A stretch of DNA of 64,000 bases, taken from IMG/VR virus record IMGVR_UViG_3300010399_000002, positions 1 through 64,000 of that record; one strand, 5' to 3'. A program made the translations under genes and the position numbers. Each line of letters opens with the position of its first letter. Position 1 is the first letter of the stretch. The DNA is from a virus. This document shows positions 1-64,000 of the stretch, piece after piece. Below the pieces are notes generated by a model. The model did no database searches. It was not told where the DNA came from and saw only the letters and a program-made list of their open reading frames with translations.

Positions 1-124
1 ACCACGTAACTGCGTCTTCGGCCGGATCATCGCTGCGAGCTGGAACTTCCACCTCAACTCGATGCAAGCCGCACTCGACACATGAGTACTTGCAAGTGAT
101 CGTCGAAACGGGTACGAAAGCCAT
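1..124 (-). CDS. Partial gene, small CxxC protein (3' end outside window)
   Basis: The first 41 residues are visible and then the window edge cuts the gene. The ATG at 122-124 opens MAFVPVSTITCKYSCVECGLH, with a CxxxCxxC cluster at residues 12-19 that suggests a zinc ribbon. It starts just downstream (minus strand) of a copy of the four-member intergenic element. Function unknown. Confidence 0.6.
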   Translation of the reverse strand, partial: MAFVPVSTITCKYSCVECGLHRVEVEVPARSDDPAEDAVTW

Positions 125-140
125 TTGTAGGACCTATCTA

Positions 141-230
141 GGAACTCATGGGGACTGTCAGGCACTCGCGGAACGGATCAAGTGGTAGTTGGAGATGGGT
201 TCGGGATCTGTGGCCGCTGTAGGAGCTTCT
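141..230 (+). repeat. Intergenic structured element, copy 1 of 4
   Basis: About 90 bases shared with 34079-34166, 43159-43248 and 61045-61131. The conserved core is GACTGTCAGGCACT, 14 variable bases, then AAGTGGTAGTTGG. CACT pairs with AGTG, and GACT pairs with AGTT through one G-U wobble when read on the plus strand. It lies 17 bases upstream of a minus-strand start codon. Strand and function are inferred. Confidence 0.65.
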
Positions 231-250
231 GCACTCGTAACTCAAAATTG

Positions 251-327
251 TGGTCGGGGCGGAGAGACTTGAACTCCCGACCCCCTGCGCCCAAGGCAGG
301 TGCGCTACCAGACTGCGCTACGCCCCG
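251..327 (-). tRNA. tRNA-Pro (anticodon UGG)
   Basis: Read on the minus strand this folds as a complete 77-nt cloverleaf. The 7-bp acceptor is CGGGGCG/CGCCCCG, the D arm has GCGC/GCGC, the anticodon stem CCTGC/GCAGG encloses CTTGGGC (anticodon TGG), and the T loop is TTCAAGT. The 3' CCA is encoded. It lies 3 bases after the stop of the preceding minus-strand gene, so it is probably processed from the same transcript. Confidence 0.95.
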
Positions 328-330
328 ACT

Positions 331-705
331 TTAATCTTTGCATGGGCAATCTGCGGAACATACATGACGTTGCTTGTGCGCTGGCAATTCCGCAACCTGT
401 TGCTCAACTCGTTCGTAACCGTCGCAATATGGAACTCGTCTGCGGCCACGTTCGTAATCGTGTAACGGATCTTCCACAAAGGCTCCACCGATCTTCATAG
501 CTGAAACACGATACCCGCACGGTGCTGGCCCGAACATGTCTTCTAACTCGGCCAGACACGTAACGAAACGTCGCTGCCATTCGATTGGAGCTGATTGCAG
601 AACTGATCTCGGAATTACCAGATACGGCGCATAAGTTAATCCGAACATCTCGTGAACTGGTTCGGAAGAGGCCTCGATCTGCACAACCTTATCTTGCAGA
701 CTCAT
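331..705 (-). CDS. Hypothetical protein, 124 aa, downstream of terminase
   Basis: Starts inside the terminase stop (ATGA), so it is probably translationally coupled to it. No recognised domain. The C-terminus carries a cysteine-rich motif, CSADCPCKD, that could bind metal. Confidence 0.75.
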   Translation of the reverse strand: MSLQDKVVQIEASSEPVHEMFGLTYAPYLVIPRSVLQSAPIEWQRRFVTCLAELEDMFGPAPCGYRVSAMKIGGAFVEDPLHDYERGRRRVPYCDGYERVEQQVAELPAHKQRHVCSADCPCKD

Positions 706-2273
706 CTTAACTCACCGCGCAACGTGGGCTTGTACTGACTGGCCATCGGTGCCATCGGAGCCTCGCGAGTTAAACTAACAACCGGAGCTAACGGACCGTG
801 ACCGTTTGACTTGATCATCAACCTTCTTAGAGCCTGCGAACAAGCATCTGCCTGATCTTTGTAAGCGGCTTTGGGAAAGTTACATAGCTCCTCGATGAAA
901 TCCGCGACCCACGGGCACATGTCAGGATGCGGAACATAGATGTTGCCGGACTCGAAGAACGGAGCTACGGCTGAAAGACGGGCTTCTTTACTGCCGTCGG
1001 CTCTCACGGCTATCAGACCGGGAACCTTTCTCTTGAGCTGATCTATAATTGCTGGACCGTTAGCTGCGTCTTCAACTAACTTCTTAGCGACCGTCGGCCA
1101 CTTCTCTGTAAAGTGCTCAACCGCGGCGCAACTCTGAGTGAAAGTCAGATGATCTCGATTGAGATCTAACAGATACGCATCTCCGCCTATTCGCATCCAC
1201 ACCTGGCCGCAGACGTAGGCACTATCTTTCAGCGCCTTGAAAGCCATGTCCCACGACTGCAACGAATCGTCCCACAGATCCGGATCGGGAGTCTCGTAAT
1301 AGAACTTGAACCAATGCCGTTTGATGATCCCGCCTTCTTGTGGAGACGGGCGCTGCTGGAGCTGTCCCGAAGAGCGCCAAGTACCCAATGCTCGTTCTAG
1401 AGCTTTTGTTTCTTCTTCGGGGAACTTTTTCGGCCAGAGCAATTCACCTTCTGCCTTCCTGGGATCGCTCCAACCGATTCCTGTTCTGCACGGGAACTTC
1501 GTCTCGTATCTCATTGGGAGTCTGAGCAATTCCCAACCTTCGTTCTTGCTAAGTAGATGTCCGCTCAAATCCCGTTCGTGAATCCGCTGCTGGACAATTA
1601 CCTTTCGGCCAGTCCTTTGGTCATTCAAACGAGTGGGCATAACCGTGTCCCACCAATCCAGAACATTGGCCATCATCGTATCTGGATAATAGGCCTCGAT
1701 TGCGCCGTGTGGATCGTCGCAGACTAGCACGTCTCCACCTTCACCAGTTGCGCCACCGTGACCGTGTATACCGTGCACCATTCGGAAGCCGCGGGTCGTA
1801 GTCTCGTATCTCGTTTTCTCATTCTGGTCTTCAGCTAACGAAAAGAGACTTCCCCAGTTCTTCTGATACCAATTCGATTCCAGCAATTGTCTGCACTTGA
1901 TAGAGTCTCTGGTAGCGAACTTGAAGGCATATGAACTATAGACCCATTTCGTCGTGCCCTTCTTTCTGATCCAATCCCAACTAGGCCAGAACACCGCTAT
2001 CGTTAAAGACTTCATGCACCTCGGGGGCATGTTTATTACAAGCAACTTGATCTGCCCATTCGATACTGCTTCCAGGTGCTCGCAGCACGCGTCTATATGC
2101 CAGTTCGGAACGAATGGAGTGGCTGGTTCTAAGATGCTCCAGGCTTGCTCCACGTATTCTCGTAAAGACCTTTCCGCAAGTTCCTTATTCACTTCTTCCA
2201 ACGTAGGAACTTCTGGAACAGTCTCTACTCTCTTCTTTCTAGCATTCACACTATGAAACCTGTACGCTGGCAC
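702..2273 (-). CDS. terL: Terminase large subunit (ATPase-nuclease)
   Basis: DNA-packaging motor of 523 aa. The ATPase domain has a Walker A-like PPRCMKS (residues 83-89), an unusual form that keeps only the terminal KS, and a Walker B DVLVCDDPHG (181-190). The C-terminal RNase H-like nuclease shows D342 (SWDMAFK), E401/D402 and D473/D476 (DQADA). The start shown is a GTG with a poor ribosome site; an internal GTG at NARKKR about ten codons later is possible. Length and motif order fit the family. Confidence 0.93.
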   Translation of the reverse strand: MPAYRFHSVNARKKRVETVPEVPTLEEVNKELAERSLREYVEQAWSILEPATPFVPNWHIDACCEHLEAVSNGQIKLLVINMPPRCMKSLTIAVFWPSWDWIRKKGTTKWVYSSYAFKFATRDSIKCRQLLESNWYQKNWGSLFSLAEDQNEKTRYETTTRGFRMVHGIHGHGGATGEGGDVLVCDDPHGAIEAYYPDTMMANVLDWWDTVMPTRLNDQRTGRKVIVQQRIHERDLSGHLLSKNEGWELLRLPMRYETKFPCRTGIGWSDPRKAEGELLWPKKFPEEETKALERALGTWRSSGQLQQRPSPQEGGIIKRHWFKFYYETPDPDLWDDSLQSWDMAFKALKDSAYVCGQVWMRIGGDAYLLDLNRDHLTFTQSCAAVEHFTEKWPTVAKKLVEDAANGPAIIDQLKRKVPGLIAVRADGSKEARLSAVAPFFESGNIYVPHPDMCPWVADFIEELCNFPKAAYKDQADACSQALRRLMIKSNGHGPLAPVVSLTREAPMAPMASQYKPTLRGELR

Positions 2274-2355
2274 GTTATATGCACTCGGAACTAATTACTG
2301 TATGACTCGTAGAAGTGAATTACTGTAACTCTGAGATACGCTTTATTTCTTCGAC

Positions 2356-2574
2356 TCAGACGTGTGCTGAACGAAACTTTGGGAAGTTACGCAACCATTC
2401 GGTAACTCTTTCTTCAACGATTGGAAAACCGTCGATGACGAAACCTTTAATAACTGGATCGTAGACGTATGACTTTATGCCGCCTTGTAGCAGTAACTGT
2501 TGCAAAGTCGAGAGTGTTGCTTGTAACTCTTTGGCGCGTTGGACTTGTCGCTTGTGGGTAATTGATTGACCCAA
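2356..2574 (-). CDS. Hypothetical protein, 72 aa
   Basis: Small, mostly helical and charged protein upstream of terL on the same strand. The 80-base gap to terL holds two copies of TACAGTAATT (minus strand), possibly regulatory. No recognised domain. Confidence 0.65.
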   Translation of the reverse strand: MGQSITHKRQVQRAKELQATLSTLQQLLLQGGIKSYVYDPVIKGFVIDGFPIVEERVTEWLRNFPKFRSAHV

Positions 2575-2607
2575 CGCCTGCGACGTTTGCTGCGTCCACT
2601 TTTCATA

Positions 2608-2880
2608 TTACTTCGCACCGAATTCTGAATCGAGCTTCTTCTGGATCTCAATGGGAATGTTCTCGACTTCGATACGATAGATCGGATGGAGATTCCTCTT
2701 CTCGGCTCTCTTGTCGAAGCACTTCAAACACAAGATCGTATCGTCACGACCTACAACGAGATCCCAAAACCAGTTCTCGATTGTCCACGCATACTGAGTC
2801 TTACGTCCGCAATCGTGACAGAACTCGTCAACCAATTGGAACTTGCACCAGATCGTCTTAACCCACGCTAGAATGCACAT
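2608..2880 (-). CDS. Small zinc-ribbon protein
   Basis: 90 aa with two CxxC knuckles, CHDC near residue 21 and CLKC near 51, suggesting one bound zinc. The listed start overlaps the previous gene by 23 bases, so the true start may be a little further in. Function unknown. Confidence 0.65.
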   Translation of the reverse strand: MCILAWVKTIWCKFQLVDEFCHDCGRKTQYAWTIENWFWDLVVGRDDTILCLKCFDKRAEKRNLHPIYRIEVENIPIEIQKKLDSEFGAK

Positions 2881-3097
2881 GACTGAAATCTTTCGGTGTC
2901 GTTGATCTCGTGATCTCTTCGTTTAACTTCTTGAAGCTTTCGTCTGAAAGAAGTCTCTCCCAACCGCCCTTGTTGTACCTGCGCCATTGTGACTTGTGAC
3001 CTATTACTTGTGCACAGAACTTAATAGCATCGATTCGACCTTGACTCGGTGGGCCTGTCCAATACGGATTACCTGGACCTTTGACTTCGATGATCAT
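2858..3097 (-). CDS. Hypothetical protein, 79 aa
   Basis: Basic small protein with a Gly/Pro-rich start (VKGPGNPYWTGPPSQGR). It starts in an ATGA overlap with the preceding gene. No recognised family. Confidence 0.65.
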   Translation of the reverse strand: MIIEVKGPGNPYWTGPPSQGRIDAIKFCAQVIGHKSQWRRYNKGGWERLLSDESFKKLNEEITRSTTPKDFSHVHSSVG

Positions 3098-3288
3098 GAT
3101 TCGGTGGCCCTGCGATTAGTCTTGTGGCCGCGATGTCCCATTTCCCACAAACTGTAATTGATGGAAGACTGCACCAAAGAACGCTCTCCCATCTGGGTAT
3201 TGACTCGTTGACGCAGATGGTGGACACACAACATAAGAACATCATCTACGACTGGCCACGGACAGGACTTGCTGCCGGCGCAACTCAT
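3094..3288 (-). CDS. Hypothetical protein, 64 aa
   Basis: The start was moved inward to MSCAGSKSCPW because that ATG overlaps the upstream stop as ATGA, whereas the longer frame would overlap its neighbour by 55 bases. Basic, with two N-terminal cysteines. No recognised domain. Confidence 0.6.
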   Translation of the reverse strand: MSCAGSKSCPWPVVDDVLMLCVHHLRQRVNTQMGERSLVQSSINYSLWEMGHRGHKTNRRATES

Positions 3289-3602
3289 ATCTCCCACTCT
3301 AGAAGATCTACAGTCTGACCTTTCAGTTCGTGTGTGCAATCTGGTTGAAAGATGATCTTGCCGTCAGTTACGTAGAAATGACAAATGTTCTTGACGTGTT
3401 CTTCACCTTCGTCCCACGTCACTAACACACTCGGCTTGAACGTAGGAAACTCGAGATCTCCATTGAACTCCCACTTGGCCTTTTGACTGTTGGGCTGTTC
3501 GGTATAGATAGCATGATGCCCTTTACAGCCAGGACACTGCATCATATAGCCCAGCAGCACACCGTTGCTACTGATTCGATGGAGCTTAGCCTTCTCACTC
3601 AT
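3285..3602 (-). CDS. DUF6527-like zinc-binding phage protein
   Basis: 105 aa with CPGC near residue 23 and the C-terminal pattern FQPDCTHELKGQTVDL. This pairing of a zinc knuckle with a His-rich motif resembles the small DUF6527 proteins common in phages, whose role is unknown. The start overlaps the previous stop. Confidence 0.65.
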   Translation of the reverse strand: MSEKAKLHRISSNGVLLGYMMQCPGCKGHHAIYTEQPNSQKAKWEFNGDLEFPTFKPSVLVTWDEGEEHVKNICHFYVTDGKIIFQPDCTHELKGQTVDLLEWEI

Positions 3603-3795
3603 CTACGGCGGTCTCCACCTCGATGAACTCCGGCAGGCGTTCTTGCAGTAACTCGAGAAACATAGCTTCGCCTTGTTCTTCAGACAGCAAACCTTCTTCT
3701 ACGGCGTGACCTACCTGAAGAACGAGATTGGCTGCGAAGCTTTCATACTGGGGATTGATCTTGATCTTCAGCAGTAACTTTGCGTCTTGAGCCAT
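3595..3795 (-). CDS. Hypothetical acidic protein, 66 aa
   Basis: The start MAQDAKLLL was chosen because its ATG shares a base with the upstream stop (TGATG). The longer frame would overlap the neighbour by over 120 bases. Acidic and mostly helical. No recognised domain. Confidence 0.65.
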   Translation of the reverse strand: MAQDAKLLLKIKINPQYESFAANLVLQVGHAVEEGLLSEEQGEAMFLELLQERLPEFIEVETAVDE

Positions 3796-4031
3796 CACGT
3801 CACCATCTGAATTTGTCTTTGCAGCAGCGGAGTCTTGAACATGGGCTCTAAACATTTTGAGCAGAACACTACCAAGAACCCTTCCTTGTGCTGTACGATG
3901 GTTGTGCTCTTGGGATGACACTTTGGCACCAGTATGCCTTGTGGTAACTGATCTACGTAAGCAATAGGAGCATCTCGTTCGATGAGAGCCTCTGCAACTT
4001 GGATCGTATCGACAAGATGTTTCGTCGCCAT
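3795..4031 (-). CDS. Hypothetical protein with CxxC, 78 aa
   Basis: Has a single FCSKC knuckle plus a lone cysteine, possibly metal-binding. Start overlaps the previous stop (TAATG). Function unknown. Confidence 0.65.
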   Translation of the reverse strand: MATKHLVDTIQVAEALIERDAPIAYVDQLPQGILVPKCHPKSTTIVQHKEGFLVVFCSKCLEPMFKTPLLQRQIQMVT

Positions 4032-4270
4032 TACAAACCTTTGACGTGACGGTCGTGCAAATCCCTGAGCCAGAACAGTTGCTTCACTGAGACTGGCCGT
4101 TTGTTTCTTGGACGCATGGACAAAATGAACTCGACTGTTTCTCGGGACTTCTTCTCGTTGCTGATGCTCTCGCCTACGGTCTCGACAACTGGCTCTAGAT
4201 CTTTGAAGATACGATCAGCCTCTTCACGACGCTCTGCATCTGTACTGCCCGAGTCTTGAAATAGGCCCAT
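4031..4270 (-). CDS. Hypothetical charged protein, 79 aa
   Basis: Helical, strongly charged protein ending in a basic segment (MRPRNKRPVSVKQLFWLRDL). No recognised domain. Confidence 0.65.
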   Translation of the reverse strand: MGLFQDSGSTDAERREEADRIFKDLEPVVETVGESISNEKKSRETVEFILSMRPRNKRPVSVKQLFWLRDLHDRHVKGL

Positions 4271-4286
4271 GACAGATTATACCGCG

Positions 4287-4574
4287 TTACTGCAAGCGTC
4301 CGAGATTGGGTACTGTCTTGGCCATCAACTTAACGTGATTGATAACGAACACCGTGAAGCCTTCATCGTTGTCGGCTGTGATTGGAAGCTGAGCTCGCAT
4401 ACAACGATTGGTACCTGGGATTAGGGTCTCGAAGATTGGACCTTTACCTCCCCACCTTCCGCGAATGTAAGTACACACTCGCACTTGCAGACCGGCGGAC
4501 TCAATCGCCTTTTGGATCTTCTTTAGTCTCGGTGTGCTTTCTTGAATGAATACTTGGACTTCTTTGGCTGTCAT
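4287..4574 (-). CDS. Hypothetical protein, 95 aa
   Basis: Starts in an ATGA overlap with the stop of the endonuclease gene upstream, so the two are probably coupled. An alpha/beta pattern is visible but no family is recognised. Confidence 0.65.
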   Translation of the reverse strand: MTAKEVQVFIQESTPRLKKIQKAIESAGLQVRVCTYIRGRWGGKGPIFETLIPGTNRCMRAQLPITADNDEGFTVFVINHVKLMAKTVPNLGRLQ

Positions 4575-5164
4575 TGAGGAAGCACCTCCAACTGCAACAA
4601 ACGCAGTTTAGCTAGAGTCTTCCACTTGGGATCGTCAAACCAAATGATGACTGTACTGTAGCCGTAGCGTTGGAAATAAAATTTGCGGTCTGCCTCTTCT
4701 TCTTGCCTTGGCCAACCACGAAACTGTTCGTCGTGCCGAGTCCCAAAATACTCAATAACAATCTTGTTCTTTTCGTCAAGAAAATCTGGTACTCGACATC
4801 CGATGGGCTTTGGACTGAACTTAAAACGATGACTCAGATTGTATCTTTTGAGCAGAGACAAAATGTTGCATTCTGGACTGTTTGGTACAACTGCCTTGAC
4901 GTAAGCCCGAGCCCACTTTTTCTTTTCTGCCTCGCATCTTCGGCGGCCTTTGTTTGCTGCACTAATCTTACAACGCGTAGACTGAGATACTGGATGCCCA
5001 CGCAACGTTGCACTTAACTTACGTCTTGTAGCTCGCGAAACAGGACGACCTGTAAGCAAGGCACTAATCTTCTTTCGTGTAGCGACGGTGTGCCTCTTGC
5101 CCAAATGAGACTCACGTAACTTAGCCTTTGTTTCGGCTGTGTGCAAATGCCCGTACCCACTCAC
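4571..5164 (-). CDS. Free-standing homing endonuclease, NUMOD repeats + Vsr-like (EDxHD) nuclease
   Basis: 197 aa starting at GTG. The N-terminus carries at least three NUMOD3-like DNA-binding repeats (HTAETKAKLRESHLGKRH, then two similar). The C-terminus has a Vsr/EDxHD nuclease pattern: RVPDFL, IEYFG, RHDEQ, then RYGYSTVIIW. This matches the I-Bth0305I type. Both ends overlap neighbouring genes by 4 bases. It is one of six such genes in the window. Confidence 0.82.
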   Translation of the reverse strand: MSGYGHLHTAETKAKLRESHLGKRHTVATRKKISALLTGRPVSRATRRKLSATLRGHPVSQSTRCKISAANKGRRRCEAEKKKWARAYVKAVVPNSPECNILSLLKRYNLSHRFKFSPKPIGCRVPDFLDEKNKIVIEYFGTRHDEQFRGWPRQEEEADRKFYFQRYGYSTVIIWFDDPKWKTLAKLRLLQLEVLPQ

Positions 5165-5658
5165 TGTATTGTGCCCTCGCTCTCAGACTGGCTGGCCTTT
5201 GTAATCAATTCTCGCAACTTGTGTAGGTCTCCAGTTGATAGTTTCTTTAAAGGAGACTGCTCGGTGTACTTGATCTCGCCACGCTGTTCGGTTATAACAA
5301 TGTCTCTCTGGCCCAGCATATTTTTTCCAAGCCAAATTTGCATTGTCACATTTCCTTTGTCGATAGCCGACTTCCACTGAGCACGGCGCAGTGACTCTTT
5401 GCCACGCTGCCAACCTCGTTCGAAAGCCTCAGCAAAGGCCACGCCGTTGGTCTCGTTGACTAATGTATCTTGACTCACGCCGAGCACCGCAGCTATCTCT
5501 TGCTGAGTACAGTGGATAGTAGCCAGCTTCTCAACGATCTTGCAGTCAATAGTCTTAGGCGGACGACCACGCTTCTTGACCGGAGTTATGCGATTGGCTT
5601 TTGGAGGACGGCCACGTTTCTTCTGGCCGGGTTTGGCTGCCCATGGTGAAGTACTCAT
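5161..5658 (-). CDS. terS: Putative terminase small subunit
   Basis: 165 aa from MSTSPW, the ATG that overlaps the upstream stop. Two AT-hook-like RGRPPK motifs (residues 15-20 and 30-35) precede a helix-turn-helix (TQQEIAAVLGVSQDTL) and a segment, NVTMQIWLGKNMLGQRD, typical of phage small terminases. It would recognise the packaging site for the large subunit three kilobases away. A general DNA-binding role is the alternative. Confidence 0.72.
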   Translation of the reverse strand: MSTSPWAAKPGQKKRGRPPKANRITPVKKRGRPPKTIDCKIVEKLATIHCTQQEIAAVLGVSQDTLVNETNGVAFAEAFERGWQRGKESLRRAQWKSAIDKGNVTMQIWLGKNMLGQRDIVITEQRGEIKYTEQSPLKKLSTGDLHKLRELITKASQSESEGTIQ

Positions 5659-5996
5659 ACTGCGATGCAATCGGTCTGGGCTAGACGGAACGCCCAAAGG
5701 TCTTCAGGATTGATGGACTTGAACTTACTAGTATGATAGTCGCCCACCGTTTCACGGATGGTGTAGCTTTGGCCTGTGTAGCTTCGAGCTGTTAACGGTG
5801 TGGCTGGACCTATGCGCTCGACATCACTCGCACTATGGTTGAGTATTGTCTTCCAAACACGCGGCCGCTCGGGAGACATTTCAACTGGTGCTATCACTTT
5901 GGACTTAACCAGCTCCTTGGCCTTCTCGGCATGGATCTGATAAAGATAACGACCTGAGGCAGAGAACACCAGAACACGGCTGGCAAATTTGAGCAT
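5655..5996 (-). CDS. Hypothetical protein, 113 aa
   Basis: First gene after the promoter-bearing gap at 5997-6220. Rich in Ser/Thr toward the middle (LTARSYTGQSYTI). No recognised family. Confidence 0.7.
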   Translation of the reverse strand: MLKFASRVLVFSASGRYLYQIHAEKAKELVKSKVIAPVEMSPERPRVWKTILNHSASDVERIGPATPLTARSYTGQSYTIRETVGDYHTSKFKSINPEDLWAFRLAQTDCIAV

Positions 5997-6103
5997 GATT
6001 GACCTGCGGGTTACTTCGGCCGCCGGGTGAACTCAAACCCGAGTGTTTTGTTCTTTGGACCTCGCGGTCAGGCCCAGAGTGTTAACCTGCGAGCTCGTTA
6101 TGG

Positions 6104-6132
6104 AGTATAGTAAAACTCCCGCCTGAAGTAAA
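6104..6132 (-). promoter_or_regulatory. Candidate sigma70-type promoter
   Basis: On the minus strand TTTACT is followed by exactly 17 bases and then TATACT, a good host-type -35/-10 pair, in the 224-base gap before the TerS/TerL group. The gap also holds an inverted repeat (CGGGT/ACCCG near 6024-6042). The position fits a start of transcription for the terminase genes. Confidence 0.5.
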
Positions 6133-6220
6133 GGTAATTTTTTGAGCCTGTATTTGGAGGGCCGCGGAGATACCTAACTTTACTGTAAATAATACAATAC
6201 TCTGAAAACTTGTTTTGGCA

Positions 6221-6508
6221 CTAAGACAGACGCTGGCCAAACTTGTGACCAAAACCTCGCACTCTACGCAGCACTATACCTTTACTCAGAGCCTCGATGG
6301 AGTCTTTGTACGCATTGTCGAACCAGTTACTCAAAAGCTCTTTGGCACCGTGCTGTCGGCACTTGCTTATAACTGCTACATTCTGCATCATGTCTGCATC
6401 ATGGAACTCTTTGACCGCAGCAGCGAGCGACCTGTACGCAGTCTCAGACTTGTGACACTGCAACTCCATCAGACAGTTATAGATCTTGCAACAGGGACAC
6501 TTTTCCAC
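6221..6508 (-). CDS. Hypothetical protein with N-terminal CxCC
   Basis: 95 aa from a GTG with a good GGAGG site. The N-terminus MEKCPCCKIYNC is cysteine-rich and could bind zinc; the rest is helical. Last gene before the 224-base gap. Function unknown. Confidence 0.7.
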   Translation of the reverse strand: MEKCPCCKIYNCLMELQCHKSETAYRSLAAAVKEFHDADMMQNVAVISKCRQHGAKELLSNWFDNAYKDSIEALSKGIVLRRVRGFGHKFGQRLS

Positions 6509-6554
6509 TTAGTACCTCCTTCTCAGTAAATCCTCTGCACGGGGAACTGATCCT

Positions 6555-6938
6555 TTAACTCTTCTTCTTGCGCACAGAGACTCGAACAATGGCCGACTTG
6601 TCGACGGCGGCTTGGATCATCCTGCGAGCTTCCAACAATGCACCTTTAGGTGTTGTAGCATCTACAACAAATAACAACACCGCACGGCATGTGTACTCTT
6701 CTTCTTTCTTCATCGCACGCACCTTCCTTTTCTTTGAACTCTTTAACTTGGACTTCACGATCTTCATTCCTTTCTCTGCACGCTCACGCTGCTCCTGCAA
6801 ATACAACTTGAGTGGCTTCGTACCGTGTGTCTCTCCTTTCGATGGATCGAAGTGATTCATCTTTTTGTAGGTTCCTTCGCCGAGCACTTTGTCGGTGACC
6901 CCCTGGGCTAATCGGTACAGCGCCATGTTCTCTCCCAT
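6555..6938 (-). CDS. Hypothetical basic protein, 127 aa
   Basis: ATG taken at MGENMALYRL, overlapping the upstream stop (TGATG). Contains a lysine-rich central stretch (KSKLKSSKKRKVRAMKKEEE), suggesting nucleic-acid contact, then an alpha/beta C-terminus. Confidence 0.7.
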   Translation of the reverse strand: MGENMALYRLAQGVTDKVLGEGTYKKMNHFDPSKGETHGTKPLKLYLQEQRERAEKGMKIVKSKLKSSKKRKVRAMKKEEEYTCRAVLLFVVDATTPKGALLEARRMIQAAVDKSAIVRVSVRKKKS

Positions 6939-7237
6939 CACTTACTTACCTCCACCTGTAAGCCAATGCTTGGAATCTTGCTAGCCTCCTTCTCTCGATA
7001 CTGAATGTTAGCGACAGCAAACTCCAACTTGCTAAGTGCCTTGCCCATTGCTCCGAGACTTTTCAACTCTCCCTCCCAATTTAAAAATTCTGCAGCTGCA
7101 TTGCCGACCTTCTCCAAGGACTTGTAGTACTCCAACAGGTCCTCTTCGATAGAGGCCTTACCGGGCGCGATGATCTCGTGGAATTTTCTCTTACGGTCGT
7201 AAATTCTGATCTTTGTTCCTTTCTTACTGATCTTCAT
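6938..7237 (-). CDS. Hypothetical protein, 99 aa
   Basis: Basic N-terminus (MKISKKGTKIRIYDRKRKF) and a helical remainder. Coupled to both neighbours. Not recognised. Confidence 0.68.
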   Translation of the reverse strand: MKISKKGTKIRIYDRKRKFHEIIAPGKASIEEDLLEYYKSLEKVGNAAAEFLNWEGELKSLGAMGKALSKLEFAVANIQYREKEASKIPSIGLQVEVSK

Positions 7238-7238
7238 C

Positions 7239-7436
7239 TCACTCTCCTTTCAGATCGTTCAACTCGTCTCTGAACTCCTGTCTCAAATCTTCGGCTGACA
7301 AACCTTGCCTCGCCTCGTCCTGTGTTACTTTGTCCGTAAGACACGTCCAACCATCTTTGTCCTTACACGGAGGATCGTGTCCATCTGGCAAAACGCAAAT
7401 GTATGGCACAGGCAAATCTTGTATTTGACAAATCAC
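7239..7436 (-). CDS. Hypothetical protein, 65 aa
   Basis: GTG start inside the upstream stop (GTGA). Three cysteines and two histidines in the first 33 residues suggest a small metal site. Not recognised. Confidence 0.65.
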   Translation of the reverse strand: MICQIQDLPVPYICVLPDGHDPPCKDKDGWTCLTDKVTQDEARQGLSAEDLRQEFRDELNDLKGE

Positions 7437-7813
7437 TTCGCGCTCCTTTCGATTGTGACTACCAACTTCCCTTTACGCGGTGACTTGGTTGGAAAACCGT
7501 TCTCGGGCCACTCCTCGGACTCCAAACTCAGAGCCCGCAGAATATTTACTGCACTGATGTAAAGTGTCTTGCTCTGCGGACTCGAGCGCCAGGCTTTTAG
7601 AGTCTCACCTTCGCTGTTATACACCGAGCGCTCGTACAGAACCAAGTTGCCTTGGTCTAAACACGGAACAACGAATACCTGATCGCTGTCTCTGAGCTTG
7701 CGACCCAGCAAAGCATTCACCAGTTGACTGGGTATAACCAACTGCGGTCTCTTGGGATTTCTCAGGCGGATGGTAGTCGGGGACCCGCCCTGCCCCACGT
7801 TGATTGGCTTCAT
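7433..7813 (-). CDS. Hypothetical protein, AbrB-like beta pattern
   Basis: 126 aa. The segment VIPSQLVNALLGRKLRDSDQ resembles the swapped-hairpin (AbrB) opening in which a beta strand leads into a short helix, but the match is by eye only. Start overlaps the upstream stop (ATGA). Confidence 0.62.
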   Translation of the reverse strand: MKPINVGQGGSPTTIRLRNPKRPQLVIPSQLVNALLGRKLRDSDQVFVVPCLDQGNLVLYERSVYNSEGETLKAWRSSPQSKTLYISAVNILRALSLESEEWPENGFPTKSPRKGKLVVTIERSAK

Positions 7814-8043
7814 GTCTTCTCCTTAGGGTCTTTTCTCTTTTCATCTTCGGCCGTCCATCCCCTCCGACCCCAACTTCCGTACTCGGTACGACCACTCATT
7901 CCGTTTCCGTGAAAGCTACCCGTTGCTGGACCGCCCGTCGTGGAACGGAAACCTGCATTCTGCTCAGCCTTGATATACTCTTCTTCGCTGACCTCTTTCT
8001 CGTCCCAAGGACCGTCGGGCTTCAAAAAATATCTTGTCTTCAC
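7810..8043 (-). CDS. Hypothetical Gly-rich protein, 77 aa
   Basis: GTG start overlapping the previous stop. Low-complexity glycine-rich middle (STTGGPATGSFHGNGMSG) and charged end. Not recognised. Confidence 0.65.
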   Translation of the reverse strand: MKTRYFLKPDGPWDEKEVSEEEYIKAEQNAGFRSTTGGPATGSFHGNGMSGRTEYGSWGRRGWTAEDEKRKDPKEKT

Positions 8044-8207
8044 TCTCCACCTCCATGAAACTCGCGGCGGGCTTTCAACAAACGATCTCGAACATGGACC
8101 GGAAGCTTATGGATCTCTGCTATACTCAACTTCACGGTCATCAGATACAACAACCGCAGATCCATGGCTTCTACTTCGACCTCGGTTAGCCGAGCTACAC
8201 TCATCAT
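8040..8207 (-). CDS. Hypothetical small protein, 55 aa
   Basis: Reads MMSVARLTEVEVEAMDLRLL and ends EFHGGGE, just before the next gene's GTG (GTGA overlap). GGAAGTG precedes the start. It fills an otherwise empty gap in a fully coupled gene string. Function unknown. Confidence 0.65.
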   Translation of the reverse strand: MMSVARLTEVEVEAMDLRLLYLMTVKLSIAEIHKLPVHVRDRLLKARREFHGGGE

Positions 8208-8212
8208 CGTAA

Positions 8213-8761
8213 TCACTTCCCACCTCCGAGCTTCTTGAGCTTCTCTTCTTGAACTTGCAACCGCACCTTCATCGATCTGTTCTCATGCAACGCTGCATCT
8301 CGAGTCTCTTCAGCCTTCTCGACCCTCTCGAGCAGCAACTTGTTCTCAAACAACAACTGCTGTCTGGCACGCTCAAGCTCGTCAATACGTTTACGCTGTG
8401 CTTCGAACTCCGATGCGGCCTTCACCTTTCTGGGATTTGATTCGAGCAAATCAATCTTGAGCCACGCCTCTGACGGAGCAATTGGAACTGTTGTAACCTT
8501 TTGGATTGGTTCTGCTGGTATGGGCACCAACTTGCGACGGAAGTACAACGCGATCTCGATACCGTTCCACGTTATGACTCCGATGCGACTGTGCTGGTCT
8601 AACCAGGTGAAACCCATCTTGTCTTCGACTACGTGCCTGGATGCGTCCTCGCCTGAAGCGTAGCGTAGAGACTTGGCGCTTAGCTGCGGTCTGTTCTTCA
8701 CATCGATCAAATCCGAGTCTGGGACTTTCAACTGTTGCGCTGTTGAAAACACTATCGGCAT
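8213..8761 (-). CDS. Hypothetical protein with C-terminal coiled coil
   Basis: 182 aa. Residues ~115-178 form an uninterrupted heptad-like coiled coil (RKRIDELERARQQLLFENKL and onward); the N-terminal half is alpha/beta. Probably oligomeric. Not recognised. Confidence 0.72.
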   Translation of the reverse strand: MPIVFSTAQQLKVPDSDLIDVKNRPQLSAKSLRYASGEDASRHVVEDKMGFTWLDQHSRIGVITWNGIEIALYFRRKLVPIPAEPIQKVTTVPIAPSEAWLKIDLLESNPRKVKAASEFEAQRKRIDELERARQQLLFENKLLLERVEKAEETRDAALHENRSMKVRLQVQEEKLKKLGGGK

Positions 8762-8763
8762 CC

Positions 8764-8955
8764 TTACACCCCCTCCGTTATCTCTTCATGGCAATCTGGA
8801 CAGACCTTATCTGAATCGTCAACACTAGAATCGTTATTGGACGAGCCTGGATGAATACCTGGATGTGGTGCTAAATCCTCGGGCTTCCATCGCTCCAAGT
8901 AGTCGTGCCCGCAACCCCAACAGGACGGTGGCACCTTTACCTTCGTTGTAGGCAT
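8764..8955 (-). CDS. Small zinc-ribbon protein, 63 aa
   Basis: Two CxxC knuckles, CWGC near residue 12 and CPDC near 52, separated by a Ser/Asp-rich linker. Likely one zinc ribbon; function unknown. Confidence 0.7.
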   Translation of the reverse strand: MPTTKVKVPPSCWGCGHDYLERWKPEDLAPHPGIHPGSSNNDSSVDDSDKVCPDCHEEITEGV

Positions 8956-9249
8956 TTACGTCACCTCCGGCTTCAGTTCGGGAAAGAACTTATCTGCCAA
9001 CTCGAAAGAACGTTTCTGCGCTTCTTCTGAAGCTTCGTCCCAACACCCATCACTCGGACGACCTTCCACTTCAAGATACAACTTAACTGCTGACCAGATC
9101 TCTTTCTTGGACTCGGGATCTCCGTCATTGAACGACACCCAGTTGTCGTAGATCACAACTGCGATGACCTCTCGCCCTACAAAATGCTTCACCAGCACGG
9201 TGTACATCATTAAACCGTTTGGGTGCAGAGTAGCTTTTTGATCTCCCAT
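8956..9249 (-). CDS. Hypothetical protein, 97 aa
   Basis: ATG at MGDQKATLHPNG taken because it overlaps the upstream stop (TGATG). Acidic C-terminus. No recognised domain. Confidence 0.68.
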   Translation of the reverse strand: MGDQKATLHPNGLMMYTVLVKHFVGREVIAVVIYDNWVSFNDGDPESKKEIWSAVKLYLEVEGRPSDGCWDEASEEAQKRSFELADKFFPELKPEVT

Positions 9250-9596
9250 CACTCTCCTCCTTTCGACTCACGCAGATGGATCTTTTTGGGCCTCAACTCC
9301 GAACGCGAAAAGTACAAAGCCCAAAACGCGAGACGCCTACGCTTGGGTATATACTGCCACAGGACCGCTTTGATAGCCGCACGCCTAGCAATCTCTTTGT
9401 TAGGCTTGTCCTTGTAATGTCGGCAAACCGAAGCTGAATACATTACTGACTGCGGTTCTTCGTTTGAAAGTTCTCGTATCTGTAACGTTGGTACTCTCGT
9501 CTCGATGTAGCAGATCGTCCGTTCGAACAAACCGGACAGCCTAGCAACCTTATCGTACTGAAAGGTTATAGCGTTACCGTACGCATCTCGAAGCAT
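9249..9596 (-). CDS. Hypothetical basic protein, 115 aa
   Basis: Basic toward the C-terminus (KRRRLAFWALYFSRSELRPKK). The start overlaps the previous gene's end by 31 bases, more than usual here. Not recognised. Confidence 0.65.
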   Translation of the reverse strand: MLRDAYGNAITFQYDKVARLSGLFERTICYIETRVPTLQIRELSNEEPQSVMYSASVCRHYKDKPNKEIARRAAIKAVLWQYIPKRRRLAFWALYFSRSELRPKKIHLRESKGGE

Positions 9597-9838
9597 ATCA
9601 GTTCACCTCCAATGGGATCCGTAGGCGGTGGAAACACAATCACTCCGCACTCCGAATGGAACACAAGATAATCGTTGATGTCTGTAACCCGAACCTCACA
9701 CTTGTTCTTGAGTGCTTTTGCGATGGAGCCTTCCATCTGAGCTTTCAACTCGGCCTCGTTGTCAACTCGAACAGGGTCTCCGTAGTAGCCTTTCTCATCG
9801 TAGATGTACACAAACAACGGATACAACTCTTCCATCAC
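9566..9838 (-). CDS. Hypothetical acidic protein, 90 aa
   Basis: Acidic alpha/beta protein (YIYDEKGYYGDPVRV). ATG start in an ATGA overlap with the upstream gene. Not recognised. Confidence 0.65.
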   Translation of the reverse strand: MMEELYPLFVYIYDEKGYYGDPVRVDNEAELKAQMEGSIAKALKNKCEVRVTDINDYLVFHSECGVIVFPPPTDPIGGELICFEMRTVTL

Positions 9839-10125
9839 TGCCTCCTCTTTTTACAAACGTGCGCTTTGATTTTCGTCCAACCTAACCTTCTGGCTGCTGT
9901 GATCCTGTGACTCCCGTCCATCAGCATATCTTGATTCTCACACAGAAACACTGGCAAGTAAGCTGCCTGCATGGAAAAAACGTACTCTTGCACTACAGAC
10001 TCCTTCTCGACAACATATGGACAGTACGTTTCAACATCGATCTCTTCGATTGGCAAGTGCTTGTAGTCCTCATACAAGTCTGTGAAAAAGCACTCACACT
10101 CATCTGCAAAAATCCCTTCTTCCAT
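9835..10125 (-). CDS. ParB/Srx-fold-like small protein
   Basis: 96 aa from MEEGIFADEC, whose ATG overlaps the glycosyltransferase stop (TGATG). The C-terminus MLMDGSHRITAARRLGWTKI is the DGxHR box of ParB-like nuclease-fold domains, which bind nucleotides or DNA. Whether it is catalytic cannot be judged. Confidence 0.65.
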   Translation of the reverse strand: MEEGIFADECECFFTDLYEDYKHLPIEEIDVETYCPYVVEKESVVQEYVFSMQAAYLPVFLCENQDMLMDGSHRITAARRLGWTKIKAHVCKKRRQ

Positions 10126-11060
10126 CACAGCCCCCTTTTGGATCTTCCGATCTCTTCGACTACCCCGAAAAAGTAAGCAACCTGCAACATGGCAATCAGA
10201 CACGCTAGTTTGAACTGCCTGCTCCAAGGTTGAATGTAACATGCAAACGGATACAACACTGACTCCATCTGAAACCCGAGAGTATTGAAAGGACTTTCGT
10301 GTCGTCCATTCTCTGCTACGATCTTACTGAACTGATAGGCGCCTCGGCCGTATCTGCGAAATTGTAACCAGATCCTCTTTGGGCTCATTACATGACGATG
10401 GTAGACTACGACACTCGGATCGTAATGAATCTCGTAGCCTGCTGCTAACCAGCGGTCCCACAACTCACGGTCATCACCTGCGGTTAGATTCAGTCTTCTA
10501 TCATACTGACCTACCTCGTAGAAGAGTCGACGGGACACGGCCATGTTGTGACCTCCGCAGATCTTTGTCCTGTATGGTGCACCACCTTTCACGTCTGTAA
10601 AAATCTCGTGCAGGAACCGAATGAACAACTGACTGGCAACCGAACTTAGGTTGTCATACACAAGTGGAGAGATCTCCATCGGACCTCCCACCATGCAATT
10701 GGGATATTGTTGATAGTGTCTCTTGAGAGCGAAAAGCCAGTACTGATCGGGATGGCAATCATCGTCTAAAAACACCACGATCTCTCCTAGAGCTTTACTC
10801 GCCCCCAAATTGCGAGCTGCGGCTGCGCCAGAATTGGCTTGATGGAAAAATCTGGTGAGTAGCAACCTATGCTCGTACTGCGCGTACTGTTTGAACTGTG
10901 CATACATTTCGGTTAGGGCTTTTTCGTCACCTCCATCGTTGACGATGATCACCTCAAACTCAGGAGGATCGTATTGCTCACACAGCAACCGCAGCATCTC
11001 TCCGACGTACTCTGGCCGGTTGTATGTTGGAATTACGATTGAAAACGTTTTCCACTTCAC
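10125..11060 (-). CDS. Glycosyltransferase family 2
   Basis: 311 aa, GT-A fold. It shows the donor-binding start FSIVIPTYNRPEYVGEML, NDGG near 41, the metal-binding DDD at 99-101 (FLDDDCHPD) and an acceptor-side GDDRELWDRW. The C-terminus has a hydrophobic segment near residue 285 that may associate with membrane. Target unknown: modified DNA bases, virion proteins or the cell surface are all possible. Two more glycosyltransferase-like genes lie at 29340-30623 and 35991-36842. Confidence 0.88.
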   Translation of the reverse strand: MKWKTFSIVIPTYNRPEYVGEMLRLLCEQYDPPEFEVIIVNDGGDEKALTEMYAQFKQYAQYEHRLLLTRFFHQANSGAAAARNLGASKALGEIVVFLDDDCHPDQYWLFALKRHYQQYPNCMVGGPMEISPLVYDNLSSVASQLFIRFLHEIFTDVKGGAPYRTKICGGHNMAVSRRLFYEVGQYDRRLNLTAGDDRELWDRWLAAGYEIHYDPSVVVYHRHVMSPKRIWLQFRRYGRGAYQFSKIVAENGRHESPFNTLGFQMESVLYPFACYIQPWSRQFKLACLIAMLQVAYFFGVVEEIGRSKRGL

Positions 11061-11524
11061 CGGGACACCTCGCGATGGGGATCAAATTCTGTATCCTCCG
11101 ACATAAAGCGATGTTTAAACGGCCACGCATAGAAGATTGGTACATGTACTTGCCTGGCAAACCGAATGGTTGCCCATGTACCTGAACGCAAGACCTCTCT
11201 CATCTCGAACGGAGCTGCGATCAACGTATCTTTTCCGTCCTTGACAATTTTCTTGTTGCGCTCCAACGGATGCTCCGCGACCGCCACGAAATCCGCGTCC
11301 CGTGGAATTGGTGCTCTCGTACTAGCATTGGAAGGATATACGGCAATGAATACAGACAGGCCGCACACCTCACGAACTATCTCGTGAGCCTCCATGTCTG
11401 CACCGATGCAACAACCGTGACTGAACCTTTGGATCAATGGCTTGTACTTCAGAAGCCAAGTCTTCAGTTGCAACTTCTGATACTCTGTCATGCCTTGTTG
11501 TGTTCCTGTAAACGAGATATTCAC
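11057..11524 (-). CDS. SLOG-fold nucleotide-binding protein (DprA/LOG-like)
   Basis: 155 aa starting at the GTG that follows GGAGG by five bases and overlaps the upstream stop (GTGA). Motifs: SFTGTQQGMT, HGCCIGADMEAHEI, EHPLERNKKIV and RSGTWATIRFAR. This is the Rossmann-like SLOG arrangement of DprA/LOG and DUF2493 proteins that bind nucleotides or nucleotide signals. Precise substrate unknown. Confidence 0.7.
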   Translation of the reverse strand: MNISFTGTQQGMTEYQKLQLKTWLLKYKPLIQRFSHGCCIGADMEAHEIVREVCGLSVFIAVYPSNASTRAPIPRDADFVAVAEHPLERNKKIVKDGKDTLIAAPFEMREVLRSGTWATIRFARQVHVPIFYAWPFKHRFMSEDTEFDPHREVSR

Positions 11525-11856
11525 GATGACCTCCACTTGGGATTCACTTTGACCTCGATCTCTTCTACGTCTGATGTTGGAGCTTTGTCCCACTTGCGCT
11601 TGATGTACGCTTCGGCTCGGTCTTGATCTCTGAAGAAACGAACTGCGAGAGCTAATGCTACCAACTTCCAATCGAGCTTGCGCTTGGGAATCTTGTTGTG
11701 TTCGAGAATGAAAGGACATGTCTCGGGACACCGTTCGCCTGAATTGAAAGCCTTTAGTATATCCTCTCGAAGCTCCAGACGCTCTTCATCGAGCTTCTTG
11801 ATCTGGGCCTTCAACTGGGCGTATCTTTCAACCCACTTCACATCGAATGTCTTCAT
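11521..11856 (-). CDS. Hypothetical protein, N-terminal coiled coil
   Basis: 111 aa. Residues ~8-35 look like a coiled coil (YAQLKAQIKKLDEERLELRE); a CPETC motif follows near 43-47. Not recognised. Confidence 0.68.
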   Translation of the reverse strand: MKTFDVKWVERYAQLKAQIKKLDEERLELREDILKAFNSGERCPETCPFILEHNKIPKRKLDWKLVALALAVRFFRDQDRAEAYIKRKWDKAPTSDVEEIEVKVNPKWRSS

Positions 11857-12074
11857 ATTCTCCTCCTTGGTGGAGTAGGCTTACCGTAGCTGAGGTACAC
11901 TTCGTTTCTATCATCCATCTTGATCTTGTGCGACCTTTTGGATAGAATCCGTTGACCGCGAATTGAAAGTGCCTTCCAGTGTACCGGCCAACCTCGGTCA
12001 ATGTTCTCGATCACCAGCACATCTGCAACTGTATCTGGAACTTGCAAGCGGATGGTAAACTCGAACGTCTTCAT
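11853..12074 (-). CDS. Hypothetical basic protein, 73 aa
   Basis: ATG preceded by GGTGGAGG at good distance. The gene overlaps the end of the upstream frame by 77 bases, unusual for this genome. Basic C-terminus. Not recognised. Confidence 0.65.
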   Translation of the reverse strand: MKTFEFTIRLQVPDTVADVLVIENIDRGWPVHWKALSIRGQRILSKRSHKIKMDDRNEVYLSYGKPTPPRRRI

Positions 12075-12297
12075 GTTGCCTCCACCTTCTGCAATTGTCT
12101 CCCCAACTGGTCTCGTTCAGCACCATGGGTCCGTCGTCACCCTCGAACTGAACATAAATGTCAAAACCGAACCACGGCAACTGATTGGGTCTGATGTCTT
12201 TGACTGTGCCGAACTCCCACTTCTCCTGACCGGTATCGTATCGAGCTTTCACCCGATCTCCAATCTTGAACTTCGACTCTTCAACTTTGTGCTTCAT
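11998..12297 (-). CDS. Hypothetical protein, SH3-like beta pattern
   Basis: 99 aa from MKHKVEESKFKIGDRVKARY, overlapping the methyltransferase stop (ATGA). The KIGDRVKARYDTGQ segment resembles KOW/Tudor-type barrels. The last ~25 codons run into the next gene and look non-native, so the natural end may be about residue 75, or there may be a frameshift. Confidence 0.6.
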   Translation of the reverse strand: MKHKVEESKFKIGDRVKARYDTGQEKWEFGTVKDIRPNQLPWFGFDIYVQFEGDDGPMVLNETSWGDNCRRWRQHEDVRVYHPLASSRYSCRCAGDREH

Positions 12298-13361
12298 ACC
12301 TTGAAAGCCTCCTTGACTTTTGGCCACTCCAACGACTTGTCCCAGAACTTACCGAACCGGCGTTCCCAAGCCTTCGTGCCTACTCCTTTCAGATACGCCT
12401 TAACCAGGAACTGCAACTTCGGATTCTGCCTGTTCTCTGCCTCGATAGCGAACACCTTTTCAATTGGAGTATCTTTGCTGATACGCGGTTCCGTGCAATA
12501 CAGATGCTCAACCGCTTTACGAAAGACCCAATAGTGTTGAAACGATGGAGAGTCTTCGTATATCTCAGCGTGTATATCGGCTGCACGATAAAGCATCAAC
12601 TCCACTTGTGATTGCATCTCGTCTTCTTGCCAGTACATTTGGTTCTTGAACAGCACCTTGTCGTGGAGTAACCGACGCAATGGAACCACCTGAGTCTGCC
12701 ATGACCATTCGCCGGTTGTTTGCCAGATGTCAATAAAAGCTGCATCGAACTCACCTGGCCGAACTTGTTTGACCTCATTAAAAAGATCTCCGAGAATGAC
12801 CTCGACACGAGAATCAATCTGAGGCTGAACCAGTTTGATCAGATCCTTCTCACGCTCCACGACTATCACACGATAAACCTCGGGCTTTCTCACTAACAGA
12901 TGGGCAATGCAACCAAGACCCAGACCTCCGACCAGCACCGTCCCTTTTGCTCGACGCAGGAACGGTTCCATTTGCGCCAGCTCTTGCAAACTCGTGGACA
13001 TCCACATACCGTTCTCTTTGTCGTGCAACTGAGACACGACGATGTCCTTTTCGAAGCTTACACTCTGTGGTCTCCACTTTCCCTCGAACAACGCCTGGCG
13101 AAAACTGACAACTGGAATCTTACTGCCCGCGGAAAGTTTCTTATGTTCGATCCGAAACCTTCCGCGGCGCAAAACCTTGTACGATGGAAGATCTCGAAAC
13201 ATCCCGAAGATTCGGTACAGATGGGCCTTAGACATTGCCTTAGGACCCTTTTTGGGACTGCGTGGGGCCTCACAGGCACTGTCGACGGGTGTTGGGGTAT
13301 GGTTGGATAGGGTATGCTCCACTTTGGACGTTGGAGAGGCTGTTACACTTTGATCTACCAC
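12294..13361 (-). CDS. Class I SAM-dependent methyltransferase-like protein
   Basis: 355 aa from a GTG placed 7 bases after GGAGG. A Rossmann core is visible: VLVGGLGLGCIAHLL (motif I, near 145), RVIVVEREKDLIKLV (acidic ribose-binding loop), VEVILGDLFNEV, then DAAFIDIW. The layout resembles spermidine-synthase-like methyltransferases. A long helical C-terminal part follows. Substrate unknown. Confidence 0.78.
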   Translation of the reverse strand: MVDQSVTASPTSKVEHTLSNHTPTPVDSACEAPRSPKKGPKAMSKAHLYRIFGMFRDLPSYKVLRRGRFRIEHKKLSAGSKIPVVSFRQALFEGKWRPQSVSFEKDIVVSQLHDKENGMWMSTSLQELAQMEPFLRRAKGTVLVGGLGLGCIAHLLVRKPEVYRVIVVEREKDLIKLVQPQIDSRVEVILGDLFNEVKQVRPGEFDAAFIDIWQTTGEWSWQTQVVPLRRLLHDKVLFKNQMYWQEDEMQSQVELMLYRAADIHAEIYEDSPSFQHYWVFRKAVEHLYCTEPRISKDTPIEKVFAIEAENRQNPKLQFLVKAYLKGVGTKAWERRFGKFWDKSLEWPKVKEAFKV

Positions 13362-13702
13362 TTGTTGGCCTCCTTTTTTACTGCACTGCACAGATAGTAC
13401 AAACAACCGATAGCTGCCGAATACAGTTCGGGTGATTGGTCTCGGAACTCTTCCAACAGCTTCTTTTGAGTAACGCTGAGTGACTCCTGATCCTGTTCAT
13501 AGGCCTCGAGTATCCTGGCCACCTCCGGCGGAAACGAAATGGTATCTGAAACTGGCTGCGCCATTGAATAGTTGGAGCCTCCAATGTTGACATACTCGGG
13601 ACCTTCTTCGGCCTTCATGGCCTTTAGACGGCGGGCTGCAACGATCTTCCACTTCGGCACAACGTGTCGGCCGGCGTTTCTTTCGGCTCGGTCTTTGTAC
13701 AT
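13355..13702 (-). CDS. Hypothetical protein, 115 aa
   Basis: Start MYKDRAERN overlaps the upstream stop as TGATG. Basic first third, acidic middle, hydrophobic helix near the end (YSAAIGCLYYLCSAV). Not recognised. Confidence 0.68.
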   Translation of the reverse strand: MYKDRAERNAGRHVVPKWKIVAARRLKAMKAEEGPEYVNIGGSNYSMAQPVSDTISFPPEVARILEAYEQDQESLSVTQKKLLEEFRDQSPELYSAAIGCLYYLCSAVKKEANKW

Positions 13703-13998
13703 CACGCACCACCTTTCTTCTTCAGATAGTAAATCGCATCCATAACCATCGAAGCGGATAATGTTATGCCTGCATACCTCTGAGCATGAGTCCTTAGAGA
13801 CCAAACCGATAATTGAGTCCTAAGAATCTTGATCAGAGTCTTCCGATCACAACCGGGCTTACGACCTCGCAAACTTTTTTGGAGTCGTGCGATGGCCGTC
13901 CTGCGCAGTTCCACTTCCGATTGTTTGGACCAGACAGGCAGTTTGCCGTGTGGGTGCTTTTTACCTTCCGGCCAATCACGATCCGGGATGGGTCTCAT
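13702..13998 (-). CDS. Hypothetical basic protein, 98 aa
   Basis: Start MRPIPDRDWPEG overlaps the upstream stop (ATGA). Highly basic and helical (RRTAIARLQKSLRGRKPGC). Not recognised. Confidence 0.67.
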   Translation of the reverse strand: MRPIPDRDWPEGKKHPHGKLPVWSKQSEVELRRTAIARLQKSLRGRKPGCDRKTLIKILRTQLSVWSLRTHAQRYAGITLSASMVMDAIYYLKKKGGA

Positions 13999-14405
13999 AC
14001 GGCCTCCTTCTTCTGTTCGGTGTACAACACGGCTCGACGCCCACCTACGGCTGCGGTTAGATCTCGAGCAGCACGCAACGCAAGTGAGAACTTCCCAATG
14101 AAAAGAAACCTGCCCAGACCGTTGTCGACCTGGAAATGCCAAACACCGGATTGACCTACTTGTCCGTGCACTCGTACATACTCATCGTACGCAACGGTGA
14201 CCTCGTCCGGCCTCGTATTGATAGGAGCTGGTGTTATCGCTGCAACGTCCCAATGCTCGAGATTGTCGTGAATGACCCACGTGGTCTTTTCTTTACTGGT
14301 AAGAGTCTTAGCGGCAGAGACAGCGGCCTCGAACATGTGGTAGCGATACACGTGCTCGTATCGGTCCTTCAAACGAACGACAGAGTAGCGAACAGTGGCG
14401 CTCAT
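13995..14405 (-). CDS. Hypothetical protein, 136 aa
   Basis: Alpha/beta composition with two similar helical stretches (MFEAAVSAAKTL and FSLALRAARDL), suggesting an internal repeat of a beta-beta-alpha unit. Not recognised. Confidence 0.7.
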   Translation of the reverse strand: MSATVRYSVVRLKDRYEHVYRYHMFEAAVSAAKTLTSKEKTTWVIHDNLEHWDVAAITPAPINTRPDEVTVAYDEYVRVHGQVGQSGVWHFQVDNGLGRFLFIGKFSLALRAARDLTAAVGGRRAVLYTEQKKEAV

Positions 14406-14749
14406 GACGTCAACTCCGCGCTACCGCTCACCTTCGAAACCCGAACATGGTTGAAAAAAGAAACTGTAGCCGCCAACAGAAACGCGCGACCAACAATGTT
14501 CTCAACAGCGGCCTGATCTAACAACGGTTGGTAGACGTTGCCGTTAGCTGAAACTGTGATGATGGTCTCTTCGCCGGAAGCTGTTGGTACCGTACGCAGC
14601 ATGAAGTACCATTTACCTGCGGCATAGTGGTTGCCATTGTACCAAGTCTTGGGCTTGACGTGAGCTACGCCTTCTTGCCAAATGGCGTGTAGCACTTCGT
14701 CAAACGCCTCGTTCAAGATATCGCAAACATTCTGCTCAGTCTGTAGCAT
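14402..14749 (-). CDS. Hypothetical protein, 115 aa
   Basis: Start MLQTEQNVCDIL chosen for GGAGG 6 bases upstream. Overlaps the next gene by 4 bases. Not recognised. Confidence 0.68.
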   Translation of the reverse strand: MLQTEQNVCDILNEAFDEVLHAIWQEGVAHVKPKTWYNGNHYAAGKWYFMLRTVPTASGEETIITVSANGNVYQPLLDQAAVENIVGRAFLLAATVSFFNHVRVSKVSGSAELTS

Positions 14750-14797
14750 TTTTTGCCTCCTTGGGCCTCTGGCCCGACTCAAAAAGTGTTCTGGTTG

Positions 14798-14926
14798 CTA
14801 GAACCAGTTAGCAAACCGCACCAAGTACGGTTGTAAAATGTTGTCAACTAGCATCGCCAGCATACGTGACATACCGGCGACAGTGAAACCAACCACAAGC
14901 GCTGTTGCAATCTCTTTGACTTTCAC
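14798..14926 (-). CDS. Single-span membrane peptide, 42 aa
   Basis: GTG start preceded by GGGAGG; reads MKVKEIATALVVGFTVAGMS and ends VRFANWF. One strongly hydrophobic stretch (residues ~7-28) would cross the inner membrane. Could be a lysis or superinfection factor; no family recognised. Confidence 0.6.
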   Translation of the reverse strand: MKVKEIATALVVGFTVAGMSRMLAMLVDNILQPYLVRFANWF

Positions 14927-15162
14927 GGTATTGCCTCCCTTTCGTACATTCGCCCGGCCTCGAACGCGACCAGAATGCACAGATGCAAAAACGCATCCTC
15001 ATCGTGTTGACCGGTCTGGACTACAATTTCCTGAATGGGTTGACCTTCTAAACCGGAATCACCTGTCCAATCGTGACCCGCTAACTCCGGTATAGTAGCT
15101 GTAAACCTTTGTATGGCTTCGTGCCTGATAGCACACTCTTCCAAAGAATTGAGATCTCTCAT
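14923..15162 (-). CDS. Hypothetical acidic protein, 79 aa
   Basis: Start MRDLNSLEECAI overlaps the upstream stop (ATGA) and follows GGAGG. Acidic and helical. Not recognised. Confidence 0.67.
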   Translation of the reverse strand: MRDLNSLEECAIRHEAIQRFTATIPELAGHDWTGDSGLEGQPIQEIVVQTGQHDEDAFLHLCILVAFEAGRMYEREAIP

Positions 15163-15464
15163 CTGAATAGCACCTCCGGGACTCCGTTCTTTCTGCACTG
15201 CTCATAGTGATGAACTGCATAATTGGCACTGTACACGGAACAGGCCTCGATGATGGTCTGATGATCCACGGCCTTGGCCTTTAGATAGTAATAGCCTTCC
15301 CACGACGGATGGAACACAGCGTAGACTACAACGTTAACGTCAGCTCGCCGCAGCAACAGATTGGCATGATCGACATTCACCATCTTTATCTGGCGACCCC
15401 AACCTGGAATATCGACGATGGTAAAGCCTTTCGGCGTTGTACGCAAAGTCTTAATGTGTATCAC
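15159..15464 (-). CDS. Hypothetical protein, 101 aa
   Basis: GTG start with CAGGAGG. It is the gene controlled by leader RNA copy 1 immediately upstream. Tyr-rich alpha/beta protein. Not recognised. Confidence 0.68.
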   Translation of the reverse strand: MIHIKTLRTTPKGFTIVDIPGWGRQIKMVNVDHANLLLRRADVNVVVYAVFHPSWEGYYYLKAKAVDHQTIIEACSVYSANYAVHHYEQCRKNGVPEVLFR

Positions 15465-15480
15465 GAACAGCCTCCTGTGG

Positions 15481-15547
15481 TGGAGTTATCAGTTACTCCA
15501 TCCCGCCGGGACACTGGTTAGAGTGTCCCGACAGAAGGATTGTAACC
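15481..15547 (-). ncRNA. Structured leader RNA, copy 1
   Basis: On the minus strand a closing stem (GTTAC/GTAAC) and a 9-bp inner stem (CGGGACACT/AGTGTCCCG) flank the constant blocks AATCCTTC and GGATGGA. The 3' strand of the closing stem can instead pair downstream (TGGAGT/ACTCCA). Begins 4 bases after the upstream stop codon and ends before CAGGAGG. Confidence 0.8.
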
Positions 15548-15553
15548 TTCGAG

Positions 15554-16267
15554 TTACTTCGACAAGGGGTACGTGATCTTGTACTTGTCCCCCGTCACCT
15601 TGCACGTCCACTTCTTGCCCAGATATGCCTCGAGCTGGATGCCGTTCACCAACCGAGAGGGCTTCACCTCGCACTCCTTGGCGAGAGCGTTGATCTCCTT
15701 CTCGGTCGTGCCCTTCATGGCCAGCATGAACGCCCGGCCCATCGCGCTGCCGGCTTTGAACGGCAGATCCAAACCGCTGCCCTCGGGCTTGGCCTTCTTC
15801 TTGGGCTTGTCATCCGCCTTCTCGGACTTCTTTGCGGTCTTTTTGGTCTTGTCGGACTTCTTGGCCTTGGCCTCTTTGGCGGGCTTCTTGGACTTCACGG
15901 GCTTCTTCTTGTCTTCCACGTCTTCCTCCTCGTCGTCGGTCTCGGGCTCTTCTTCGTCTTCGGGGCTGTTGTCCTCGTCGATCTCGCTGATCTCTTCGGA
16001 CTCTTCGTCCTCTTCGGTCTCTTCCACGTCGTCTTCTTCGGGCTCTTCCGCCTCGGACTTGCTGACCTTCTTCTTTGCTGCTTTTTTGTCTGCCACTTTG
16101 TCTTTCTCCTTTTTCGGTCTGGGACCGGTTGGTTCCGCGTCGTCCAGGCAATCACTGGAACAGTACTCGCCCTTCTTACCACGGTATGTGAACGTTTTGG
16201 TGAACGGCTTGTGACAATGGTCGCAAGCGGTCTTTTTGGTTGGTTGACTCTTGTTCTCGTCTGACAC
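15554..16267 (-). CDS. Zinc-finger, acidic/basic low-complexity protein with C-terminal winged-helix-like domain
   Basis: 237 aa from a GTG with AAGGAGG. Residues 15-40 hold a zinc knuckle pair (CDHC and CSSDC). Residues ~75-120 are almost all Glu/Asp and ~120-165 are Lys/Ala-rich, like a histone tail. Residues ~172-237 form a compact domain (AGSAMGRAFMLAMKGTTEKE to GDKYKITYP) that resembles the ends of the proteins at 17749-18888 and 47460-47948. Probably a nucleic-acid or nucleoid protein; function inferred. Confidence 0.75.
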   Translation of the reverse strand: MSDENKSQPTKKTACDHCHKPFTKTFTYRGKKGEYCSSDCLDDAEPTGPRPKKEKDKVADKKAAKKKVSKSEAEEPEEDDVEETEEDEESEEISEIDEDNSPEDEEEPETDDEEEDVEDKKKPVKSKKPAKEAKAKKSDKTKKTAKKSEKADDKPKKKAKPEGSGLDLPFKAGSAMGRAFMLAMKGTTEKEINALAKECEVKPSRLVNGIQLEAYLGKKWTCKVTGDKYKITYPLSK

Positions 16268-16286
16268 GTCTGCCTCCTTGAAAATC

Positions 16287-16352
16287 GGATGGCCCGGTTA
16301 CTCCATCCCACCAGCCCACTCGAATGAGTGAGCTGATAGAAGGATTGTAACC
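16287..16352 (-). ncRNA. Structured leader RNA, copy 2
   Basis: Minus strand: GGTTAC/GTAACC closing stem and a 10-bp inner stem CAGCTCACTC/GAGTGGGCTG with one U-G wobble. An alternative hairpin GGATGG/CCATCC uses part of the 3' strand. Starts right after the upstream TAG and precedes the AAGGAGG of the zinc-finger gene. Confidence 0.82.
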
Positions 16353-16354
16353 TT

Positions 16355-16696
16355 CTAACGAAAACCCCACCGAGCCATCACGTCTGGCTCCGATGCGTTC
16401 TCCATCACATCACTCGTGCAAACTGGACAACCATCATGGAGATCCTTCCGACGAAAGTCGTTAGTGAACTCGCCTGAGCAGCCCGACTCTTGCATGATTG
16501 GATCATCCCACGCGGTAGACTCCATCCGACACTGCTGCCATTCGTTTGTGCGCTTGTTGATAAACCAGTGGTCTTCCTTGCGGTGCTGCAAGGCTCGAGC
16601 ACGTTGATAAACAGAATCGAGTGTAGACGGCATCAGCTTTGACAGTAGCTTAAAAAGCCATCGCCACCTTCTATCGAACTGACCTACTGTCTGCAT
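16355..16696 (-). CDS. Hypothetical protein, 113 aa, with cysteine pairs
   Basis: Start MQTVGQFDRRWR follows AAAAAGGAGGCAGTAACC, the ribosome site shared by several genes of this block. A CPVC knuckle and other cysteines in the second half suggest metal binding. Not recognised. Confidence 0.7.
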   Translation of the reverse strand: MQTVGQFDRRWRWLFKLLSKLMPSTLDSVYQRARALQHRKEDHWFINKRTNEWQQCRMESTAWDDPIMQESGCSGEFTNDFRRKDLHDGCPVCTSDVMENASEPDVMARWGFR

Positions 16697-16716
16697 GGTT
16701 ACTGCCTCCTTTTTGG

Positions 16717-16784
16717 TGGAACTCGAATCGTTCCATCCGGCCAACCCACTGCTGCGACAGTGAGCTGACTGAAGGACTACGATT
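16717..16784 (-). ncRNA. Structured leader RNA, copy 3 (compensatory variant)
   Basis: The closing stem is AATCGT/ACGATT instead of GGTTAC/GTAACC: five of six positions change and pairing is kept. The inner stem CAGCTCACTG/CAGTGGGTTG pairs fully with two G-U wobbles on the minus strand. The alternative hairpin TGGAAC/GTTCCA also covaries. The upstream gene's TAG stop lies inside the element. Confidence 0.85.
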
Positions 16785-16992
16785 GGCCTGGAGACTTGGT
16801 AAGTGCCTCGTTGTCCGTCAAGCACTCGTGAACGATGAACCTCGCTGCTGCGGCTGTCTCGTCCAACGTCCCCAAATGCACTGCGCCTTCGATGGGACGC
16901 CGATCAATCTTGGTTGTCAACTGATACAGCACTCGACCGTTGACACCTTCCTCGCGCTGCTTCTCGATGGTAAACGCAATGTGGACCTTCAT
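16777..16992 (-). CDS. Hypothetical protein, 71 aa
   Basis: Stops inside leader RNA copy 3. Alpha/beta composition, no recognised motif. Coupled to the upstream gene by a 4-base overlap. Confidence 0.67.
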   Translation of the reverse strand: MKVHIAFTIEKQREEGVNGRVLYQLTTKIDRRPIEGAVHLGTLDETAAAARFIVHECLTDNEALTKSPGQS

Positions 16993-17297
16993 CTCGTATC
17001 CTCCCTAACTGGAGCTGTGGCGATCAGCCCGAACAGATGAATCGGACTGCGATCACTGTACACCATAAACACGAACAGTTGGGCCTTGCTCCAGCCTTTT
17101 TGCCTCCACGGATTGGACACCTCGCCGTGAGGTATTACAAGCACGGTGTCATTATTCTTACCGATATACCAACCCGGACCTTTGAACTTAAACGTGGGCA
17201 TCTGGAACTCCATCTTCTTTACGGTCCCGGCCATTGTCCAATCCGGATAGATGTCAAACGACAACCTGGACTGTTTCTTCGACTGTTTCTTCTTCAC
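16989..17297 (-). CDS. Hypothetical protein, 102 aa
   Basis: GTG start (KKKQSKKQSRLSFDIYPDW) overlaps the upstream stop (GTGA). Lysine-rich N-terminus, then beta-rich with aromatic residues. Not recognised. Confidence 0.67.
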   Translation of the reverse strand: MKKKQSKKQSRLSFDIYPDWTMAGTVKKMEFQMPTFKFKGPGWYIGKNNDTVLVIPHGEVSNPWRQKGWSKAQLFVFMVYSDRSPIHLFGLIATAPVREDTR

Positions 17298-17554
17298 GGC
17301 TTCACCTTTCCGGCCTTGCGCTGCGCTTTCACAAACGCAACCAACGCCTTGTAAACCTCGGGCGAGCACTCCACTGACCAATTACGGTCAACGCGAGTAA
17401 CACAGAACTCACCAACCTCGGTGTCTACAAAGTAGTCTACGGCACCATCCTCGTCTCGAAGGTCGAGCACTTCGCCCACCTTCATAGAACCCAGAAACGA
17501 GGGCTTGAAAAACCTTTCGGGCTTTCCTTTTCGAGCCTTACTGATCTTCGCCAT
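17294..17554 (-). CDS. Hypothetical protein, 86 aa
   Basis: ATG after AAAGGAGGCAGTAACC, the shared ribosome site. Basic ends with an acidic centre (DLRDEDGAVDYFVDTEVGE). Preceded by the structured region at 17578-17719. Confidence 0.7.
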   Translation of the reverse strand: MAKISKARKGKPERFFKPSFLGSMKVGEVLDLRDEDGAVDYFVDTEVGEFCVTRVDRNWSVECSPEVYKALVAFVKAQRKAGKVKP

Positions 17555-17577
17555 GGTTACTGCCTCCTTTGTCTTCC

Positions 17578-17719
17578 GACCTGTCTCATCAGTGTTGGTA
17601 GGTCATTTCCAACAGAGCCTCGTAGAAGTTTTCCCACGAGGCTTTCGACAAAAATACTCGAGAGTGAAACGCATGGAGATATAGGAGGCATAGCGTTACT
17701 CCACCAGTTCACTCCCGAG
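17578..17719 (-). ncRNA. Structured intergenic region, second leader type
   Basis: The 194-base gap (17555-17748) holds three nested or adjacent inverted repeats: GACCT/AGGTC (17578-17604, also at 20919-20945), GCCTCGT/ACGAGGC (17617-17642) and a 12-base arm pair with one mismatch (17657-17668 with 17708-17719). A degenerate start of the main leader (CGTTACTCCACC, plus strand) is also present. Probably an mRNA leader; function unknown. Confidence 0.6.
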
Positions 17720-17748
17720 GTAGCCACGATCCCAAGTGACTACAAAAC

Positions 17749-18888
17749 TCAAGGTGTCTTGGTGAAGACTGCTCTCACCTCATCTTTGTTGAACTCCACA
17801 CGCCAGAAATTGTGTCTGAGGTCTTTGGAATATGCAATCAATCGCTGAGCCGGGTCGGCACACGGCAAACCGTTGGTAACATCGGCCTGCTTATGCCACT
17901 GCCCGTCTTGCAAGCGCGCCCAAATCATCGCCATGGCTGAACCTGGCGCATACATACCGCCGATCTTCTCACCTTTGGTTCGCTTGAGATTGCTCTTCGG
18001 TCCAGATGCTACACCCGGAACCTTCGGAGCTTTCGGTTTCTTGGGCTGTTTACCGTTGCCGACCACCACACCTGGCCCACCGGCTGTCCTGGCTGCAATG
18101 TTGCGAATGAGCAACCTGGAAGGTACGGTGCCGAGGTATGCCAACCAAGCATCGGCTACAGTCTGTACTGATGGAAGGACTTGGTCCAGCTTCACGACAT
18201 GCTGGCCATCGACCACCTGCACAGCGGAGGCTGTAAGCACGGTGCGAAGCTGACTCAGTAATAGTGGTAGCACCCCTTCGCGCTTGACCTGATGGTAGAG
18301 CTGTTGAGCGTATTCACGGCTGAAGGTGACTGTGCCGTTGCCGTCGAATTGTCTGGCCTTCTCGGCTTCGGCTACGGCGAATTTGATCTTCCCGCCGAAC
18401 GCCTTGTTAAGTGGAGTAACCACGGTATCGAACTTCCCGGTCAATCTGGCTTGCGATGCTTCGAGCTTTCCGCGCACCGCTTCCAGCTTCTTGTAGTAGG
18501 TCTCCATCTCGGGCATTTTGGGTATGACCTTCGACTCGCGCACGATCTTCTCGTACAAGCGAACCGCGGTACGCAGAGAAAGCTCCTGCTCTTGCTCAGT
18601 GGCACCTGGATTGATACCCAAGTTACGCGCACCGTTGGCTCGATTGTAGGACTTTTGCATCTCCGCTGACTGGGCTAGGTTAGTGTTCTGACTCAACACG
18701 TACGGCACGGCAACATCATACCAATTGATAGCTTCACTCAACGCAGTAAGCTGCATGGGAATAGAAGCTGTAATCAACTGCCTGTACGCCTTGAGTAGCA
18801 AACTGAGCTTGGGCTTGGGATACTGCGGAGCTGCTTTGACTTTCTTTGGCGCTCTCGGCGCCTTTGGTTGTCTTCTTTTGAACGGCAC
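17749..18888 (-). CDS. Large hypothetical protein, 379 aa, C-terminal winged-helix-like domain
   Basis: GTG start with AAGGAGG. The N-terminus is Pro/Lys-rich (residues 1-28). Residues ~30-260 are mostly helical, a basic linker with KQPKKPKAPK follows, and a C-terminal domain begins YAPGSAMAMIWARLQDGQWH. That domain resembles the C-termini at 15554-16267 and 47460-47948. Possibly DNA-binding; no family recognised. Confidence 0.75.
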   Translation of the reverse strand: MPFKRRQPKAPRAPKKVKAAPQYPKPKLSLLLKAYRQLITASIPMQLTALSEAINWYDVAVPYVLSQNTNLAQSAEMQKSYNRANGARNLGINPGATEQEQELSLRTAVRLYEKIVRESKVIPKMPEMETYYKKLEAVRGKLEASQARLTGKFDTVVTPLNKAFGGKIKFAVAEAEKARQFDGNGTVTFSREYAQQLYHQVKREGVLPLLLSQLRTVLTASAVQVVDGQHVVKLDQVLPSVQTVADAWLAYLGTVPSRLLIRNIAARTAGGPGVVVGNGKQPKKPKAPKVPGVASGPKSNLKRTKGEKIGGMYAPGSAMAMIWARLQDGQWHKQADVTNGLPCADPAQRLIAYSKDLRHNFWRVEFNKDEVRAVFTKTP

Positions 18889-18925
18889 TCTTGCCTCCTT
18901 GACGGAAAGTGTAATTGTACCTTAC

Positions 18926-19090
18926 TTAGGGTCTCTTCTTGAACTTCAACTCGGCGTCGGCTCTGGTAGGAGCCTGGATGACTGTTGAGCCTTTGAACTT
19001 TTTGGACTGGTGATGGATCTCTTTCTTGTCGGTGTGATAAGCGAAGGCTGAACCTCCGGCTGTTACCAACCACAGAGTAGATTTACTCAT
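18926..19090 (-). CDS. Hypothetical small basic protein, 54 aa
   Basis: Start MSKSTLWLVTAGGSAF overlaps the upstream stop (ATGA). A short hydrophobic N-terminal stretch precedes a lysine-rich tail. Not recognised. Confidence 0.65.
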   Translation of the reverse strand: MSKSTLWLVTAGGSAFAYHTDKKEIHHQSKKFKGSTVIQAPTRADAELKFKKRP

Positions 19091-19428
19091 AGTGAATCCC
19101 TCATGGCCCTTACAAGGCACGCTGGCTTGTTGCAAGCGCCCCGACCGAAATCGTGTGTACCTACGTACGTGTACTTTTTCTTGCAGTACCTGCACACTGC
19201 GGTATGCTCCACTTGTACCGACTTGTACTTCACAAGTCTGCCGGTCTTCTTCAGAAGAGTAAGGGAGCCTCCATCTAACTGCAGGATTATCCCTTTGATT
19301 GGATCGACTGACTTCGTTCTCCGACCCGGTTCGTTACCGCGCTTGGCGTCCTCTTGCAATGTAACAATCTCGCGCTCCCAATCTCGAACCGACATGGTAC
19401 GAACGTATGTAACGAAACGCTGACTCAC
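19087..19428 (-). CDS. Hypothetical protein with zinc knuckle, 113 aa
   Basis: GTG start chosen because AGGAGG sits 6 bases upstream, inside the leader that follows RNA copy 4. A CRYCKKKY motif near residue 80 and two further cysteines (CNKPAC) form a likely zinc site. Function unknown. Confidence 0.7.
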   Translation of the reverse strand: MSQRFVTYVRTMSVRDWEREIVTLQEDAKRGNEPGRRTKSVDPIKGIILQLDGGSLTLLKKTGRLVKYKSVQVEHTAVCRYCKKKYTYVGTHDFGRGACNKPACLVRAMRDSL

Positions 19429-19446
19429 AGTTACCTCCTTTTGAAT

Positions 19447-19502
19447 GGTTACTCCATCCGGCCAACCCACTCGGAGAATGGGTTGACTGAAGGATTGTAA
19501 CC
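19447..19502 (-). ncRNA. Structured leader RNA, copy 4
   Basis: Minus strand: GGTTAC/GTAACC closing stem and a 10-bp inner stem CAACCCATTC/GAGTGGGTTG with one U-G wobble and a 3-base loop. Begins 2 bases after the upstream TAG. The only copy without an obvious alternative downstream hairpin. Confidence 0.82.
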
Positions 19503-19504
19503 TT

Positions 19505-19699
19505 CTAGATTACAGGAACGGCGCACTTGTGCTCGTCGGCTCGAATATCGATCATCTGACCTGAACCGAGGACTGCACTATCCCTCGCAACTGGTAGACC
19601 TGATATGCGAACGACTGTTGTGCCGTCGTCCTTGTTGTTGACGTATAGGACCCCGCGACGCTGATCCCATTCGACTTCGCAATTTTCGATACGTTGCAT
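19505..19699 (-). CDS. Hypothetical protein, 64 aa
   Basis: Start MQRIENCEVEWDQRRG preceded by AAAAGGAG. Beta-rich, ending CAVPVI. Not recognised. Confidence 0.67.
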   Translation of the reverse strand: MQRIENCEVEWDQRRGVLYVNNKDDGTTVVRISGLPVARDSAVLGSGQMIDIRADEHKCAVPVI

Positions 19700-19710
19700 T
19701 TTTTCTCCTT

Positions 19711-19791
19711 TTACTTTTGGGTCAGTTTCCAAAGCGTTAGGAACGCCCACAGAGACAACGCGAATTTCAAAGCGGCTTCGCCTGGTTCCAT
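19711..19791 (-). CDS. Tiny membrane peptide, 26 aa
   Basis: ATG preceded by AAAGGACACAAA; reads MEPGEAALKFALSLWAFLTL then WKLTQK. A single hydrophobic helix flanked by charges. Lies between the von Willebrand A protein and the next gene, so it may act at the membrane with that product. Confidence 0.5.
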   Translation of the reverse strand: MEPGEAALKFALSLWAFLTLWKLTQK

Positions 19792-19805
19792 TTTGTGTCC
19801 TTTCG

Positions 19806-20894
19806 TCACGCCTTGGTGGGAGGAGCTGGAAGACAGAGGCGACTCGCAGCAGCAAGGAACTTCTGCTCGAAGTCTTTGGCCCTCATGACTCGCATGAACT
19901 CCCCACCGGTGGCCTTGCACGTCTCTTCGATAGCCTTGTGCATCGGATCGGCTCCGAACAACGACGTGTCTGCGCTGCTCACCAGAAGGATCACATCCAA
20001 CACGATGTTCATCTCCTTCATGGTAGGAATCAGCGTCGGCAACGATATGGCATCGTGTGACATGCCGTCGGTCACGAGAACCACATGATGCGCTCGCAAC
20101 GGCGACGGCGCCTTCTGACAGAGCTCGATGCTGGCCTTCACGGCTGGGAAAATATCGGTCCCGCCTTGAGGCGACATCAAGTTCAAAGCGTTGAGTAGAG
20201 TATCCCGCGTGTGGGCACCTTTGACATGCACGTTATGATCGAACTCGATCAACCTGATGTCGGGGTTCTCGTACTTGTTGTAGCGTTCTTCGATAGCCTT
20301 CTTGATATGCTTCTTCAAGGCCTGCATTTTGGTCTCCAGCCCGCGGAACTTGCTATAGTCCTCTTTGACTCCGAACATTTGGGTCAGGCCGAGCATCACA
20401 ACCGCGTCTTGCAGTAAGTCCTGGTTGTGAGTGAATCCCGCCAGCGCTGCAATTGCTACCTGCGGGTTCATGGACGACTGCGCTGCGCCGAACAATTGGG
20501 CCAGCAGCGCCTCCGGGTCGTTGACGTCGGGAACCTCTTCAGCCTCTTCGACCTCCGCGACCTCGTTGCTCAATGCCGTTTGGGATTCGACGATGGCTGC
20601 TGCGATCTTGGCCATGTTCTCTTCCGTCCACTTGTACAGCGTACGCGGATTGTCGGGTAGAAGATGACCGTCCATCGAACCAGAAATGTCGACGGTGAAG
20701 ATCAACTTCAAGAACTGCTGCGCCAGATCACTCAGCGACTTCGGGCCCTTGACTGGCTCGCGTTTCGCCGTCTGGGAAAGGACGAGATCTCCGCCGACCT
20801 CGGTCATCGACTGGATGTTATCATTCTTGGACTCGTCGTCCTTCTTCTTCTCGGGCTCGAGATTGTCCAAATCCAACAAAAAATTGTCACTCAT
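19806..20894 (-). CDS. von Willebrand factor A domain protein
   Basis: 362 aa from MSDNFLLDLDN, following GGAGGCAGTAACC. Carries a full MIDAS metal site: DISGSM (residues 69-74), the Thr loop in SPQGGTDIF and the Asp in LVTDGMSHD. A Glu-rich insertion follows the first motif. Such proteins bind partners through a divalent metal and often work with an AAA ATPase, but none of that kind is adjacent. Cytoplasmic, no signal peptide. Confidence 0.85.
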   Translation of the reverse strand: MSDNFLLDLDNLEPEKKKDDESKNDNIQSMTEVGGDLVLSQTAKREPVKGPKSLSDLAQQFLKLIFTVDISGSMDGHLLPDNPRTLYKWTEENMAKIAAAIVESQTALSNEVAEVEEAEEVPDVNDPEALLAQLFGAAQSSMNPQVAIAALAGFTHNQDLLQDAVVMLGLTQMFGVKEDYSKFRGLETKMQALKKHIKKAIEERYNKYENPDIRLIEFDHNVHVKGAHTRDTLLNALNLMSPQGGTDIFPAVKASIELCQKAPSPLRAHHVVLVTDGMSHDAISLPTLIPTMKEMNIVLDVILLVSSADTSLFGADPMHKAIEETCKATGGEFMRVMRAKDFEQKFLAAASRLCLPAPPTKA

Positions 20895-20918
20895 GGTTAC
20901 TGCCTCCTTTAGTTTTTT

Positions 20919-20977
20919 GACCTGTCTCTTCAGGACGGGTAGGTCATTGCCCGCCGACGGGAGCGACTGGCTCCCGT
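20919..20977 (-). ncRNA. Structured leader, second type, copy 2
   Basis: GACCT/AGGTC stem (20919-20945) with the constant block GACCTGTCTC (plus strand) shared with 17578-17604. It is followed by a perfect 7-bp hairpin ACGGGAG/CTCCCGT (20957-20977). Sits just upstream of the ribosome site of the von Willebrand A gene. Confidence 0.6.
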
Positions 20978-20983
20978 TTCGAC

Positions 20984-21202
20984 TCACTTGCAGTCTAGGG
21001 TGATGCAATTGCCATTCTGAATCCTGGCCAAAAACTTGCTCTTTCCGGACTCCGGCAACGTTGCTTGCCAAACCGACCTGGCTTCTTTCCAGCAAGTAAA
21101 AGCCTTGCGAGTGATTGGCTCACTCTCATATCTGGTAATACCGGGCGAAAGGTTAACTGGAGCTTTCTTAATCTCTGTGTCGATGACCCAGAACTTTTTC
21201 AT
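20984..21202 (-). CDS. Hypothetical protein, 72 aa
   Basis: Basic protein starting in an ATGA overlap with the upstream gene. No recognised motif. Confidence 0.66.
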   Translation of the reverse strand: MKKFWVIDTEIKKAPVNLSPGITRYESEPITRKAFTCWKEARSVWQATLPESGKSKFLARIQNGNCITLDCK

Positions 21203-21402
21203 GCGTTTCTCCTTTCGTACTCGTACTGGAACAAGCGCTGCTGCAACCTGACTTCGATAGGGACCTTCTGTTGATTGTACCTTTGGAGTATTGGATCGAT
21301 GTTGATAGCCTTCTCGAACGCTGCCTCGGATGAATCGGCTAGCACTCGAACAACTACCGTTGGATTGTCCATCGGAGCTTCGACTAGATACCAGGCTGTC
21401 AT
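21199..21402 (-). CDS. Hypothetical protein, 67 aa
   Basis: Start MTAWYLVEAPMDNPTVVVRV preceded by AAGGAG; the longer frame is a shadow of the upstream gene. The pattern resembles small phage proteins that begin with a beta hairpin and helix (SEAAFEKAI). Confidence 0.67.
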   Translation of the reverse strand: MTAWYLVEAPMDNPTVVVRVLADSSEAAFEKAINIDPILQRYNQQKVPIEVRLQQRLFQYEYERRNA

Positions 21403-21403
21403 T

Positions 21404-21880
21404 TTACGACTCCTTTGAAGTGTCGAACCTGTAACGATAGATGGTAGCCTCGTACCGCCCGGTCTTGACCCAACCGTAACCGACTTCACGATACGACTTG
21501 CGAATGTCGATCTTGCGAACGTTGACCTTGTCGGCCAACCTCGCCAGTTGGTTGTGCTTCGATACGGCCAGACCGTGACGGGGCTTGATGGACCGACTGC
21601 CGTTATCGGGATTGCGGTCAATGAAGTATCGCTCTCTCCAAAATTGGAGCTGCGACTTCGCAGCCTGCAATCGTTCCTCGGCAGATGCAGACTTCTTAAC
21701 CAGTTGGGGCTGAACCTTCCGGCCATCCGGCCTGCGGTTCTCTTTGATTCGAGCCTTCCACCTCTTGATCTCGGCTTCGAGACGCGGAATTTTTCTGGCC
21801 TCTCGTCTGGCCTTGGTGATTAGATCTTTGAGGTATTGAATGTTTGACTCACATCTGTCTCTGTCGTCTTTGTAGGGCAT
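21404..21880 (-). CDS. Hypothetical basic coiled-coil protein, 158 aa
   Basis: Start MPYKDDRDRCESN preceded by TTGGAGG. Long basic helices (ITKARREARKIPRLEAEIKR) predict a coiled coil; the C-terminus is Tyr/Arg-rich. Not recognised. Confidence 0.7.
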   Translation of the reverse strand: MPYKDDRDRCESNIQYLKDLITKARREARKIPRLEAEIKRWKARIKENRRPDGRKVQPQLVKKSASAEERLQAAKSQLQFWRERYFIDRNPDNGSRSIKPRHGLAVSKHNQLARLADKVNVRKIDIRKSYREVGYGWVKTGRYEATIYRYRFDTSKES

Positions 21881-22095
21881 CAGAAAACCTCCAACTCTAA
21901 GCCCAGTGACTTCGCAATCTTGCGGGCTTGAGAAACCGGAAACCACGCAATGCCGGCCTTGTCTTCTGCGTACGCTTTGTCTTTGGACTCGAATGGATCG
22001 GGATTGCCGTCTGTGAAGTACAACGGGCCGGCAGAATTGGTCTCCAACTTCAGGAACAGCTTCTTGGCCCAGCGAAGCTTCGTATTGAGCTTCAT
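21880..22095 (-). CDS. Hypothetical protein, 71 aa
   Basis: Coupled to the downstream gene by a one-base overlap. Basic N-terminus. Not recognised. Confidence 0.66.
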   Translation of the reverse strand: MKLNTKLRWAKKLFLKLETNSAGPLYFTDGNPDPFESKDKAYAEDKAGIAWFPVSQARKIAKSLGLELEVF

Positions 22096-22098
22096 GGT

Positions 22099-22278
22099 TT
22101 AGTTCACCTCCGTCTCGGACATGCGCTGCGGAATCGCCTTCGTAGCAGCCTGGTAGTTAACCCAAGCTGCGTCCTTGGCTTCGCGGCTGCCGGCCTTCTT
22201 CCAGACCTTCCATGCATCGATCATCGCGACGATAGCATCGGCCCGGCGATAAGCTAACTGCTCACGTTCACTCGTCAT
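22099..22278 (-). CDS. Hypothetical protein, 59 aa
   Basis: Reads MTSEREQLAYRRADAIVAMI onward and ends RMSETEVN. ATG follows GGAGGCAGTAACT, the shared ribosome site, just after leader RNA copy 5. Helical, amphipathic. Confidence 0.7.
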   Translation of the reverse strand: MTSEREQLAYRRADAIVAMIDAWKVWKKAGSREAKDAAWVNYQAATKAIPQRMSETEVN

Positions 22279-22299
22279 AGTTACTGCCTCCTTTTGTGG

Positions 22300-22365
22300 T
22301 GGAGTTATCAGTTACTCCATCCGGTCGGATCACTCAGAGAATGATCCGGCTGAAGGATTGTAACC
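22300..22365 (-). ncRNA. Structured leader RNA, copy 5
   Basis: Minus strand: GTTAC/GTAAC closing stem; inner stem CGGATCA/TGATCCG, a sequence unrelated to the other copies but paired in the same place. Alternative downstream hairpin TGGAGT/ACTCCA. Begins 1 base after the upstream TAA. Confidence 0.83.
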
Positions 22366-22366
22366 C

Positions 22367-22570
22367 TTACCGTGTCTTGATCTTCAGACCCGACTCGAGA
22401 GCCTCGCGCAGTGCCTTCGCAATTCGTCTGGCACCTCGTGTATCCCACATCCTGGTCTTTTTGTTGTACTGATATCCGTCGCAGTAACCGCCGAACACGT
22501 ATATGCCGGCGGCCTTACCTGATGGAACGATCTTGATCTCGAACTTGTAATGCTCGGTTGGTTTTCTCAT
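22367..22570 (-). CDS. Hypothetical basic protein, 67 aa
   Basis: Small alpha/beta protein with a basic C-terminal helix (RRIAKALREALESGLKIKTR). Not recognised. Confidence 0.67.
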   Translation of the reverse strand: MRKPTEHYKFEIKIVPSGKAAGIYVFGGYCDGYQYNKKTRMWDTRGARRIAKALREALESGLKIKTR

Positions 22571-22580
22571 GATCTCCTTT

Positions 22581-22853
22581 TCAAACCTTGTTGGTTGAGA
22601 TTGAACCTTTCACGACACTCCAACCGAAAGATGACCAACGACCTTCGGTTGGTCTCCACGACCTTTCGTTATGGGCGTAGGCTAATTCGATTGTAGGAGT
22701 CTCTTGCGCGTCTTCTTTGGACTCGGACGGGTAGCTCTTGACTACGATCTTGCTGACTGCTTCTTGCGTTGCAGGGTAGCATGAATCGTACCTGAGCATG
22801 TCCAAAGGGAAAGTGAATTTCCCGACCACTTTGAATCTCGTAATGTACATCAT
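22581..22853 (-). CDS. Hypothetical protein, 90 aa
   Basis: ATG overlaps the upstream stop (ATGATG). Beta-rich opening MMYITRFKVVGKFTF. Not recognised. Confidence 0.66.
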   Translation of the reverse strand: MMYITRFKVVGKFTFPLDMLRYDSCYPATQEAVSKIVVKSYPSESKEDAQETPTIELAYAHNERSWRPTEGRWSSFGWSVVKGSISTNKV

Positions 22854-23230
22854 ATGGCTTCGGCTTTCTCCTTTGCGGTATTGAGTAGCGATTGCAGCCT
22901 CGTGATCTCGTTCAGCAAGTCTTCTTTTCCCCACCTATAGTTTGGATTGTACTTGCCGGCCTCGAGAGCAACGTCGCGAAGAGAATTGGCTGCTGCACGC
23001 GTGCGCTGCTGCTTCTCAAGATAGGCTGTACGTTCTTCAAACGTTGCTTCATCCAATTGGTAATTGTGATAGCCAGAAGCACCTTGCAGCTTGCCGTCGG
23101 GACGAAACCGCATCGGCGATCCATCTCCGATCTTAACGTCGACGCAGCCACTCGGTGTTCTCTTGACTACCTCGCCTAGAGTGTAGTGAATATCGTGTCC
23201 GGTAAACCGAGCCAGATAAACTTGAGTCAC
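22850..23230 (-). CDS. Hypothetical protein, 126 aa, C-terminal coiled coil
   Basis: GTG start (TQVYLARFTGHD) overlapping the upstream stop (GTGA) after GGAGG. Beta-rich N-terminal half; helical C-terminus (DLLNEITRLQSLLNTAKEKA). Not recognised. Confidence 0.69.
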   Translation of the reverse strand: MTQVYLARFTGHDIHYTLGEVVKRTPSGCVDVKIGDGSPMRFRPDGKLQGASGYHNYQLDEATFEERTAYLEKQQRTRAAANSLRDVALEAGKYNPNYRWGKEDLLNEITRLQSLLNTAKEKAEAI

Positions 23231-23397
23231 TGAGCACCTCCCGATATAGCAACGAACACAGCGACGAATTGGTCTGGCTTCGGCATCTCCCACCGCAGAA
23301 TCTGCATGACCTTCCACGGCTTGCGCGCTGCGTCAAACCACGTGTCACCCTGCTTGGGGGCTCGCTTCTCGCCGGCTTTAAAAACTTGGGCTTTCAT
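23227..23397 (-). CDS. Hypothetical protein, 56 aa
   Basis: Reads MKAQVFKAGEKRAPKQGDTW onward, ending AISGGAQ. ATG follows GGAGGCAGTAACC after leader RNA copy 6. Small beta-barrel-like pattern (GDTWFDAARKPWKVMQ). Confidence 0.7.
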   Translation of the reverse strand: MKAQVFKAGEKRAPKQGDTWFDAARKPWKVMQILRWEMPKPDQFVAVFVAISGGAQ

Positions 23398-23420
23398 GGT
23401 TACTGCCTCCTTTTAATTGG

Positions 23421-23483
23421 TGGATTCTTGTCGTTCCATCCGGTCAGCCCACTCGCAGAATGGGCTGGCTGAAGGACTACGAC
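23421..23483 (-). ncRNA. Structured leader RNA, copy 6 (compensatory variant)
   Basis: Closing stem GTCGT/ACGAC replaces GTTAC/GTAAC with pairing kept; inner stem CAGCCCATTC/GAGTGGGCTG has one U-G wobble on the minus strand. A weak alternative hairpin (TGGA/TCCA) follows. As in copy 3, the upstream gene's TAG lies inside the element. Confidence 0.83.
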
Positions 23484-23671
23484 GCTTGCGGACTGTGCGC
23501 TGCGTGGCTTCGTATCCACGGCTGCGGCTTTTCCACTTTGGCTAGTGGAATAGTGAGGTCTCGACTTCCGATCTCGATCTTCAGCGACAGGAACGTCAAG
23601 TAACTTCGCTGATCTAGACAGTGGATCGTAGTCTCCGTCTTCAACAACTTGATGGCTTCGCGTCTCGTCAT
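23477..23671 (-). CDS. Hypothetical protein, 64 aa
   Basis: ATG after GAGGAG. Helical start MTRREAIKLLKTETTIHCL and beta-rich middle. Stops inside leader RNA copy 6. Confidence 0.65.
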   Translation of the reverse strand: MTRREAIKLLKTETTIHCLDQRSYLTFLSLKIEIGSRDLTIPLAKVEKPQPWIRSHAAHSPQAS

Positions 23672-23680
23672 TGTCTCTCC

Positions 23681-23878
23681 TCAATTGGGATAAGTAACTT
23701 TCTTGTGAGGGAACTGGCCTGCCCAACTCTTAACTTCGTCTCGTAACTGAAGATACGACTCGTACTGCTGTCCACCTTTGAGGATCTCGCTATTTGTTCC
23801 GAACTGGACGATGCGCTCGAAGGCTTCGAACTTTTTCCACATGCGAGCTACCAACCTGTCGAACTGGATATCGTTCAT
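23681..23878 (-). CDS. Hypothetical protein, 65 aa
   Basis: ATG after AAAAGGAG. Helical protein (MNDIQFDRLVARMWKKFEAF). First gene downstream of the large non-coding region and leader RNA copy 7. Confidence 0.67.
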   Translation of the reverse strand: MNDIQFDRLVARMWKKFEAFERIVQFGTNSEILKGGQQYESYLQLRDEVKSWAGQFPHKKVTYPN

Positions 23879-23924
23879 GTCTGCTCCTTTTAGTCGTCGA
23901 TGTCTTTGCCGAAGTTGCTGGGAT

Positions 23925-23998
23925 TGGAGTTATTAGGTTACTCCATCCGGCCAAACCACTCGCATTGCTGCGAATGATCTGACCAAAGGATTGTAACC
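23925..23998 (-). ncRNA. Structured leader RNA, copy 7 (longest stem)
   Basis: Minus strand: GGTTAC/GTAACC closing stem and a 13-bp inner stem, CAGATCATTCGCA/TGCGAGTGGTTTG, which pairs completely only if three G-U wobbles are allowed, all in the minus-strand direction. Alternative hairpin TGGAGT/ACTCCA. No gene directly abuts it upstream, so it may lie near a transcript start. Confidence 0.85.
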
Positions 23999-24000
23999 TG

Positions 24001-24474
24001 TTTCCCGTGCAGAGCATCTACTGAGCTGGCACGTAAGTGTTACTAAGTATGCAAGCTAGCTGTGGATGTCTTCGCGCTGGCTACCATTTGGAAACCTTTG
24101 GTCGCTTTCTCGTGGCCTTCTGTCGTAGAGTCAGCTTGGAGGACATCACGTTGCGTCACTCACTAGTGTACTAGTATAGAGTAGACCAGTCCGTTCAGTG
24201 CGCAGGGAACATAAGCAGAACCTGCAGGCATTTCCGACTCGGCTTGGACCAGATGAATCTTCGGTCTCGAACCATCGAGCGCTCGTCTTCGTTCAATCAC
24301 CATGGGTTGTGGTATTGAACCAGCGTCTGCTATTCGGTTTTCAAATGCGGCTGTTAACCGCGCTGTCCCTGTAGTACTAGTGAGATCCTGCGAGAGCTCA
24401 TACGGCGCTTCGCAAGTGGGGCATTCCCAGCGGTACCGACTGCAAACCTTGGAAGGCTCGCTTCATTAGGCACT
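24001..24474. other. Non-coding region, 474 bases, highly structured
   Basis: No open frame of credible length on either strand except a 22-codon minus frame near 24400-24465. The central part is bounded by a long inverted repeat (see 24159-24384). Several tRNA-like fragments are present but none makes a cloverleaf. Confidence 0.6.
24159..24384. ncRNA. Candidate structured RNA closed by a 13-bp stem
   Basis: CTCACTAGT plus ACTA (24159-24173, two-base bulge) pairs perfectly with TAGT plus ACTAGTGAG (24372-24384). Inside, CAGGGA (24203-24208) pairs with TCCCTG (24366-24371). Local hairpins CTCGA/TCGAG and GCGG/CCGC (24347-24361) follow. The strand cannot be decided from one copy. It could be a phage non-coding RNA, an origin or a packaging site. 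Confidence 0.5.
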
Positions 24475-24699
24475 TCAGTGCTGGTGGTTGAACCCTTGAC
24501 TCTCAAGAACCCTTGGGGAGCTCAGCGTTGAATAGCGCTGCGAGATCCGGTAAAGCTTCTCGCCTCCGTAGAAGGAGCCAAACCAAACGAAAACGTAGTC
24601 GGTGGTTGCGAAGGTATAACCGGCGTTGGTCCCTCGGGGCGCCTGGCACTTTGGCCCCTTCGCGTATTCGGTTGGTTGGTTTGCTATTCGCTTCATCAC
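24475..24699 (-). CDS. Small hypothetical protein, 74 aa
   Basis: Frame opens MMKRIANQPTEYAKGPKCQA. No clear ribosome site; TATACTATCC lies about 25 bases upstream and could be a -10 box. Composition is protein-like (aromatic and Gly-rich middle), but its isolation between non-coding stretches makes it uncertain. Confidence 0.42.
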   Translation of the reverse strand: MMKRIANQPTEYAKGPKCQAPRGTNAGYTFATTDYVFVWFGSFYGGEKLYRISQRYSTLSSPRVLESQGFNHQH

Positions 24700-25045
24700 A
24701 GTAGAACACTATAGGATAGTATAGGATAGGGATAGAAAGGGGGCTTTGGGGAACTTTATTTTCACTTTGTTTTCAATCACTTACAAGAAACACCCCTTGC
24801 ACGGTGCCCTCGTAAACCCTTTAGAACGTTGGGTTTACACGGGGTCTCAGAAGCCAAAAATGGGGATTTTTGGAGCTTCGGTGGGTCCTACGCGGCCGGT
24901 GGTAGTGGTAGGAAACGGCAAACGGACGCGGTACAAGAGCTGCTACGGGGTAGTTTTCGCGGCGGTGGGGTAAGGGAAAGGACCCTGAACAAATATCCAA
25001 CTTGGGGCTTGACACTCGGCCCCTTTTCCCCTTTCACTTTGGGAG
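24700..25045. other. Non-coding region with repeats, hairpins and skewed base composition
   Basis: Contains the iterated ATAGGATAGTATAGGATAGGG (24711-24731), a hairpin AAACCC/GGGTTT near 24815-24836, a near-perfect 12-bp stem GAAGC-CAAAAAT/ATTTTTG-GCTTC around 24850-24880, then a G-rich plus strand. A 75-codon plus-strand frame exists but is poorly supported. Confidence 0.55.
25004..25031 (+). terminator. Possible rho-independent terminator on plus strand
   Basis: GGGGC, a 10-base loop, GCCCC, then TTTTCCCCTTT. The T-rich side is on the plus strand, although all nearby genes are on the minus strand. It would stop a plus-strand transcript from the non-coding region before it enters QueE antisense. 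Confidence 0.4.
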
Positions 25046-25711
25046 TCAACGCATCTTGAGAAACTTATGCCACTGGCAGGTTAACATCCAATCCGGTCGC
25101 TGACGCAGGATCTCGATGACTCGACTGTGGTCTCCATCTGAATCCCCAACGCTGTTTATAGCTGAAAGATAGACGGGTATACCTTCGGGCCCAGCGTTGA
25201 CGATTCGGTCTGCATCCTCGAGACGGAAGTTCTTTCCCACCAGGAACTTCCATTCGTTAACCCAGACGGCGTTCTCGTACAGGAACCCTTGCTTGGGCGA
25301 GCACGTGATCCAACAGCGTTCTCCGACAGCGTCTGGAATCTTGAGAGTGCCGCTTGTCTCGATATGGATACCCGCCTCCGGCACAGCATCGATCAGCGGC
25401 TGTAGATCGTACAGGAACGGCTCGCCACCTGTGATAGATACCCAGGCAAGTCTGAAGTACTGGAAAATCTCTTCGGGCGTCATCTTCTTTGACTGGTGGT
25501 AGTTTGTGTCACAAAGAAACGCATCGCCACAGGCTGTACGACAGATGGAGTGCTTGGGATTCACTTCTCGCAGTACTCGCAGCTCGGGATCTTCGGGCGT
25601 CTCGTATCTCCCGACGTTGCACGCAGCTAGACGGACGAAAAACATAAGAGCTCCACAGTGTGTTGCTTCACCCTGAATTGATTCAAACGTCTCTGCGATA
25701 GGATATCTCAC
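25046..25711 (-). CDS. queE: 7-carboxy-7-deazaguanine synthase (QueE)
   Basis: Radical SAM enzyme of 221 aa that converts 6-carboxytetrahydropterin to CDG. Seen: ETFESIQGE near the N-terminus, FVRLAACN, a cluster-binding region with a long insertion before CRTACGDAFLCDT, and WVSITGGEPF. GTG start inside the stop of an endonuclease gene (GTGA). Its first codons appear recoded relative to an upstream copy (see findings). Works with QueD and FolE of this window. Confidence 0.92.
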   Translation of the reverse strand: MRYPIAETFESIQGEATHCGALMFFVRLAACNVGRYETPEDPELRVLREVNPKHSICRTACGDAFLCDTNYHQSKKMTPEEIFQYFRLAWVSITGGEPFLYDLQPLIDAVPEAGIHIETSGTLKIPDAVGERCWITCSPKQGFLYENAVWVNEWKFLVGKNFRLEDADRIVNAGPEGIPVYLSAINSVGDSDGDHSRVIEILRQRPDWMLTCQWHKFLKMR

Positions 25712-26562
25712 AGTTGAGACCTCACTTTTCTTACAACCTTAACTGTATCCGATAACTCCGACTCCCAAATTACGATTGCCTTATAGCCGTGATCTCGAAA
25801 GTGCTTGATTCGTTCTTTCTCTTCTGCTTGTCTGGACTGTCCTGTGATCAACGGACCGTGCCAATAGTTTCCAAACAACTCGATTACAACTCGACTATGC
25901 CTCGAAACAAAATCTGGCAACTTGCCGCCTACAACAAGTCCGCCTTTGATGTTTAACTTGAACTTGCCTGGAAAGTTACCTTTTAACAAACGCCAAAGAG
26001 CCTTCTCACATCCGTTTGGACGAGACAATCTAGCTCGTGTGTTAGCAGCCTTGTTTGCTAACAGAAGTCTTGTACTAGGCTTACGAAGAGACTTTGATAG
26101 GTTCAAGCAATGTTCTAGTGTTCTTGGTGGACGTTTGTAACCTTTTAACCTTTTTGAAATAGCTGCTCGTTGCTTATCTGTAACGACTCTCTTCGGCTTG
26201 CAGGCTAAATATTTAGCCCTAAGAACTGGGTCGGCCCACCTGAGCTTGGCTGCAGCTGATATCTTTGCATTACGAATGGGAGATCTTGCAGCTGCAAGAT
26301 GACGACTTTTAAACTTTGGATCTTTTCGATACCTACTGCGAAGCCTTTTTGAAAGACGTTTGCGTACTACACGCGGCATGAAGTCGTTGCCATTCTTAAT
26401 CCTGGTAGCTTTCCTTTTTGCTGCTACCTCAACACTGCGTAATACACCTCCTTCTACCCAAAGACTTTTTACATGTCTCCTATTTGCCTCTATACGCCTT
26501 GGATCTTGAAAAGCCGCCTTAACAGCGGCGGATATCTTTGGGTACCTTACGGGCTTCTTCAT
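25708..26562 (-). CDS. Free-standing homing endonuclease between queD and queE
   Basis: 284 aa from MKKPVRYPKISAA, five bases after the queD stop region. The basic N-terminal half has degenerate repeats (KISAAVKAAFQDP, KISAAAKLRWADP) and NUMOD-like stretches. The C-terminus is a Vsr/EDxHD nuclease: LPDFVS, VIELFGNYWH, then RDHGYKAIVIWE. VRYP near its N-terminus also opens QueE downstream, with every codon different. Confidence 0.85.
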   Translation of the reverse strand: MKKPVRYPKISAAVKAAFQDPRRIEANRRHVKSLWVEGGVLRSVEVAAKRKATRIKNGNDFMPRVVRKRLSKRLRSRYRKDPKFKSRHLAAARSPIRNAKISAAAKLRWADPVLRAKYLACKPKRVVTDKQRAAISKRLKGYKRPPRTLEHCLNLSKSLRKPSTRLLLANKAANTRARLSRPNGCEKALWRLLKGNFPGKFKLNIKGGLVVGGKLPDFVSRHSRVVIELFGNYWHGPLITGQSRQAEEKERIKHFRDHGYKAIVIWESELSDTVKVVRKVRSQL

Positions 26563-26564
26563 AA

Positions 26565-27017
26565 CTACACCTCCCAACGAGCTTCCGAAGTGCAAGTCTC
26601 TTTTAGCGACACACGAGACAGATAGTGCTTGTACTTTGCTCCGATCTCCGTGCCCAACAACGGACGCAGAATGTCCACAAAGCGCAGCACCAAATTCTCA
26701 CTTGAAGGATAAAACCCGTCACCTAGAATTTCTGGCACATAATAGATAACATCCTGACCTTCACCTTCGGCCTCAAGTGAACTCAATGGCCACGGACCAA
26801 GATGTTGATGGTCGAGATGATCTATAATAGCCTCATCTACAATTTTCTTCAGATCTCCGTAGTCCATTACAAAACCCGTCTCAGGATCTACGTCGCCTTC
26901 GACAGATACAAATAATACCCAATCGTGTCCGTGAAGCCGTGAACATTTTCCTTTGTGCTTAGGCAGCACGTGACTAGCATGAAAATTTCTCTCACAAGTT
27001 ATCTCGACTACACTCAT
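26565..27017 (-). CDS. queD: 6-carboxytetrahydropterin synthase (QueD)
   Basis: 150 aa. Makes 6-carboxytetrahydropterin from dihydroneopterin triphosphate. Zinc ligands H13/H16 are in HASH and H29/H31 in LHGHDW, with catalytic C25; GFVMDYGDLK, DHLDHQ, PSSEN and the C-terminal E of SLKETCTSEARW are all family marks. Confidence 0.95.
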   Translation of the reverse strand: MSVVEITCERNFHASHVLPKHKGKCSRLHGHDWVLFVSVEGDVDPETGFVMDYGDLKKIVDEAIIDHLDHQHLGPWPLSSLEAEGEGQDVIYYVPEILGDGFYPSSENLVLRFVDILRPLLGTEIGAKYKHYLSRVSLKETCTSEARWEV

Positions 27018-27027
27018 TCCTCACCCC

Positions 27028-27534
27028 CTAGAAAAACGTTTGTACTCCGTAGACACAGATTAAAATACTTTCGGCGCGCCCATGGTCTTTCTTGCGTCGC
27101 AACTTGTCTGACCACTTAGGATATAACCGGATGGCTTCTCGAACAGATGCCTCTTTGTCCGCCTCTTGTTTTCCTACGCCGAGCATGGCCTTCTTCCACC
27201 GCTGCGGTGAAACCCATTCCAGTCTGTAGCCTAGAGCTGTGATTATACCTTCCCAGATGCCGAGACCGTGGCCCATAAGGAACATGCTGTGGACTCCCTG
27301 GTTTGGAAGACTGTGTACACGCTCGAGAACCGCTACTGTGTTCTTGGGTAAATTCTGTATCGTCCAAACCATAGCTGACGTTACGAACTGCCTGCGTGTC
27401 TTGCGTCCTTTCTTGACCTTTACCGTAGGAGTGTCTGCGACTAACACAGGACTCCACTTGTTATCTACAAAACGCATGATGGTAACGGCGCCGCTCAAAC
27501 CTGGATCGATGCCGACACAGTATCTTGGTCTCAA
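27028..27534 (-). CDS. ruvC: RuvC-like Holliday junction resolvase
   Basis: 168 aa, RNase H fold. Acidic residues in GIDPGLSGA (D10), VLERVHS (E71) and KKDHGRAESI match the RuvC active site. TTG start overlapping the upstream stop (TTGA). Would resolve recombination branches before packaging. Confidence 0.9.
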   Translation of the reverse strand: MRPRYCVGIDPGLSGAVTIMRFVDNKWSPVLVADTPTVKVKKGRKTRRQFVTSAMVWTIQNLPKNTVAVLERVHSLPNQGVHSMFLMGHGLGIWEGIITALGYRLEWVSPQRWKKAMLGVGKQEADKEASVREAIRLYPKWSDKLRRKKDHGRAESILICVYGVQTFF

Positions 27535-27980
27535 CGTACAGCCTCGTATCGCGTTATTCGATCTTCGAGCACCTGCCCGTTCTCGCCGTAAAGCTTGTAC
27601 GGATGGACAGATGACTTTACACGTTCTACCAAGTTCTCGATGATGCTCTTGCGAGAGTCGGACACAAAAATATGAAAAACGTCCCCGACTTCAATCAAAG
27701 ACGCGTGGCGTGCAACGTACGCACTAATATAACTATCTTGGTCTCCGCCTTGGAACCACACCTTGAACTCAAAAAACGGAACACCGTACGTAGCACAAGT
27801 AGCCTTTACGACAGCGCCTATACCCGAATCGCTTCCGATGGAGCACACGCGTACCTGATCGAGCATAGCTGACTGTTGCATTTCTTCGATCAGATCTCGT
27901 ACAGTTACAGAACATGGATCATCTGGTTCGGGATGCTTCCAAGCCTTACTGCGCCATCCAACTATGACCACCGTTCTCAA
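27531..27980 (-). CDS. Putative Rossmann/SLOG-like nucleotide-binding protein
   Basis: 149 aa from a TTG with the strong site GGGGGAGGAG. Begins MRTVVIVGWRSKAWK and contains SIGSDSGIGAVVKATC and YVARHASLIEVGDVFHIFV, a layout like DUF2493/SLOG proteins with a Gly-rich loop and a later helix start. Function unknown. Confidence 0.6.
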   Translation of the reverse strand: MRTVVIVGWRSKAWKHPEPDDPCSVTVRDLIEEMQQSAMLDQVRVCSIGSDSGIGAVVKATCATYGVPFFEFKVWFQGGDQDSYISAYVARHASLIEVGDVFHIFVSDSRKSIIENLVERVKSSVHPYKLYGENGQVLEDRITRYEAVR

Positions 27981-27981
27981 G

Positions 27982-28965
27982 TTATCTCCTCCCCCGACGA
28001 ACTAGTCTGGACACGATTCCATCATGAATAAGCGTTGGCGAATAGTTCACACACTTCGCACACTCGTCCTTGAACAAACCTATGCGCATGAGTTCTTGCA
28101 TATCCTTCACCTTCGGACCTTCCCAGATCTCTTTGAGACTTTGCTCATGAAGATTGCCGTAATAATTCACTGTCTCTTTCTTGGGCTCGAAAATGTAACA
28201 ACACGATACCACATCTCCATCCTGCGTTACGGATACACTCGTGAACGGATTCAAACAGAAGCCGGCATGGGTTGGAACCTCTTCTGGCTGCCGACCTTGC
28301 ATGATACCAAAAGAATCTTGCACCGTTCTTATTGTAGCAAACCTATCCCAACCACGTTCTTGCATCAACACAGCAAGGGCCTCAACGTCACCAGAACCTT
28401 TCACTAGGTCAGTACATACCAATTGAAGCTCGATGAATGGTCTGTTCTCAACTGGTGTACCAACTAACGAATTGAAAAAGTAGTGCAAACTTGCTAACAG
28501 ATCATTCAACTTAGCTGGATACCGCATCTTGTGGTATACGTCTGGATCAACACTGTCGACTGAAATAGTCAGGGCATCGAGTAGCATCAAATCTTGTGTG
28601 ACTGTACTGCTCTCACGCCTCTTCTGCATGTTCAATCCGTGAGTACTCAAACCTACCATAAGACCTACGGTCTTTTGTAGATACCGTATGAAGTCTCGCA
28701 ACCTAGGGTGCATGGTAGGTTCTCCGGCTTGTTGTAATTCGATATACGATGAACCTTCGAAGTCTCCACGCTTGTACATGGTCTCGAGCAACTCAAACGG
28801 AAACAACCGTGGCTGGCGTTCTAGATTTGTTGTACGCAGGCACATGGGACACGCCAGATCACAAGCTGCTGTCAACTCGATCTGATAGATTGACGGTAGC
28901 CGTTTGTACGGTTCACCTTTTGCTTGCAGATATGCCTCTTGGCCGACGATTGGAAATGTTGTCAT
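27982..28965 (-). CDS. Radical SAM protein with SPASM-like C-terminus
   Basis: 327 aa. CDLACPMC (C35, C39, C42) binds the 4Fe-4S cluster; LQQAGEPTMHP follows. A C-terminal cysteine set (GFCLNPF, SCCY, CAKC) resembles SPASM/twitch auxiliary cluster domains. Substrate unknown; possibly peptide or base modification, given QueE nearby. Confidence 0.87.
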   Translation of the reverse strand: MTTFPIVGQEAYLQAKGEPYKRLPSIYQIELTAACDLACPMCLRTTNLERQPRLFPFELLETMYKRGDFEGSSYIELQQAGEPTMHPRLRDFIRYLQKTVGLMVGLSTHGLNMQKRRESSTVTQDLMLLDALTISVDSVDPDVYHKMRYPAKLNDLLASLHYFFNSLVGTPVENRPFIELQLVCTDLVKGSGDVEALAVLMQERGWDRFATIRTVQDSFGIMQGRQPEEVPTHAGFCLNPFTSVSVTQDGDVVSCCYIFEPKKETVNYYGNLHEQSLKEIWEGPKVKDMQELMRIGLFKDECAKCVNYSPTLIHDGIVSRLVRRGRR

Positions 28966-29180
28966 ACTTGCGCTCCTTCTGGTACTGGTGTAGCATTGAA
29001 CTTGATGTCCATGTACGTATGATCTTCGTAACTCAACTTAACAAACTGCGTCTCGGCGCATCGTTCACAGAAATAGACATTGTAATACAAACGCCTACGC
29101 GCACCGCTACCTGCCAAGCAATTGTCTGTATCTTTGTAACCCACACCTTGATACACGAACTTATGAGGATGGTCTGTCAT
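28962..29180 (-). CDS. Small zinc-binding protein, 72 aa
   Basis: CERC knuckle near residue 38 and a lone cysteine near 21; several His. Starts in an ATGA overlap. Not recognised. Confidence 0.65.
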   Translation of the reverse strand: MTDHPHKFVYQGVGYKDTDNCLAGSGARRRLYYNVYFCERCAETQFVKLSYEDHTYMDIKFNATPVPEGAQV

Positions 29181-29377
29181 GACCTCACCTTTATGCCGTT
29201 GGTCTTACCTAACACCCAACGCAACAGTTCTTCTTCGTGCTTATAGAATGAATACGTAGTACGATATCTGCCCACATGCTGTGGATTCAAACGCATGGCC
29301 TCTTCGGCCTCCGCAACCTTCTGCACTGCGGTATCCAACCTACTCCGAATCTCGATCTCTGTTCTCAACTTGATCAC
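29177..29377 (-). CDS. Hypothetical helical protein, 66 aa
   Basis: Starts within the 3' end of the upstream glycosyltransferase gene (38-base overlap). Mostly helical and charged (LDTAVQKVAEAEEAM). Not recognised. Confidence 0.62.
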   Translation of the reverse strand: MIKLRTEIEIRSRLDTAVQKVAEAEEAMRLNPQHVGRYRTTYSFYKHEEELLRWVLGKTNGIKVRS

Positions 29378-30623
29378 CTATCGGTGCTGGCTGACCTTTG
29401 AACTCAATCTTGTGTCCAGACACCCGTTCTAATATCCCTCGCTGCATAGCTGAATGCAAACTCTCAACTGCTGGAACCTTGAAACCCATGGTCTGCAGCA
29501 TACGCTGAACACTATCTTCGTATTTCTGATAGATCCAAGTATAGCTGTCCGGAGGACTGTCCAACAACTCGTACAGCTTGTTCTTGGCATCCTGCACATC
29601 TTTAAACTGGTCGGTCTTGTACAAATGCCGTTCATTGTGATGTAACGCATCTGGAAACGTTAACCTGTGTGGATACAGAGGAGCTGCTCCGTAGTACGCG
29701 GCCTCGAGCAACGTATAGCTAACGAAGTCTTGCAGCGCACAGTTGAACTGTACGTGTGCTTTGTTCAGAATACTATAATACCCGGCCTTCCTTAAACTTG
29801 TTGCTATTACAAATCTGTTGGTATACGTCTCGGCCATCTTAGCTGCTCTGATAAGCAAGGACTGGTCATTGCTCTTTAACTCGGATTGGCCTGTACACAC
29901 GATGAACCTAACGTCGGGACGTTCTTGCAAAACGTAGTTCGCCAACGACATGAAGAAATCTGGATCTTTCTCTTTGTCCCATCGAGAACTGAATACAACG
30001 GTCTTGTAGTCTGCGTACTTTCTTGGACTGAATGGATGAATTGACTCCAGTACAGACGAATCGAACACTGTACCCACAGCTTGTGCTTTGTCACTTGCAT
30101 AAGGCACAATGCCTCCATATCTCAGCATTTTAACTAGCTCTGGTGCTGCGGTGAAAACTCCGTTCAAAGCAATTGCAATCCCTCTTTCAAACTTGCGCAT
30201 CCACCAGGCCATGGGTGCTGTAAAGTCGTTTGGGTCTACGCTCTGTGCGTGACAGAACGCGTACATGGGTACCCAGTTCTTTTGATCCGGGCCGAACTTG
30301 AGTGACTGGCAATACGGCAACATCTCGAAACCAGGTGTCCAGAAGTCTTCCCAATAGACAACGTCTCGTCCAGGTTGAATGTAACCCTTTTCGATACCTG
30401 CCATTACCTGCAGCACTTGATTGAATCCCCACTTTGTCCGTTCACAAGTGTCCATGACCACACCTGACTTGATAGTGCGAACTACCTCGTCTGGACGGTA
30501 GACCCCGAACTCAATGCCATTGTGCTTCAAGCGTCTCTCAAACATTCCGTCCTGTTTACTCACAACCTCAGTCCATCGGGACGTGTACTGTTCACATGGA
30601 CAGTAGATCAATCGTTCTGGCAT
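29340..30623 (-). CDS. Glycosyltransferase, GT-B fold (GT4-like)
   Basis: 427 aa from the ATG that overlaps the upstream stop (TAATG). C-terminal nucleotide-sugar domain: FSSRWDKEKDPDFFMSLANY, VRFIVCTGQSEL and VQFNCALQDFVSYTLLEAAY (the donor-binding Glu region). Acceptor unknown. Confidence 0.8.
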   Translation of the reverse strand: MPERLIYCPCEQYTSRWTEVVSKQDGMFERRLKHNGIEFGVYRPDEVVRTIKSGVVMDTCERTKWGFNQVLQVMAGIEKGYIQPGRDVVYWEDFWTPGFEMLPYCQSLKFGPDQKNWVPMYAFCHAQSVDPNDFTAPMAWWMRKFERGIAIALNGVFTAAPELVKMLRYGGIVPYASDKAQAVGTVFDSSVLESIHPFSPRKYADYKTVVFSSRWDKEKDPDFFMSLANYVLQERPDVRFIVCTGQSELKSNDQSLLIRAAKMAETYTNRFVIATSLRKAGYYSILNKAHVQFNCALQDFVSYTLLEAAYYGAAPLYPHRLTFPDALHHNERHLYKTDQFKDVQDAKNKLYELLDSPPDSYTWIYQKYEDSVQRMLQTMGFKVPAVESLHSAMQRGILERVSGHKIEFKGQPAPIGDQVENRDRDSE

Positions 30624-30817
30624 TACCAACCTCGCTCCCGTCGTAACTTGGCTGAACTCACCTTGTACTCCTTATGCCACTTGAACAACAACTTACGAAA
30701 ATTGTTGGAGATCTTTCCGTGACCGATATCCTCTACGGCTACCTTGGTCAACAGTCTATCTAAAAGCTTTGCAGCCTCGTGCTGCAACTCCATCTCAGTC
30801 TCATCGTACAACGGCAT
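30623..30817 (-). CDS. Hypothetical protein, 64 aa
   Basis: Helical and basic at the C-terminus (AKLRRERGW). Coupled to the glycosyltransferase. Not recognised. Confidence 0.66.
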   Translation of the reverse strand: MPLYDETEMELQHEAAKLLDRLLTKVAVEDIGHGKISNNFRKLLFKWHKEYKVSSAKLRRERGW

Positions 30818-30823
30818 AATCTT

Positions 30824-31048
30824 TTACTCCGAATCACTCGGAGCCTCCATGAATCTAGCACACGCCTTGGCGTTCAAAATCTGCTCGTCGTTTGCATGGT
30901 TCATCCCCAACTCAATACGCCTCTCAATCCACGCTCGAATTGCATACGGAGCTGCAGGATCTCTTTCCAAAAGTACAAACAACATCTCATCATCCTTGGC
31001 CTTGTTCCAGCAACTGTTTGGAACTTCCCTTTCGTTAAATTTCTTCAT
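30824..31048 (-). CDS. Conserved-type phage protein, 74 aa
   Basis: The opening MKKFNEREVPNSCWNKAKDD and ERDPAAPYAIRAW match a small family often seen in phage genomes; function unknown. Lies between the glycosyltransferase group and the Mre11-Rad50 gene. Confidence 0.72.
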   Translation of the reverse strand: MKKFNEREVPNSCWNKAKDDEMLFVLLERDPAAPYAIRAWIERRIELGMNHANDEQILNAKACARFMEAPSDSE

Positions 31049-31056
31049 GATCTTGA

Positions 31057-33843
31057 TTATACCTCGATACGGCTAACTCGATTGGACTTCACTACTGTGA
31101 TCTGTTTGCAGTCCTCGAGTTCTGAAATGATGGACGGCGAATGGGTCGTCAACATAATTGTACCGAACGACCTTGGTATCTTCTTTAGAGCTGAACCTAC
31201 TACTCGAGCATTGTGACTGTCCAAACCCGTACCTGGTTCGTCGAGCACGATCACGTTACATGGTGCAAGCACCTGACGAAGAGCAAAACCAATAATGATA
31301 CTCAACAGTCTGGTCTCACCATTGGACTGATCTAGCAAACCTGCGCCACCTTGAATGTTGGTAACCTGCACGTCGATGTCTGTACCGTCCAACACGAACT
31401 TGACATTGAGTAACCCGTTACAGATCATCTTGGAATACTGCTGAGCTGCGGCATTCAACATGGGACACAGTTGATATGCAAGATGAGCTGGCAAACCTGA
31501 ACGAGACAACACTGAAATACAGTACTCGAGAAATATCTTTTCTCGTTCTGCTTGCCTCAGAGCCTTAGTGATGATTAGTGCCTTCAATGTACTTGACTCG
31601 ATGGTGGCTTGTATCTCAGACTCTATCTTGGCACTGGCCTTAGCCTCCGCTAACTCGGTCTCGTAAAAATGCAAATTGGAACGTGTGTTCTCCCGGATCT
31701 CAATCAACCTGCCGATACGATCCGTCAAAGCTCTGCACTCAGTAAACACACGTTGATACGTATCCTCTGCTTGTGAAACAACCTCAGAAGCTGCATCCAT
31801 CTGCTTCTTTATACTAGCCAATACTCTATTCAACTCTTTCTTCGGACCTTCAATCTCTTTTCCTACTGGACGCAGGCAAGTAGGACAGTCTCCTGTCAGA
31901 CGAAGTAAACGGCTCAACTTGACCTGCGTGTCTGCATAACGTGACTCTAAGGAACCGTGAGTCTTCTCGGCTACACTCAAAGCCTCGTTTACTCGTCTCG
32001 CATCTGCAACTAATCTTGTATCCTTCTTTTGCAAACGTAGTAACTTAGCTGCCAACCTTTTGTGCTTTTCCGTCAGTGACTCAACCTTCTTCTTACACAA
32101 ACCTGTACGCCTGATTGAACCTTCCACAGACTCCAAATGCTTGTTAGCTTCCAAAATTACTGCTAACAACGATTGTTCCTCAGTAAACAGTTCCTGAAAA
32201 CGCTCTTGCAACACAACCGCCTCGGCCTTGACTTCGTCCTGAGCCTTGGTAAAGCGTTCTAAATTGAGGAACTTGCACAAGATGTCTTTCCGTTCTCGAT
32301 CTGAACCTCCGAGTATGCGCGTGACCTCATGTTGGTCAATATACATTACGTTACGCAGCATCTCCCACGTCAAACCGGTCAAGGTCTCGAGTAACGTCTG
32401 CGTACCTTTCATTCCTATACCGGTTGAAACGTCCTTACCTTCAACAGAGAGCTTCAAGCCCTTGGGCTTGCGTCCGCGGAACACCTCACACCTTCGCCCA
32501 CCAGAAATCTCGAACTCCAACTTGACCCACGATGGAGTACCGTCCTTCCGACCTTGCCTCGACCAGGCATCGTGCTGCTGACCTTTGATATTCTTACCGA
32601 ACAACGCAACTGATGGTAACGCCAGAAGATTACTCTTACCTGCCCCGTTTGAAGCTCCGGGCATATCTTCGTTGCGACCCGTCACTAGAGTAATGCCACG
32701 ATGAGTGTAATCTAACTCGAGTTTCTTGAAGCTTAGAAAATTCCGAGCTGTGCCTCGTAGAAGTTTTAGACCTGGCTCCGATCTGATCAACTGTCCTACC
32801 ACAGACAGTTTGTGAAGTATATAAGCAGTAATCTCTTCAACGCGATTCGACAGATCCGGTAATACAGTCTTCCGAACATAGGACTCGATGAGAGCTTTGT
32901 CCGTTGCCCCTTCTACATCAAGATGATCCTTACTGCTGTCTAGGAACTCCGGCACTACAACGATGGACGCCTCAGGATACTTCTTCTCAGCCTGAAGCTT
33001 GGTACGATTGATGAACTGACCTATGTCTGGTACCGACTGATCACAGGCAACATGGACTCGAACTGTGTGACCTTTCCAACTCGATGGTCTTTTGAATCCC
33101 GGTAACGACGGATCGTACAACCTGGACATGTTGGACGAAATAGGCTGAATGGTCTTTGCTGTGGTATCGACTAGTAAGTAACCCTTTCTTTGGTTTGCTT
33201 CTCCCCAATCGTGTACAAACGGTGAACCTACATACCAGACGTTACGGAACGGCACCTGGAACTGTTGCTGAAAATGTATGTGTCCGCCGATTACGTACAA
33301 GAAGCTTTTGGGGCACAAATCCGAAACTCGTATTGGAGCGCCTTTGGCTCTCGTCTGAACGTTGAACCTGCACTGATCGAGTTCGTTGTGAAAAACCAGT
33401 ATGTCTCGATCTGGATTAGACTGTTCTGCAAAAGACTTAGCGGCCTTGATGACCTCCTCACTGTCTGAACTAAACGGTAGAAGATACAACTTACAGACAC
33501 CTGTTTGTAACATGACTGTGTCTGGCCTAGTTATAACGTAGGCACCCGCAGACTCGAGTGCTGGAAACCAGGTATCTGCTGAACTGTGCATCCCCGTTCG
33601 ATCGTGATTACCCATCAGAACTATGAAATGGATGTTACGAGCATTGAAGTACCTGCACGCCCATACCCCAAAGTTTACTACACGTACTCCAACCGGATCG
33701 TAGCTTTGTTTTACATCTCCGCAATGGACCACAACCTTGCAGCCTTCTCGCTTGCAGATTCGAACCAGTTGCTTAACAACAGACTCACAGCGATCCAGAT
33801 TACTATAATCTGCCTGCCAATCCGAACTGAATAGAATCTTCAC
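31057..33843 (-). CDS. sbcDC: Fused Mre11(SbcD)-Rad50(SbcC) nuclease/ATPase
   Basis: One uninterrupted frame of 928 aa joins two proteins that are normally separate. Residues 1-~245 are the metallophosphoesterase: SSDWQAD (D8), HCGD (40-43), GNHD (78-81), FHNELD (H152) and GGHIH (186-190). Residues ~360-928 are the ABC ATPase: Walker A GASNGAGKS (396-404), coiled coil with zinc hook CPTC (653-656), signature QSNGE (839-843) and Walker B VIVLDEP (864-870). Would process double-strand ends for recombination-driven replication, like T4 gp46/gp47. Confidence 0.93.
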   Translation of the reverse strand: MKILFSSDWQADYSNLDRCESVVKQLVRICKREGCKVVVHCGDVKQSYDPVGVRVVNFGVWACRYFNARNIHFIVLMGNHDRTGMHSSADTWFPALESAGAYVITRPDTVMLQTGVCKLYLLPFSSDSEEVIKAAKSFAEQSNPDRDILVFHNELDQCRFNVQTRAKGAPIRVSDLCPKSFLYVIGGHIHFQQQFQVPFRNVWYVGSPFVHDWGEANQRKGYLLVDTTAKTIQPISSNMSRLYDPSLPGFKRPSSWKGHTVRVHVACDQSVPDIGQFINRTKLQAEKKYPEASIVVVPEFLDSSKDHLDVEGATDKALIESYVRKTVLPDLSNRVEEITAYILHKLSVVGQLIRSEPGLKLLRGTARNFLSFKKLELDYTHRGITLVTGRNEDMPGASNGAGKSNLLALPSVALFGKNIKGQQHDAWSRQGRKDGTPSWVKLEFEISGGRRCEVFRGRKPKGLKLSVEGKDVSTGIGMKGTQTLLETLTGLTWEMLRNVMYIDQHEVTRILGGSDRERKDILCKFLNLERFTKAQDEVKAEAVVLQERFQELFTEEQSLLAVILEANKHLESVEGSIRRTGLCKKKVESLTEKHKRLAAKLLRLQKKDTRLVADARRVNEALSVAEKTHGSLESRYADTQVKLSRLLRLTGDCPTCLRPVGKEIEGPKKELNRVLASIKKQMDAASEVVSQAEDTYQRVFTECRALTDRIGRLIEIRENTRSNLHFYETELAEAKASAKIESEIQATIESSTLKALIITKALRQAEREKIFLEYCISVLSRSGLPAHLAYQLCPMLNAAAQQYSKMICNGLLNVKFVLDGTDIDVQVTNIQGGAGLLDQSNGETRLLSIIIGFALRQVLAPCNVIVLDEPGTGLDSHNARVVGSALKKIPRSFGTIMLTTHSPSIISELEDCKQITVVKSNRVSRIEV

Positions 33844-34064
33844 AACAAGTTCTTCCAGTTCTCGATCTCGTAAACCTTTTCGATGGAGTCTAACTGTTCA
33901 CCTGCATCGTAGACACCTTCAAAATTCCAACCATACCATTCCTTGTTAAAACGGCCGAGATACAACTCACTGTTGCTCACAACAAGATACAACTTGCCTT
34001 TACGGATGTGGGCGTTCTTGTTGGTACCGTTTAGTGGTATTGATTTTAGCTTGATTGCAGCCAT
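33840..34064 (-). CDS. Hypothetical protein, 74 aa
   Basis: Start MAAIKLKSIPLNGT follows AAAAGGTG; the longer frame reads through the intergenic element. Beta-rich, SH3-like. Coupled to the Mre11-Rad50 gene (ATGA). Confidence 0.68.
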   Translation of the reverse strand: MAAIKLKSIPLNGTNKNAHIRKGKLYLVVSNSELYLGRFNKEWYGWNFEGVYDAGEQLDSIEKVYEIENWKNLL

Positions 34065-34078
34065 GTAAACACCTTTTG

Positions 34079-34166
34079 GGAACTCGTGGGGACTGTCAGG
34101 CACTTGTCTTGCGGTTCAAGTGGTAGTTGGGGATGGTTTTCATAGGCAACTCGTTAGAGAGACTGT
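34079..34166 (+). repeat. Intergenic structured element, copy 2 of 4
   Basis: Core GACTGTCAGGCACTTG, loop, CAAGTGGTAGTTGG: here the inner stem extends to 6 bp (CACTTG/CAAGTG) while the CACT-AGTG spacing stays at 14. Lies between two minus-strand genes, 15 bases before the next start codon. Confidence 0.7.
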
Positions 34167-34621
34167 CACCTCGTATTTACAAATACCTCAACTCGAGCCT
34201 CCGCTACCTTCATACGATCTATCAATCTCTGCACCGCTACCGCTAACAACGGATGACTGATTCCTGTTTGGCTTTCGATGGCAACACTCGTAGCTGCAAT
34301 GTACTCGCGAAGTTCTTTCAACGGATTGCACCAAGTACCTTCACCTGGACGCTGACGGTGTTCCCAAAAGCGCTCACACTCAGACAGGAACTCTTCACGA
34401 CTTGGCAGAGACGTATCTGCTTCGACTCCATCACCAAGCACTGCATACAAACGATCATCGTCCAAATGACAGCGTTGATGACCTTTCTCACCACGATGTT
34501 CTTCTACAGCCTTGCGAAGAGTGATGAAGTCTTCGCACAACTTACTTAAATTTGGCCTCAGTATGGTAGCACCACGACCAACCCATTCCGACAACTCTTC
34601 AACTTGATCTATGGTAAACAT
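34166..34621 (-). CDS. Hypothetical acidic protein, 151 aa
   Basis: Start MFTIDQVEELSEW overlaps the upstream stop (TGATG). Helical and acidic with several His/Cys; not recognised. Confidence 0.68.
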   Translation of the reverse strand: MFTIDQVEELSEWVGRGATILRPNLSKLCEDFITLRKAVEEHRGEKGHQRCHLDDDRLYAVLGDGVEADTSLPSREEFLSECERFWEHRQRPGEGTWCNPLKELREYIAATSVAIESQTGISHPLLAVAVQRLIDRMKVAEARVEVFVNTR

Positions 34622-34815
34622 CAAGACTCCTTCCACCTCTTACCGTGCCTGATCTCAGATACGTGACCTGGATTTAGATGAAGCTTTTTGGCCAATGCCT
34701 TCGTACCGAGATCACTCGTACGAATCATTTGTACCATTTCCAAATTTATCTTGGCACTCGGATTCCTTGCGCCTTTGTGTCTGTATGCCTTACTCGGCCA
34801 CGGAGACAGATTCAC
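34621..34815 (-). CDS. Small helix-turn-helix DNA-binding protein
   Basis: 64 aa from a GTG after GGGAGG. The segment INLEMVQMIRTSDLGTKALA then KKLHLNPGHVSEIRHGKRW is a clear helix-turn-helix like those attached to HNH or homing nucleases. No nuclease domain is present, so it may be a regulator or a remnant. Confidence 0.75.
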   Translation of the reverse strand: MNLSPWPSKAYRHKGARNPSAKINLEMVQMIRTSDLGTKALAKKLHLNPGHVSEIRHGKRWKES

Positions 34816-34816
34816 C

Positions 34817-35797
34817 TTAAAACCTCCCGCACGCACGATAAAGAGCGGACACTACCTTAACATGAAGTACAAAATCATCGGGTGCCCAAGCATTGGCTAA
34901 CTCATCGATACATCGAGCAACGTCGACAAGTTTAGCCGACGGCTTGGGATTCAACAGAATACTGCGCAAGTAACCCAAAGCTGCGGCCCGCAGCGCCTTG
35001 GCATCTTCTGCACTGGAATTTTGGATCTCGCGTCGAACTGCTGGCCAGTCACCTCGCAACATGGACTGACAAACTCGCAACGTATCAATCGCGCAATCTG
35101 TACCTCGTATCGCTGACTCTGGATCTTCACCGGCCGCGTACTTCTCAAGTGCATTCAACAACAAACCGGGAGACGAGAGACCTTGTTGATTAGCTTGCTC
35201 GATCAGCAACCCTATCTCGCGTTTCAACGAAATCTTATCGGCTGCGTACGTCAAGAACTTCTCTACGTCTGTAGGACGCAGCGCCTGCATCGTGTAGACC
35301 ATACAACGACGACGTAGCGTACGAAGGATCTTGTCCGGCTCGGTCGTGCACACGATCCAAACTGTCGTTCTGGGAGCTTCCTCAAAATACTTGAGTAACA
35401 GATTCTGTGCGGCTGAAGATATTCGCTGCGCTTCGTCAAGTATATAGACCCGACGACGAGTCGGAGATATAGGCGCATACTGCGATCCAACTGCTATCTC
35501 ACGAATGTCGTCGACACCGGATATGTCCCCGGCATTGATCTCATGGATCTGGAACTTACTGCTGTTCTTGAGACACAGACTGCACGGATCACCAAACTCG
35601 TTATGAGTGCAATTCAAACTCGTAGCTAGTATCCTGGCAATGGTAGTCTTGCCCGATCCGCTTTGCCCGATGAACATCCAAGCTCTGGGCATGCGTCCGG
35701 TAGCAGCCTGAGACTTGATGGCTGCAATAACCTTTGACTGGCCGTACAAGCCTTTAAATGATCTCGGCCTGAGAGATAAAGCTAAGACTCTAGTCAT
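34817..35797 (-). CDS. dnaX: Clamp loader ATPase (DnaX/gamma-like)
   Basis: 326 aa AAA+ protein that would load the sliding clamp found at 43247-44362. Walker A GQSGSGKT (44-51), a zinc-type cysteine set (C62, C71, C74), Walker B VYILDEAQ (D120), sensor 1 CTTEP and an Arg-rich LRRRC finger. Shorter than bacterial DnaX, lacking tau-specific domains. Confidence 0.92.
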   Translation of the reverse strand: MTRVLALSLRPRSFKGLYGQSKVIAAIKSQAATGRMPRAWMFIGQSGSGKTTIARILATSLNCTHNEFGDPCSLCLKNSSKFQIHEINAGDISGVDDIREIAVGSQYAPISPTRRRVYILDEAQRISSAAQNLLLKYFEEAPRTTVWIVCTTEPDKILRTLRRRCMVYTMQALRPTDVEKFLTYAADKISLKREIGLLIEQANQQGLSSPGLLLNALEKYAAGEDPESAIRGTDCAIDTLRVCQSMLRGDWPAVRREIQNSSAEDAKALRAAALGYLRSILLNPKPSAKLVDVARCIDELANAWAPDDFVLHVKVVSALYRACGRF

Positions 35798-35987
35798 TGG
35801 AATGAGGTGCTAGGTATCCTTTGGGCTCGTCCACCTTTGGCTTATTGTCTTCTAAACACGCATACACTAACAAACACAAAAACGAAAACGCCAGCCAATA
35901 CTCGACCCTAACCGGATAACCGTGTACAAAAGAACCTGCTAACGCTCGACTGAAAGCTGCAATGCCTAACCATCTCAAAGTGTACAT
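35790..35987 (-). CDS. Small membrane protein, 65 aa
   Basis: Hydrophobic segments near residues 7-22 and 30-45 (YWLAFSFLCLLVYACL), charged C-terminus. Overlaps the clamp loader start. Not recognised. Confidence 0.65.
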   Translation of the reverse strand: MYTLRWLGIAAFSRALAGSFVHGYPVRVEYWLAFSFLCLLVYACLEDNKPKVDEPKGYLAPHSND

Positions 35988-35990
35988 GTC

Positions 35991-36842
35991 TCAACCTCTC
36001 TTGGAAATCAAAACTCGATCTGGATGTCTCCAGTATCTGCGAAAAAAGTGCTTAGTGGAAAATCGTGTGCGCCCGCCTTTACCGGACTGAAGTATTAAAC
36101 CGTGTTGGCCGTAGCGACCTAGAAACATCTTTCGAGACAACTCCATCATCTCTTTACCGCCGGAACGCCTGGACTCCTCTAGAGTCTTTATGGTCGTATA
36201 CTTACCAGATACAACCTCACGCAAAACAACTGTGGTACAAACGTAACAAGCCCAACCGGCTATAACTGCATCTGCTACAAACATACCGTCCTCGCCGGCG
36301 AAGCCTTTATCCAAAGTCTCTTGAAAGAAAATCTTGTCTTTCGAAACCGGACGGCGCAGAACGTACATGGAACCTTTGATAGATAGCCCGCACTTACGAA
36401 GCTCTATATTTTTTCTGTACAACGGATCTGTCAACCTCTTACTAAACGGTTCGTTTCTCGGGTCTAATGGAACCCAAATGTCTACACCAGACCAACGAGC
36501 GGAAAACTTTTGCATATGTGCAAAGATCGTAGGCCCATCCTGGTGCTGGTACAGCATTGCATCGTTGTCTAACAACAATCCCCACTCATCTGAACTCCTG
36601 TAAAACTCTTTAAGCAACTCGTTACGAGCAAAACCTGGCAGAAGTAGTGGGCTACTCTTGGAACGAACCTTGTAGACTGGTCCTTTGCGAAACCATTCTT
36701 CTTTGTAACGCTGAGCTAGAATATGAACAGGACTTTTGGGAAGCACTTGACTAAGCCACTTCAACTGAATGTCGTGCTCACGTACGCGACGTTCTTGTAC
36801 TGCAGGATCTTCACCCATGTACGAGATAATCATGACTCGCAT
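35991..36842 (-). CDS. Glycosyltransferase-like protein (GT-A type)
   Basis: 283 aa. Metal-binding DxD in GLLLDNDAML near residue 90; later GEDGMFVADAVIAGW resembles the catalytic-base region of GT-A enzymes. Lies between recA and the clamp loader, which would fit DNA-base glucosylation, but this is inference. Confidence 0.68.
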   Translation of the reverse strand: MRVMIISYMGEDPAVQERRVREHDIQLKWLSQVLPKSPVHILAQRYKEEWFRKGPVYKVRSKSSPLLLPGFARNELLKEFYRSSDEWGLLLDNDAMLYQHQDGPTIFAHMQKFSARWSGVDIWVPLDPRNEPFSKRLTDPLYRKNIELRKCGLSIKGSMYVLRRPVSKDKIFFQETLDKGFAGEDGMFVADAVIAGWACYVCTTVVLREVVSGKYTTIKTLEESRRSGGKEMMELSRKMFLGRYGQHGLILQSGKGGRTRFSTKHFFRRYWRHPDRVLISKRG

Positions 36843-37790
36843 TTAGCTTGATCCTTTCTCTTCGGCTTTCAACATGGCTGCGTCCACCCACTTAGTACTA
36901 CGCTTACCGTCAAAGTAGATCTTGTAGCCGCACCTGCTACCTTCCACACCGCCGGCCTTGTTCTTCAGATTGGTAATGATGCCCTTTAAACCAACGATCT
37001 TGCCGGACTTCATTAACCGCCCACCTTTTGTCCTGCGTACAATGGAACGGATATGACAATAGAATTTCAAAGCCTTTCCTCCGGGCGTATACTCGGGATT
37101 ACCGAACGCCACACCTGGAGCAATGCGTACTTGGTTGATAAAGACTCCTAACACATTGTATGACTCGAAAAGACCTGTCCAGCGGCGCAGCAACTTACCG
37201 AGAAACTGAGGTAAGGCCATTTGCGTACGCATGTTTTGTCCGGATACACCGGCAGCAGCCTCGATCTCCGTCAACAATGCTACTACTGAATCGGTGACCA
37301 GAAAAATCTTCTCTATACCCCGATGGTGCTTGCGAGACATGAGGAGCTCTACTTCTTCACACAACTCTTCGGCTGTGCTTAAACGAACTTGACCTTTAAC
37401 GTCACCTTCCTCTTCCTCACTAACCTCGGCCTGTCTCTTCTTAGACTTACGTGCAAACTTACCTACATACGGATGAACTACCACAACCTGACTTGTATCC
37501 AAACCACGAAGCTTACACCACGTCTCATCATACGAGTTCTCGGCATCAAACCATATTACTTCAGCTCCATCTTGTTGTGCTAAAGCAGCTAACTCTAGAG
37601 CTATAGCTGTTTTGCCGTGAGACTCGTGTCCGGAAAGTTCGACCATCTTACCGTATGGAATACCGCGTGGGGAGCCCAAAGCGATATTCAACTCCGGACT
37701 CCCTGTATCGAGCCAGCACTTAGGGGCCCAATCGGTCGTGTAGTGCTTCAGCTTCTTACGAATAAGCGCCAGCTCTTTCGCGGCATCCAT
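36843..37790 (-). CDS. recA: RecA/UvsX recombinase
   Basis: 315 aa. Walker A GHESHGKT (54-61), the catalytic Glu region WFDAENSYDE, FINQVR (L1/L2 area) and TPGGKALKFY are all RecA marks. A charged insertion near residue 120 (KKRQAEVSEEEEGDVKGQ) is unusual. Next to SSB and a UvsY-like candidate, as in a T4-type recombination module. Confidence 0.95.
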   Translation of the reverse strand: MDAAKELALIRKKLKHYTTDWAPKCWLDTGSPELNIALGSPRGIPYGKMVELSGHESHGKTAIALELAALAQQDGAEVIWFDAENSYDETWCKLRGLDTSQVVVVHPYVGKFARKSKKRQAEVSEEEEGDVKGQVRLSTAEELCEEVELLMSRKHHRGIEKIFLVTDSVVALLTEIEAAAGVSGQNMRTQMALPQFLGKLLRRWTGLFESYNVLGVFINQVRIAPGVAFGNPEYTPGGKALKFYCHIRSIVRRTKGGRLMKSGKIVGLKGIITNLKNKAGGVEGSRCGYKIYFDGKRSTKWVDAAMLKAEEKGSS

Positions 37791-37792
37791 GA

Positions 37793-39010
37793 CTATTTCC
37801 TCACCTTCTTCTTGACTACCTTCTTCTTGGGAGGCTCCTCTTCCTCGTCGTCTTCTTCCGACTCTTCTTCCGGTTCCTCTTCTTCCTCGTCCTCTTCTTC
37901 GTCCTCGTCCTTAGCTACCTTCTTTTTTGGCTTCGGACCGGGTTTCTTTTTCTTGGGAGGCTCTTCCTCTTCTTCATCTTCTTCTTCGTCTTCTTCGGGT
38001 TCCTCTTCTTCCTCGTCCTCTGACTCTTCGTCTTCCGGCTCAGGTTTCTTTTTCTTCTTTACTGGTTTCTTCTTGGACAGAGGCTCTTCCTCATCTTCTT
38101 CATCCTCATCTTCGTCTTCTTCTGGTTCCTCTTCCTCGTCCTCTGACTCTTCGTCTTCCTCCTCGTCCTTAGCTACCTTCTTTTTTGGCTTCGGACCGGG
38201 TTTCTTTTTCTTGGGAGGCTCTTCCTCTTCTTCATCTTCTTCTTCGATTTCTTCCTCACTCTCGTCTTCTTCTTCGTCTTCTTCTGGCTCAGGTTTGGCC
38301 TTACCTTTCACTTTCTTCTTGGACTTGTCATCTTCGTCTTCGTCTAAATCTTCGGTGTCTACATCACGACCGTAATACGCGGCCTTCTGCACTTCCTCGT
38401 CGTAGGCATCGATGAGATTGTCGATAGGCTTCAACGACGCCATAATGGTCTTCGGAACGGCAGACGGATCGTCGTCCGGCTCGATGGTCCCGTACCGAGT
38501 GTTCTTCCAATCCGTACCAGTACGAGACAGGTTGATATTGCGACCCTTCTTAGCATCACTGTAGTCCTTCTTTGTACTGGACAGCAAAGCCAACACCGCA
38601 GTACTGAGAGATCGAGCTCCGCCGGTGGATACAAACCAGAGCAACGGGCCGCGCCACTTATCGGAGGCCTGATCAAGATAGATAACTTGGACAACGAACT
38701 GTTCTTTCGGCGCGAGTGCTTTTGCGATATTGATCTTGGCCCGCTTCTTGGATTTCTCCAGTGCGGGAATGATCTCATCGCACAACCAGCACTCGCCTTC
38801 CTTGGTATCGAACTCCTTCCCGCAACGGGCCATCTTCTTATCCGGACCAACGTCGCGATGAACGAGATACTCTGTGTACGGGGCATATTCCGGCCCTCGC
38901 GGATCGGGAAGGATACGAAACGTGTTCTCTCCCTCAGTCAGTTTGTACGTTTTGCCTTGAGACTTCTCACGTACTCTGTCCTTCGCCTTGTCTTTCCAAC
39001 TACTGGCCAT
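37793..39010 (-). CDS. ssb: ssDNA-binding protein with long acidic/basic repeat tail
   Basis: 405 aa. Residues 1-~210 match phage gp32-type SSBs: an FRILPDP start, YLVHRDVG, and a zinc site in MARCGKEFDTKEGECWLCD. The remaining ~190 residues alternate Glu/Asp runs with PPKKKKPGPKPKKKVAKDE blocks. Acidic SSB tails normally recruit replication partners, but this one is far longer than in T4 gp32 and contains an exact 86-bp DNA repeat. Confidence 0.87.
   Translation of the reverse strand: MASSWKDKAKDRVREKSQGKTYKLTEGENTFRILPDPRGPEYAPYTEYLVHRDVGPDKKMARCGKEFDTKEGECWLCDEIIPALEKSKKRAKINIAKALAPKEQFVVQVIYLDQASDKWRGPLLWFVSTGGARSLSTAVLALLSSTKKDYSDAKKGRNINLSRTGTDWKNTRYGTIEPDDDPSAVPKTIMASLKPIDNLIDAYDEEVQKAAYYGRDVDTEDLDEDEDDKSKKKVKGKAKPEPEEDEEEDESEEEIEEEDEEEEEPPKKKKPGPKPKKKVAKDEEEDEESEDEEEEPEEDEDEDEEDEEEPLSKKKPVKKKKKPEPEDEESEDEEEEEPEEDEEEDEEEEEPPKKKKPGPKPKKKVAKDEDEEEDEEEEEPEEESEEDDEEEEPPKKKVVKKKVRK
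37903..38246 (-). repeat. Exact 86-bp direct repeat within ssb tail
   Basis: Bases 37903-37988 recur exactly at 38161-38246, 258 bases (86 codons) apart and in frame. They encode the basic PPKKKKPGPKPKKKVAKDE block. Probably arose by in-frame duplication. Confidence 0.85.
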
Positions 39011-39032
39011 CTTGTCTGGTATTATCTCCTTT

Positions 39033-39233
39033 TCAACGTTGTCTTGCTAACTCGACTGTTACCTTACTGGCCTCTGTAACCGTGTAACCTTCGTTGTCAG
39101 TGAAATCGAGTGTTACCTCGACCAGATGATTTTCAACCCGCTCTTCCCACGTTGGTGCGGTGTCGCGAAACGTAACGTCAGCTGGAACCGTGAACTTGAC
39201 CTGCCGAATTACATCATCCTTACTGGCTGCCAC
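39033..39233 (-). CDS. Hypothetical acidic protein, 66 aa
   Basis: GTG start (AASKDDVIRQV) preceded by GGGGGGAGG. Beta-rich with an acidic middle. Not recognised. Confidence 0.68.
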   Translation of the reverse strand: MAASKDDVIRQVKFTVPADVTFRDTAPTWEERVENHLVEVTLDFTDNEGYTVTEASKVTVELARQR

Positions 39234-39237
39234 AAAA

Positions 39238-39660
39238 TCACCTCCCCCCTGAAGCAATATGTTCTGCACGTTTTTCTGAAGCAATCTTAGCCGCTGCTTC
39301 CCAACTGTTTGCCCAGATGGGCTCGACACGGTACAACAAACCTTTATACGTACCACCATCAAACTCGCTAGACTCAACCTCTATGGGCACATTCTCAACA
39401 TTCTCAATGTCCTCTTCATATTCCATATTCTCAACACGTGTACAACACGAGCCTTTAAGATCTGGTGGATAGATTATAACTCGAAAACATGCCTTGCCTC
39501 GCTGCACCCACGACGGAGTCTTATTCAACTTCCACACCTCAATGGCTCGATCGACATCGCCAAGCAGATTCATAAATGCCTTAGCTTTTTCTTCGTCATC
39601 GAAAATGCCCCGGATCTGGTAATCGCTGTACGAACCTTGCGTTACAACGTAGAGCTTCAT
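39238..39660 (-). CDS. Hypothetical protein, 140 aa
   Basis: Opening MKLYVVTQGSYSDYQIRGIF plus DDEEKAKAFMNLL resembles a widespread phage/bacterial family of unknown role in which a beta hairpin is followed by an EKA helix. Confidence 0.7.
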   Translation of the reverse strand: MKLYVVTQGSYSDYQIRGIFDDEEKAKAFMNLLGDVDRAIEVWKLNKTPSWVQRGKACFRVIIYPPDLKGSCCTRVENMEYEEDIENVENVPIEVESSEFDGGTYKGLLYRVEPIWANSWEAAAKIASEKRAEHIASGGR

Positions 39661-40151
39661 AACTTGCCTCCCGGATACTTGGCCTTCACCTTCTTGCGAA
39701 GATTGGCCAAATTATCAAAATCGGATTCTTGCAAACGCCCGGCCATGGCGTTCTCAATACCCATGACCTCTTGCACAACTCGCAACGCGGCGGCTCGCTG
39801 CCTGTAAGCCTCTACCAGCAACCTGGAGAACTCGTCGTACTCGGTAGCAGTAGCTACTGCGGCATCGGCCTCTTTGTATTCCCGCTTACCGTATAGCCTA
39901 GCCTGAATCAAGCCTTCGGTTATTCGCGTATCTCCACCTAGAGCTTTCAGATTGGCCCGTATTCTAAGAGACAGAGACGCAGCCACTTCTTTCAAACGAG
40001 ACTCCGCCCGAATACGTTCTCTGAGCTTTCGCACACGGTACCGAGAGGCATTGATAAATAGACGCGGTTGTTCCTTAGCTGCGTCTACAACTCGCTCTTC
40101 GGAAAAATCTAATGCGTTGATTAGTTCTTCGAGATTGATCTTCGTGTCCAC
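39657..40151 (-). CDS. UvsY-like recombination mediator candidate
   Basis: 164 aa from a GTG (DTKINLEELINAL). Almost entirely helical, with ESRLKEVAASLSLRIRANLK and ITEGLIQARLYGKREYKEAD, a layout like UvsY-type mediators that load RecA on SSB-coated DNA. Position next to ssb and recA supports it; there is no decisive motif. Confidence 0.5.
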   Translation of the reverse strand: MDTKINLEELINALDFSEERVVDAAKEQPRLFINASRYRVRKLRERIRAESRLKEVAASLSLRIRANLKALGGDTRITEGLIQARLYGKREYKEADAAVATATEYDEFSRLLVEAYRQRAAALRVVQEVMGIENAMAGRLQESDFDNLANLRKKVKAKYPGGKL

Positions 40152-40188
40152 TGGACTGACTCGTTTCTTCGATGGATTTGAATTATAC

Positions 40189-40452
40189 CTAATTTGCCTG
40201 GCCCAACCTGCGTACCTCAGCAGCCAATTCAAAATTTGCCTGGCCCAACCTGCGTACCTCAGCAGCCAATTCAAAAGCATCCAATTCTGGTGCGGAGAGA
40301 ACTGCTACCACCACTCCATTCTTCGTAATAGAAAAGCACTTTCCCATCTGAGCCTGTAGCAGAATGTCACCTGGAGTACGACGAAAATCCATTGCTGTAA
40401 TGGTCTCTTGTTGCCCAGTAAGATCTATACTTTTAGTCAAAGGCTTTCTCAT
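40189..40452 (-). CDS. Phd/YefM-like antitoxin-fold protein with duplicated C-terminus
   Basis: 87 aa from an ATG after AAGGAG. DFRRTPGDILLQAQMGKCFS then ITKNGVVVAVLSAPEL is the Phd/YefM DNA-binding domain. The last 28 residues are two identical copies of a 14-residue unit (FELAAEVRRLGQAN), produced by a 42-bp tandem duplication. No toxin gene lies beside it, so a repressor role is likely. Confidence 0.75.
   Translation of the reverse strand: MRKPLTKSIDLTGQQETITAMDFRRTPGDILLQAQMGKCFSITKNGVVVAVLSAPELDAFELAAEVRRLGQANFELAAEVRRLGQAN
40191..40274. repeat. Perfect 42-bp tandem duplication
   Basis: Bases 40191-40232 are repeated exactly at 40233-40274. The unit is in frame (14 codons) at the 3' end of the Phd-like gene. 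Confidence 0.95.
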
Positions 40453-40462
40453 CTGCAACTCC

Positions 40463-43138
40463 TTAGTTTGCTGTTAGTCCGTATCTGTTCTTCGGATCAT
40501 ATCTCTTCATCACAGCGGCATCGACTTCTTCATTCTTTTTCAACCAGGACTGAACAAAGTCTTGGGGAGACTCACCTTTGTAATTGACCATAGAACCGAG
40601 CCTGAATCCGGCCTTGGCTTCGGCTGCTAATGGAACTGACAACTCAAAGCCAAACAACTTCTTGACCTGTCTCGGAACCTCATCTGCCATCAGCGACATA
40701 CACAACGGATGTACCTCGGGCAGGTCCGCGGCTGATACAAAGAAATACAACGCATCGTGTATCTCCATCGACAGTTCCTGCAAGAGACGATACGTAACTG
40801 GAAGCTTGTGTAACAACGCCATAGCCATCAACACTAACTGATGAGCTGAGCCCTGAACTGGAGAATTGATAGCTTGATTACCCCAGAACGTACCGCGATC
40901 TTCACCGCCCACCTCTCTACGGAAACCAAACATGGTCTCAACATAGCCGTGACGTTCTGCAAACTCTCGCTGAGACTCTTGGAAGTCTCGAACACCTTTG
41001 TACTTTACAAAATAGGCACGATGTAGTTCTTTTACACGCTGATCAGAAACATCCTTGACACCCTTAGCTCGCAGATAGTCTGGTAATCCGTCTTCTCCCA
41101 GACCGAAAATGATACCGAAGTGCATGTTCTTGATGAGACGGCGGATACCTTCATCGTGGCGGATCTTTTCAACTGGCCAACCCGTCAACGTATGTCCAAC
41201 CTGAGAATGAATATCTTGTCCGGACCGAAGTTGGCTGATCAACAACTTGTCTTGCGACATGTGGGCTAAGACTCGTACCTCAATTTGACTGTAGTCTGCC
41301 CCATACATGACCTTCAGTCTTTTGTAGGCATTGAAATTCTTAAACAGGTACGCCCACTTCGGATCTGATACAAGCAGGTTCTTCAACAGAGGATCGTTGT
41401 GCAAGTTCTGCATGTTCACGATCCCCAAATCGTCTCGCTCCGAACCTCCCGATCGCAGTCGCCCAGTAATAGCACCTGTCAGCCACCAAATGGTCCGCAA
41501 TCGACCTTCATACGTATCGGCGGATAACTTGTAGCCGTCGAGATACGTACTGTCCATTTTCGACATACGGCGCCACTCAGTCTCTTTAGCTGGAAACTTG
41601 TGGTGCTCTGCTAGCAACTCCAAAGTCTCTTTGGCTGTTGTCCTCGTTGGCTTCCTAAGGTACCTCCCTAATTTCAATTTATCGTACACGACCTTCGCTA
41701 CTTGTGGTGGAGAACCTGGATTGAAATCTGGATCTCCGGCAATCAACTTCAACTGAGACTCGAGCCTTTCCAATCTGGTTGGTATAACCTTCTTAACGCG
41801 CTTCCAGTATGAGTAGTCCAAAAATGGACCTTTTGACTCTGCGGCACTCAACACGTACGCACAATGGATATACACCTGAAGCAATGGAAGACTGATCTTC
41901 TTTTCTGTGGTCTTCTCTACCCGCTTACACAAATCGTTGTCTGCACAGTTGTAGGGCGTTAGTACATGGGGCGGAATGCGTCCAAAGTCGACATCCTTAT
42001 CATCTTTGCCTTTGGCATACGGAGCTACGATGTCTTTATAACCGGCGAACGCGGGAAACCTGACTTTGGCGATCTCGGCTAGACCAAATTTCCTGCGATG
42101 GGGATACCTCAAATACTCGGCATAGTTCGTATCGTACGTGTATCCTCGAGTCTTCAACCCGAGCATCTCTTTGTACTTCTGCGTATCTGACGACCCGTAA
42201 TGGAAGATCTTCTCCACCTTCGGATCTTCTAGAAACTTGCCAAAGTACTCGATACGCCGATCTCGTTCTTGATCTGAGATATGTATCTTGTCGTGGGCAA
42301 AGTAAACTGTACGGGCATAACCTGGTTGGTAGCAGAAGCCTGTACAAAGTACTTGATGCCTGCCGTGAGCTTTGCCGTCTTCTTCGTCGTTGGCAACTCG
42401 CTGGCCGCTAGCTGCTGCCTTTTCAAGGAACTCTTTCAACTCGATGGCTGAATCTAATGACCCGTAGTCTTGAGCTTCAACGAAACTATAGCGTCCGGGA
42501 TTGCCAGCGAACTCGGCTACAGCTCGGAGCCTCGTACGGAACTCATCTAGCCTGGACTTGGTAGCTCCACCTCGCAAGAAAAAGGCCGGATGGTCTGCAC
42601 ATACTACCTTGGCTTTTAAGCGTGCTGACCAAAAGATGGGATTGTCTTTGCGGTACTCCTTGCCAAGCAAAGCTCTGGCTGCAACCTGACCTAGAACTAG
42701 ATGGACTACTGCTTCGGATCTCTTGAGTGCCTGTTGCGTATGGTAAGCACAGTGCTTGATCTCGTCGTTGGTAGGTGGTCTGTCTTTAAGACGACCATCA
42801 TCGTCCGTAACTGTTGGCCAGCACCTAACAACGTTCTGGACATCACAATCCGGACGCTGAATGCCCGCCTTGCCCATCTCTTCCCAAAACCATTTTCCGG
42901 ACGGGCCTATCAACTCGATTTGATTCTTGTTCTCGATGTAACCTGGAGCTTGTGCCCAGACAAAGATCTTTCGTCCTTTGACCTTCTTGAGATTGATGAC
43001 TTTGAAAATTCCGGGCTGTTGGTCTAATGGACAACCTTTGCAACCAAGACCTTGAAAGACTTTGAACTCGGATTTTTTCTTGGACGATGCTATCTCGGTT
43101 GTGGAACCGTCATCGGATAGCAGATTGGAGAATTTCAT
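40463..43138 (-). CDS. polA: Family A DNA polymerase with N-terminal uracil-glycosylase-like domain
   Basis: 891 aa. Residues ~30-210 resemble family 4 uracil-DNA glycosylases: cysteines C33/C36 (CKGCPL), C98 and C106, VWAQAPGYIEN (62-70) and NVVRCWP. Residues ~225-420 are the 3'-5' exonuclease (VANDEEDG, YDTNYAEYL, CADND). The polymerase domain has motif A DYSQIE (D615), motif B around K670 (IKNMHFGIIFG) and motif C EIHDA (H794-D795), where the usual HDE is HDA. The separate 5'-3' exonuclease gene is at 49604-50581. Confidence 0.93.
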   Translation of the reverse strand: MKFSNLLSDDGSTTEIASSKKKSEFKVFQGLGCKGCPLDQQPGIFKVINLKKVKGRKIFVWAQAPGYIENKNQIELIGPSGKWFWEEMGKAGIQRPDCDVQNVVRCWPTVTDDDGRLKDRPPTNDEIKHCAYHTQQALKRSEAVVHLVLGQVAARALLGKEYRKDNPIFWSARLKAKVVCADHPAFFLRGGATKSRLDEFRTRLRAVAEFAGNPGRYSFVEAQDYGSLDSAIELKEFLEKAAASGQRVANDEEDGKAHGRHQVLCTGFCYQPGYARTVYFAHDKIHISDQERDRRIEYFGKFLEDPKVEKIFHYGSSDTQKYKEMLGLKTRGYTYDTNYAEYLRYPHRRKFGLAEIAKVRFPAFAGYKDIVAPYAKGKDDKDVDFGRIPPHVLTPYNCADNDLCKRVEKTTEKKISLPLLQVYIHCAYVLSAAESKGPFLDYSYWKRVKKVIPTRLERLESQLKLIAGDPDFNPGSPPQVAKVVYDKLKLGRYLRKPTRTTAKETLELLAEHHKFPAKETEWRRMSKMDSTYLDGYKLSADTYEGRLRTIWWLTGAITGRLRSGGSERDDLGIVNMQNLHNDPLLKNLLVSDPKWAYLFKNFNAYKRLKVMYGADYSQIEVRVLAHMSQDKLLISQLRSGQDIHSQVGHTLTGWPVEKIRHDEGIRRLIKNMHFGIIFGLGEDGLPDYLRAKGVKDVSDQRVKELHRAYFVKYKGVRDFQESQREFAERHGYVETMFGFRREVGGEDRGTFWGNQAINSPVQGSAHQLVLMAMALLHKLPVTYRLLQELSMEIHDALYFFVSAADLPEVHPLCMSLMADEVPRQVKKLFGFELSVPLAAEAKAGFRLGSMVNYKGESPQDFVQSWLKKNEEVDAAVMKRYDPKNRYGLTAN

Positions 43139-43158
43139 TGCCTAATGGCACCTCGAAT

Positions 43159-43248
43159 GGTACTCGTAGGAGCTGTCAGGCACTGTTTTTGGGTGCTAGG
43201 TGGTAGTTGGGGATGGTTTGGCATACTCAGGACGTTGTAGAGGCTGCT
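43159..43248 (+). repeat. Intergenic structured element, copy 3 of 4
   Basis: Core AGCTGTCAGGCACT, 14 bases, GGTGGTAGTTGG. Two differences from other copies (AGCT for AACT, GGTG for AGTG) are both tolerated as G-U pairs on the plus strand. Lies between the clamp and polymerase genes, 21 bases before the polymerase start. Confidence 0.68.
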
Positions 43249-44362
43249 ACTTCAATTTCTTGGCCATGATTAATTCTGCGTCTCCGGCCTGCAAATGGAA
43301 CGCGCCTGTATCTTTGTAACGAACATCGATCTGCAACTTCTGCGTGGCTGCATATTGGACAAACGGTAAAACAAAATGCAACATCCACTCCCAATCGATG
43401 GGAGCTTTCAAAACAGACGCACTGACCCTTTCATTGAAACTACCTGCTGGTACGGCAGCCTCGATGGATAGAACTGAAGATTTGCCTTTTAAAGACTGCA
43501 CACGCAGCATTACATCTTGTCTCATGGTAGCTGCAACATAAGCAGCCAACCTTTCACTCACTCCGGCCAACGACGAACCGGATATAGACAAGATCTTCGG
43601 CATCTTACGAGCTTCAACCAGACGCTTCTGAATCTGCGTAGCTGGAAAGTTCTTAGCAGCCTGAACTGGAACGGTTTGTGCAATCTGACCGAAGCCGAAA
43701 CTAGCTACTACCACCTTACCGGTGAACAGTATCTCTTGCAACTGGTCGGCCTCTAGTGCCGACAGCATCCCTAACGGAAACGGGATGGTAACTGGAAATT
43801 TGCCCGGAGCTGAAAACACCGTTACTTGATTGCTGGTAAGAACGCAGGTCTTCGATACCAAAAAGATGCAATTCAAATGTGCTGCTGTTGGGTCGGCGGT
43901 AGCATACTGACTGGCTAATCGCATCAACTGACCTTGCTTCGACGTGATAGCCAACTTCGCTGCGTTCTTGATGGACGGCAAATCACCATAACCTGTAACC
44001 GGTTGACAGCCTTGACAATGTAGCGTACGCCGACCGGACTTGATTGTCAGTTTCCCGAACTGTTTATCGGCATCGAACTTAAACGTGATGGTTGACTCTG
44101 ACTTGTAGAAGTCTTTCATAACCAACACAAACGGACTGAGCATACCGCGGTCTACGAAGAACTCCCACTTACCTTTGTCGCCCGGACATGGTACTTGAAC
44201 TCGCCCGAGAGACTCGGCTGCCAACGACAGATACAACATGTTGCTAGCGCACTCCAAACGAATCATCTCCGATGGTAGAACACCGGACCTAGCTGGAACC
44301 AAACCTAGCACCTCGAGTGCTGATGCTAGTTCTTTGGACTTGACTGCGTTTACAAGCGCCAT
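43247..44362 (-). CDS. dnaN: DNA polymerase sliding clamp (DnaN-like)
   Basis: 371 aa, full length for a bacterial-type beta clamp, with three similar ~120-residue parts. Recognised by order and features such as MIRLECASNMLYLSL and KAPIDWEWMLHFVLPF rather than by a catalytic motif. Pairs with the clamp loader at 34817-35797. Confidence 0.78.
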   Translation of the reverse strand: MALVNAVKSKELASALEVLGLVPARSGVLPSEMIRLECASNMLYLSLAAESLGRVQVPCPGDKGKWEFFVDRGMLSPFVLVMKDFYKSESTITFKFDADKQFGKLTIKSGRRTLHCQGCQPVTGYGDLPSIKNAAKLAITSKQGQLMRLASQYATADPTAAHLNCIFLVSKTCVLTSNQVTVFSAPGKFPVTIPFPLGMLSALEADQLQEILFTGKVVVASFGFGQIAQTVPVQAAKNFPATQIQKRLVEARKMPKILSISGSSLAGVSERLAAYVAATMRQDVMLRVQSLKGKSSVLSIEAAVPAGSFNERVSASVLKAPIDWEWMLHFVLPFVQYAATQKLQIDVRYKDTGAFHLQAGDAELIMAKKLK

Positions 44363-44377
44363 TACTTCACCTCTCTC

Positions 44378-44746
44378 CTATCCACGTACAGTGGCTCCAC
44401 ATTCTCCATCTTCTGAGACAGTTACAAAGACAACGCTCTCGGTTACATTGCGTTCTACGTAGTTGAATATGATCTTGGCCATCGACTCGCAAGAATGTGA
44501 CAACACCCCGTTCTTTGGCCAACCAAACACACGATCGCAGTACGCCTTAATCCTGCGCTTCAGTATCTGGAACTCTACCTCTCGATCGTCAGCAAACACA
44601 CGTACTTCAACATGCACATGAAACATATGACGGTGTGGATGTTGTAGGTACTTGACCTCCGCTGACTGGTCTTTTTTGAGCTTGGTTACACCTTCCCACT
44701 GGTGTACGCCTTCAAACTCGCACGTAGCCCAAACTGTTGTTATCAT
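44378..44746 (-). CDS. PTPS/QueD-like small protein
   Basis: 122 aa. FEGVHQWEGV, LQHPHRHMFHVHVEV and LSHSCESMAK echo the zinc-His and Cys positions of the pterin synthase fold, but it is shorter and lacks the QueD C-terminal Glu motif. It lies beside FolE, so it may act in the same pterin/deazaguanine route. Confidence 0.62.
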   Translation of the reverse strand: MITTVWATCEFEGVHQWEGVTKLKKDQSAEVKYLQHPHRHMFHVHVEVRVFADDREVEFQILKRRIKAYCDRVFGWPKNGVLSHSCESMAKIIFNYVERNVTESVVFVTVSEDGECGATVRG

Positions 44747-44759
44747 TTAATCCCCCTTT

Positions 44760-45110
44760 TTAGTACTTCTTGCCTCCCTCAGCTAGTCTGGCCTCTGTTG
44801 TATGATCTTTACGAACAGCATTGAAAGCCATCTTGCGCTCGTAGATCTCTTGAAGATTGATCTCATACGCCCCGGCTACATCAAAAATACGAATGAGAGT
44901 ATCTACAAGCTCTACGTCGAACATCTTATACTCCGGCAACTTGTCATCCTGCAAATCCTTACGATGACCTTCCATAGCCTCTGCTAACTCGGAGACCATT
45001 AACATCAACATCTCTCCGACATTACGCTGCAAAGGCTCTCCGGTAGCTGGATTACGCCACCACTTTTCATTTGCCTCGTGTACTTCTTCTGCGTACCCAT
45101 TCAAATTCAC
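44760..45110 (-). CDS. MazG-like nucleotide pyrophosphohydrolase
   Basis: 116 aa, all helical. The metal-binding pattern appears as VSELAEAMEGHRK and VELVDTLIRIFD, followed by KMAFNAVRKDH. Hydrolyses NTPs or alarmones in its family; the phage form may clean nucleotide pools. GTG start overlaps the folE stop. Confidence 0.83.
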   Translation of the reverse strand: MNLNGYAEEVHEANEKWWRNPATGEPLQRNVGEMLMLMVSELAEAMEGHRKDLQDDKLPEYKMFDVELVDTLIRIFDVAGAYEINLQEIYERKMAFNAVRKDHTTEARLAEGGKKY

Positions 45111-45739
45111 TTTCCACCTCCTACGTAACCTAGAAACTCAGCTTTCACATCTGGCTTCTTGAAGCAACCTCGCAACGCGGTCGTGATGGTTGTAGCCTGC
45201 GCCTTCTTAACCCCACGTACGCTCATACAAGTATGAAGTGCTGAAATACACGCGCCGCAACCTTTTGGCTGCACCACCTTTTGAAACACGTCAACGATCT
45301 GACTGGTTAAAAGTTCTTGCAACTGTGGACGCTTACTCAACACATCTATTAAGCGACCTATCTTGGACAGGCCTACGAGCTTTTTTCCTGGAAGATAGGC
45401 GAAGTGAACGTGTCCTATGAACGGCAACAGATGATGGGCGCACCACGAAACGAACTCAACGTCTTTAACTATGACCATCTGATCGTACTGATGATTGGGG
45501 AAGCCTGTCACCTTTGTTATAGAACTCGATAGAACTGAGGCTGGATCTGCTCCCAACCCCATAAGCAACTCGTCTTCGTACATGCGCACAACACGATTGG
45601 GCGTATCGGCGACATGGGGTTCTAATTCTTGTGGTGCATCTGCGAGCATTAATCGTAGACCGCGACCTACCACCAAAGACCAATGCGTCCCGTGAGTCTC
45701 AATAACACTACTTGACTGCACTTTTTCTTGTCTTGGCAT
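45107..45739 (-). CDS. folE: GTP cyclohydrolase I (FolE)
   Basis: 210 aa. Converts GTP to dihydroneopterin triphosphate, the first step of deazaguanine synthesis. Zinc ligands C100, H103 (SWCAHHLLPF) and C171 (HTCMSVRGV) are present, with DTPNRVVRMY and LPGKKLVGLSKIGRL. Overlaps the end of the endonuclease gene upstream by 32 bases. Confidence 0.95.
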   Translation of the reverse strand: MPRQEKVQSSSVIETHGTHWSLVVGRGLRLMLADAPQELEPHVADTPNRVVRMYEDELLMGLGADPASVLSSSITKVTGFPNHQYDQMVIVKDVEFVSWCAHHLLPFIGHVHFAYLPGKKLVGLSKIGRLIDVLSKRPQLQELLTSQIVDVFQKVVQPKGCGACISALHTCMSVRGVKKAQATTITTALRGCFKKPDVKAEFLGYVGGGK

Positions 45740-46457
45740 TGCGTTTTACCGTTCTCCTCAGCATCTTAACCACACTACCTGGATACTTACCTACATCACG
45801 ATTTGAAACTCGAACAACCGCGTAACCTGCTGACTCCCACAACAACGTAGCCTTCACCTTATGAGCTGCGCCACAACTCTGATCGCACTCCAAAATAACA
45901 TTGTACTCCGGTAAGTAAAAATCTGCAATCAATCCTTCTAGCAGAACCTGCGAACTATATCTTATATGTAATACGTAACGCAGAATCTTACGCATCACAA
46001 ACTCAGTTGGTGTAGGCTGGTGGCGGCGAACCTTGGCGTTAGCTAACAAACGCCTTCGACGTATAACTGGATCTTGCCAAGACCTGCGACGACCTCGGGT
46101 CTGCTTGGTACGATAACCCGGATCTTTCCAACGTTCTTGATTAGCTGAACGTGTGTTATCTGCATACTTGACTCGACGATCTGGATTGTTTGCCCAGAAA
46201 CGTTTGGAATTTTCAGACTGCATGGAACGATGCTTACGTGAATGGAACTTCCTAAACCACCTTTTCTTAAATCTTGGATCGCTTCTAACCTTGTGCATAC
46301 TCTTTGCGTGCTTAGCACAGTACGCGGGATCTTGCCAACGAGCCTGCATACTAGCTGACCGCTTAGAAGTAACCGAACGTAAACTTTTAAGGAGCTTGGA
46401 TCTAGACTTCGGATTGGACCAACGAGCCTTCATGGCCTTAGACCTATCGTAACTCAT
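45708..46457 (-). CDS. Free-standing homing endonuclease between dpdA and folE
   Basis: 249 aa from MSYDRSKAMKARWSNP. Tandem units of the form RWxxPxxxxK (ARWSNP, ARWQDP, KRWFRK, ERWKDP, RSWQDP) make up the first 150 residues. The C-terminal DUF559/Vsr-like nuclease shows TPTEFVMRKILRY, LIADFYLPEYNVILECDQ and AGYAVVRVSNRDV. Start overlaps the dpdA stop (ATGA). Confidence 0.85.
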   Translation of the reverse strand: MSYDRSKAMKARWSNPKSRSKLLKSLRSVTSKRSASMQARWQDPAYCAKHAKSMHKVRSDPRFKKRWFRKFHSRKHRSMQSENSKRFWANNPDRRVKYADNTRSANQERWKDPGYRTKQTRGRRRSWQDPVIRRRRLLANAKVRRHQPTPTEFVMRKILRYVLHIRYSSQVLLEGLIADFYLPEYNVILECDQSCGAAHKVKATLLWESAGYAVVRVSNRDVGKYPGSVVKMLRRTVKRNAKTRKSAVK

Positions 46458-47545
46458 ATCAGTCTCTCTAATGGTGCCCAACGGCAAGGCTGTCCAGACT
46501 CAGATATGCGCTTGAACGTAATTGCATTGTATATTGCTCGTGCTGGAATACTTCTGCGCAGCTCTTCAAAATCGAATCCATCCTTCTCCACCAGATCTCG
46601 CAAGAACTTGTACGTATCCTTGTTAAGCCCGTCCACTGTACCGTAGCCGCTACTCTTAGCCTCAGTGGTAGAAATATGAACAAGTGATATCCTTCTACGT
46701 GATGGTGCAGTAGTCACAATCTTACCGTAGGCCGCCGCCTTAATCCACGTCGTTGAATCGACACTCCAAAAAGGATAGTCAAAAGCAATTGGGCCAGTCA
46801 CGGCAAACCCGTGTAGTTTGATATTATACCGGTTTGCGCAAGTGAAGACCTGATCGTAATAGAACCTCACATCCTTGCGACTGTTCTTACCGATCTGATT
46901 CAAACCCAAACCCATGATCTTGTGACCTGCATCGGCGTACTTCTCGAACCAAGTAAGCGAATGATCACCATGGTACACAGGCACAGGACGGATACCCATA
47001 TCTTGCAGTTCTGCAGTAGCCTTCCAGATGGTAGGACAATGGCGGCGCCAATCAAACGTTACGTAGAAATCAAACAGACCTCGCGTGGCTCGCACATAGT
47101 CGGCATACAGCGACATGAACTGTTTGGCTTGTTCTTCGACACTACCCAAACGATCAACTTGAGACTTGCCACGAACTACCCCTTTACGATAGATGAGCGT
47201 ATGAAACGAGTGTGCTCCTGAATCGAGAAAAATCCGGTGCCCGTTGCTTAGACAGAAATTCAACGCATGGTAGTGTCTGCGATCGAAGAACGGAGCTGTA
47301 GCTGAACAGTAAGCGAAACTGATACAGCGGTACTTGTAACCCGTAGCTGCAAAAAACTTCTCTTCAGTCTGACCTTTTCCCGACAGCGTCCCGGACAGGT
47401 AGAAAATAGGCTTGGGATCTTTGACCGAAGTACCTGTCCAATCTGATCCTCCGACCCACTTAGGCTGAGTCTTGGGACCCTCCGGGAACGGAAAATTCGA
47501 TACGGACGCTTTTCGCCGTTTCGATAAACCTCCACTTTTTGCCAT
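46454..47545 (-). CDS. dpdA: DpdA-like DNA 7-deazaguanine transglycosylase
   Basis: 363 aa. TGT-related fold: IFLDSGAHSF (catalytic-type D108), FYVTFDW, KIMGLGLNQIG, LHGFAVTGP and SVDSTTW. Family members exchange guanine in DNA for a 7-deazaguanine base. The start has AGGAGAG but lies 86 bases inside the upstream gene. Confidence 0.85.
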   Translation of the reverse strand: MAKSGGLSKRRKASVSNFPFPEGPKTQPKWVGGSDWTGTSVKDPKPIFYLSGTLSGKGQTEEKFFAATGYKYRCISFAYCSATAPFFDRRHYHALNFCLSNGHRIFLDSGAHSFHTLIYRKGVVRGKSQVDRLGSVEEQAKQFMSLYADYVRATRGLFDFYVTFDWRRHCPTIWKATAELQDMGIRPVPVYHGDHSLTWFEKYADAGHKIMGLGLNQIGKNSRKDVRFYYDQVFTCANRYNIKLHGFAVTGPIAFDYPFWSVDSTTWIKAAAYGKIVTTAPSRRRISLVHISTTEAKSSGYGTVDGLNKDTYKFLRDLVEKDGFDFEELRRSIPARAIYNAITFKRISESGQPCRWAPLERLI

Positions 47546-47948
47546 ATATCTCTTCTCTCCTGAAGCATCCGTAAATTCGATCTGCGTTCCCTTTCTTGCG
47601 CTTCACGAACTTCTCGAGCTCGACCTTGGTGATACCACCAACCTGCATACACAACTGAAAGCACCTGTAGATGATACTGCCCTTGCGAGTGAAAGGTATA
47701 GCTGGTTCTCCATTAACGGGTAAGATACCTTTGACGAATTGCACACAGATGGATCGATCTGGACAGAAACGACTGCACTCTTCTGCACTAGCATCATACT
47801 CCTTGGCAAAACAACATCTCTTATCTGCCTGCATTCGATTGTAGCAAACAAGGCAGACCAGCGTATCGACAAAGTACTTAGAAGACAAGATGTCCTCAAC
47901 GGAGTACTTCTTATCACAGATGAGACACTGGATTATTTTGCGACTCAT
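47460..47948 (-). CDS. Zinc-finger protein with winged-helix-like C-terminus
   Basis: 162 aa from MSRKIIQCLICDKKYS. Cysteine pairs CLIC, CLVC, then CCFAKEY and CSRFC suggest two zinc sites. The C-terminal part (GSIIYRCFQLCMQVGGITKV to GKKWRFIETAKSVRI) resembles domains at 15554-16267 and 17749-18888. Possible transcription regulator. Confidence 0.66.
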   Translation of the reverse strand: MSRKIIQCLICDKKYSVEDILSSKYFVDTLVCLVCYNRMQADKRCCFAKEYDASAEECSRFCPDRSICVQFVKGILPVNGEPAIPFTRKGSIIYRCFQLCMQVGGITKVELEKFVKRKKGNADRIYGCFRREEIYGKKWRFIETAKSVRIEFSVPGGSQDSA

Positions 47949-48121
47949 ATCTCGTATCCATCTTTGTGTCTTTGTTCCAACCATCGTGCAACCGCACAAC
48001 AAACCTCATAGTAGGTGCCATCGTACTCAAACTCCGCCATCGGATATCCTTCATCTTGGTCGTCGTGGCAACTAATACAACAAGGCGGATGCCCTTCGAG
48101 ATCGCTACAACGAACCGTCAC
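47945..48121 (-). CDS. Small Cys-rich protein, 58 aa
   Basis: GTG start (TVRCSDLEGHPPCCISC) overlapping the sigma-factor stop (GTGA); ends in an ATGA overlap with the next gene. Cysteines in the first 17 residues suggest zinc. It fills the gap exactly, which supports it. Confidence 0.68.
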   Translation of the reverse strand: MTVRCSDLEGHPPCCISCHDDQDEGYPMAEFEYDGTYYEVCCAVARWLEQRHKDGYEI

Positions 48122-48681
48122 GCTCGCATCCCCAAAACTGTACGCATGTCGTCTGCGGTAACCTGATGTTGCTTGGCTAGCCTTCGGAACTCTCTCCGAA
48201 CGCGCTTGAACTTCCGGCCATGGGTAACCAACCGCCGTTCTCCGGTCAATACATTGGACAAGAACGATTGTAACTCGATTGAAGCCTCTACGTACAGATT
48301 CTGAACCAGTTCTTTTGAACAGTTGTACTCGAGCATGCGATGCTGACTGGGTAACGAGATCGTGTCTATATCTACTGTTGCACCTGGTGGTAGACGCTTT
48401 GATCTGTACATGGTCTCAAGATACGTTACAAAACAGTTGTCTACAACGGTCTGAACGAAGGTAGTGAACTTACCTCGACCGGGTTCCCATGTAGCTCGAC
48501 CGTTATTGGGATTCAAGGCACCCCACGCCCACATGAGTCCCATTTGACTCAAGTCTTCAACGTCGATCCACGACCGAAACTGTATGGGCAACTTTCGATA
48601 GAACGAAATGGCTCGCCCAAAAACCAACCTCTCATACTGTTCCACTTGTACCTCTGGTACGACTCGTTTTTTACGTGGCAT
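48118..48681 (-). CDS. Sigma-70-like factor (region 2-like)
   Basis: 187 aa. Residues ~14-95 follow sigma region 2: FGRAISFYRKLPIQF, WIDVEDLSQMGLMWAWGAL, GRGKFTTFVQTVVDN, then RSKR. A helical C-terminus could be region 4-like (LAKQHQVTADDMRTVLG). Would direct host RNA polymerase to phage promoters, perhaps a late class. Confidence 0.75.
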   Translation of the reverse strand: MPRKKRVVPEVQVEQYERLVFGRAISFYRKLPIQFRSWIDVEDLSQMGLMWAWGALNPNNGRATWEPGRGKFTTFVQTVVDNCFVTYLETMYRSKRLPPGATVDIDTISLPSQHRMLEYNCSKELVQNLYVEASIELQSFLSNVLTGERRLVTHGRKFKRVRREFRRLAKQHQVTADDMRTVLGMRA

Positions 48682-48693
48682 CCCATTCTCACT

Positions 48694-48894
48694 TTATTCT
48701 TCTAAAAAATAACCCGTACCTGGTTCTACTGCTATACAAAGCTTTCGTTTGCCGTGTACTACCTTATCTTGCTCCGCCTTAGCTGCAAGAATCTTAGCCT
48801 CTACTCGTTCCGGATGGTTCTCTACTTCTTCTGCTGGAAAAATTAGAATAGTGTACCCGGCACGATGTAAACGCTTACGCTCACTTACCGTCAT
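48694..48894 (-). CDS. Small protein resembling the tail of the adjacent endonuclease
   Basis: 66 aa from MTVSERKRLHRAGYTILIFP. RAGYTILIF and EVENHPERVEAKIL align by eye with LAGYTVIRI and DVSNHPDIAVKII of the endonuclease upstream. It may be a worn remnant of a Vsr-like domain or a separate related protein. Start overlaps the endonuclease stop (ATGA). Confidence 0.6.
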   Translation of the reverse strand: MTVSERKRLHRAGYTILIFPAEEVENHPERVEAKILAAKAEQDKVVHGKRKLCIAVEPGTGYFLEE

Positions 48895-49598
48895 AACACA
48901 ACCTTTCGCATCTGCAACAAACGCAGCTTCGCCTTGGACTTCCATTGGCCTATACGAATTATCTTAACCGCAATATCTGGATGGTTAGAAACGTCGCGAT
49001 TTGAAATACGAATAACCGTGTAACCGGCCAACTCCCAAATCTTGGTATATTTACGCTTACTATCACTAAGATACTGGTCAACTTCTAGTATTGCATTGTA
49101 CTCTGGCAAATAGAAGTCTACGATCAATCCAACCAACAAAACTTGAAACCTGTACTTGATATTTAACCTTCGGAGAATGCGCTTGGTCTTTAACTCACTG
49201 GCAGTCGGACGGTGTCTATTTACCTTAGACTTTGCTAACATCTGACGATAGCGGCTCTTTGGATCTCGCCAAGACTGCTCTGAGGCTTTTGCTATCTTGC
49301 TACGTCGAATTGGAGACCTCAGTGCCTTAAGTAATCTTGCACTTACTGCAGGATCATTCCAAAGAGCTTTCAGACTTTTTCGCCTCTTTCTTTGCACTGC
49401 AGGACTCTGACCCGCCTGAAGCAGCCTGGCACGAGTCTGCGAATCAACCCACGACTGTCTGTGACTCTCCACCTGCCTATCCCTATAACTTGGATCTTGC
49501 CAAAGTTTACGAACGCTCTCTGACAACGTACTAGCCCTTTGTTTAGCTCGATACTCTGGATCTGCCCAACGCCTCTTTGCCGCATCAGATTTGTTCAT
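48891..49598 (-). CDS. Free-standing homing endonuclease downstream of exonuclease
   Basis: 235 aa. First 120 residues are RWxxPxYRxKQ-type repeats (RRWADPEYRAKQ, KLWQDPSYRDRQ, ALWNDPAVSAR, QSWRDPKSRYRQ). C-terminal DUF559/Vsr-like nuclease: TASELKTKRILRR, LIVDFYLPEYNAILEVDQY and AGYTVIRISNRDV. Confidence 0.87.
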   Translation of the reverse strand: MNKSDAAKRRWADPEYRAKQRASTLSESVRKLWQDPSYRDRQVESHRQSWVDSQTRARLLQAGQSPAVQRKRRKSLKALWNDPAVSARLLKALRSPIRRSKIAKASEQSWRDPKSRYRQMLAKSKVNRHRPTASELKTKRILRRLNIKYRFQVLLVGLIVDFYLPEYNAILEVDQYLSDSKRKYTKIWELAGYTVIRISNRDVSNHPDIAVKIIRIGQWKSKAKLRLLQMRKVVL

Positions 49599-49603
49599 AG
49601 TCT

Positions 49604-50581
49604 TTAAACCACACGAACACCTTCAAAGAACTCCCGTCTTGAAGCTAGCAAACTCGTCATCTCATAATCAGAACATAGACGAACAAATTCAAGATACCTT
49701 TTTCTCTTCTCGGCGTACGACATACACCTCAGCGTACCGCACTTGAGATATGCACGCAACTCGTACAGTTGCTTTTGAACCACCTCACGACAGTCTGATG
49801 GTAGCAACGAATAACCTGTATCTCGTGGAATGACCGCAAGCTGCCAACATTTGTGCACATTGTCCCAATGCTGTTCCAACTGCGGATACGCCTTCTTCAC
49901 CTGGGAAGTAAGTTTAGCAAATCTTTTTGTGGATGGAGTAACACCTGCTAGGATCATGGCACTAGCACGAGCCGGACCTATACCCGCAACTGACTTATAA
50001 TTATCACTGCTGTCCCCAGACAGAGCCTTGTACTCCGCCCATTGGTCTGGACGCAAACCGTGAGACTTGGCTAGATCGAAACTGGCAACAGCGACTGGAT
50101 TCTTGGGCAGTGGTCGAAGCACTCGTACCTTTTTGGAAATCAACTGGTAGAAGTCTGCATCTGTGGAGTAGATCCAAACACGGTTGACTGACTTGTGATC
50201 TTGGCACACCTGACTGAAGATACCTATGAGATCGTCCGCCTCGAGACCGTCAACCCTGAACTGCATGAAGCCCAGAACTTCGATGAATTTCTCTAGCACT
50301 GGCAACTGCATGAATACTACTGCTCGAGCTTCCTTTTGTTCTGGAGTACTCGCACGAGAAGCCTTGTAGGTACTAACGATCTTCTTGCGCCAGACAGATT
50401 GGCTGTCCCAACAGATGACTATCTCCGATGAGTACTTGGACATCAAAGCTCGAAGGCTAGACAAGAAGCCATAAATGATCCCAGTAGGAAAGGACTTGCC
50501 TTCAATTGTAGTACTGAGATTAAAAGCAAAACCACAACGATAAACTATGTTCATACCATCAACTAGTATTATGTCCTTCAA
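49604..50581 (-). CDS. 5'-3' exonuclease (PolA N-terminal/FEN type)
   Basis: 325 aa. Acidic metal sites in LVDGMNIVYR, GLEADDLIG, STDADFYQL and SGDSSDNYKSVAGIGPA (the helix-hairpin-helix region). Removes RNA primers and flaps and complements the polymerase, which lacks this domain. The start is TTG overlapping the endonuclease stop (TTGA), and the first ten codons are a recoded duplicate of an upstream fragment. Confidence 0.92.
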   Translation of the reverse strand: MKDIILVDGMNIVYRCGFAFNLSTTIEGKSFPTGIIYGFLSSLRALMSKYSSEIVICWDSQSVWRKKIVSTYKASRASTPEQKEARAVVFMQLPVLEKFIEVLGFMQFRVDGLEADDLIGIFSQVCQDHKSVNRVWIYSTDADFYQLISKKVRVLRPLPKNPVAVASFDLAKSHGLRPDQWAEYKALSGDSSDNYKSVAGIGPARASAMILAGVTPSTKRFAKLTSQVKKAYPQLEQHWDNVHKCWQLAVIPRDTGYSLLPSDCREVVQKQLYELRAYLKCGTLRCMSYAEKRKRYLEFVRLCSDYEMTSLLASRREFFEGVRVV

Positions 50582-51377
50582 GCAACACCTCGTGAACGCA
50601 CAGAACTTATTGCCTGCTGTATAGTTGCAATCGCCTTGTCTGGATACTTTGTAACAGTATGATTACTGATTCGTACAACAACGTAACCTGCACGCTCTAA
50701 ACGCCTAGTCGCTAGACGTGTCCGCTTAGTCTGCTGCTGATCAACCTCTAACGCTATATTGTAATCGTACAGATAAAAATCGACTATAAGACCTGCAAGC
50801 AGAACTTGAGAATGATACCTAGTCTTCAAATTGTAACGAAGTATTCTACGCAGGCACTTCTCTGTTGGAGTAAGATTGCGTCTGTATGTAATTGCACGAG
50901 ACTGCAAACGCCTTAACCTAACAGACTCATCCTTCCAACTACTACGTAGACTTTTTGACTTGCGGGCCAACGTCTTAACGCCTCTACTGGCTTTGGCTTG
51001 ATTGGTGCGATAAACAGGATTAGTCCAACGTCTCTTTGCTGCTCTTGACTGTTTAATACGAACCGCAGGACTACTATTAGCTCGACTTAAAGCTGCGACC
51101 TGCGTTAGTCTGAACTGTGGATCTTGCCATAACTTTTTCATCTGAACTGATCTGTCTGCACGTACAATTGGATCTTTGTTTAACTCAATTGTTGCTTTAG
51201 CTTGCTTAGCTCTGTACTCTGGGCTCTGCCAACGCCTCTTAGCAGCACGATAGTTACTAATAGATCGCTTAGCTCGAACAACCGGATCTTTGTTGGCCTT
51301 CTGCTGCTTAGCTCTGTACTCAGGCCTTTTCCACTTTAGTCTCTGTGCTTCTGATCTGGTCACTAGCAATCTCCAAT
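50552..51377 (-). mobile_element. Homing-endonuclease insertion with recoded exonuclease start
   Basis: The 826-base segment lies between two copies of the exonuclease start, and its 3' end includes the second copy. The original (51378-51407) and recoded (50552-50581) versions both encode MKDIILVDGM; of the eight codons between start and final Met, six differ, all synonymously. The segment thus restores the gene it interrupts. Ends are set by the GGTATG junction and are approximate. Confidence 0.7.
50578..51363 (-). CDS. Free-standing homing endonuclease inserted at exonuclease start
   Basis: 261 aa from a GTG (TRSEAQRLKWKRP). Five or more RWxxPxYRxxQ units (LKWKRPEYRAKQ, RRWQSPEYRAKQ, KLWQDPQFRLTQ, RRWTNPVYRTNQ) alternate with NKDPxVRAxRS units. 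Nuclease part: TPTEKCLRRILRY, LIVDFYLYDYNIALEVDQ and AGYVVVRISNHTV. The exonuclease's original start lies just upstream of it. Confidence 0.87.
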   Translation of the reverse strand: MTRSEAQRLKWKRPEYRAKQQKANKDPVVRAKRSISNYRAAKRRWQSPEYRAKQAKATIELNKDPIVRADRSVQMKKLWQDPQFRLTQVAALSRANSSPAVRIKQSRAAKRRWTNPVYRTNQAKASRGVKTLARKSKSLRSSWKDESVRLRRLQSRAITYRRNLTPTEKCLRRILRYNLKTRYHSQVLLAGLIVDFYLYDYNIALEVDQQQTKRTRLATRRLERAGYVVVRISNHTVTKYPDKAIATIQQAISSVRSRGVA

Positions 51378-51407
51378 CATACCGTCGACAAGAATGATGT
51401 CTTTCAT
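51363..51407 (-). pseudogene. Remnant 5' end of exonuclease gene
   Basis: ATG at 51405-51407 opens MKDIILVDGMIGDC then stop. The first ten residues are identical to the intact exonuclease start 826 bases downstream. Probably the displaced original start, left by the endonuclease insertion. It directly follows the upstream gene's end. Confidence 0.8.
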
Positions 51408-51417
51408 CTAAGCCTCT

Positions 51418-51564
51418 TCACCAAGCTCTGTCTGCACCACGAAACAACTCCAATTTCCTTCGCTGCACCGCACTCTCTGCACGAACGACCATTCCGAGCG
51501 CTGTATGAATTATGCGCAACAGCACTCGATAGACCGTGATCTTGTCTTCCGTACTCAACGTCAC
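51418..51564 (-). CDS. Small basic protein, 48 aa
   Basis: GTG start (TLSTEDKITVYRVLLRIIHT), ends LFRGADRAW; begins just after the RHH gene's stop. Amphipathic and basic. Not recognised. Confidence 0.6.
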   Translation of the reverse strand: MTLSTEDKITVYRVLLRIIHTALGMVVRAESAVQRRKLELFRGADRAW

Positions 51565-51565
51565 C

Positions 51566-51784
51566 TTAGTTCCTATCACCGTCGCCCAATACTAGATCTG
51601 CGTCTTCACTTCCGCAACCGGGAGAATCTGATTCTGCAACCGTGACCTTGTCGGTCTCGACGTACAACTGGTATAGTGCGATAGCCTTTCGTACCACTTG
51701 CCTCTGACTGATCTGTTGCTTCTCTGCCAACTTCTCAACCACCTTGGCGTCTTTGTTATTGAGCTGTACTGTGAATTGTGACAT
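51566..51784 (-). CDS. Ribbon-helix-helix (CopG/Arc-like) regulator
   Basis: 72 aa. MSQFTVQLNNKDAKVVEKLA then EKQQISQRQVVRKAIALYQL is a typical beta-strand pl., helix-helix DNA-binding fold, followed by an acidic tail. Probably a dimeric repressor. No obvious toxin partner. Confidence 0.78.
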   Translation of the reverse strand: MSQFTVQLNNKDAKVVEKLAEKQQISQRQVVRKAIALYQLYVETDKVTVAESDSPGCGSEDADLVLGDGDRN

Positions 51785-51790
51785 GGGTCT

Positions 51791-52009
51791 CTACTCCTCG
51801 ATGTAAGTTGCTGTTAGATTTTTGTACTCCAAACTCGTCAAACGAAAACTAGTTCCTGGTACCGGCATAACCTTACCGCAATCACCCAAAAGCGTTGGAA
51901 CATCCAAAACTGGTTGGGTGTACCTCGGCGGTGGAGGCCAGTCCAACTCGATAACCTCAGTATGTCCGTTCAACCTCAACAAATGAGCTGCGCACTTTTT
52001 CTCAGACAT
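51791..52009 (-). CDS. Hypothetical protein, 72 aa
   Basis: Start MSEKKCAAHLLRLNG after GGAGGG. Pro-rich middle (WPPPPRYTQP). Not recognised. Confidence 0.66.
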   Translation of the reverse strand: MSEKKCAAHLLRLNGHTEVIELDWPPPPRYTQPVLDVPTLLGDCGKVMPVPGTSFRLTSLEYKNLTATYIEE

Positions 52010-52169
52010 CTTCCCTCCATGCCCAATGCACAATCATGAAATCGTACAAAGCCTTTTCATCACTGTCGTACGTGTAACCTTTTTGTGCTGCTGAAGCCTT
52101 TTGCCTGCGGATGGCCTCTTCCTCAGTAATCTTCACTGCTGGTTCTCCGCACTCGTTGTAGACTATCAT
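52002..52169 (-). CDS. Hypothetical protein, 55 aa
   Basis: Reads MIVYNECGEPAVKITEEEAI onward, ending WAWREDV. Start overlaps the upstream stop (ATGA); the end overlaps the next start by 8 bases. Confidence 0.68.
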   Translation of the reverse strand: MIVYNECGEPAVKITEEEAIRRQKASAAQKGYTYDSDEKALYDFMIVHWAWREDV

Positions 52170-52345
52170 AAAGACTCCAATCTAGGAATATCAGTAACCC
52201 TTGGAGGATCTTCACCTTCAAACCACTCGATAATCTCACCACAATCCGGTACTGGACATATCAGCTCTGCGTAGTCCGTATCTTCTGGCATGTCGTTTGC
52301 AAAAACTATTAGACCGCAACCATGGCACCGCTTCTCGATATACAT
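52166..52345 (-). CDS. Small zinc-ribbon protein, 59 aa
   Basis: From MYIEKRCHGCGLIVF, 2 bases after the primase stop. CHGC and CPVPDC knuckles form a likely zinc ribbon; acidic tail. Function unknown. Confidence 0.7.
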   Translation of the reverse strand: MYIEKRCHGCGLIVFANDMPEDTDYAELICPVPDCGEIIEWFEGEDPPRVTDIPRLESL

Positions 52346-52346
52346 A

Positions 52347-53300
52347 TCACACCTGAGCTGCATACGCTAACATGGTCATCCGCAAATGCCAACTGAATTT
52401 GACAACTCGTTGCAACACTGTGAGCAACGACTTATCTGAAAGTTCATCGGCCTGTTTACGACTCTTAGGTGGTGGCCAGCACACTAACACATTGTATCTC
52501 TTGTCCAACTGTTCTGCGGTTTGTACTGTGGCTTCGATCCCAACTCGATCCGGATCTGGATATAGGATGATTCTCTTGCACTCGACCTCGATCAATTGTG
52601 ACAACATGGTCTCGGTCAACGTGTGACCCAACATGGCCAATGAACGAGTAGTTCTCCACGCCTCCGGCAATTCACTCATTGTGCGCTCAATGGCTAGAGC
52701 CTTGAAGATACCCTCAGCGATACAAACCGTAGGGGCTGTTGGAACGTTGTTTAGACCCCACAGGTACTTCTCGCCTGGAGAATTGAGGTATTTGATTGGG
52801 CTCCTACCGCTAAAGTCACGGCACACCAGACCTTTTAACTCGTCCTCGTAGAAGATTGGGAAGACTATCCTGTACGCATATCTGCCACTGAGAGACACGC
52901 CTACATGATGCTTTCTTAACAAGTCCTTACTTACCCGACGAGCGTACATGTACTTCTGAGCTTTGCGTACCAACGGATCACTGTCTTCTCTATGCAGCAA
53001 CTGAAAATCGATGGGCAGTTTAACTGGACCTTGTTTCTTGGCCTCTACGGTATCTTGTTCAAGACCACCACCTTGGATAGCTAATTCTCCTAGAACCAGT
53101 TTGGGTGCATCGCGCCCTACGCGCCAGTCACAGTTAAAACAGTGTCCCTGACCCGTAACGATATTGACACCCAAACGGAACTTGATGTCTTCACCTTCCC
53201 CACGCTCGGCACAGAACGGACAACACATCCAGATCTCTTGAGGATCTCCAGTACGCTTGTACCTGATCCCACTGGCTATAAGTGTCTCAAGGAAAGTCAT
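52347..53300 (-). CDS. dnaG: DnaG-type primase
   Basis: 317 aa. N-terminal zinc finger C27/C30 (CPFC) and C54/C57 (CFNC). Toprim core with E196 (VCIAEGIFKAL) and D249/D251 (ILYPDPDRVG). Smaller than bacterial DnaG and without the helicase-binding C-terminus. Next to DnaB, separated by an endonuclease gene. Confidence 0.93.
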   Translation of the reverse strand: MTFLETLIASGIRYKRTGDPQEIWMCCPFCAERGEGEDIKFRLGVNIVTGQGHCFNCDWRVGRDAPKLVLGELAIQGGGLEQDTVEAKKQGPVKLPIDFQLLHREDSDPLVRKAQKYMYARRVSKDLLRKHHVGVSLSGRYAYRIVFPIFYEDELKGLVCRDFSGRSPIKYLNSPGEKYLWGLNNVPTAPTVCIAEGIFKALAIERTMSELPEAWRTTRSLAMLGHTLTETMLSQLIEVECKRIILYPDPDRVGIEATVQTAEQLDKRYNVLVCWPPPKSRKQADELSDKSLLTVLQRVVKFSWHLRMTMLAYAAQV

Positions 53301-54175
53301 TGGCTACCACTTTTTGATAACTTTAGTAACTTACGCAATCGTGCTTCTGACCTAGCTAAACCTCGAATCAACTGCTCACTTGTAAAACGAGCGACGCGAT
53401 ACTTGTACGCACGAAGAGTTAAATCTCGAAACGCATCTCTACGCTGATTATCTGGGTGATTATGTCTCGGCCCGTCGCACTCAATGACCAATCGAGACAA
53501 AGGAACTAGAAAATCAACTATGCAATTATGTAGTACAACTTGACACTGATACTTAACGCCTAATCTGTTCAACAGATACGACATTATATCTTCTATACCC
53601 GTTGGACGCTTACGCATAGACCTGGCAAAGCAAGTCAGAAAATACTTACGCCAATCTGGATCGTTCCACTGTTCCTTGTGAGTGCGACTTTGATTTATTT
53701 TGACCTTCTCTTTGTAACCAGGTCTCTTCCAACGAGCTGTAACTTCATGCCGAACTGCATCACTTATACGCTGACGATAAACTGGATCTCTCCAATTACG
53801 TTTACCGAGCTTGGACTTCTTATGCCTTGTTCTTGGATCTGCTAGAACCTTTCTCATCCTAACAGATTGTTCGGCCTTGCGTTCTGGTGTCCAGTACTTT
53901 TTAATGACCGCAGACTGCCTTAACTTGTAATCCGAAGTACGGGACTTTACTATAGCTGCTATCTGACTTTCACGCCAAACTGGATCTTTCCACAGAGCCT
54001 TCATGGCAGCTACATGACTCTTACGCCCTGAAACTGAACTGAGCTTCGCCTTTGAAATAGCTGCACCTCGAGCGGCCTTCCAACTTGGATCTGCCCAAAG
54101 CAATTTCATCTTAGCAATCTGATTACGACGACCTTGACGTGTCACCTCACCGGACTTACGTCTCTTCTTCTTCAT
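53297..54175 (-). CDS. Free-standing homing endonuclease between dnaB and primase
   Basis: 292 aa from MKKKRRKSGEVTRQ. Seven or so basic LWxDP-type repeats (LLWADPSW, ALWKDPVW, KYWTPERK, RNWRDPVYRQR, QWNDPDWRK). C-terminal DUF559-type nuclease: TGIEDIMSYLLNR, NCIVDFLV, VIECDGPRHNHPD and YKYRVARFTSEQL. Starts 20 bases inside the dnaB 3' end and overlaps the primase start (ATGA). Confidence 0.87.
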   Translation of the reverse strand: MKKKRRKSGEVTRQGRRNQIAKMKLLWADPSWKAARGAAISKAKLSSVSGRKSHVAAMKALWKDPVWRESQIAAIVKSRTSDYKLRQSAVIKKYWTPERKAEQSVRMRKVLADPRTRHKKSKLGKRNWRDPVYRQRISDAVRHEVTARWKRPGYKEKVKINQSRTHKEQWNDPDWRKYFLTCFARSMRKRPTGIEDIMSYLLNRLGVKYQCQVVLHNCIVDFLVPLSRLVIECDGPRHNHPDNQRRDAFRDLTLRAYKYRVARFTSEQLIRGLARSEARLRKLLKLSKSGSQ

Positions 54176-55520
54176 AACTTCGAGAACTAACCTCCTCACG
54201 CATCTTTTTAATGGTAGCGTCTCTATCGTATATAAGCATTCTCTCCTTATCACTCATAATGTTGCAACCCACATGCTGTTTGGTAAACTTAGACGCTGCT
54301 ACCCACAAGTACAAACCGTTTTCGTCGTCCCAATCGCCTTGCCCGAGCGATATGGCTAACGTTACCTTGCGGACCTTACTGATGTCTTCTGCAAGACGAT
54401 CACCTGATAAGATCTTGAATGACTCCGTTCCGCGTTGTGTCTGAGCTGCTGTCCAGAGTATCACTTGCTTGCGGGCTGCGAATTGACGTAACTCACGGTA
54501 CACGTCGGCAAACTCCATACGTCGATCGGCTTGCTTCTTCGATGGACGAATCTCATCATCGTAGTCGATAATCACAACATCGGCACTGAAGCCTTGACCG
54601 CGCTCTTTTTCCCATGCGGCTTCGATCATCGGCACACTGAATCCGGACTCCGTACCATCAATGATCTTCAAACGTCCTTTGAGCAGGCGCTTGTACAACA
54701 TGAACCTGTATCTCAAAGTCTTCGTCATGGTCGTCAACTTCGAATACGGCAAATTGGCAACCGCGGCGTCGAACCTATCCTCAACATCGTCCTGAGGATC
54801 TTCGAGTGTAATAAATATGACATTCAGTCTCTGAAGAGTGTATGCCAAAGCCAACCAAAGCAAAGTGAGAGACTTCCCACGCTTGTATGGTGCTATGAAA
54901 AGACCAAGATGACCTGGACCTATGTTCCTGATAAGAAGGTCTAGTGGATCTATCAGGAACAATGGATGCTTCCGATCTTTACTGCTATCTCGACGGGCGA
55001 TGCGGACTTCCAACTCTTTGTTACTGAAGAACTCCGTGGACCGATATGGATCTTTGGAAAAGACATCCACGGCCCCGCGACAGATATCTAACCATTTCTC
55101 ATCGGATAGCTGACCTTTGGCTTGCAAATCTACGATCTCTTCGATGGCTGCTGCCTTGGACTTCTCACGCTTGAACTGCACCACTTTGTCGAGCAGTGAA
55201 TCTGCAGCCAGGATCTTCTTGCGACGCAGGCCTTGTCCGTACTCGGTTAACGAAGTCCTGAATGAATCTTTGGCTCGTGATGATCTGCAATAGTCGAGTA
55301 TCTCCGTAGACAGGAGCTTTCCCAACGGGTGCTTGTACTTCTGGTAGTAGTCTAATGCTAACTGAACGAGTATCCACCTTTCCCGACCGTACTCATGGCC
55401 GTTTCTTGGACGGAAGTCTGCAGCAGTCAACAAATGACTGGATGCAATCAAGAACCTCTTGTCCTTGATCAGAAGAGCTGCAAGCAAATCCTGAAACTCG
55501 CTATTGTCGAAATATGTCAT
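54156..55520 (-). CDS. dnaB: DnaB-type replicative helicase
   Basis: 454 aa. Walker A IAPYKRGKSLT (209-219, an unusual Pro-Tyr-Lys form), Walker B VVIIDYDDEI, and AAQTQRG near 380. The N-terminal ~180 residues are helical as in DnaB. Unwinds the fork with the primase and polymerase of this window. Confidence 0.92.
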   Translation of the reverse strand: MTYFDNSEFQDLLAALLIKDKRFLIASSHLLTAADFRPRNGHEYGRERWILVQLALDYYQKYKHPLGKLLSTEILDYCRSSRAKDSFRTSLTEYGQGLRRKKILAADSLLDKVVQFKREKSKAAAIEEIVDLQAKGQLSDEKWLDICRGAVDVFSKDPYRSTEFFSNKELEVRIARRDSSKDRKHPLFLIDPLDLLIRNIGPGHLGLFIAPYKRGKSLTLLWLALAYTLQRLNVIFITLEDPQDDVEDRFDAAVANLPYSKLTTMTKTLRYRFMLYKRLLKGRLKIIDGTESGFSVPMIEAAWEKERGQGFSADVVIIDYDDEIRPSKKQADRRMEFADVYRELRQFAARKQVILWTAAQTQRGTESFKILSGDRLAEDISKVRKVTLAISLGQGDWDDENGLYLWVAASKFTKQHVGCNIMSDKERMLIYDRDATIKKMREEVSSRSYEEEET

Positions 55521-55526
55521 TCACCC

Positions 55527-55823
55527 TTACCAACGAATCTTCATTGTACGAAGTTCTTCGTCCATGGCCATACGTTCTAAACCCGTTAACTTTGGCTCGG
55601 CTTCTTTGGCACATAACGAACGAACTGGTGGTAGCTGCAAAGTACTACTCAACTGGATCTTTTTGGAAATTATATGTTGGCCGCAGTCCAAACACGCTAT
55701 CTCATCCATTCCCGCACCTGAACAAATTGCCTTTCCGTCAGAACCGTTCCTTTGGCACTTGAACACATTCGACGTATTCCTATGCCTGCAACCAAAGAAA
55801 AACTGAAATAGTTTATCTAGCAT
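55527..55823 (-). CDS. Hypothetical protein with zinc knuckles, 98 aa
   Basis: Start MLDKLFQFFFGCRHRNTSNV follows AAAAGGAG. CLDCGQHI later in the chain pairs with the early Cys/His, a pattern common in small phage proteins of unknown role. Confidence 0.7.
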   Translation of the reverse strand: MLDKLFQFFFGCRHRNTSNVFKCQRNGSDGKAICSGAGMDEIACLDCGQHIISKKIQLSSTLQLPPVRSLCAKEAEPKLTGLERMAMDEELRTMKIRW

Positions 55824-55839
55824 CTCGCCACTCCTTTTC

Positions 55840-56073
55840 TCATTGTTGATCGTAGAAATGGTCACATTCCTGACAGAAGAAACTTTGTGGCAGTTTTTCG
55901 GACGGATGGTAGAAAGCCTCAACCTGATGACCGTCTGGACAGATTGCCACTAAACGAATTGTACGGAGCCTCATAACTGGATCTCGCGATGCCTCGTTAG
56001 TCTTATCGCCACGAAAGATCTGCATCTGAGCACCGGCGGTACATTGGATGACTTCCGATGGTGTAGTACTCAC
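55840..56073 (-). CDS. Small protein with C-terminal CxxC, 77 aa
   Basis: GTG start overlapping the upstream stop. C-terminus SFFCQECDHFYDQQ plus an earlier CPDGH suggests zinc binding. Not recognised. Confidence 0.67.
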   Translation of the reverse strand: MSTTPSEVIQCTAGAQMQIFRGDKTNEASRDPVMRLRTIRLVAICPDGHQVEAFYHPSEKLPQSFFCQECDHFYDQQ

Positions 56074-56369
56074 AACGCCTCCCTGAGCATCTGACTGTCC
56101 ACCAAAGCACGAATGGCCTCGCCTGGTGTAGTGCCGAACTTGTGGGCTTCACCGTTCTCCGCAAACGCTCGAATGATTGAAACCTCGGCAGCAACAGGTA
56201 CTATCCACTGCGGTCGCGTAACTATGGCCAACACTGTGTTCTCCGGCAACTTGGACAGAGCCTTTTCCAACAGCAACCAATTTTCAGCTGCGTCCAGTAA
56301 CTGTATGGTTACGTCTGCTGGTACGGCATTTGGATTCTCACGCCATAGAGCAATAGTATCGAGTGTCAT
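56070..56369 (-). CDS. Hypothetical protein, 99 aa
   Basis: Start MTLDTIALWRENPNA overlaps the upstream stop (ATGA). Helical, LLLEKALSKLPENTV middle. Not recognised. Confidence 0.68.
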   Translation of the reverse strand: MTLDTIALWRENPNAVPADVTIQLLDAAENWLLLEKALSKLPENTVLAIVTRPQWIVPVAAEVSIIRAFAENGEAHKFGTTPGEAIRALVDSQMLREAL

Positions 56370-56812
56370 TCCTCTTCCTCCATCTTGATTGGCTTGATAT
56401 GCTTGAACTTGTACACACCTTTCCACGCGCGTTTGAATGTAGCAGCCTTGGCTTTGGACAACGTTGTCATTGCACGACGAACTGTTACCGGATGTACTTT
56501 TAGCATCTTGGCTAACTTGACTGGAACGATATTGGACTGGGTATCTGTGGCTCTTTTGAATATTCCCAGCCAGTTTGGAATGGTGTACTCGCGAGTTGAC
56601 TTGTTTGGAAAGTACTTTTTCATGGTGCCGGTGGCTGAAAGGACTTTGACCTTGCGACGACCATACTCGCGACGAGTAACATACTGTGTTGGCTTGACCG
56701 TGATGGCACTCTGACCGAGTATAGCGTACGCCTCGCGCAGAACAGCAGCCTCATGGTCTAATTGGACCAAGCGTTTCTTGATAGCTTCGAGAACTTCTGA
56801 AGTCGTTGTCAT
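56366..56812 (-). CDS. Helix-turn-helix protein, 148 aa
   Basis: Start MTTTSEVLEAIKKRL overlaps the stop of a 27-codon gene upstream. N-terminal coiled coil, then VKLAKMLKVHPVTVRRAMTT, a helix-turn-helix, and a basic C-terminus. Likely DNA-binding regulator. Confidence 0.73.
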   Translation of the reverse strand: MTTTSEVLEAIKKRLVQLDHEAAVLREAYAILGQSAITVKPTQYVTRREYGRRKVKVLSATGTMKKYFPNKSTREYTIPNWLGIFKRATDTQSNIVPVKLAKMLKVHPVTVRRAMTTLSKAKAATFKRAWKGVYKFKHIKPIKMEEEE

Positions 56813-56892
56813 AATGTATCTCCAACATCTACACCGCAACTCTTCAAAGAAAGATTGATCATGCTGCCCTCCTTGACCATGACTCGTCTCAT
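56809..56892 (-). CDS. 27-codon linking gene
   Basis: Reads MRRVMVKEGSMINLSLKSCG and ends VDVGDTL. Its ATG overlaps the Prs-like stop (ATGA) and its TGA overlaps the next start (ATGA), so it completes the coupled gene chain. May serve mainly to carry ribosomes across the gap. Confidence 0.5.
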   Translation of the reverse strand: MRRVMVKEGSMINLSLKSCGVDVGDTL

Positions 56893-57734
56893 TCGTACTC
56901 TCCTTTTTCAATCTTCTTTAAGCAAAAATCCCGCATGGAAAAAACCGTAACACAGTTGCTATAAGCTTGATAGTCTCGATCGTACACATTGCACGAATCA
57001 GTTGTGTACACATGGTCGAAGAACTGAAGCAATTTGGTTAGTCCGTTTGAAAATATACCGTGCGTTACATATAGACCCAAACGACTAACTCCTTTAGCCT
57101 TCAACTGTTCTGCCAATCCGACAAACGTGCCGCCACCATCACAGATGTCGTCGATAATCAACGTGGGCTGTCCACCTAACTCTTCCTTACTCGGTGTCTC
57201 AAATCCGGACAACTTACCTGTAGCTGGATCCCGTATCTTGGAAGCCTGTAAAGGAACCCCACGGTAACGCTCTTTGGCGCCTGCATCTGGAACTAGGATG
57301 TTGACTGATTCTTTAACTTTAGTTGAAAATTGCTTTTGAGCTGCATCGACCAAACTTACCGGACTCAGATTTACCAAATTAGGTATGAACTGTTTGGCAA
57401 ACCGAGAATGAACATCAACAGTGTAGACATGATGAATACCAAGTGTGCTTAAGTACGAAGCAAACATGTCCAAACCGTGACAATCACCTGGCACGAAACG
57501 GCGATCCGCTCGACTGAACGGTAAATAAGGCAAGCACAGTGACACTCGTTGTTGAGGTCGTTTACGAGCTTGAATGGCGCTAATACACAGACCAATCTCC
57601 ACGATATCTCGACTGGTAGTATATAGCAACACTCGATCACTATTGTGGGTAATCGACTTGCAACGTACCTGTAGTTCACCGGCAGGGTACTTGAACATCT
57701 CAAAGTCTGATCGAAACAAAGTTAATAGCGGCAT
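56889..57734 (-). CDS. prs: Prs-like phosphoribosyl/ADP-ribose pyrophosphate synthetase (NARP1 Adps candidate)
   Basis: 281 aa from MPLLTLFRSDFEMFKYP. Marks: CLPYLPFSRADRR, VDVHS, LVPDAGAKERY and the ribose-phosphate loop TLIIDDICDGGGTF. In phages, Prs- and Nampt-like genes side by side form NARP1, in which the Prs-like enzyme makes ADP-ribose pyrophosphate from ADP-ribose. Sequence alone cannot separate that from plain PRPP synthesis. Confidence 0.88.
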   Translation of the reverse strand: MPLLTLFRSDFEMFKYPAGELQVRCKSITHNSDRVLLYTTSRDIVEIGLCISAIQARKRPQQRVSLCLPYLPFSRADRRFVPGDCHGLDMFASYLSTLGIHHVYTVDVHSRFAKQFIPNLVNLSPVSLVDAAQKQFSTKVKESVNILVPDAGAKERYRGVPLQASKIRDPATGKLSGFETPSKEELGGQPTLIIDDICDGGGTFVGLAEQLKAKGVSRLGLYVTHGIFSNGLTKLLQFFDHVYTTDSCNVYDRDYQAYSNCVTVFSMRDFCLKKIEKGEYE

Positions 57735-59242
57735 CCTTGAATCACCCTTTCCCGAACAGTATCGAACGGAACATCTACCAGCAACTTCCCATCCTCGAAC
57801 ACCTTCTCCAACGCGCAGTGTTCTAAAGCATCTTCTGTAGACATGTCTCGAGCATAGTAGATGGGCTTGTCTGGTGTGGACCATTCCGTACGGTATACAA
57901 CAGGTATTCCTTTAAGGGAGAACTTCGTTCCGTCATCCGTGACTGGCTTCTTGAAGATGGAAAGTATTTCACCTCCCCGACGAACGGCAGTAGCCTTCAT
58001 GGCAAAGCCGTAAGTGTCCCGCGTGACGTAGCAATACGTGTACGAACCAATGCCCAACACAACATTGTACGGAGACAGATGCAACTTGTGAACGGTCTTA
58101 CTCAGAATAGCATCGGCGCGTTCTGGAGTAATACTGTCACCATATATCAAACCGCCGTTCTTGATGAGTGGTAGACCTTGACGGTTTGAATCCGTACCCA
58201 ATGCTGTAGCTAACAACTGAATAGCACCGTAGAAAGCGGGATGATCTCGATAGGTCTTGTAGCTGTGAGAATGTCCGGCCATGCTATCATCGCCGCACAA
58301 AATATCGACAGGGTCACCGGAATCTGGACGGATTACCAACTTACCTTGACGAGCAAGTATCTTGCCCTTCAACCGTGGCACATAGTCGGTCAGCACCTTC
58401 CACAGATCCCAAGTGTCTGACACGATGGACAGAATACCAGTTGGATACACGTCAAACAGCAGACGCTCGAAGGTCTCAAACTCTGCTATATCCAATCCGG
58501 CTGACATCACACTGTGTTCTGTAGCTGGAACCGAGCCTCCAATGGTGAGCTTAGCTCCATAATACTGTTTAGCAGCTACGACTGCGGGCACCGTATCTGT
58601 ACCGGAAAAACAGAACAAATGTCCCAGACCAGACTGAATAGCATCCTCGATTCCGCCCATGCCGCGGCACGAAAAGTCGTGGCCTTGCCAATCGACAAAA
58701 CCAAGATCTTCTTCACCGGCCTCTTTGGCGTATTGCTCGAAGATCCGCCTGTACCTTTGTGCAGTTGTAGCAGATGTAGCAATACGCCACAATCCGGCGG
58801 ACAAAAGCGTCTCGAGGTAATTTGGCAACCAGAATGCCTCTGGTCGCGTATTGGTGATGACTAAAGCTGGTACACCGAATGGTACACCGTGGCCTTCGGG
58901 CAGGGCATATACCTTGATGGGAAGATACCCGAGTCTGTGCAGCGCTTGGATGTGATCCACTCTTGGACTCTTTACGCCCAAACAGCTACTGACCACATCT
59001 TTGTACTCCGACAAGACCACACCTTCCGGAACGTTGAAGAAACCTTGATTGAAGTCCTCGAGTAGATGCTTCTTGGCGAAATACGTAAAACCGACATTAG
59101 CTACTCGCGACAGACCGAGCACCCGCGACTTGCGCGGTGTCCAGTTACTCCACACCTGAGTAGTGTCTGATGGATACTGTTCGAAGTGACCGACCTTGTA
59201 GAAGTCGATGTTGAAAATCGGATTCGTCGGATTCCGAATCAT
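57722..59242 (-). CDS. nadV: Nampt-like phosphoribosyltransferase (NARP1 Namat candidate)
   Basis: 506 aa from MIRNPTNPIFNIDFYKVGHF. Full-length nicotinamide phosphoribosyltransferase family: FYKVGHFEQYP, KLVIRPDSGDPVDI, GDSITPERA and RDTYGFAMKATAVRRGG. Restores an NAD precursor from nicotinamide. Overlaps the Prs-like gene by 13 bases, implying joint expression. Confidence 0.92.
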   Translation of the reverse strand: MIRNPTNPIFNIDFYKVGHFEQYPSDTTQVWSNWTPRKSRVLGLSRVANVGFTYFAKKHLLEDFNQGFFNVPEGVVLSEYKDVVSSCLGVKSPRVDHIQALHRLGYLPIKVYALPEGHGVPFGVPALVITNTRPEAFWLPNYLETLLSAGLWRIATSATTAQRYRRIFEQYAKEAGEEDLGFVDWQGHDFSCRGMGGIEDAIQSGLGHLFCFSGTDTVPAVVAAKQYYGAKLTIGGSVPATEHSVMSAGLDIAEFETFERLLFDVYPTGILSIVSDTWDLWKVLTDYVPRLKGKILARQGKLVIRPDSGDPVDILCGDDSMAGHSHSYKTYRDHPAFYGAIQLLATALGTDSNRQGLPLIKNGGLIYGDSITPERADAILSKTVHKLHLSPYNVVLGIGSYTYCYVTRDTYGFAMKATAVRRGGEILSIFKKPVTDDGTKFSLKGIPVVYRTEWSTPDKPIYYARDMSTEDALEHCALEKVFEDGKLLVDVPFDTVRERVIQGCRY

Positions 59243-59499
59243 GACCGACCTCCTTCCACTGGTACGTAGGTCTCTGCAAAGATGTCCGGCTTGCATGGAT
59301 ACTTCTCACCTTTGACCCCGGTAATGATCCAATCACCGGGAGTCACAACGTGAAAGTGGTCCTGCTTGCTCTCCAACGTAGTGATACAAAAACCGGTCTG
59401 TGACTCACGATTGATAGTGACCCCTTCTGGCCATGGTATCTGATCGGGAAAAAACTGAGCTGCCTCGACGATAACTGGTCTTTTTCTGAACAACGGCAT
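59239..59499 (-). CDS. Conserved phage PGDWI-type protein, 86 aa
   Basis: RPVIVEAAQFFPD, VVTPGDWIITGVKGEKYPCK and PDIFAETY match a small family found in many phages, role unknown. Confidence 0.8.
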   Translation of the reverse strand: MPLFRKRPVIVEAAQFFPDQIPWPEGVTINRESQTGFCITTLESKQDHFHVVTPGDWIITGVKGEKYPCKPDIFAETYVPVEGGRS

Positions 59500-59512
59500 C
59501 ACACTCTCCTTT

Positions 59513-60202
59513 TCAAACTGCGTTCATCAACTGCTGGATATAATACCGGGCCTTCTCGTAGTTCCAAGCATGAATGAGCCTATCTATCTTCGTCGTATCT
59601 TCTCCTGGAAACAACTCGTCTGCGGTCTGGGTTAAAACCGAATCTCTCCAATCAATGGTGATGACTCTCTTGCGCCAACCGATCTTGATACGACCTTTGG
59701 CTGTTGTAACTATGTACCATGGTCGGTGCTCACAACATATATCTGGACAGTATCCGTTGGGAATAGCCTCAACGAAGATTGGTTGCTCGAAACAAGACAA
59801 AAGCAACTCGCGTTCTAAAACAGTTGTCTTATAGCGCTCAGAATCACTGCGATAGACTTCGGCAGTAAGCAACTTGTGAATCTCCTCTGTCTTTTGACTA
59901 ACTATTCGTCCTTGGGCCTCAGTTACCACACCACCTGGAACGCAAACCCTAACCTCAACTCCGATCTCACCTTCTCGGCCGATTGATTCATGTCGGCCTG
60001 CGTCAACATACGTCATCTGGATCTTCCTCCATTTTGAATGTAAAATGTAATCGTTCAAATGAAGCATAGCACGAAATAGTATAACCCGCCCTTTGCGACT
60101 TTTGTTATCGACCATCAACTTGGCAATCAAATGAACTGGACAAGTTGGCTGATCGTAGGACGCTTCCAACCTCTTTTGACTGGGTCTGCGTAGCCATTGC
60201 AT
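59513..60202 (-). CDS. Hypothetical protein, 229 aa
   Basis: ATG preceded by GAAGGA. Middle and C-terminal parts show RPWYIVTTAKGRIKIGWRKR and ITIDWRDS, a beta-rich pattern found in small phage proteins of unknown role. An internal start at MTYVDAGRHES with GGAGG is a shorter alternative. Confidence 0.7.
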   Translation of the reverse strand: MQWLRRPSQKRLEASYDQPTCPVHLIAKLMVDNKSRKGRVILFRAMLHLNDYILHSKWRKIQMTYVDAGRHESIGREGEIGVEVRVCVPGGVVTEAQGRIVSQKTEEIHKLLTAEVYRSDSERYKTTVLERELLLSCFEQPIFVEAIPNGYCPDICCEHRPWYIVTTAKGRIKIGWRKRVITIDWRDSVLTQTADELFPGEDTTKIDRLIHAWNYEKARYYIQQLMNAV

Positions 60203-60205
60203 AAA

Positions 60206-60427
60206 CTATCCTTCGTCTAGATCTTGGACTTCCAACACTGCTATCAGCTGACCGTCGTTCCACTCATTGTGTTTCTTTGTACCAGGTGGATATGGATTCT
60301 CTTCGTGGCCGTGCAACTGGCTGCCCGGTAATGCAGCTTGCATGTACACAACGTAGCCTTGCGCCTTGGGCTTGAGTCTTTTGCACTGTCTCAATGTTAT
60401 GAGCTTTGGCTTTTTGACCGTGATCAT
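60206..60427 (-). CDS. Hypothetical protein, 73 aa
   Basis: NPYPPGTKKHNEWNDGQLIA near the C-terminus is a motif recurrent in small phage proteins. Starts in an ATGA overlap. Function unknown. Confidence 0.7.
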   Translation of the reverse strand: MITVKKPKLITLRQCKRLKPKAQGYVVYMQAALPGSQLHGHEENPYPPGTKKHNEWNDGQLIAVLEVQDLDEG

Positions 60428-60582
60428 AGCTTATCCGCCTTCGCTAGCTTTTCGAGGTACTCTGTTAGAGCAACTACGAACTCGACCTCTTCTGGTTCTG
60501 GATCGGCAACGCAATTTGGACAGACGGCTGTGTGCAATGCAACTGAAAAAACCTTAGCTTCGCAATATGGACAAGTCTCCAT
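60424..60582 (-). CDS. Small zinc-ribbon protein, 52 aa
   Basis: METCPYCEAKVFSVALHTAV then CPNC: two CxxC knuckles, acidic helical tail. Confidence 0.68.
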   Translation of the reverse strand: METCPYCEAKVFSVALHTAVCPNCVADPEPEEVEFVVALTEYLEKLAKADKL

Positions 60583-60583
60583 G

Positions 60584-60772
60584 TTATACCTCAATTGCTT
60601 CATCTGCGATTCGACGCAGTAACTCCCTCCAACCTTTTCCACGCTTATGCCTCAAACTACTGACTGCAATCGTCTTCAACTGCGTTGGACTGGTAGTTAC
60701 TTTTACTGCGCACTCGTATGAAGCCTCCTGTACATCGTCCGCAGTAAGCCTGTGCACTGTAACTATCAACAT
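60584..60772 (-). CDS. Hypothetical basic protein, 62 aa
   Basis: Start MLIVTVHRLTADDVQ overlaps the upstream stop (TAATG). Basic C-terminus (HKRGKGWRELLRR). Not recognised. Confidence 0.67.
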   Translation of the reverse strand: MLIVTVHRLTADDVQEASYECAVKVTTSPTQLKTIAVSSLRHKRGKGWRELLRRIADEAIEV

Positions 60773-61038
60773 TAGCACATACCTCCTGCTGCCCACAACT
60801 TCTTACGATACATCTTGGCGCACTTGGTGCATGCCTGTCTTATACTACTCTCATTCACCTCGAAGGCTGTATCGTACACAACCGGTGCTCCGCACAAAGC
60901 CGGTGTATCTGCGCCGTGCAGATATTTGCGGCCTACAGCTGTCAATCTGCGAATGTGATAACTATCGCCTGCAACCCGTGTAGCACAAAAGCTGTACTGG
61001 TGGATCTGTTTTTCCGGTCTCTTGACTGTTGTGGGCAT
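60772..61038 (-). CDS. Zinc-binding protein, 88 aa
   Basis: Metal ligands likely H41, C49, C70 and C73 (ALCGAP, CTKCAKMY). The start lies 7 bases after the intergenic element and has no clear ribosome site, so the element itself may control translation. Confidence 0.7.
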   Translation of the reverse strand: MPTTVKRPEKQIHQYSFCATRVAGDSYHIRRLTAVGRKYLHGADTPALCGAPVVYDTAFEVNESSIRQACTKCAKMYRKKLWAAGGMC

Positions 61039-61044
61039 AGATTT

Positions 61045-61131
61045 GGCACTCGTAGGAACTGTCAGGCACTGTTTCTAGACACCAAGTGGTGGTTGGATGG
61101 GGTTTTTGATTCCCAACTCGTTGTAGGGGCT
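61045..61131 (+). repeat. Intergenic structured element, copy 4 of 4
   Basis: Core AACTGTCAGGCACT, 14 bases, AGTGGTGGTTGG. The AACT/GGTT stem needs one U-G pair on the plus strand. GTTTCTAG and CTAGAAAC (61071-61078 and 61130-61137) are also complementary in this copy. Overlaps the 3' end of the upstream frame. Confidence 0.68.
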
Positions 61132-61628
61132 AGAAACGGATTTTCACGAAACCTGCGTCTCGTAAACCTCTTTGATCCCAACCTCTTCTTTGTCTTCTCC
61201 AACTGGATGCGATACTCGTTTACGTACTTCAATGGATCTTTGACTCGCAGCCTGGGAATGGACATTCCGAGCATCGCTACCTTGAAAGCGCTTCTAGCGG
61301 CTTTGATATTCTCGCCATTGGGATACAATCTCTGCATCTCCAACTCAACTGCTTGCCGAGAAACATTTCCACAGAATGTACTGAGTCTCGTACTGAATAT
61401 CGAGCCTTTCACTGGAGATCGCCTTCGCCAGTAGTTAACTAAGAATCTCACTAACCAATCCGGACTGACCTTGTAGCGCTCGCACCAAACCTTCAGGTTC
61501 AGCAACCGCAAACGATCGTCGGGCTTCAGCCTCAATCTCACATTTGACTTGTGATAGTTGGACAGGATGGTCTCCACTTTTGATTGCCACTTGTTCAGCA
61601 CATATTCGAGATGGGAACGGGGACTCAT
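61062..61628 (-). CDS. Hypothetical protein, 188 aa
   Basis: Start MSPRSHLEYVLNKWQSK overlaps the upstream stop (ATGA). Basic, helical. The last ~24 codons are translated from the intergenic element and may not be conserved. Not recognised. Confidence 0.65.
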   Translation of the reverse strand: MSPRSHLEYVLNKWQSKVETILSNYHKSNVRLRLKPDDRLRLLNLKVWCERYKVSPDWLVRFLVNYWRRRSPVKGSIFSTRLSTFCGNVSRQAVELEMQRLYPNGENIKAARSAFKVAMLGMSIPRLRVKDPLKYVNEYRIQLEKTKKRLGSKRFTRRRFRENPFLAPTTSWESKTPSNHHLVSRNSA

Positions 61629-61795
61629 GAACGTGTTCTCGTACGTAACCACTTTGGCACCCTAGGCTTTACACAGGTTCTATACCTTGATACAAAGCCT
61701 TGTAACATCTCAACACGTACTCTACGCATCCAACGGAACCCCAACCACTTAGGGGCGCGCCCTTTTCTCGTAACCAAATTATTCCAGTAACTCAT
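61625..61795 (-). CDS. Small very basic protein, 56 aa
   Basis: Reads MSYWNNLVTRKGRAPKWLGF onward, ending WLRTRTRS, with GAGG before the ATG. Many Arg/Lys and Trp; could bind nucleic acid. Its stop overlaps the next start. Confidence 0.62.
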   Translation of the reverse strand: MSYWNNLVTRKGRAPKWLGFRWMRRVRVEMLQGFVSRYRTCVKPRVPKWLRTRTRS

Positions 61796-61815
61796 TTTTC
61801 ACGCCTCTACTCGAT

Positions 61816-62001
61816 TCACTTGTGCTTCTCCTTCCACCAAGACACGAATGCGGACAGTACAACAGCAACCATCGGGCCGACCTGCACACCCATCGGTGGA
61901 TCTTTCTGCTTAACCAATAGCGCCTGCGTTAGACTATCTACAAACCAAAACGCCAAGGCCGGAATAACGAAATTTTCTATGAATGAGACTAGTATACTCA
62001 T
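61816..62001 (-). CDS. Holin-like membrane protein, 61 aa
   Basis: Two hydrophobic spans (residues ~8-28 and ~38-54) and a charged tail WWKEKHK, the size and layout of small phage holins. No endolysin gene is adjacent, so the assignment is tentative. Confidence 0.55.
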   Translation of the reverse strand: MSILVSFIENFVIPALAFWFVDSLTQALLVKQKDPPMGVQVGPMVAVVLSAFVSWWKEKHK

Positions 62002-62666
62002 TTCACCTCCTCGCCCTTCTCCGGGGCGGCAAGTTCCTGTTTGTGCCCGTATATCTCGCAGCCGAGCATGACTTGCACCGTCGTCGCTTCGATTCCTTCG
62101 AGCATGTCCCGCGCTTGCTGCTTGCCCTCGATCCGCCCCCGCAGCCGCTCCCGCGCTCCGTGGCGCTCCAACTCTGCGTACCTCTCCTCGGCGGCTAGCG
62201 CTCGACCTTCCATGCTGTCATACAGGTTGAAGGCGTCGTTGAGACTTCGGCACCCCTTGAAGCGACTCCCTACAAGGTTCTCGTACTCAAGTAGACGAAA
62301 CTCCATTCCTTCATTCGCGGTAATAAGCTGGCCGTTTCTCTCTCGTTCGGCGTTAAGTTCTCCGATGACGGACTGATACTCACCGATGCGACCTTTAGCG
62401 TTCATGGCCTTCCATGTCTGGCAAATGGGTAGCTCCTCATCTCGGTCACCAAAGTGGGCGGCGGCTTCCGAAAACTCAGAAGTCTCGAACTCACAGTGGA
62501 AGCACTTCCAAACTGCCCGCGCTCCATGGCGCTGGGCGAAGGCGACGAGGGCGTCGGCAAGCAAACCAACAGCCTGCTTACGGCTAGACAATACAGACAT
62601 GTGCCCGTAAGTATCTAGCGCCACCTTCTCCGCCTCTTCCCGCAGCGCGCTCTCGGTGGGGGTCAT
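61998..62666 (-). CDS. Zinc-finger and coiled-coil accessory protein, 222 aa
   Basis: Zinc-type WKCFHCEFETSEFSEAAAHF near residue 55, then long Glu/Arg-rich helices. This composite is typical of mosaic phage accessory proteins. The GC-rich coding style differs from genes to the left. Confidence 0.7.
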   Translation of the reverse strand: MTPTESALREEAEKVALDTYGHMSVLSSRKQAVGLLADALVAFAQRHGARAVWKCFHCEFETSEFSEAAAHFGDRDEELPICQTWKAMNAKGRIGEYQSVIGELNAERERNGQLITANEGMEFRLLEYENLVGSRFKGCRSLNDAFNLYDSMEGRALAAEERYAELERHGARERLRGRIEGKQQARDMLEGIEATTVQVMLGCEIYGHKQELAAPEKGEEVK

Positions 62667-62905
62667 CGAGAGAATCCTTGTGCATCCATATATGAAGATG
62701 CTTGCAAAAAGGTAGAGTCTGGAAACAGCAATGACCAGAGCTTCATAACTTTTTCGGGATCTAGCTTTCCGGACCTGTCAAAGGATTCCAACTCCGCTAT
62801 TGGAATCAGAGAGTCCTTGCTCAGGTGCGCAAGGCTCTTAGGCCCTACGTTCTTGACGAACCTGTGAACTAACTCAATGTACACTGACGAAATGCCGACG
62901 ATCAT
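62663..62905 (-). CDS. Hypothetical protein, 80 aa
   Basis: Start MIVGISSVYIELVHRFV overlaps the upstream stop (ATGA). Helical. Not recognised. Confidence 0.66.
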   Translation of the reverse strand: MIVGISSVYIELVHRFVKNVGPKSLAHLSKDSLIPIAELESFDRSGKLDPEKVMKLWSLLFPDSTFLQASSYMDAQGFSR

Positions 62906-63285
62906 GTCCTCTCTCCTTGCGCCCGCGCCCACTCTAGGCAGGCGGAGCAGATGGCGTCCTGTATTGTCTGTCCTTCGCCGTGAAATCGTGCTACTCGGCC
63001 AGATACCCAAATGTCACACACGTATGGGATGCGCTTCTCTAAATCGAACCACTCGCATCTGTCCAGCACCTCCATGGCGTCGGCTATGGAGACGTAGGGG
63101 TCCCAATCGTCAAGATGCCCTTCTGGCGGACACGGCCCCAGCGGGCTCTTTTCCCAATCAAGCACTGACCGCGAACAGATCCGGCATATCCAGAACTTTC
63201 CGCGCTCTTCCCATTCGTGTAACGGCCAGCCCATCACCACGCGGGCCAGCAGCGCCACGTTCGCGGCTTTCTGTTCTAAAGTCAC
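62902..63285 (-). CDS. Phage ABA-sandwich-like protein, 127 aa
   Basis: VSIADAMEVLDRCEW and TIQDAICSACLEWARA follow the pattern of the phage ABA sandwich family (unknown role); an added CRIC knuckle lies near residue 34. Confidence 0.65.
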   Translation of the reverse strand: MTLEQKAANVALLARVVMGWPLHEWEERGKFWICRICSRSVLDWEKSPLGPCPPEGHLDDWDPYVSIADAMEVLDRCEWFDLEKRIPYVCDIWVSGRVARFHGEGQTIQDAICSACLEWARAQGERT

Positions 63286-63977
63286 TTGGCACTCTCCAAA
63301 GCAACCAATAACTTTTGCACATCAACCGCGATCTCTCTTTTGTGTCCTCGATCAGTACCGTTCTTAACGATGATCTTCTCTTGCGCCAAATCCGAAAACG
63401 TACTTGTCATCAACTCTCGTGACGTACGGCAATACCGGGCTAACGTCTCGTGTGACAAGATTGGCAAAGTCTGGATACCGCGTATATCTTTCAATGGGCC
63501 GGGGAAACACGACTTGACTAACGAAGCCAACATATACAGAACCATATCTTGCAACAACCAACTCTCTGCGCCCAGACGTTCCAACAACACATCCCTCTGG
63601 GCCGCGATAGCTTCATACATGACCCCAAACTTGACCTCGTCCAATGGATGGAAAAATAACTTAACTGGAGTAAGAGCTTCGAGAGCATCACCTGGCCGAC
63701 TGAGCAGGACGGACGGATCTGTTGAGCTGTGAAACGAGACGATCATGGAGTACCTTAACTGTTCTTCGCCGCTGCGAAAATCTCGTCTGTGAGGCTTACA
63801 GTAATTCGTCTTACCGGCAAACGGCCGCGTATAGGCAACCAGTCCACTACCGACTACCATATACAAACCGTAGTCCTTACTGCTGTCTTCTGCGACTCTG
63901 CGGTTTCTGTCGTCTCGCTGACGGGGATTTTCGACGAAACCTCGAATGTCCCCTTTCTGAAGATCGATTACGCTCAT
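63282..63977 (-). CDS. Winged-helix regulator-like protein, 231 aa
   Basis: C-terminal LPILSHETLARYCRTSRELM then STFSDLAQEKIIV has the spacing of a Crp-type winged helix. The N-terminal ~180 residues are not recognised. Possible transcription regulator. GTG/ATG neighbours overlap at both ends. Confidence 0.66.
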   Translation of the reverse strand: MSVIDLQKGDIRGFVENPRQRDDRNRRVAEDSSKDYGLYMVVGSGLVAYTRPFAGKTNYCKPHRRDFRSGEEQLRYSMIVSFHSSTDPSVLLSRPGDALEALTPVKLFFHPLDEVKFGVMYEAIAAQRDVLLERLGAESWLLQDMVLYMLASLVKSCFPGPLKDIRGIQTLPILSHETLARYCRTSRELMTSTFSDLAQEKIIVKNGTDRGHKREIAVDVQKLLVALESAK

Positions 63978-64000
63978 GACGGCTTCCTTTCTTCAAATAC

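Follow-up and report, generated by a model that had tools for sequence, protein, structure and literature searches.

The operon described here raises the question of why a phage should place structured RNAs between its genes, and whether RNAs of quite different construction can serve one purpose there. It comprises nine gene blocks with such an RNA in a similar slot, two of them hammerhead ribozymes and seven of them undescribed hairpins, and thereby offers a natural comparison for the purpose of intergenic hammerheads in phages. A hairpin with a mutually exclusive pairing partner adjoining the ribosome site is itself an undescribed element. If this hairpin is cut or opened to free the ribosome site, a purpose common to both kinds of RNA (transcript cutting, release of the Shine–Dalgarno (SD) sequence, insulation) would be directly testable in reporters. 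The DNA analysed is a stretch of 64,000 nucleotides (the window) from a phage record of 114,732 bp.

The seven hairpins are ~55–65 nt long, all lie on the minus (transcribed) strand, and are confined to one 8.5-kb stretch of the record. A preliminary description, made from the sequence alone, had reported seven minus-strand copies, and each was found where it had been placed (Table 1). The pattern TCCTT..GGATGGA occurs seven times in the whole 114,732-bp record, always within these copies, which are ~60–90% alike. A covariance model of the seven, a check proposed in that description, recovers each at 67–81 bits on the minus strand, compared with 17–32 bits on the plus strand; it finds no other genuine site in the record, the next non-overlapping match having E=1.7.

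Table 1. Hairpin elements, competing spacer segments, ribozymes and SD-start blocks of the operon (positions in the window).
Feature	Position	Strand	Remarks
Copy 1	23936..23998	-	71.9 bits; operon leader without an adjacent upstream gene; stem tip longer than in the other copies
Copy 2	23431..23483	-	75.4 bits; closing stem GTCGT/ACGAC; upstream ORF ends (TAG) within element
Copy 3	22310..22365	-	76.4 bits
Copy 4	19447..19502	-	81.2 bits
Copy 5	16726..16784	-	67.5 bits; closing stem AATCGT/ACGATT; upstream ORF ends (TAG) within element
Copy 6	16296..16352	-	81.4 bits
Copy 7	15491..15547	-	76.3 bits
Copy 1 competitor ACTCCAATCC	23921..23930	-	pairs with GGAUGGAGU, 9 bp, one bulge; p=0.021
Copy 2 competitor TCCACC	23419..23424	-	p=0.05
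Copy 3 competitor ACTCCACC	22298..22305	-	p=0.006
Copy 4 competitor CCATTC	19443..19448	-	overlaps element end; p=0.018
Copy 5 competitor GTTCCACC	16715..16722	-	matches changed 3' arm TGGAAC; p=0.002
Copy 6 competitor CCATCC	16287..16292	-	p=0.06
Copy 7 competitor ACTCCACC	15479..15486	-	p=0.01
Type II hammerhead ribozyme	20919..20983	-	directly after TGA stop; RF02276 33.3 bits, E 1.3e-5; R2 67.7 bits, E 3e-15
Type II hammerhead ribozyme	17578..17649	-	before SD; RF02276 26.7 bits; R2 71.4 bits, E 3e-16
SD-start block AAAGGAGGCAGTAACCATG	23395..23413	-	behind copy 2
AAAGGAGGCAGTAACCATG block	22276..22294	-	behind copy 3, one mismatch
AAAGGAGGCAGTAACCATG block	16694..16712	-	behind copy 5
AAAGGAGGCAGTAACCATG block	20892..20910 and 17552..17570	-	behind the two hammerheads

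The stem has 25 pairs interrupted by two small bulges, a duplex of the roughly two helical turns found in RNase III processing sites of the T7 R type. Pairing is kept in 95.4% of alignment cells and 12 of the 25 pairs are changed on both sides; the covariation score is 0.406, against 0.222 in shuffles (0 of 500 reach it), values that come from paralogues in one genome and not from independent samples. Shifting the pairing partners along the alignment abolishes the signal. The closing stems change as pairs (GGTTAC/GTAACC, AATCGT/ACGATT, GTCGT/ACGAC), as had been claimed. The inner stem had been described as staying paired while varying from 7 to 13 bp; the pairing holds, but the free variation in length does not, since the tip is the sole length-variable part beyond the core and the distal block. 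The spacing from the core to this distal block, CAYU/AGUG, is constant and without a gap in all seven copies (columns 11–29 of alignment A3). The bulged core is invariant and flanked by covarying stems, TCCTTY/GGATGGA being nearly so, and the column pair 20/51 of alignment A2 alternates between U-G and C-A, an isosteric wobble. Wobble cells number 26 G-U against 7 A-C (p=0.001, or 0.03 with the invariant U-G removed), which favours the minus strand, although not to the exclusion of the other, as was first stated.

These elements are a real, covarying leader class at the level of RNA, with no match in Rfam, in keeping with the original statement that no known class fits. With Rfam 15, no family rises above the gathering threshold, whether the search covers the whole window, the stretch with the elements or tight windows set about two of the copies, the last being searched because wider searches had missed the two hammerheads. 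In those tight windows the Rfam hammerhead models find no match, though the neighbouring ribozymes do match, and the hammerhead core CTGANGA with GAAA is absent from all seven elements. No intrinsic terminator is called at any element and the spacers contain no T run. A search confined to sigma-70-type promoters gives no minus-strand site at any of the elements, the number of sites equalling that in shuffles, and by this measure the elements are not promoter-bearing cassettes of the PeSL type.

The wider search of phage genomes that had been suggested was made by sparse pattern scans of viral and bacterial contigs and by BLAST against phages and plasmids, and it yielded no relative. In IMG/VR, exact patterns with both closing strands gave no match; the inner-stem pattern gave two matches (chance), a looser pattern 13 and the core pattern one, and none of these is a relative, nor are any of five pattern matches in bacterial genomes. 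The best outside score (19.7 bits, with a good-looking fold) belongs to locus L018, where the match lies inside an ORF whose translation reads as asparagine-synthase-like and is the sole one in its contig; for these reasons it was taken as coincidence. Applied to 32 loci, of which 31 carry hammerheads, the model of the seven elements (R1) gives no match, and peptide patterns of the DNA polymerase and vWA proteins found no kin. BLAST against phages gave no match, whether the query was the region, one of three operon proteins or either of two copies of the element; against plasmids it gave only a trivial match of 21 nt.

The two type II hammerheads are absent from the preliminary description. 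They escaped Rfam at the gathering threshold, an E-value search of 9 kb and a genome-wide search with RF02276, and were found through tight windows and an independent hammerhead covariance model (R2). Both fill the pre-SD slot that the hairpins occupy elsewhere in the operon, and AAAGGAGGCAGTAACCATG is common to them and to three of the hairpin leaders, a recurrence of which 0.01 would be expected by chance. The ribozyme at 17578..17649 has no stop codon within 40 nt upstream. In other phage contigs, 52 of 72 type II hammerheads start immediately at a stop codon (offset -1 or 0 nt), usually 13–35 nt before the next start, and runs of them lie between successive genes, 15 in one locus (L062). 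It has been proposed that such arrays divide a long phage transcript into mRNAs the length of single genes (Perreault 2011, PMC3088659).

Six of the seven hairpins are likewise intercistronic, copy 1 alone having no upstream gene. The claim that six copies begin at the preceding stop codon stands in the sense that the stop lies 1–6 nt before the element in four copies and overlaps it by 7–8 nt in two. A strong SD follows every copy, as described, with 18–33 nt between element and start codon (57 nt for copy 1). Elsewhere in the operon, genes appear to be coupled through simple stop–start overlap.

The preliminary description also held that the 3' arm can pair with a downstream hairpin partner in five copies. 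That alternative hairpin exists and is better supported than was claimed, for in all seven the spacer ahead of the ribosome site offers the GGAUGGA arm a second pairing partner. An earlier comparison of the longest perfect helix with shuffles was weak per copy (p 0.02–0.28); the test relied on is energy-based and allows a bulge, and gives a combined p of 1.5e-7 naively, or 1.3e-4 to 6e-4 once related spacers are collapsed to four classes. Swapping competitors between copies is borderline, 6.7% of permutations being as good. Blocking the 5' arm raises the predicted accessibility of the SD in six of seven copies (p 8e-4, five distinct spacers), copy 4 showing no predicted gain; the SD-masking helix is just 3–4 bp, and in spacer shuffles the mean change is at most 0.10. 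Mutually exclusive 1:2 and 2:3 pairings, as in a four-segment attenuator, are thus available in every copy, and together with the predicted accessibility gain they fit a switch. Direct pairing of the 5' arm with the SD and the GTAACC block before the ATG is the predicted minimum free energy (MFE) structure for copy 3, and for copy 4 in one fold frame; it was rejected as a general explanation because it is possible in only these two copies and because GTAACC also precedes hammerhead genes.

The reading that we prefer, at a probability of about 0.4, is that the elements are intercistronic punctuation or processing hairpins of the phage operon with a built-in, four-segment release of the SD. Each would stand after a gene block's stop codon and ahead of the ribosome site that serves the following block. 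Segment 1 would be the 5' arm (closing strand and UCCUUY), segment 2 the 3' arm (GGAUGGA and closing strand), segment 3 the UCC-containing spacer and segment 4 the SD (AAGGAGG). With 1:2 closed, segment 3 could pair with the SD and partly mask the ribosome site; were segment 1 removed, 2 and 3 would pair and the SD would be freer. Removal would most likely occur through an endonucleolytic cut of the ~25-bp stem, made by RNase III of the host or by an enzyme like it. The mRNAs so released from the polycistronic transcript would begin with a short stem-loop of segments 2 and 3 and have their ribosome site open, and the two hammerheads would do equivalent cutting in their slots through self-cleavage. 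We infer that the stem is cleaved, by which enzyme and with what consequence for translation; evidence for this reading includes the computed covariation and minus-strand specificity, the competing hairpin of all seven copies with its gain in SD accessibility, the hammerheads in the same slot with their shared AAAGGAGGCAGTAACCATG and their runs in other phages, the constant spacing of core and distal block, a scale resembling that of the T7 RNase III sites, and the leader copy that lacks an upstream gene. RNase III generally requires no invariant sequence, and the near-invariance of TCCTTY/GGATGGA therefore counts against its involvement, although part of that invariance would follow from GGAUGGA pairing with segment 1 as well as with segment 3. 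The masking of the SD by segment 3 is also predicted to be thermodynamically weak, which counts against a processing switch. No RNase III is recognisable among the phage-encoded proteins, so the enzyme would need to be the host's. It is conceivable, if unlikely, that the elements are a new class of self-acting phage punctuation RNA, interchangeable with hammerheads within one operon, either minimal ribozymes or cleavage-activated switches in which a cut through the hairpin liberates GGAUGGA, a strand resembling an SD, to trap the anti-SD spacer and turn the next gene on.

The main rival to processing, which we regard as rather less than probable, is a translational attenuator opened by the ribosome: on terminating, the ribosome would cover segment 1, whereupon 2:3 forms, the SD is released and translation of the two genes is coupled. 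A ribosome ending at the upstream stop would indeed cover the 5' arm, for in six of seven copies that stop lies between 8 nt inside and 6 nt before the closing stem, and the evidence from the alternative hairpin and SD accessibility supports this scheme equally. It was also the trigger originally suggested; the leader class and its alternative hairpin are supported from that interpretation, but the ribosome as trigger is not specifically so. Copy 1 has no upstream gene, and since hammerheads elsewhere share the stop adjacency, this is a general intercistronic trait of phages and not diagnostic of ribosome sensing. Stop–start overlap of the kind that couples other genes here would, moreover, suffice. 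Hammerheads in the same slot with the same SD block make transcript punctuation or processing an equally good or better trigger. In a less likely scheme, the bulged core would be recognised by an RNA-binding protein, of the phage or of its host, that regulates translation or transcript elongation, in the manner of RegA, coat or put operators. An invariant bulged core between covarying stems would suit such a reader, as would the isosteric U-G/C-A pair and the distal block at its fixed distance; none of the ORFs that the elements head has a Pfam match above the curated cut-off, so that no candidate protein emerged, and an operator alone does not predict a competing hairpin in every copy.

That the hairpins are a new class of self-cleaving ribozyme, found through its hammerhead neighbourhood, seems improbable. 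Pistol, hatchet and twister sister were uncovered through association with phage genes and genes of known ribozymes (PMC4604425), and here two hammerheads occupy equivalent slots. Against this, the element is an unbranched hairpin with small bulges only, in which no pseudoknot was seen; it lacks the CUGANGA/GAAA core and matches no Rfam ribozyme family, and for most RAGATH motifs ribozyme activity is undemonstrated (PMC11061315). It resembles the type II hammerheads (RF02276) in its stop-codon slot, operon and SD block, but consists of one bulged hairpin with no three-way junction. Least credible, and already disfavoured, is a DNA-level repeat (REP-like, or a recombination hairpin) spreading between genes without acting as RNA: the copies are imperfect palindromes that follow stop codons and are fairly alike, yet all seven are in transcript orientation and ahead of an SD, the G-U excess is on the mRNA strand, the element can form a competing hairpin with the spacer and the genome has no further copy.

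Three further known systems may be compared. In erm- and cat-type translational attenuators, 1:2 and 3:4 pairings alternate with 2:3 and so release the SD. The elements share this four-segment logic, but their upstream segment belongs to the tail of a complete gene rather than to a drug-stalled leader peptide, the 3:4 pairing is weak, and there are seven copies in one operon. The early-mRNA RNase III sites of T7 (R1.1 type) are hairpins of ~60 nt, several per 7–9 kb in an operon of small genes (PMC4858673). The scale here is alike, with nine elements in 8.5 kb and hairpins of ~56 nt; no relationship to T7 was found by BLAST, and the elements differ from R1.1-type sites in their invariant core and the competing hairpin built in before the SD, their processing being proposed by analogy. 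T7 has an RNase III leader site ahead of its first gene, which copy 1 resembles as the leader of its operon. Cluster K mycobacteriophages carry a 13-bp start-associated sequence (SAS), GGGATAGGAGCCC, and extended forms (ESAS) with 17-bp inverted repeats, whose departures do not support RNA base-pairing according to Pope et al. (PMC3203893). The elements covary strongly and their SD block differs from GGGATAGGAGCCC, so they do not belong to ESAS; they resemble SAS/ESAS in being a repeated hairpin-like unit before a conserved SD-start block, at many non-structural genes of one phage.

The seven elements, each named by its 5' coordinate, are bulged RNA hairpins on the minus strand between 15491 and 23998, and a scan of the whole genome found copies nowhere else. 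Their common fold opens with a closing stem of 5–6 bp, an AA (or AG) bulge and UCC/GGA, after which one U is bulged out on the 3' strand; UUY/GGA follows, then a pair prone to mismatches and an R-Y pair. Next comes a wobble, U-G in five of the seven copies and C-A in two, a swap that preserves wobble geometry; beyond it lies an inner stem of 10 bp (9 bp in 15547; the tip is longer in 23998). The claim of seven covarying leader RNAs made in the preliminary description is borne out in this sample of seven paralogues from one genome: 12 of 25 pairs have changed on both sides, 95.4% of cells are paired and none of 500 shuffles matched this. On the mRNA strand, G-U cells outnumber A-C cells (26 versus 7), and minus-strand folding against mononucleotide shuffles gives z ≤ −4.0 in six copies and −2.9 in 23483. 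The hairpin structure is real and belongs to the RNA.

An alternative hairpin, earlier described in five copies, also exists, and that count was too low: with one bulge permitted, the GGAUGGA arm pairs with the UCC-containing spacer in all seven. Against shuffled spacers, p is 0.002–0.06 per copy and 1.5e-7 combined if all seven are treated as separate, 1.3e-4 with the TCCACC family counted as one and 6e-4 using its worst member. Swapping spacers among copies is borderline (6.7% of permutations are as good), since arms and spacers differ little between most copies. Blocking the 5' arm raises predicted SD accessibility in every copy except 19502, for example from 0.21 to 0.94 in 16784 and from 0.21 to 0.76 in 22365; shuffled spacers give a mean change of at most 0.10, and the gain has p = 8e-4 from five distinct spacers. 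In prediction, then, hairpin, spacer and SD form a four-segment switch, in which the SD-masking helix is short.

Our tentative reading, at a probability of about 40%, is that the elements are punctuation or processing hairpins with built-in ribosome-site release. The ~25-bp stem would be cleaved, most obviously by RNase III, and the 3' fragment would then refold arm to spacer, exposing the SD. No recognisable RNase III was found in the phage, so the enzyme would come from the host. We infer the cutting, alongside a fold, covariation, competing fold and shared slot established computationally. An identical switch would operate if a ribosome at the upstream stop codon removed the 5' arm, as the preliminary description proposed. 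The stop position fits six copies, but the leader copy, 23998, has no gene directly upstream and does not fit. Moreover, of 72 non-redundant hammerheads in the hammerhead-bearing IMG/VR phage contigs described below, 52 begin directly at the preceding stop codon (−1 or 0 nt), with the next start usually 13–35 nt downstream; intercistronic elements of phages thus normally begin there, which by itself is no argument for ribosome sensing. We regard a ribosome trigger as the main rival, though rather unlikely. Less likely still are a protein operator, a new ribozyme or a DNA repeat.

It has been proposed that clustered hammerheads divide the long transcripts of phages into gene-length mRNAs, and three tandem arrangements were shown to cleave in vitro (PMC3088659). 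Phage T7 similarly chops its ~7-kb early mRNA, by RNase III at five sites (PMC4858673). In the IMG/VR phage contigs L035, L038, L053, L054, L055, L060 and L062, type II hammerheads stand in runs between consecutive genes and mostly start at stop codons; the last contig has 15 within 10.4 kb (82-10452, +), of which Rfam at its gathering threshold reported two.

The genes starting at 20894 and 17554 share the SD block AAAGGAGGCAGTAACCATG with three hairpin leaders, and upstream of it have a structured RNA unlike the seven hairpins. A pattern from these two leaders matched 31 IMG/VR stretches, in each of which GTCGAAA lies upstream of a fixed 28-nt core. These RNAs belong to the type II hammerhead ribozymes and have the loop I–tail pseudoknot that Perreault et al. 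described (PMC3088659). In tight windows Rfam's model recognises both copies of the present phage, with scores under its 37-bit gathering score, at which Rfam missed them; an independent model, built from outside sequences only, finds them too. Nine gene blocks of one operon thus have structured leaders in equivalent slots, seven of them hairpins and two hammerheads. The 19-nt SD-start block itself, in which GTAACC precedes ATG, is conserved at five genes, following RNA structures of two unrelated kinds.

Coordinates and pairings of the features (window positions unless stated)
Feature	Position	Strand	Details
Arm/spacer, two copies		-	GG(A)UGGAGU / ACUCCACC
Arm/spacer		-	GG(A)UGGAAC / GUUCCACC
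Arm/spacer		-	GG(A)UGGA / UCCACC
Arm/spacer		-	GGAUGGAGU / ACUCC(A)AUCC
Arm/spacer		-	GGAUGG / CCAUCC
Arm/spacer		-	GGAUGG / CCAUUC
Type II hammerhead	20919-20983	-	directly before AAAGGAGGCAGTAACCATG; Rfam tight window 33.3 bits; independent model 67.7 bits
Type II hammerhead	17578-17649	-	directly before AAAGGAGGCAGTAACCATG; Rfam tight window 26.7 bits; independent model 71.4 bits
SD-start block AAAGGAGGCAGTAACCATG	16694-16712, 17552-17570, 20892-20910, 22276-22294, 23395-23413	-
DNA polymerase A	40463-43138	-	N-terminal uracil-DNA glycosylase domain; PF03167 and PF00476 in a single ORF
SbcD-SbcC-like fusion	31057-33843	-	928 aa; calcineurin-like phosphoesterase and AAA_23 ATPase
Nicotinate/nicotinamide phosphoribosyltransferase	57722-59296	-	PF04095
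Phage radical SAM protein	27982-28965	-	SPASM domain
Repeat CCCCTnACCAACTACCA...GAGTGCCTGnnAGGCCCTAG	whole record, about 99545-99665 and 104137-104257	-	L009, L010 (parts of the record)

The hairpin is a new element within a known phenomenon, phage intercistronic punctuation. Rfam searches over the window and in tight windows around two copies gave no match to it, in keeping with the earlier remark that no class fitted, and a sparse search by exact patterns found no relatives in the scannable collections. Identity as a hammerhead or a sigma-70 promoter cassette was rejected; so was a terminator, a match to which the preliminary description had named as telling against its own claim. ESAS was likewise rejected, as its repeats offer no support for RNA pairing (PMC3203893), whereas the pairs here covary.

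The record (114,732 bp), whose first 64,000 bases make up the window, has a direct terminal repeat of ~123 bp and is therefore probably a complete phage, with nearly all genes on the minus strand. Megablast with the hairpin region gave no match, no close relatives turned up in the collections that were searched, and the DNA polymerase is at best 22–28% identical to phage homologues. The phosphoribosyltransferase possibly serves NAD+ replenishment. An intergenic repeat present twice beyond the window, in the genome's right half, is perhaps a promoter or another leader.
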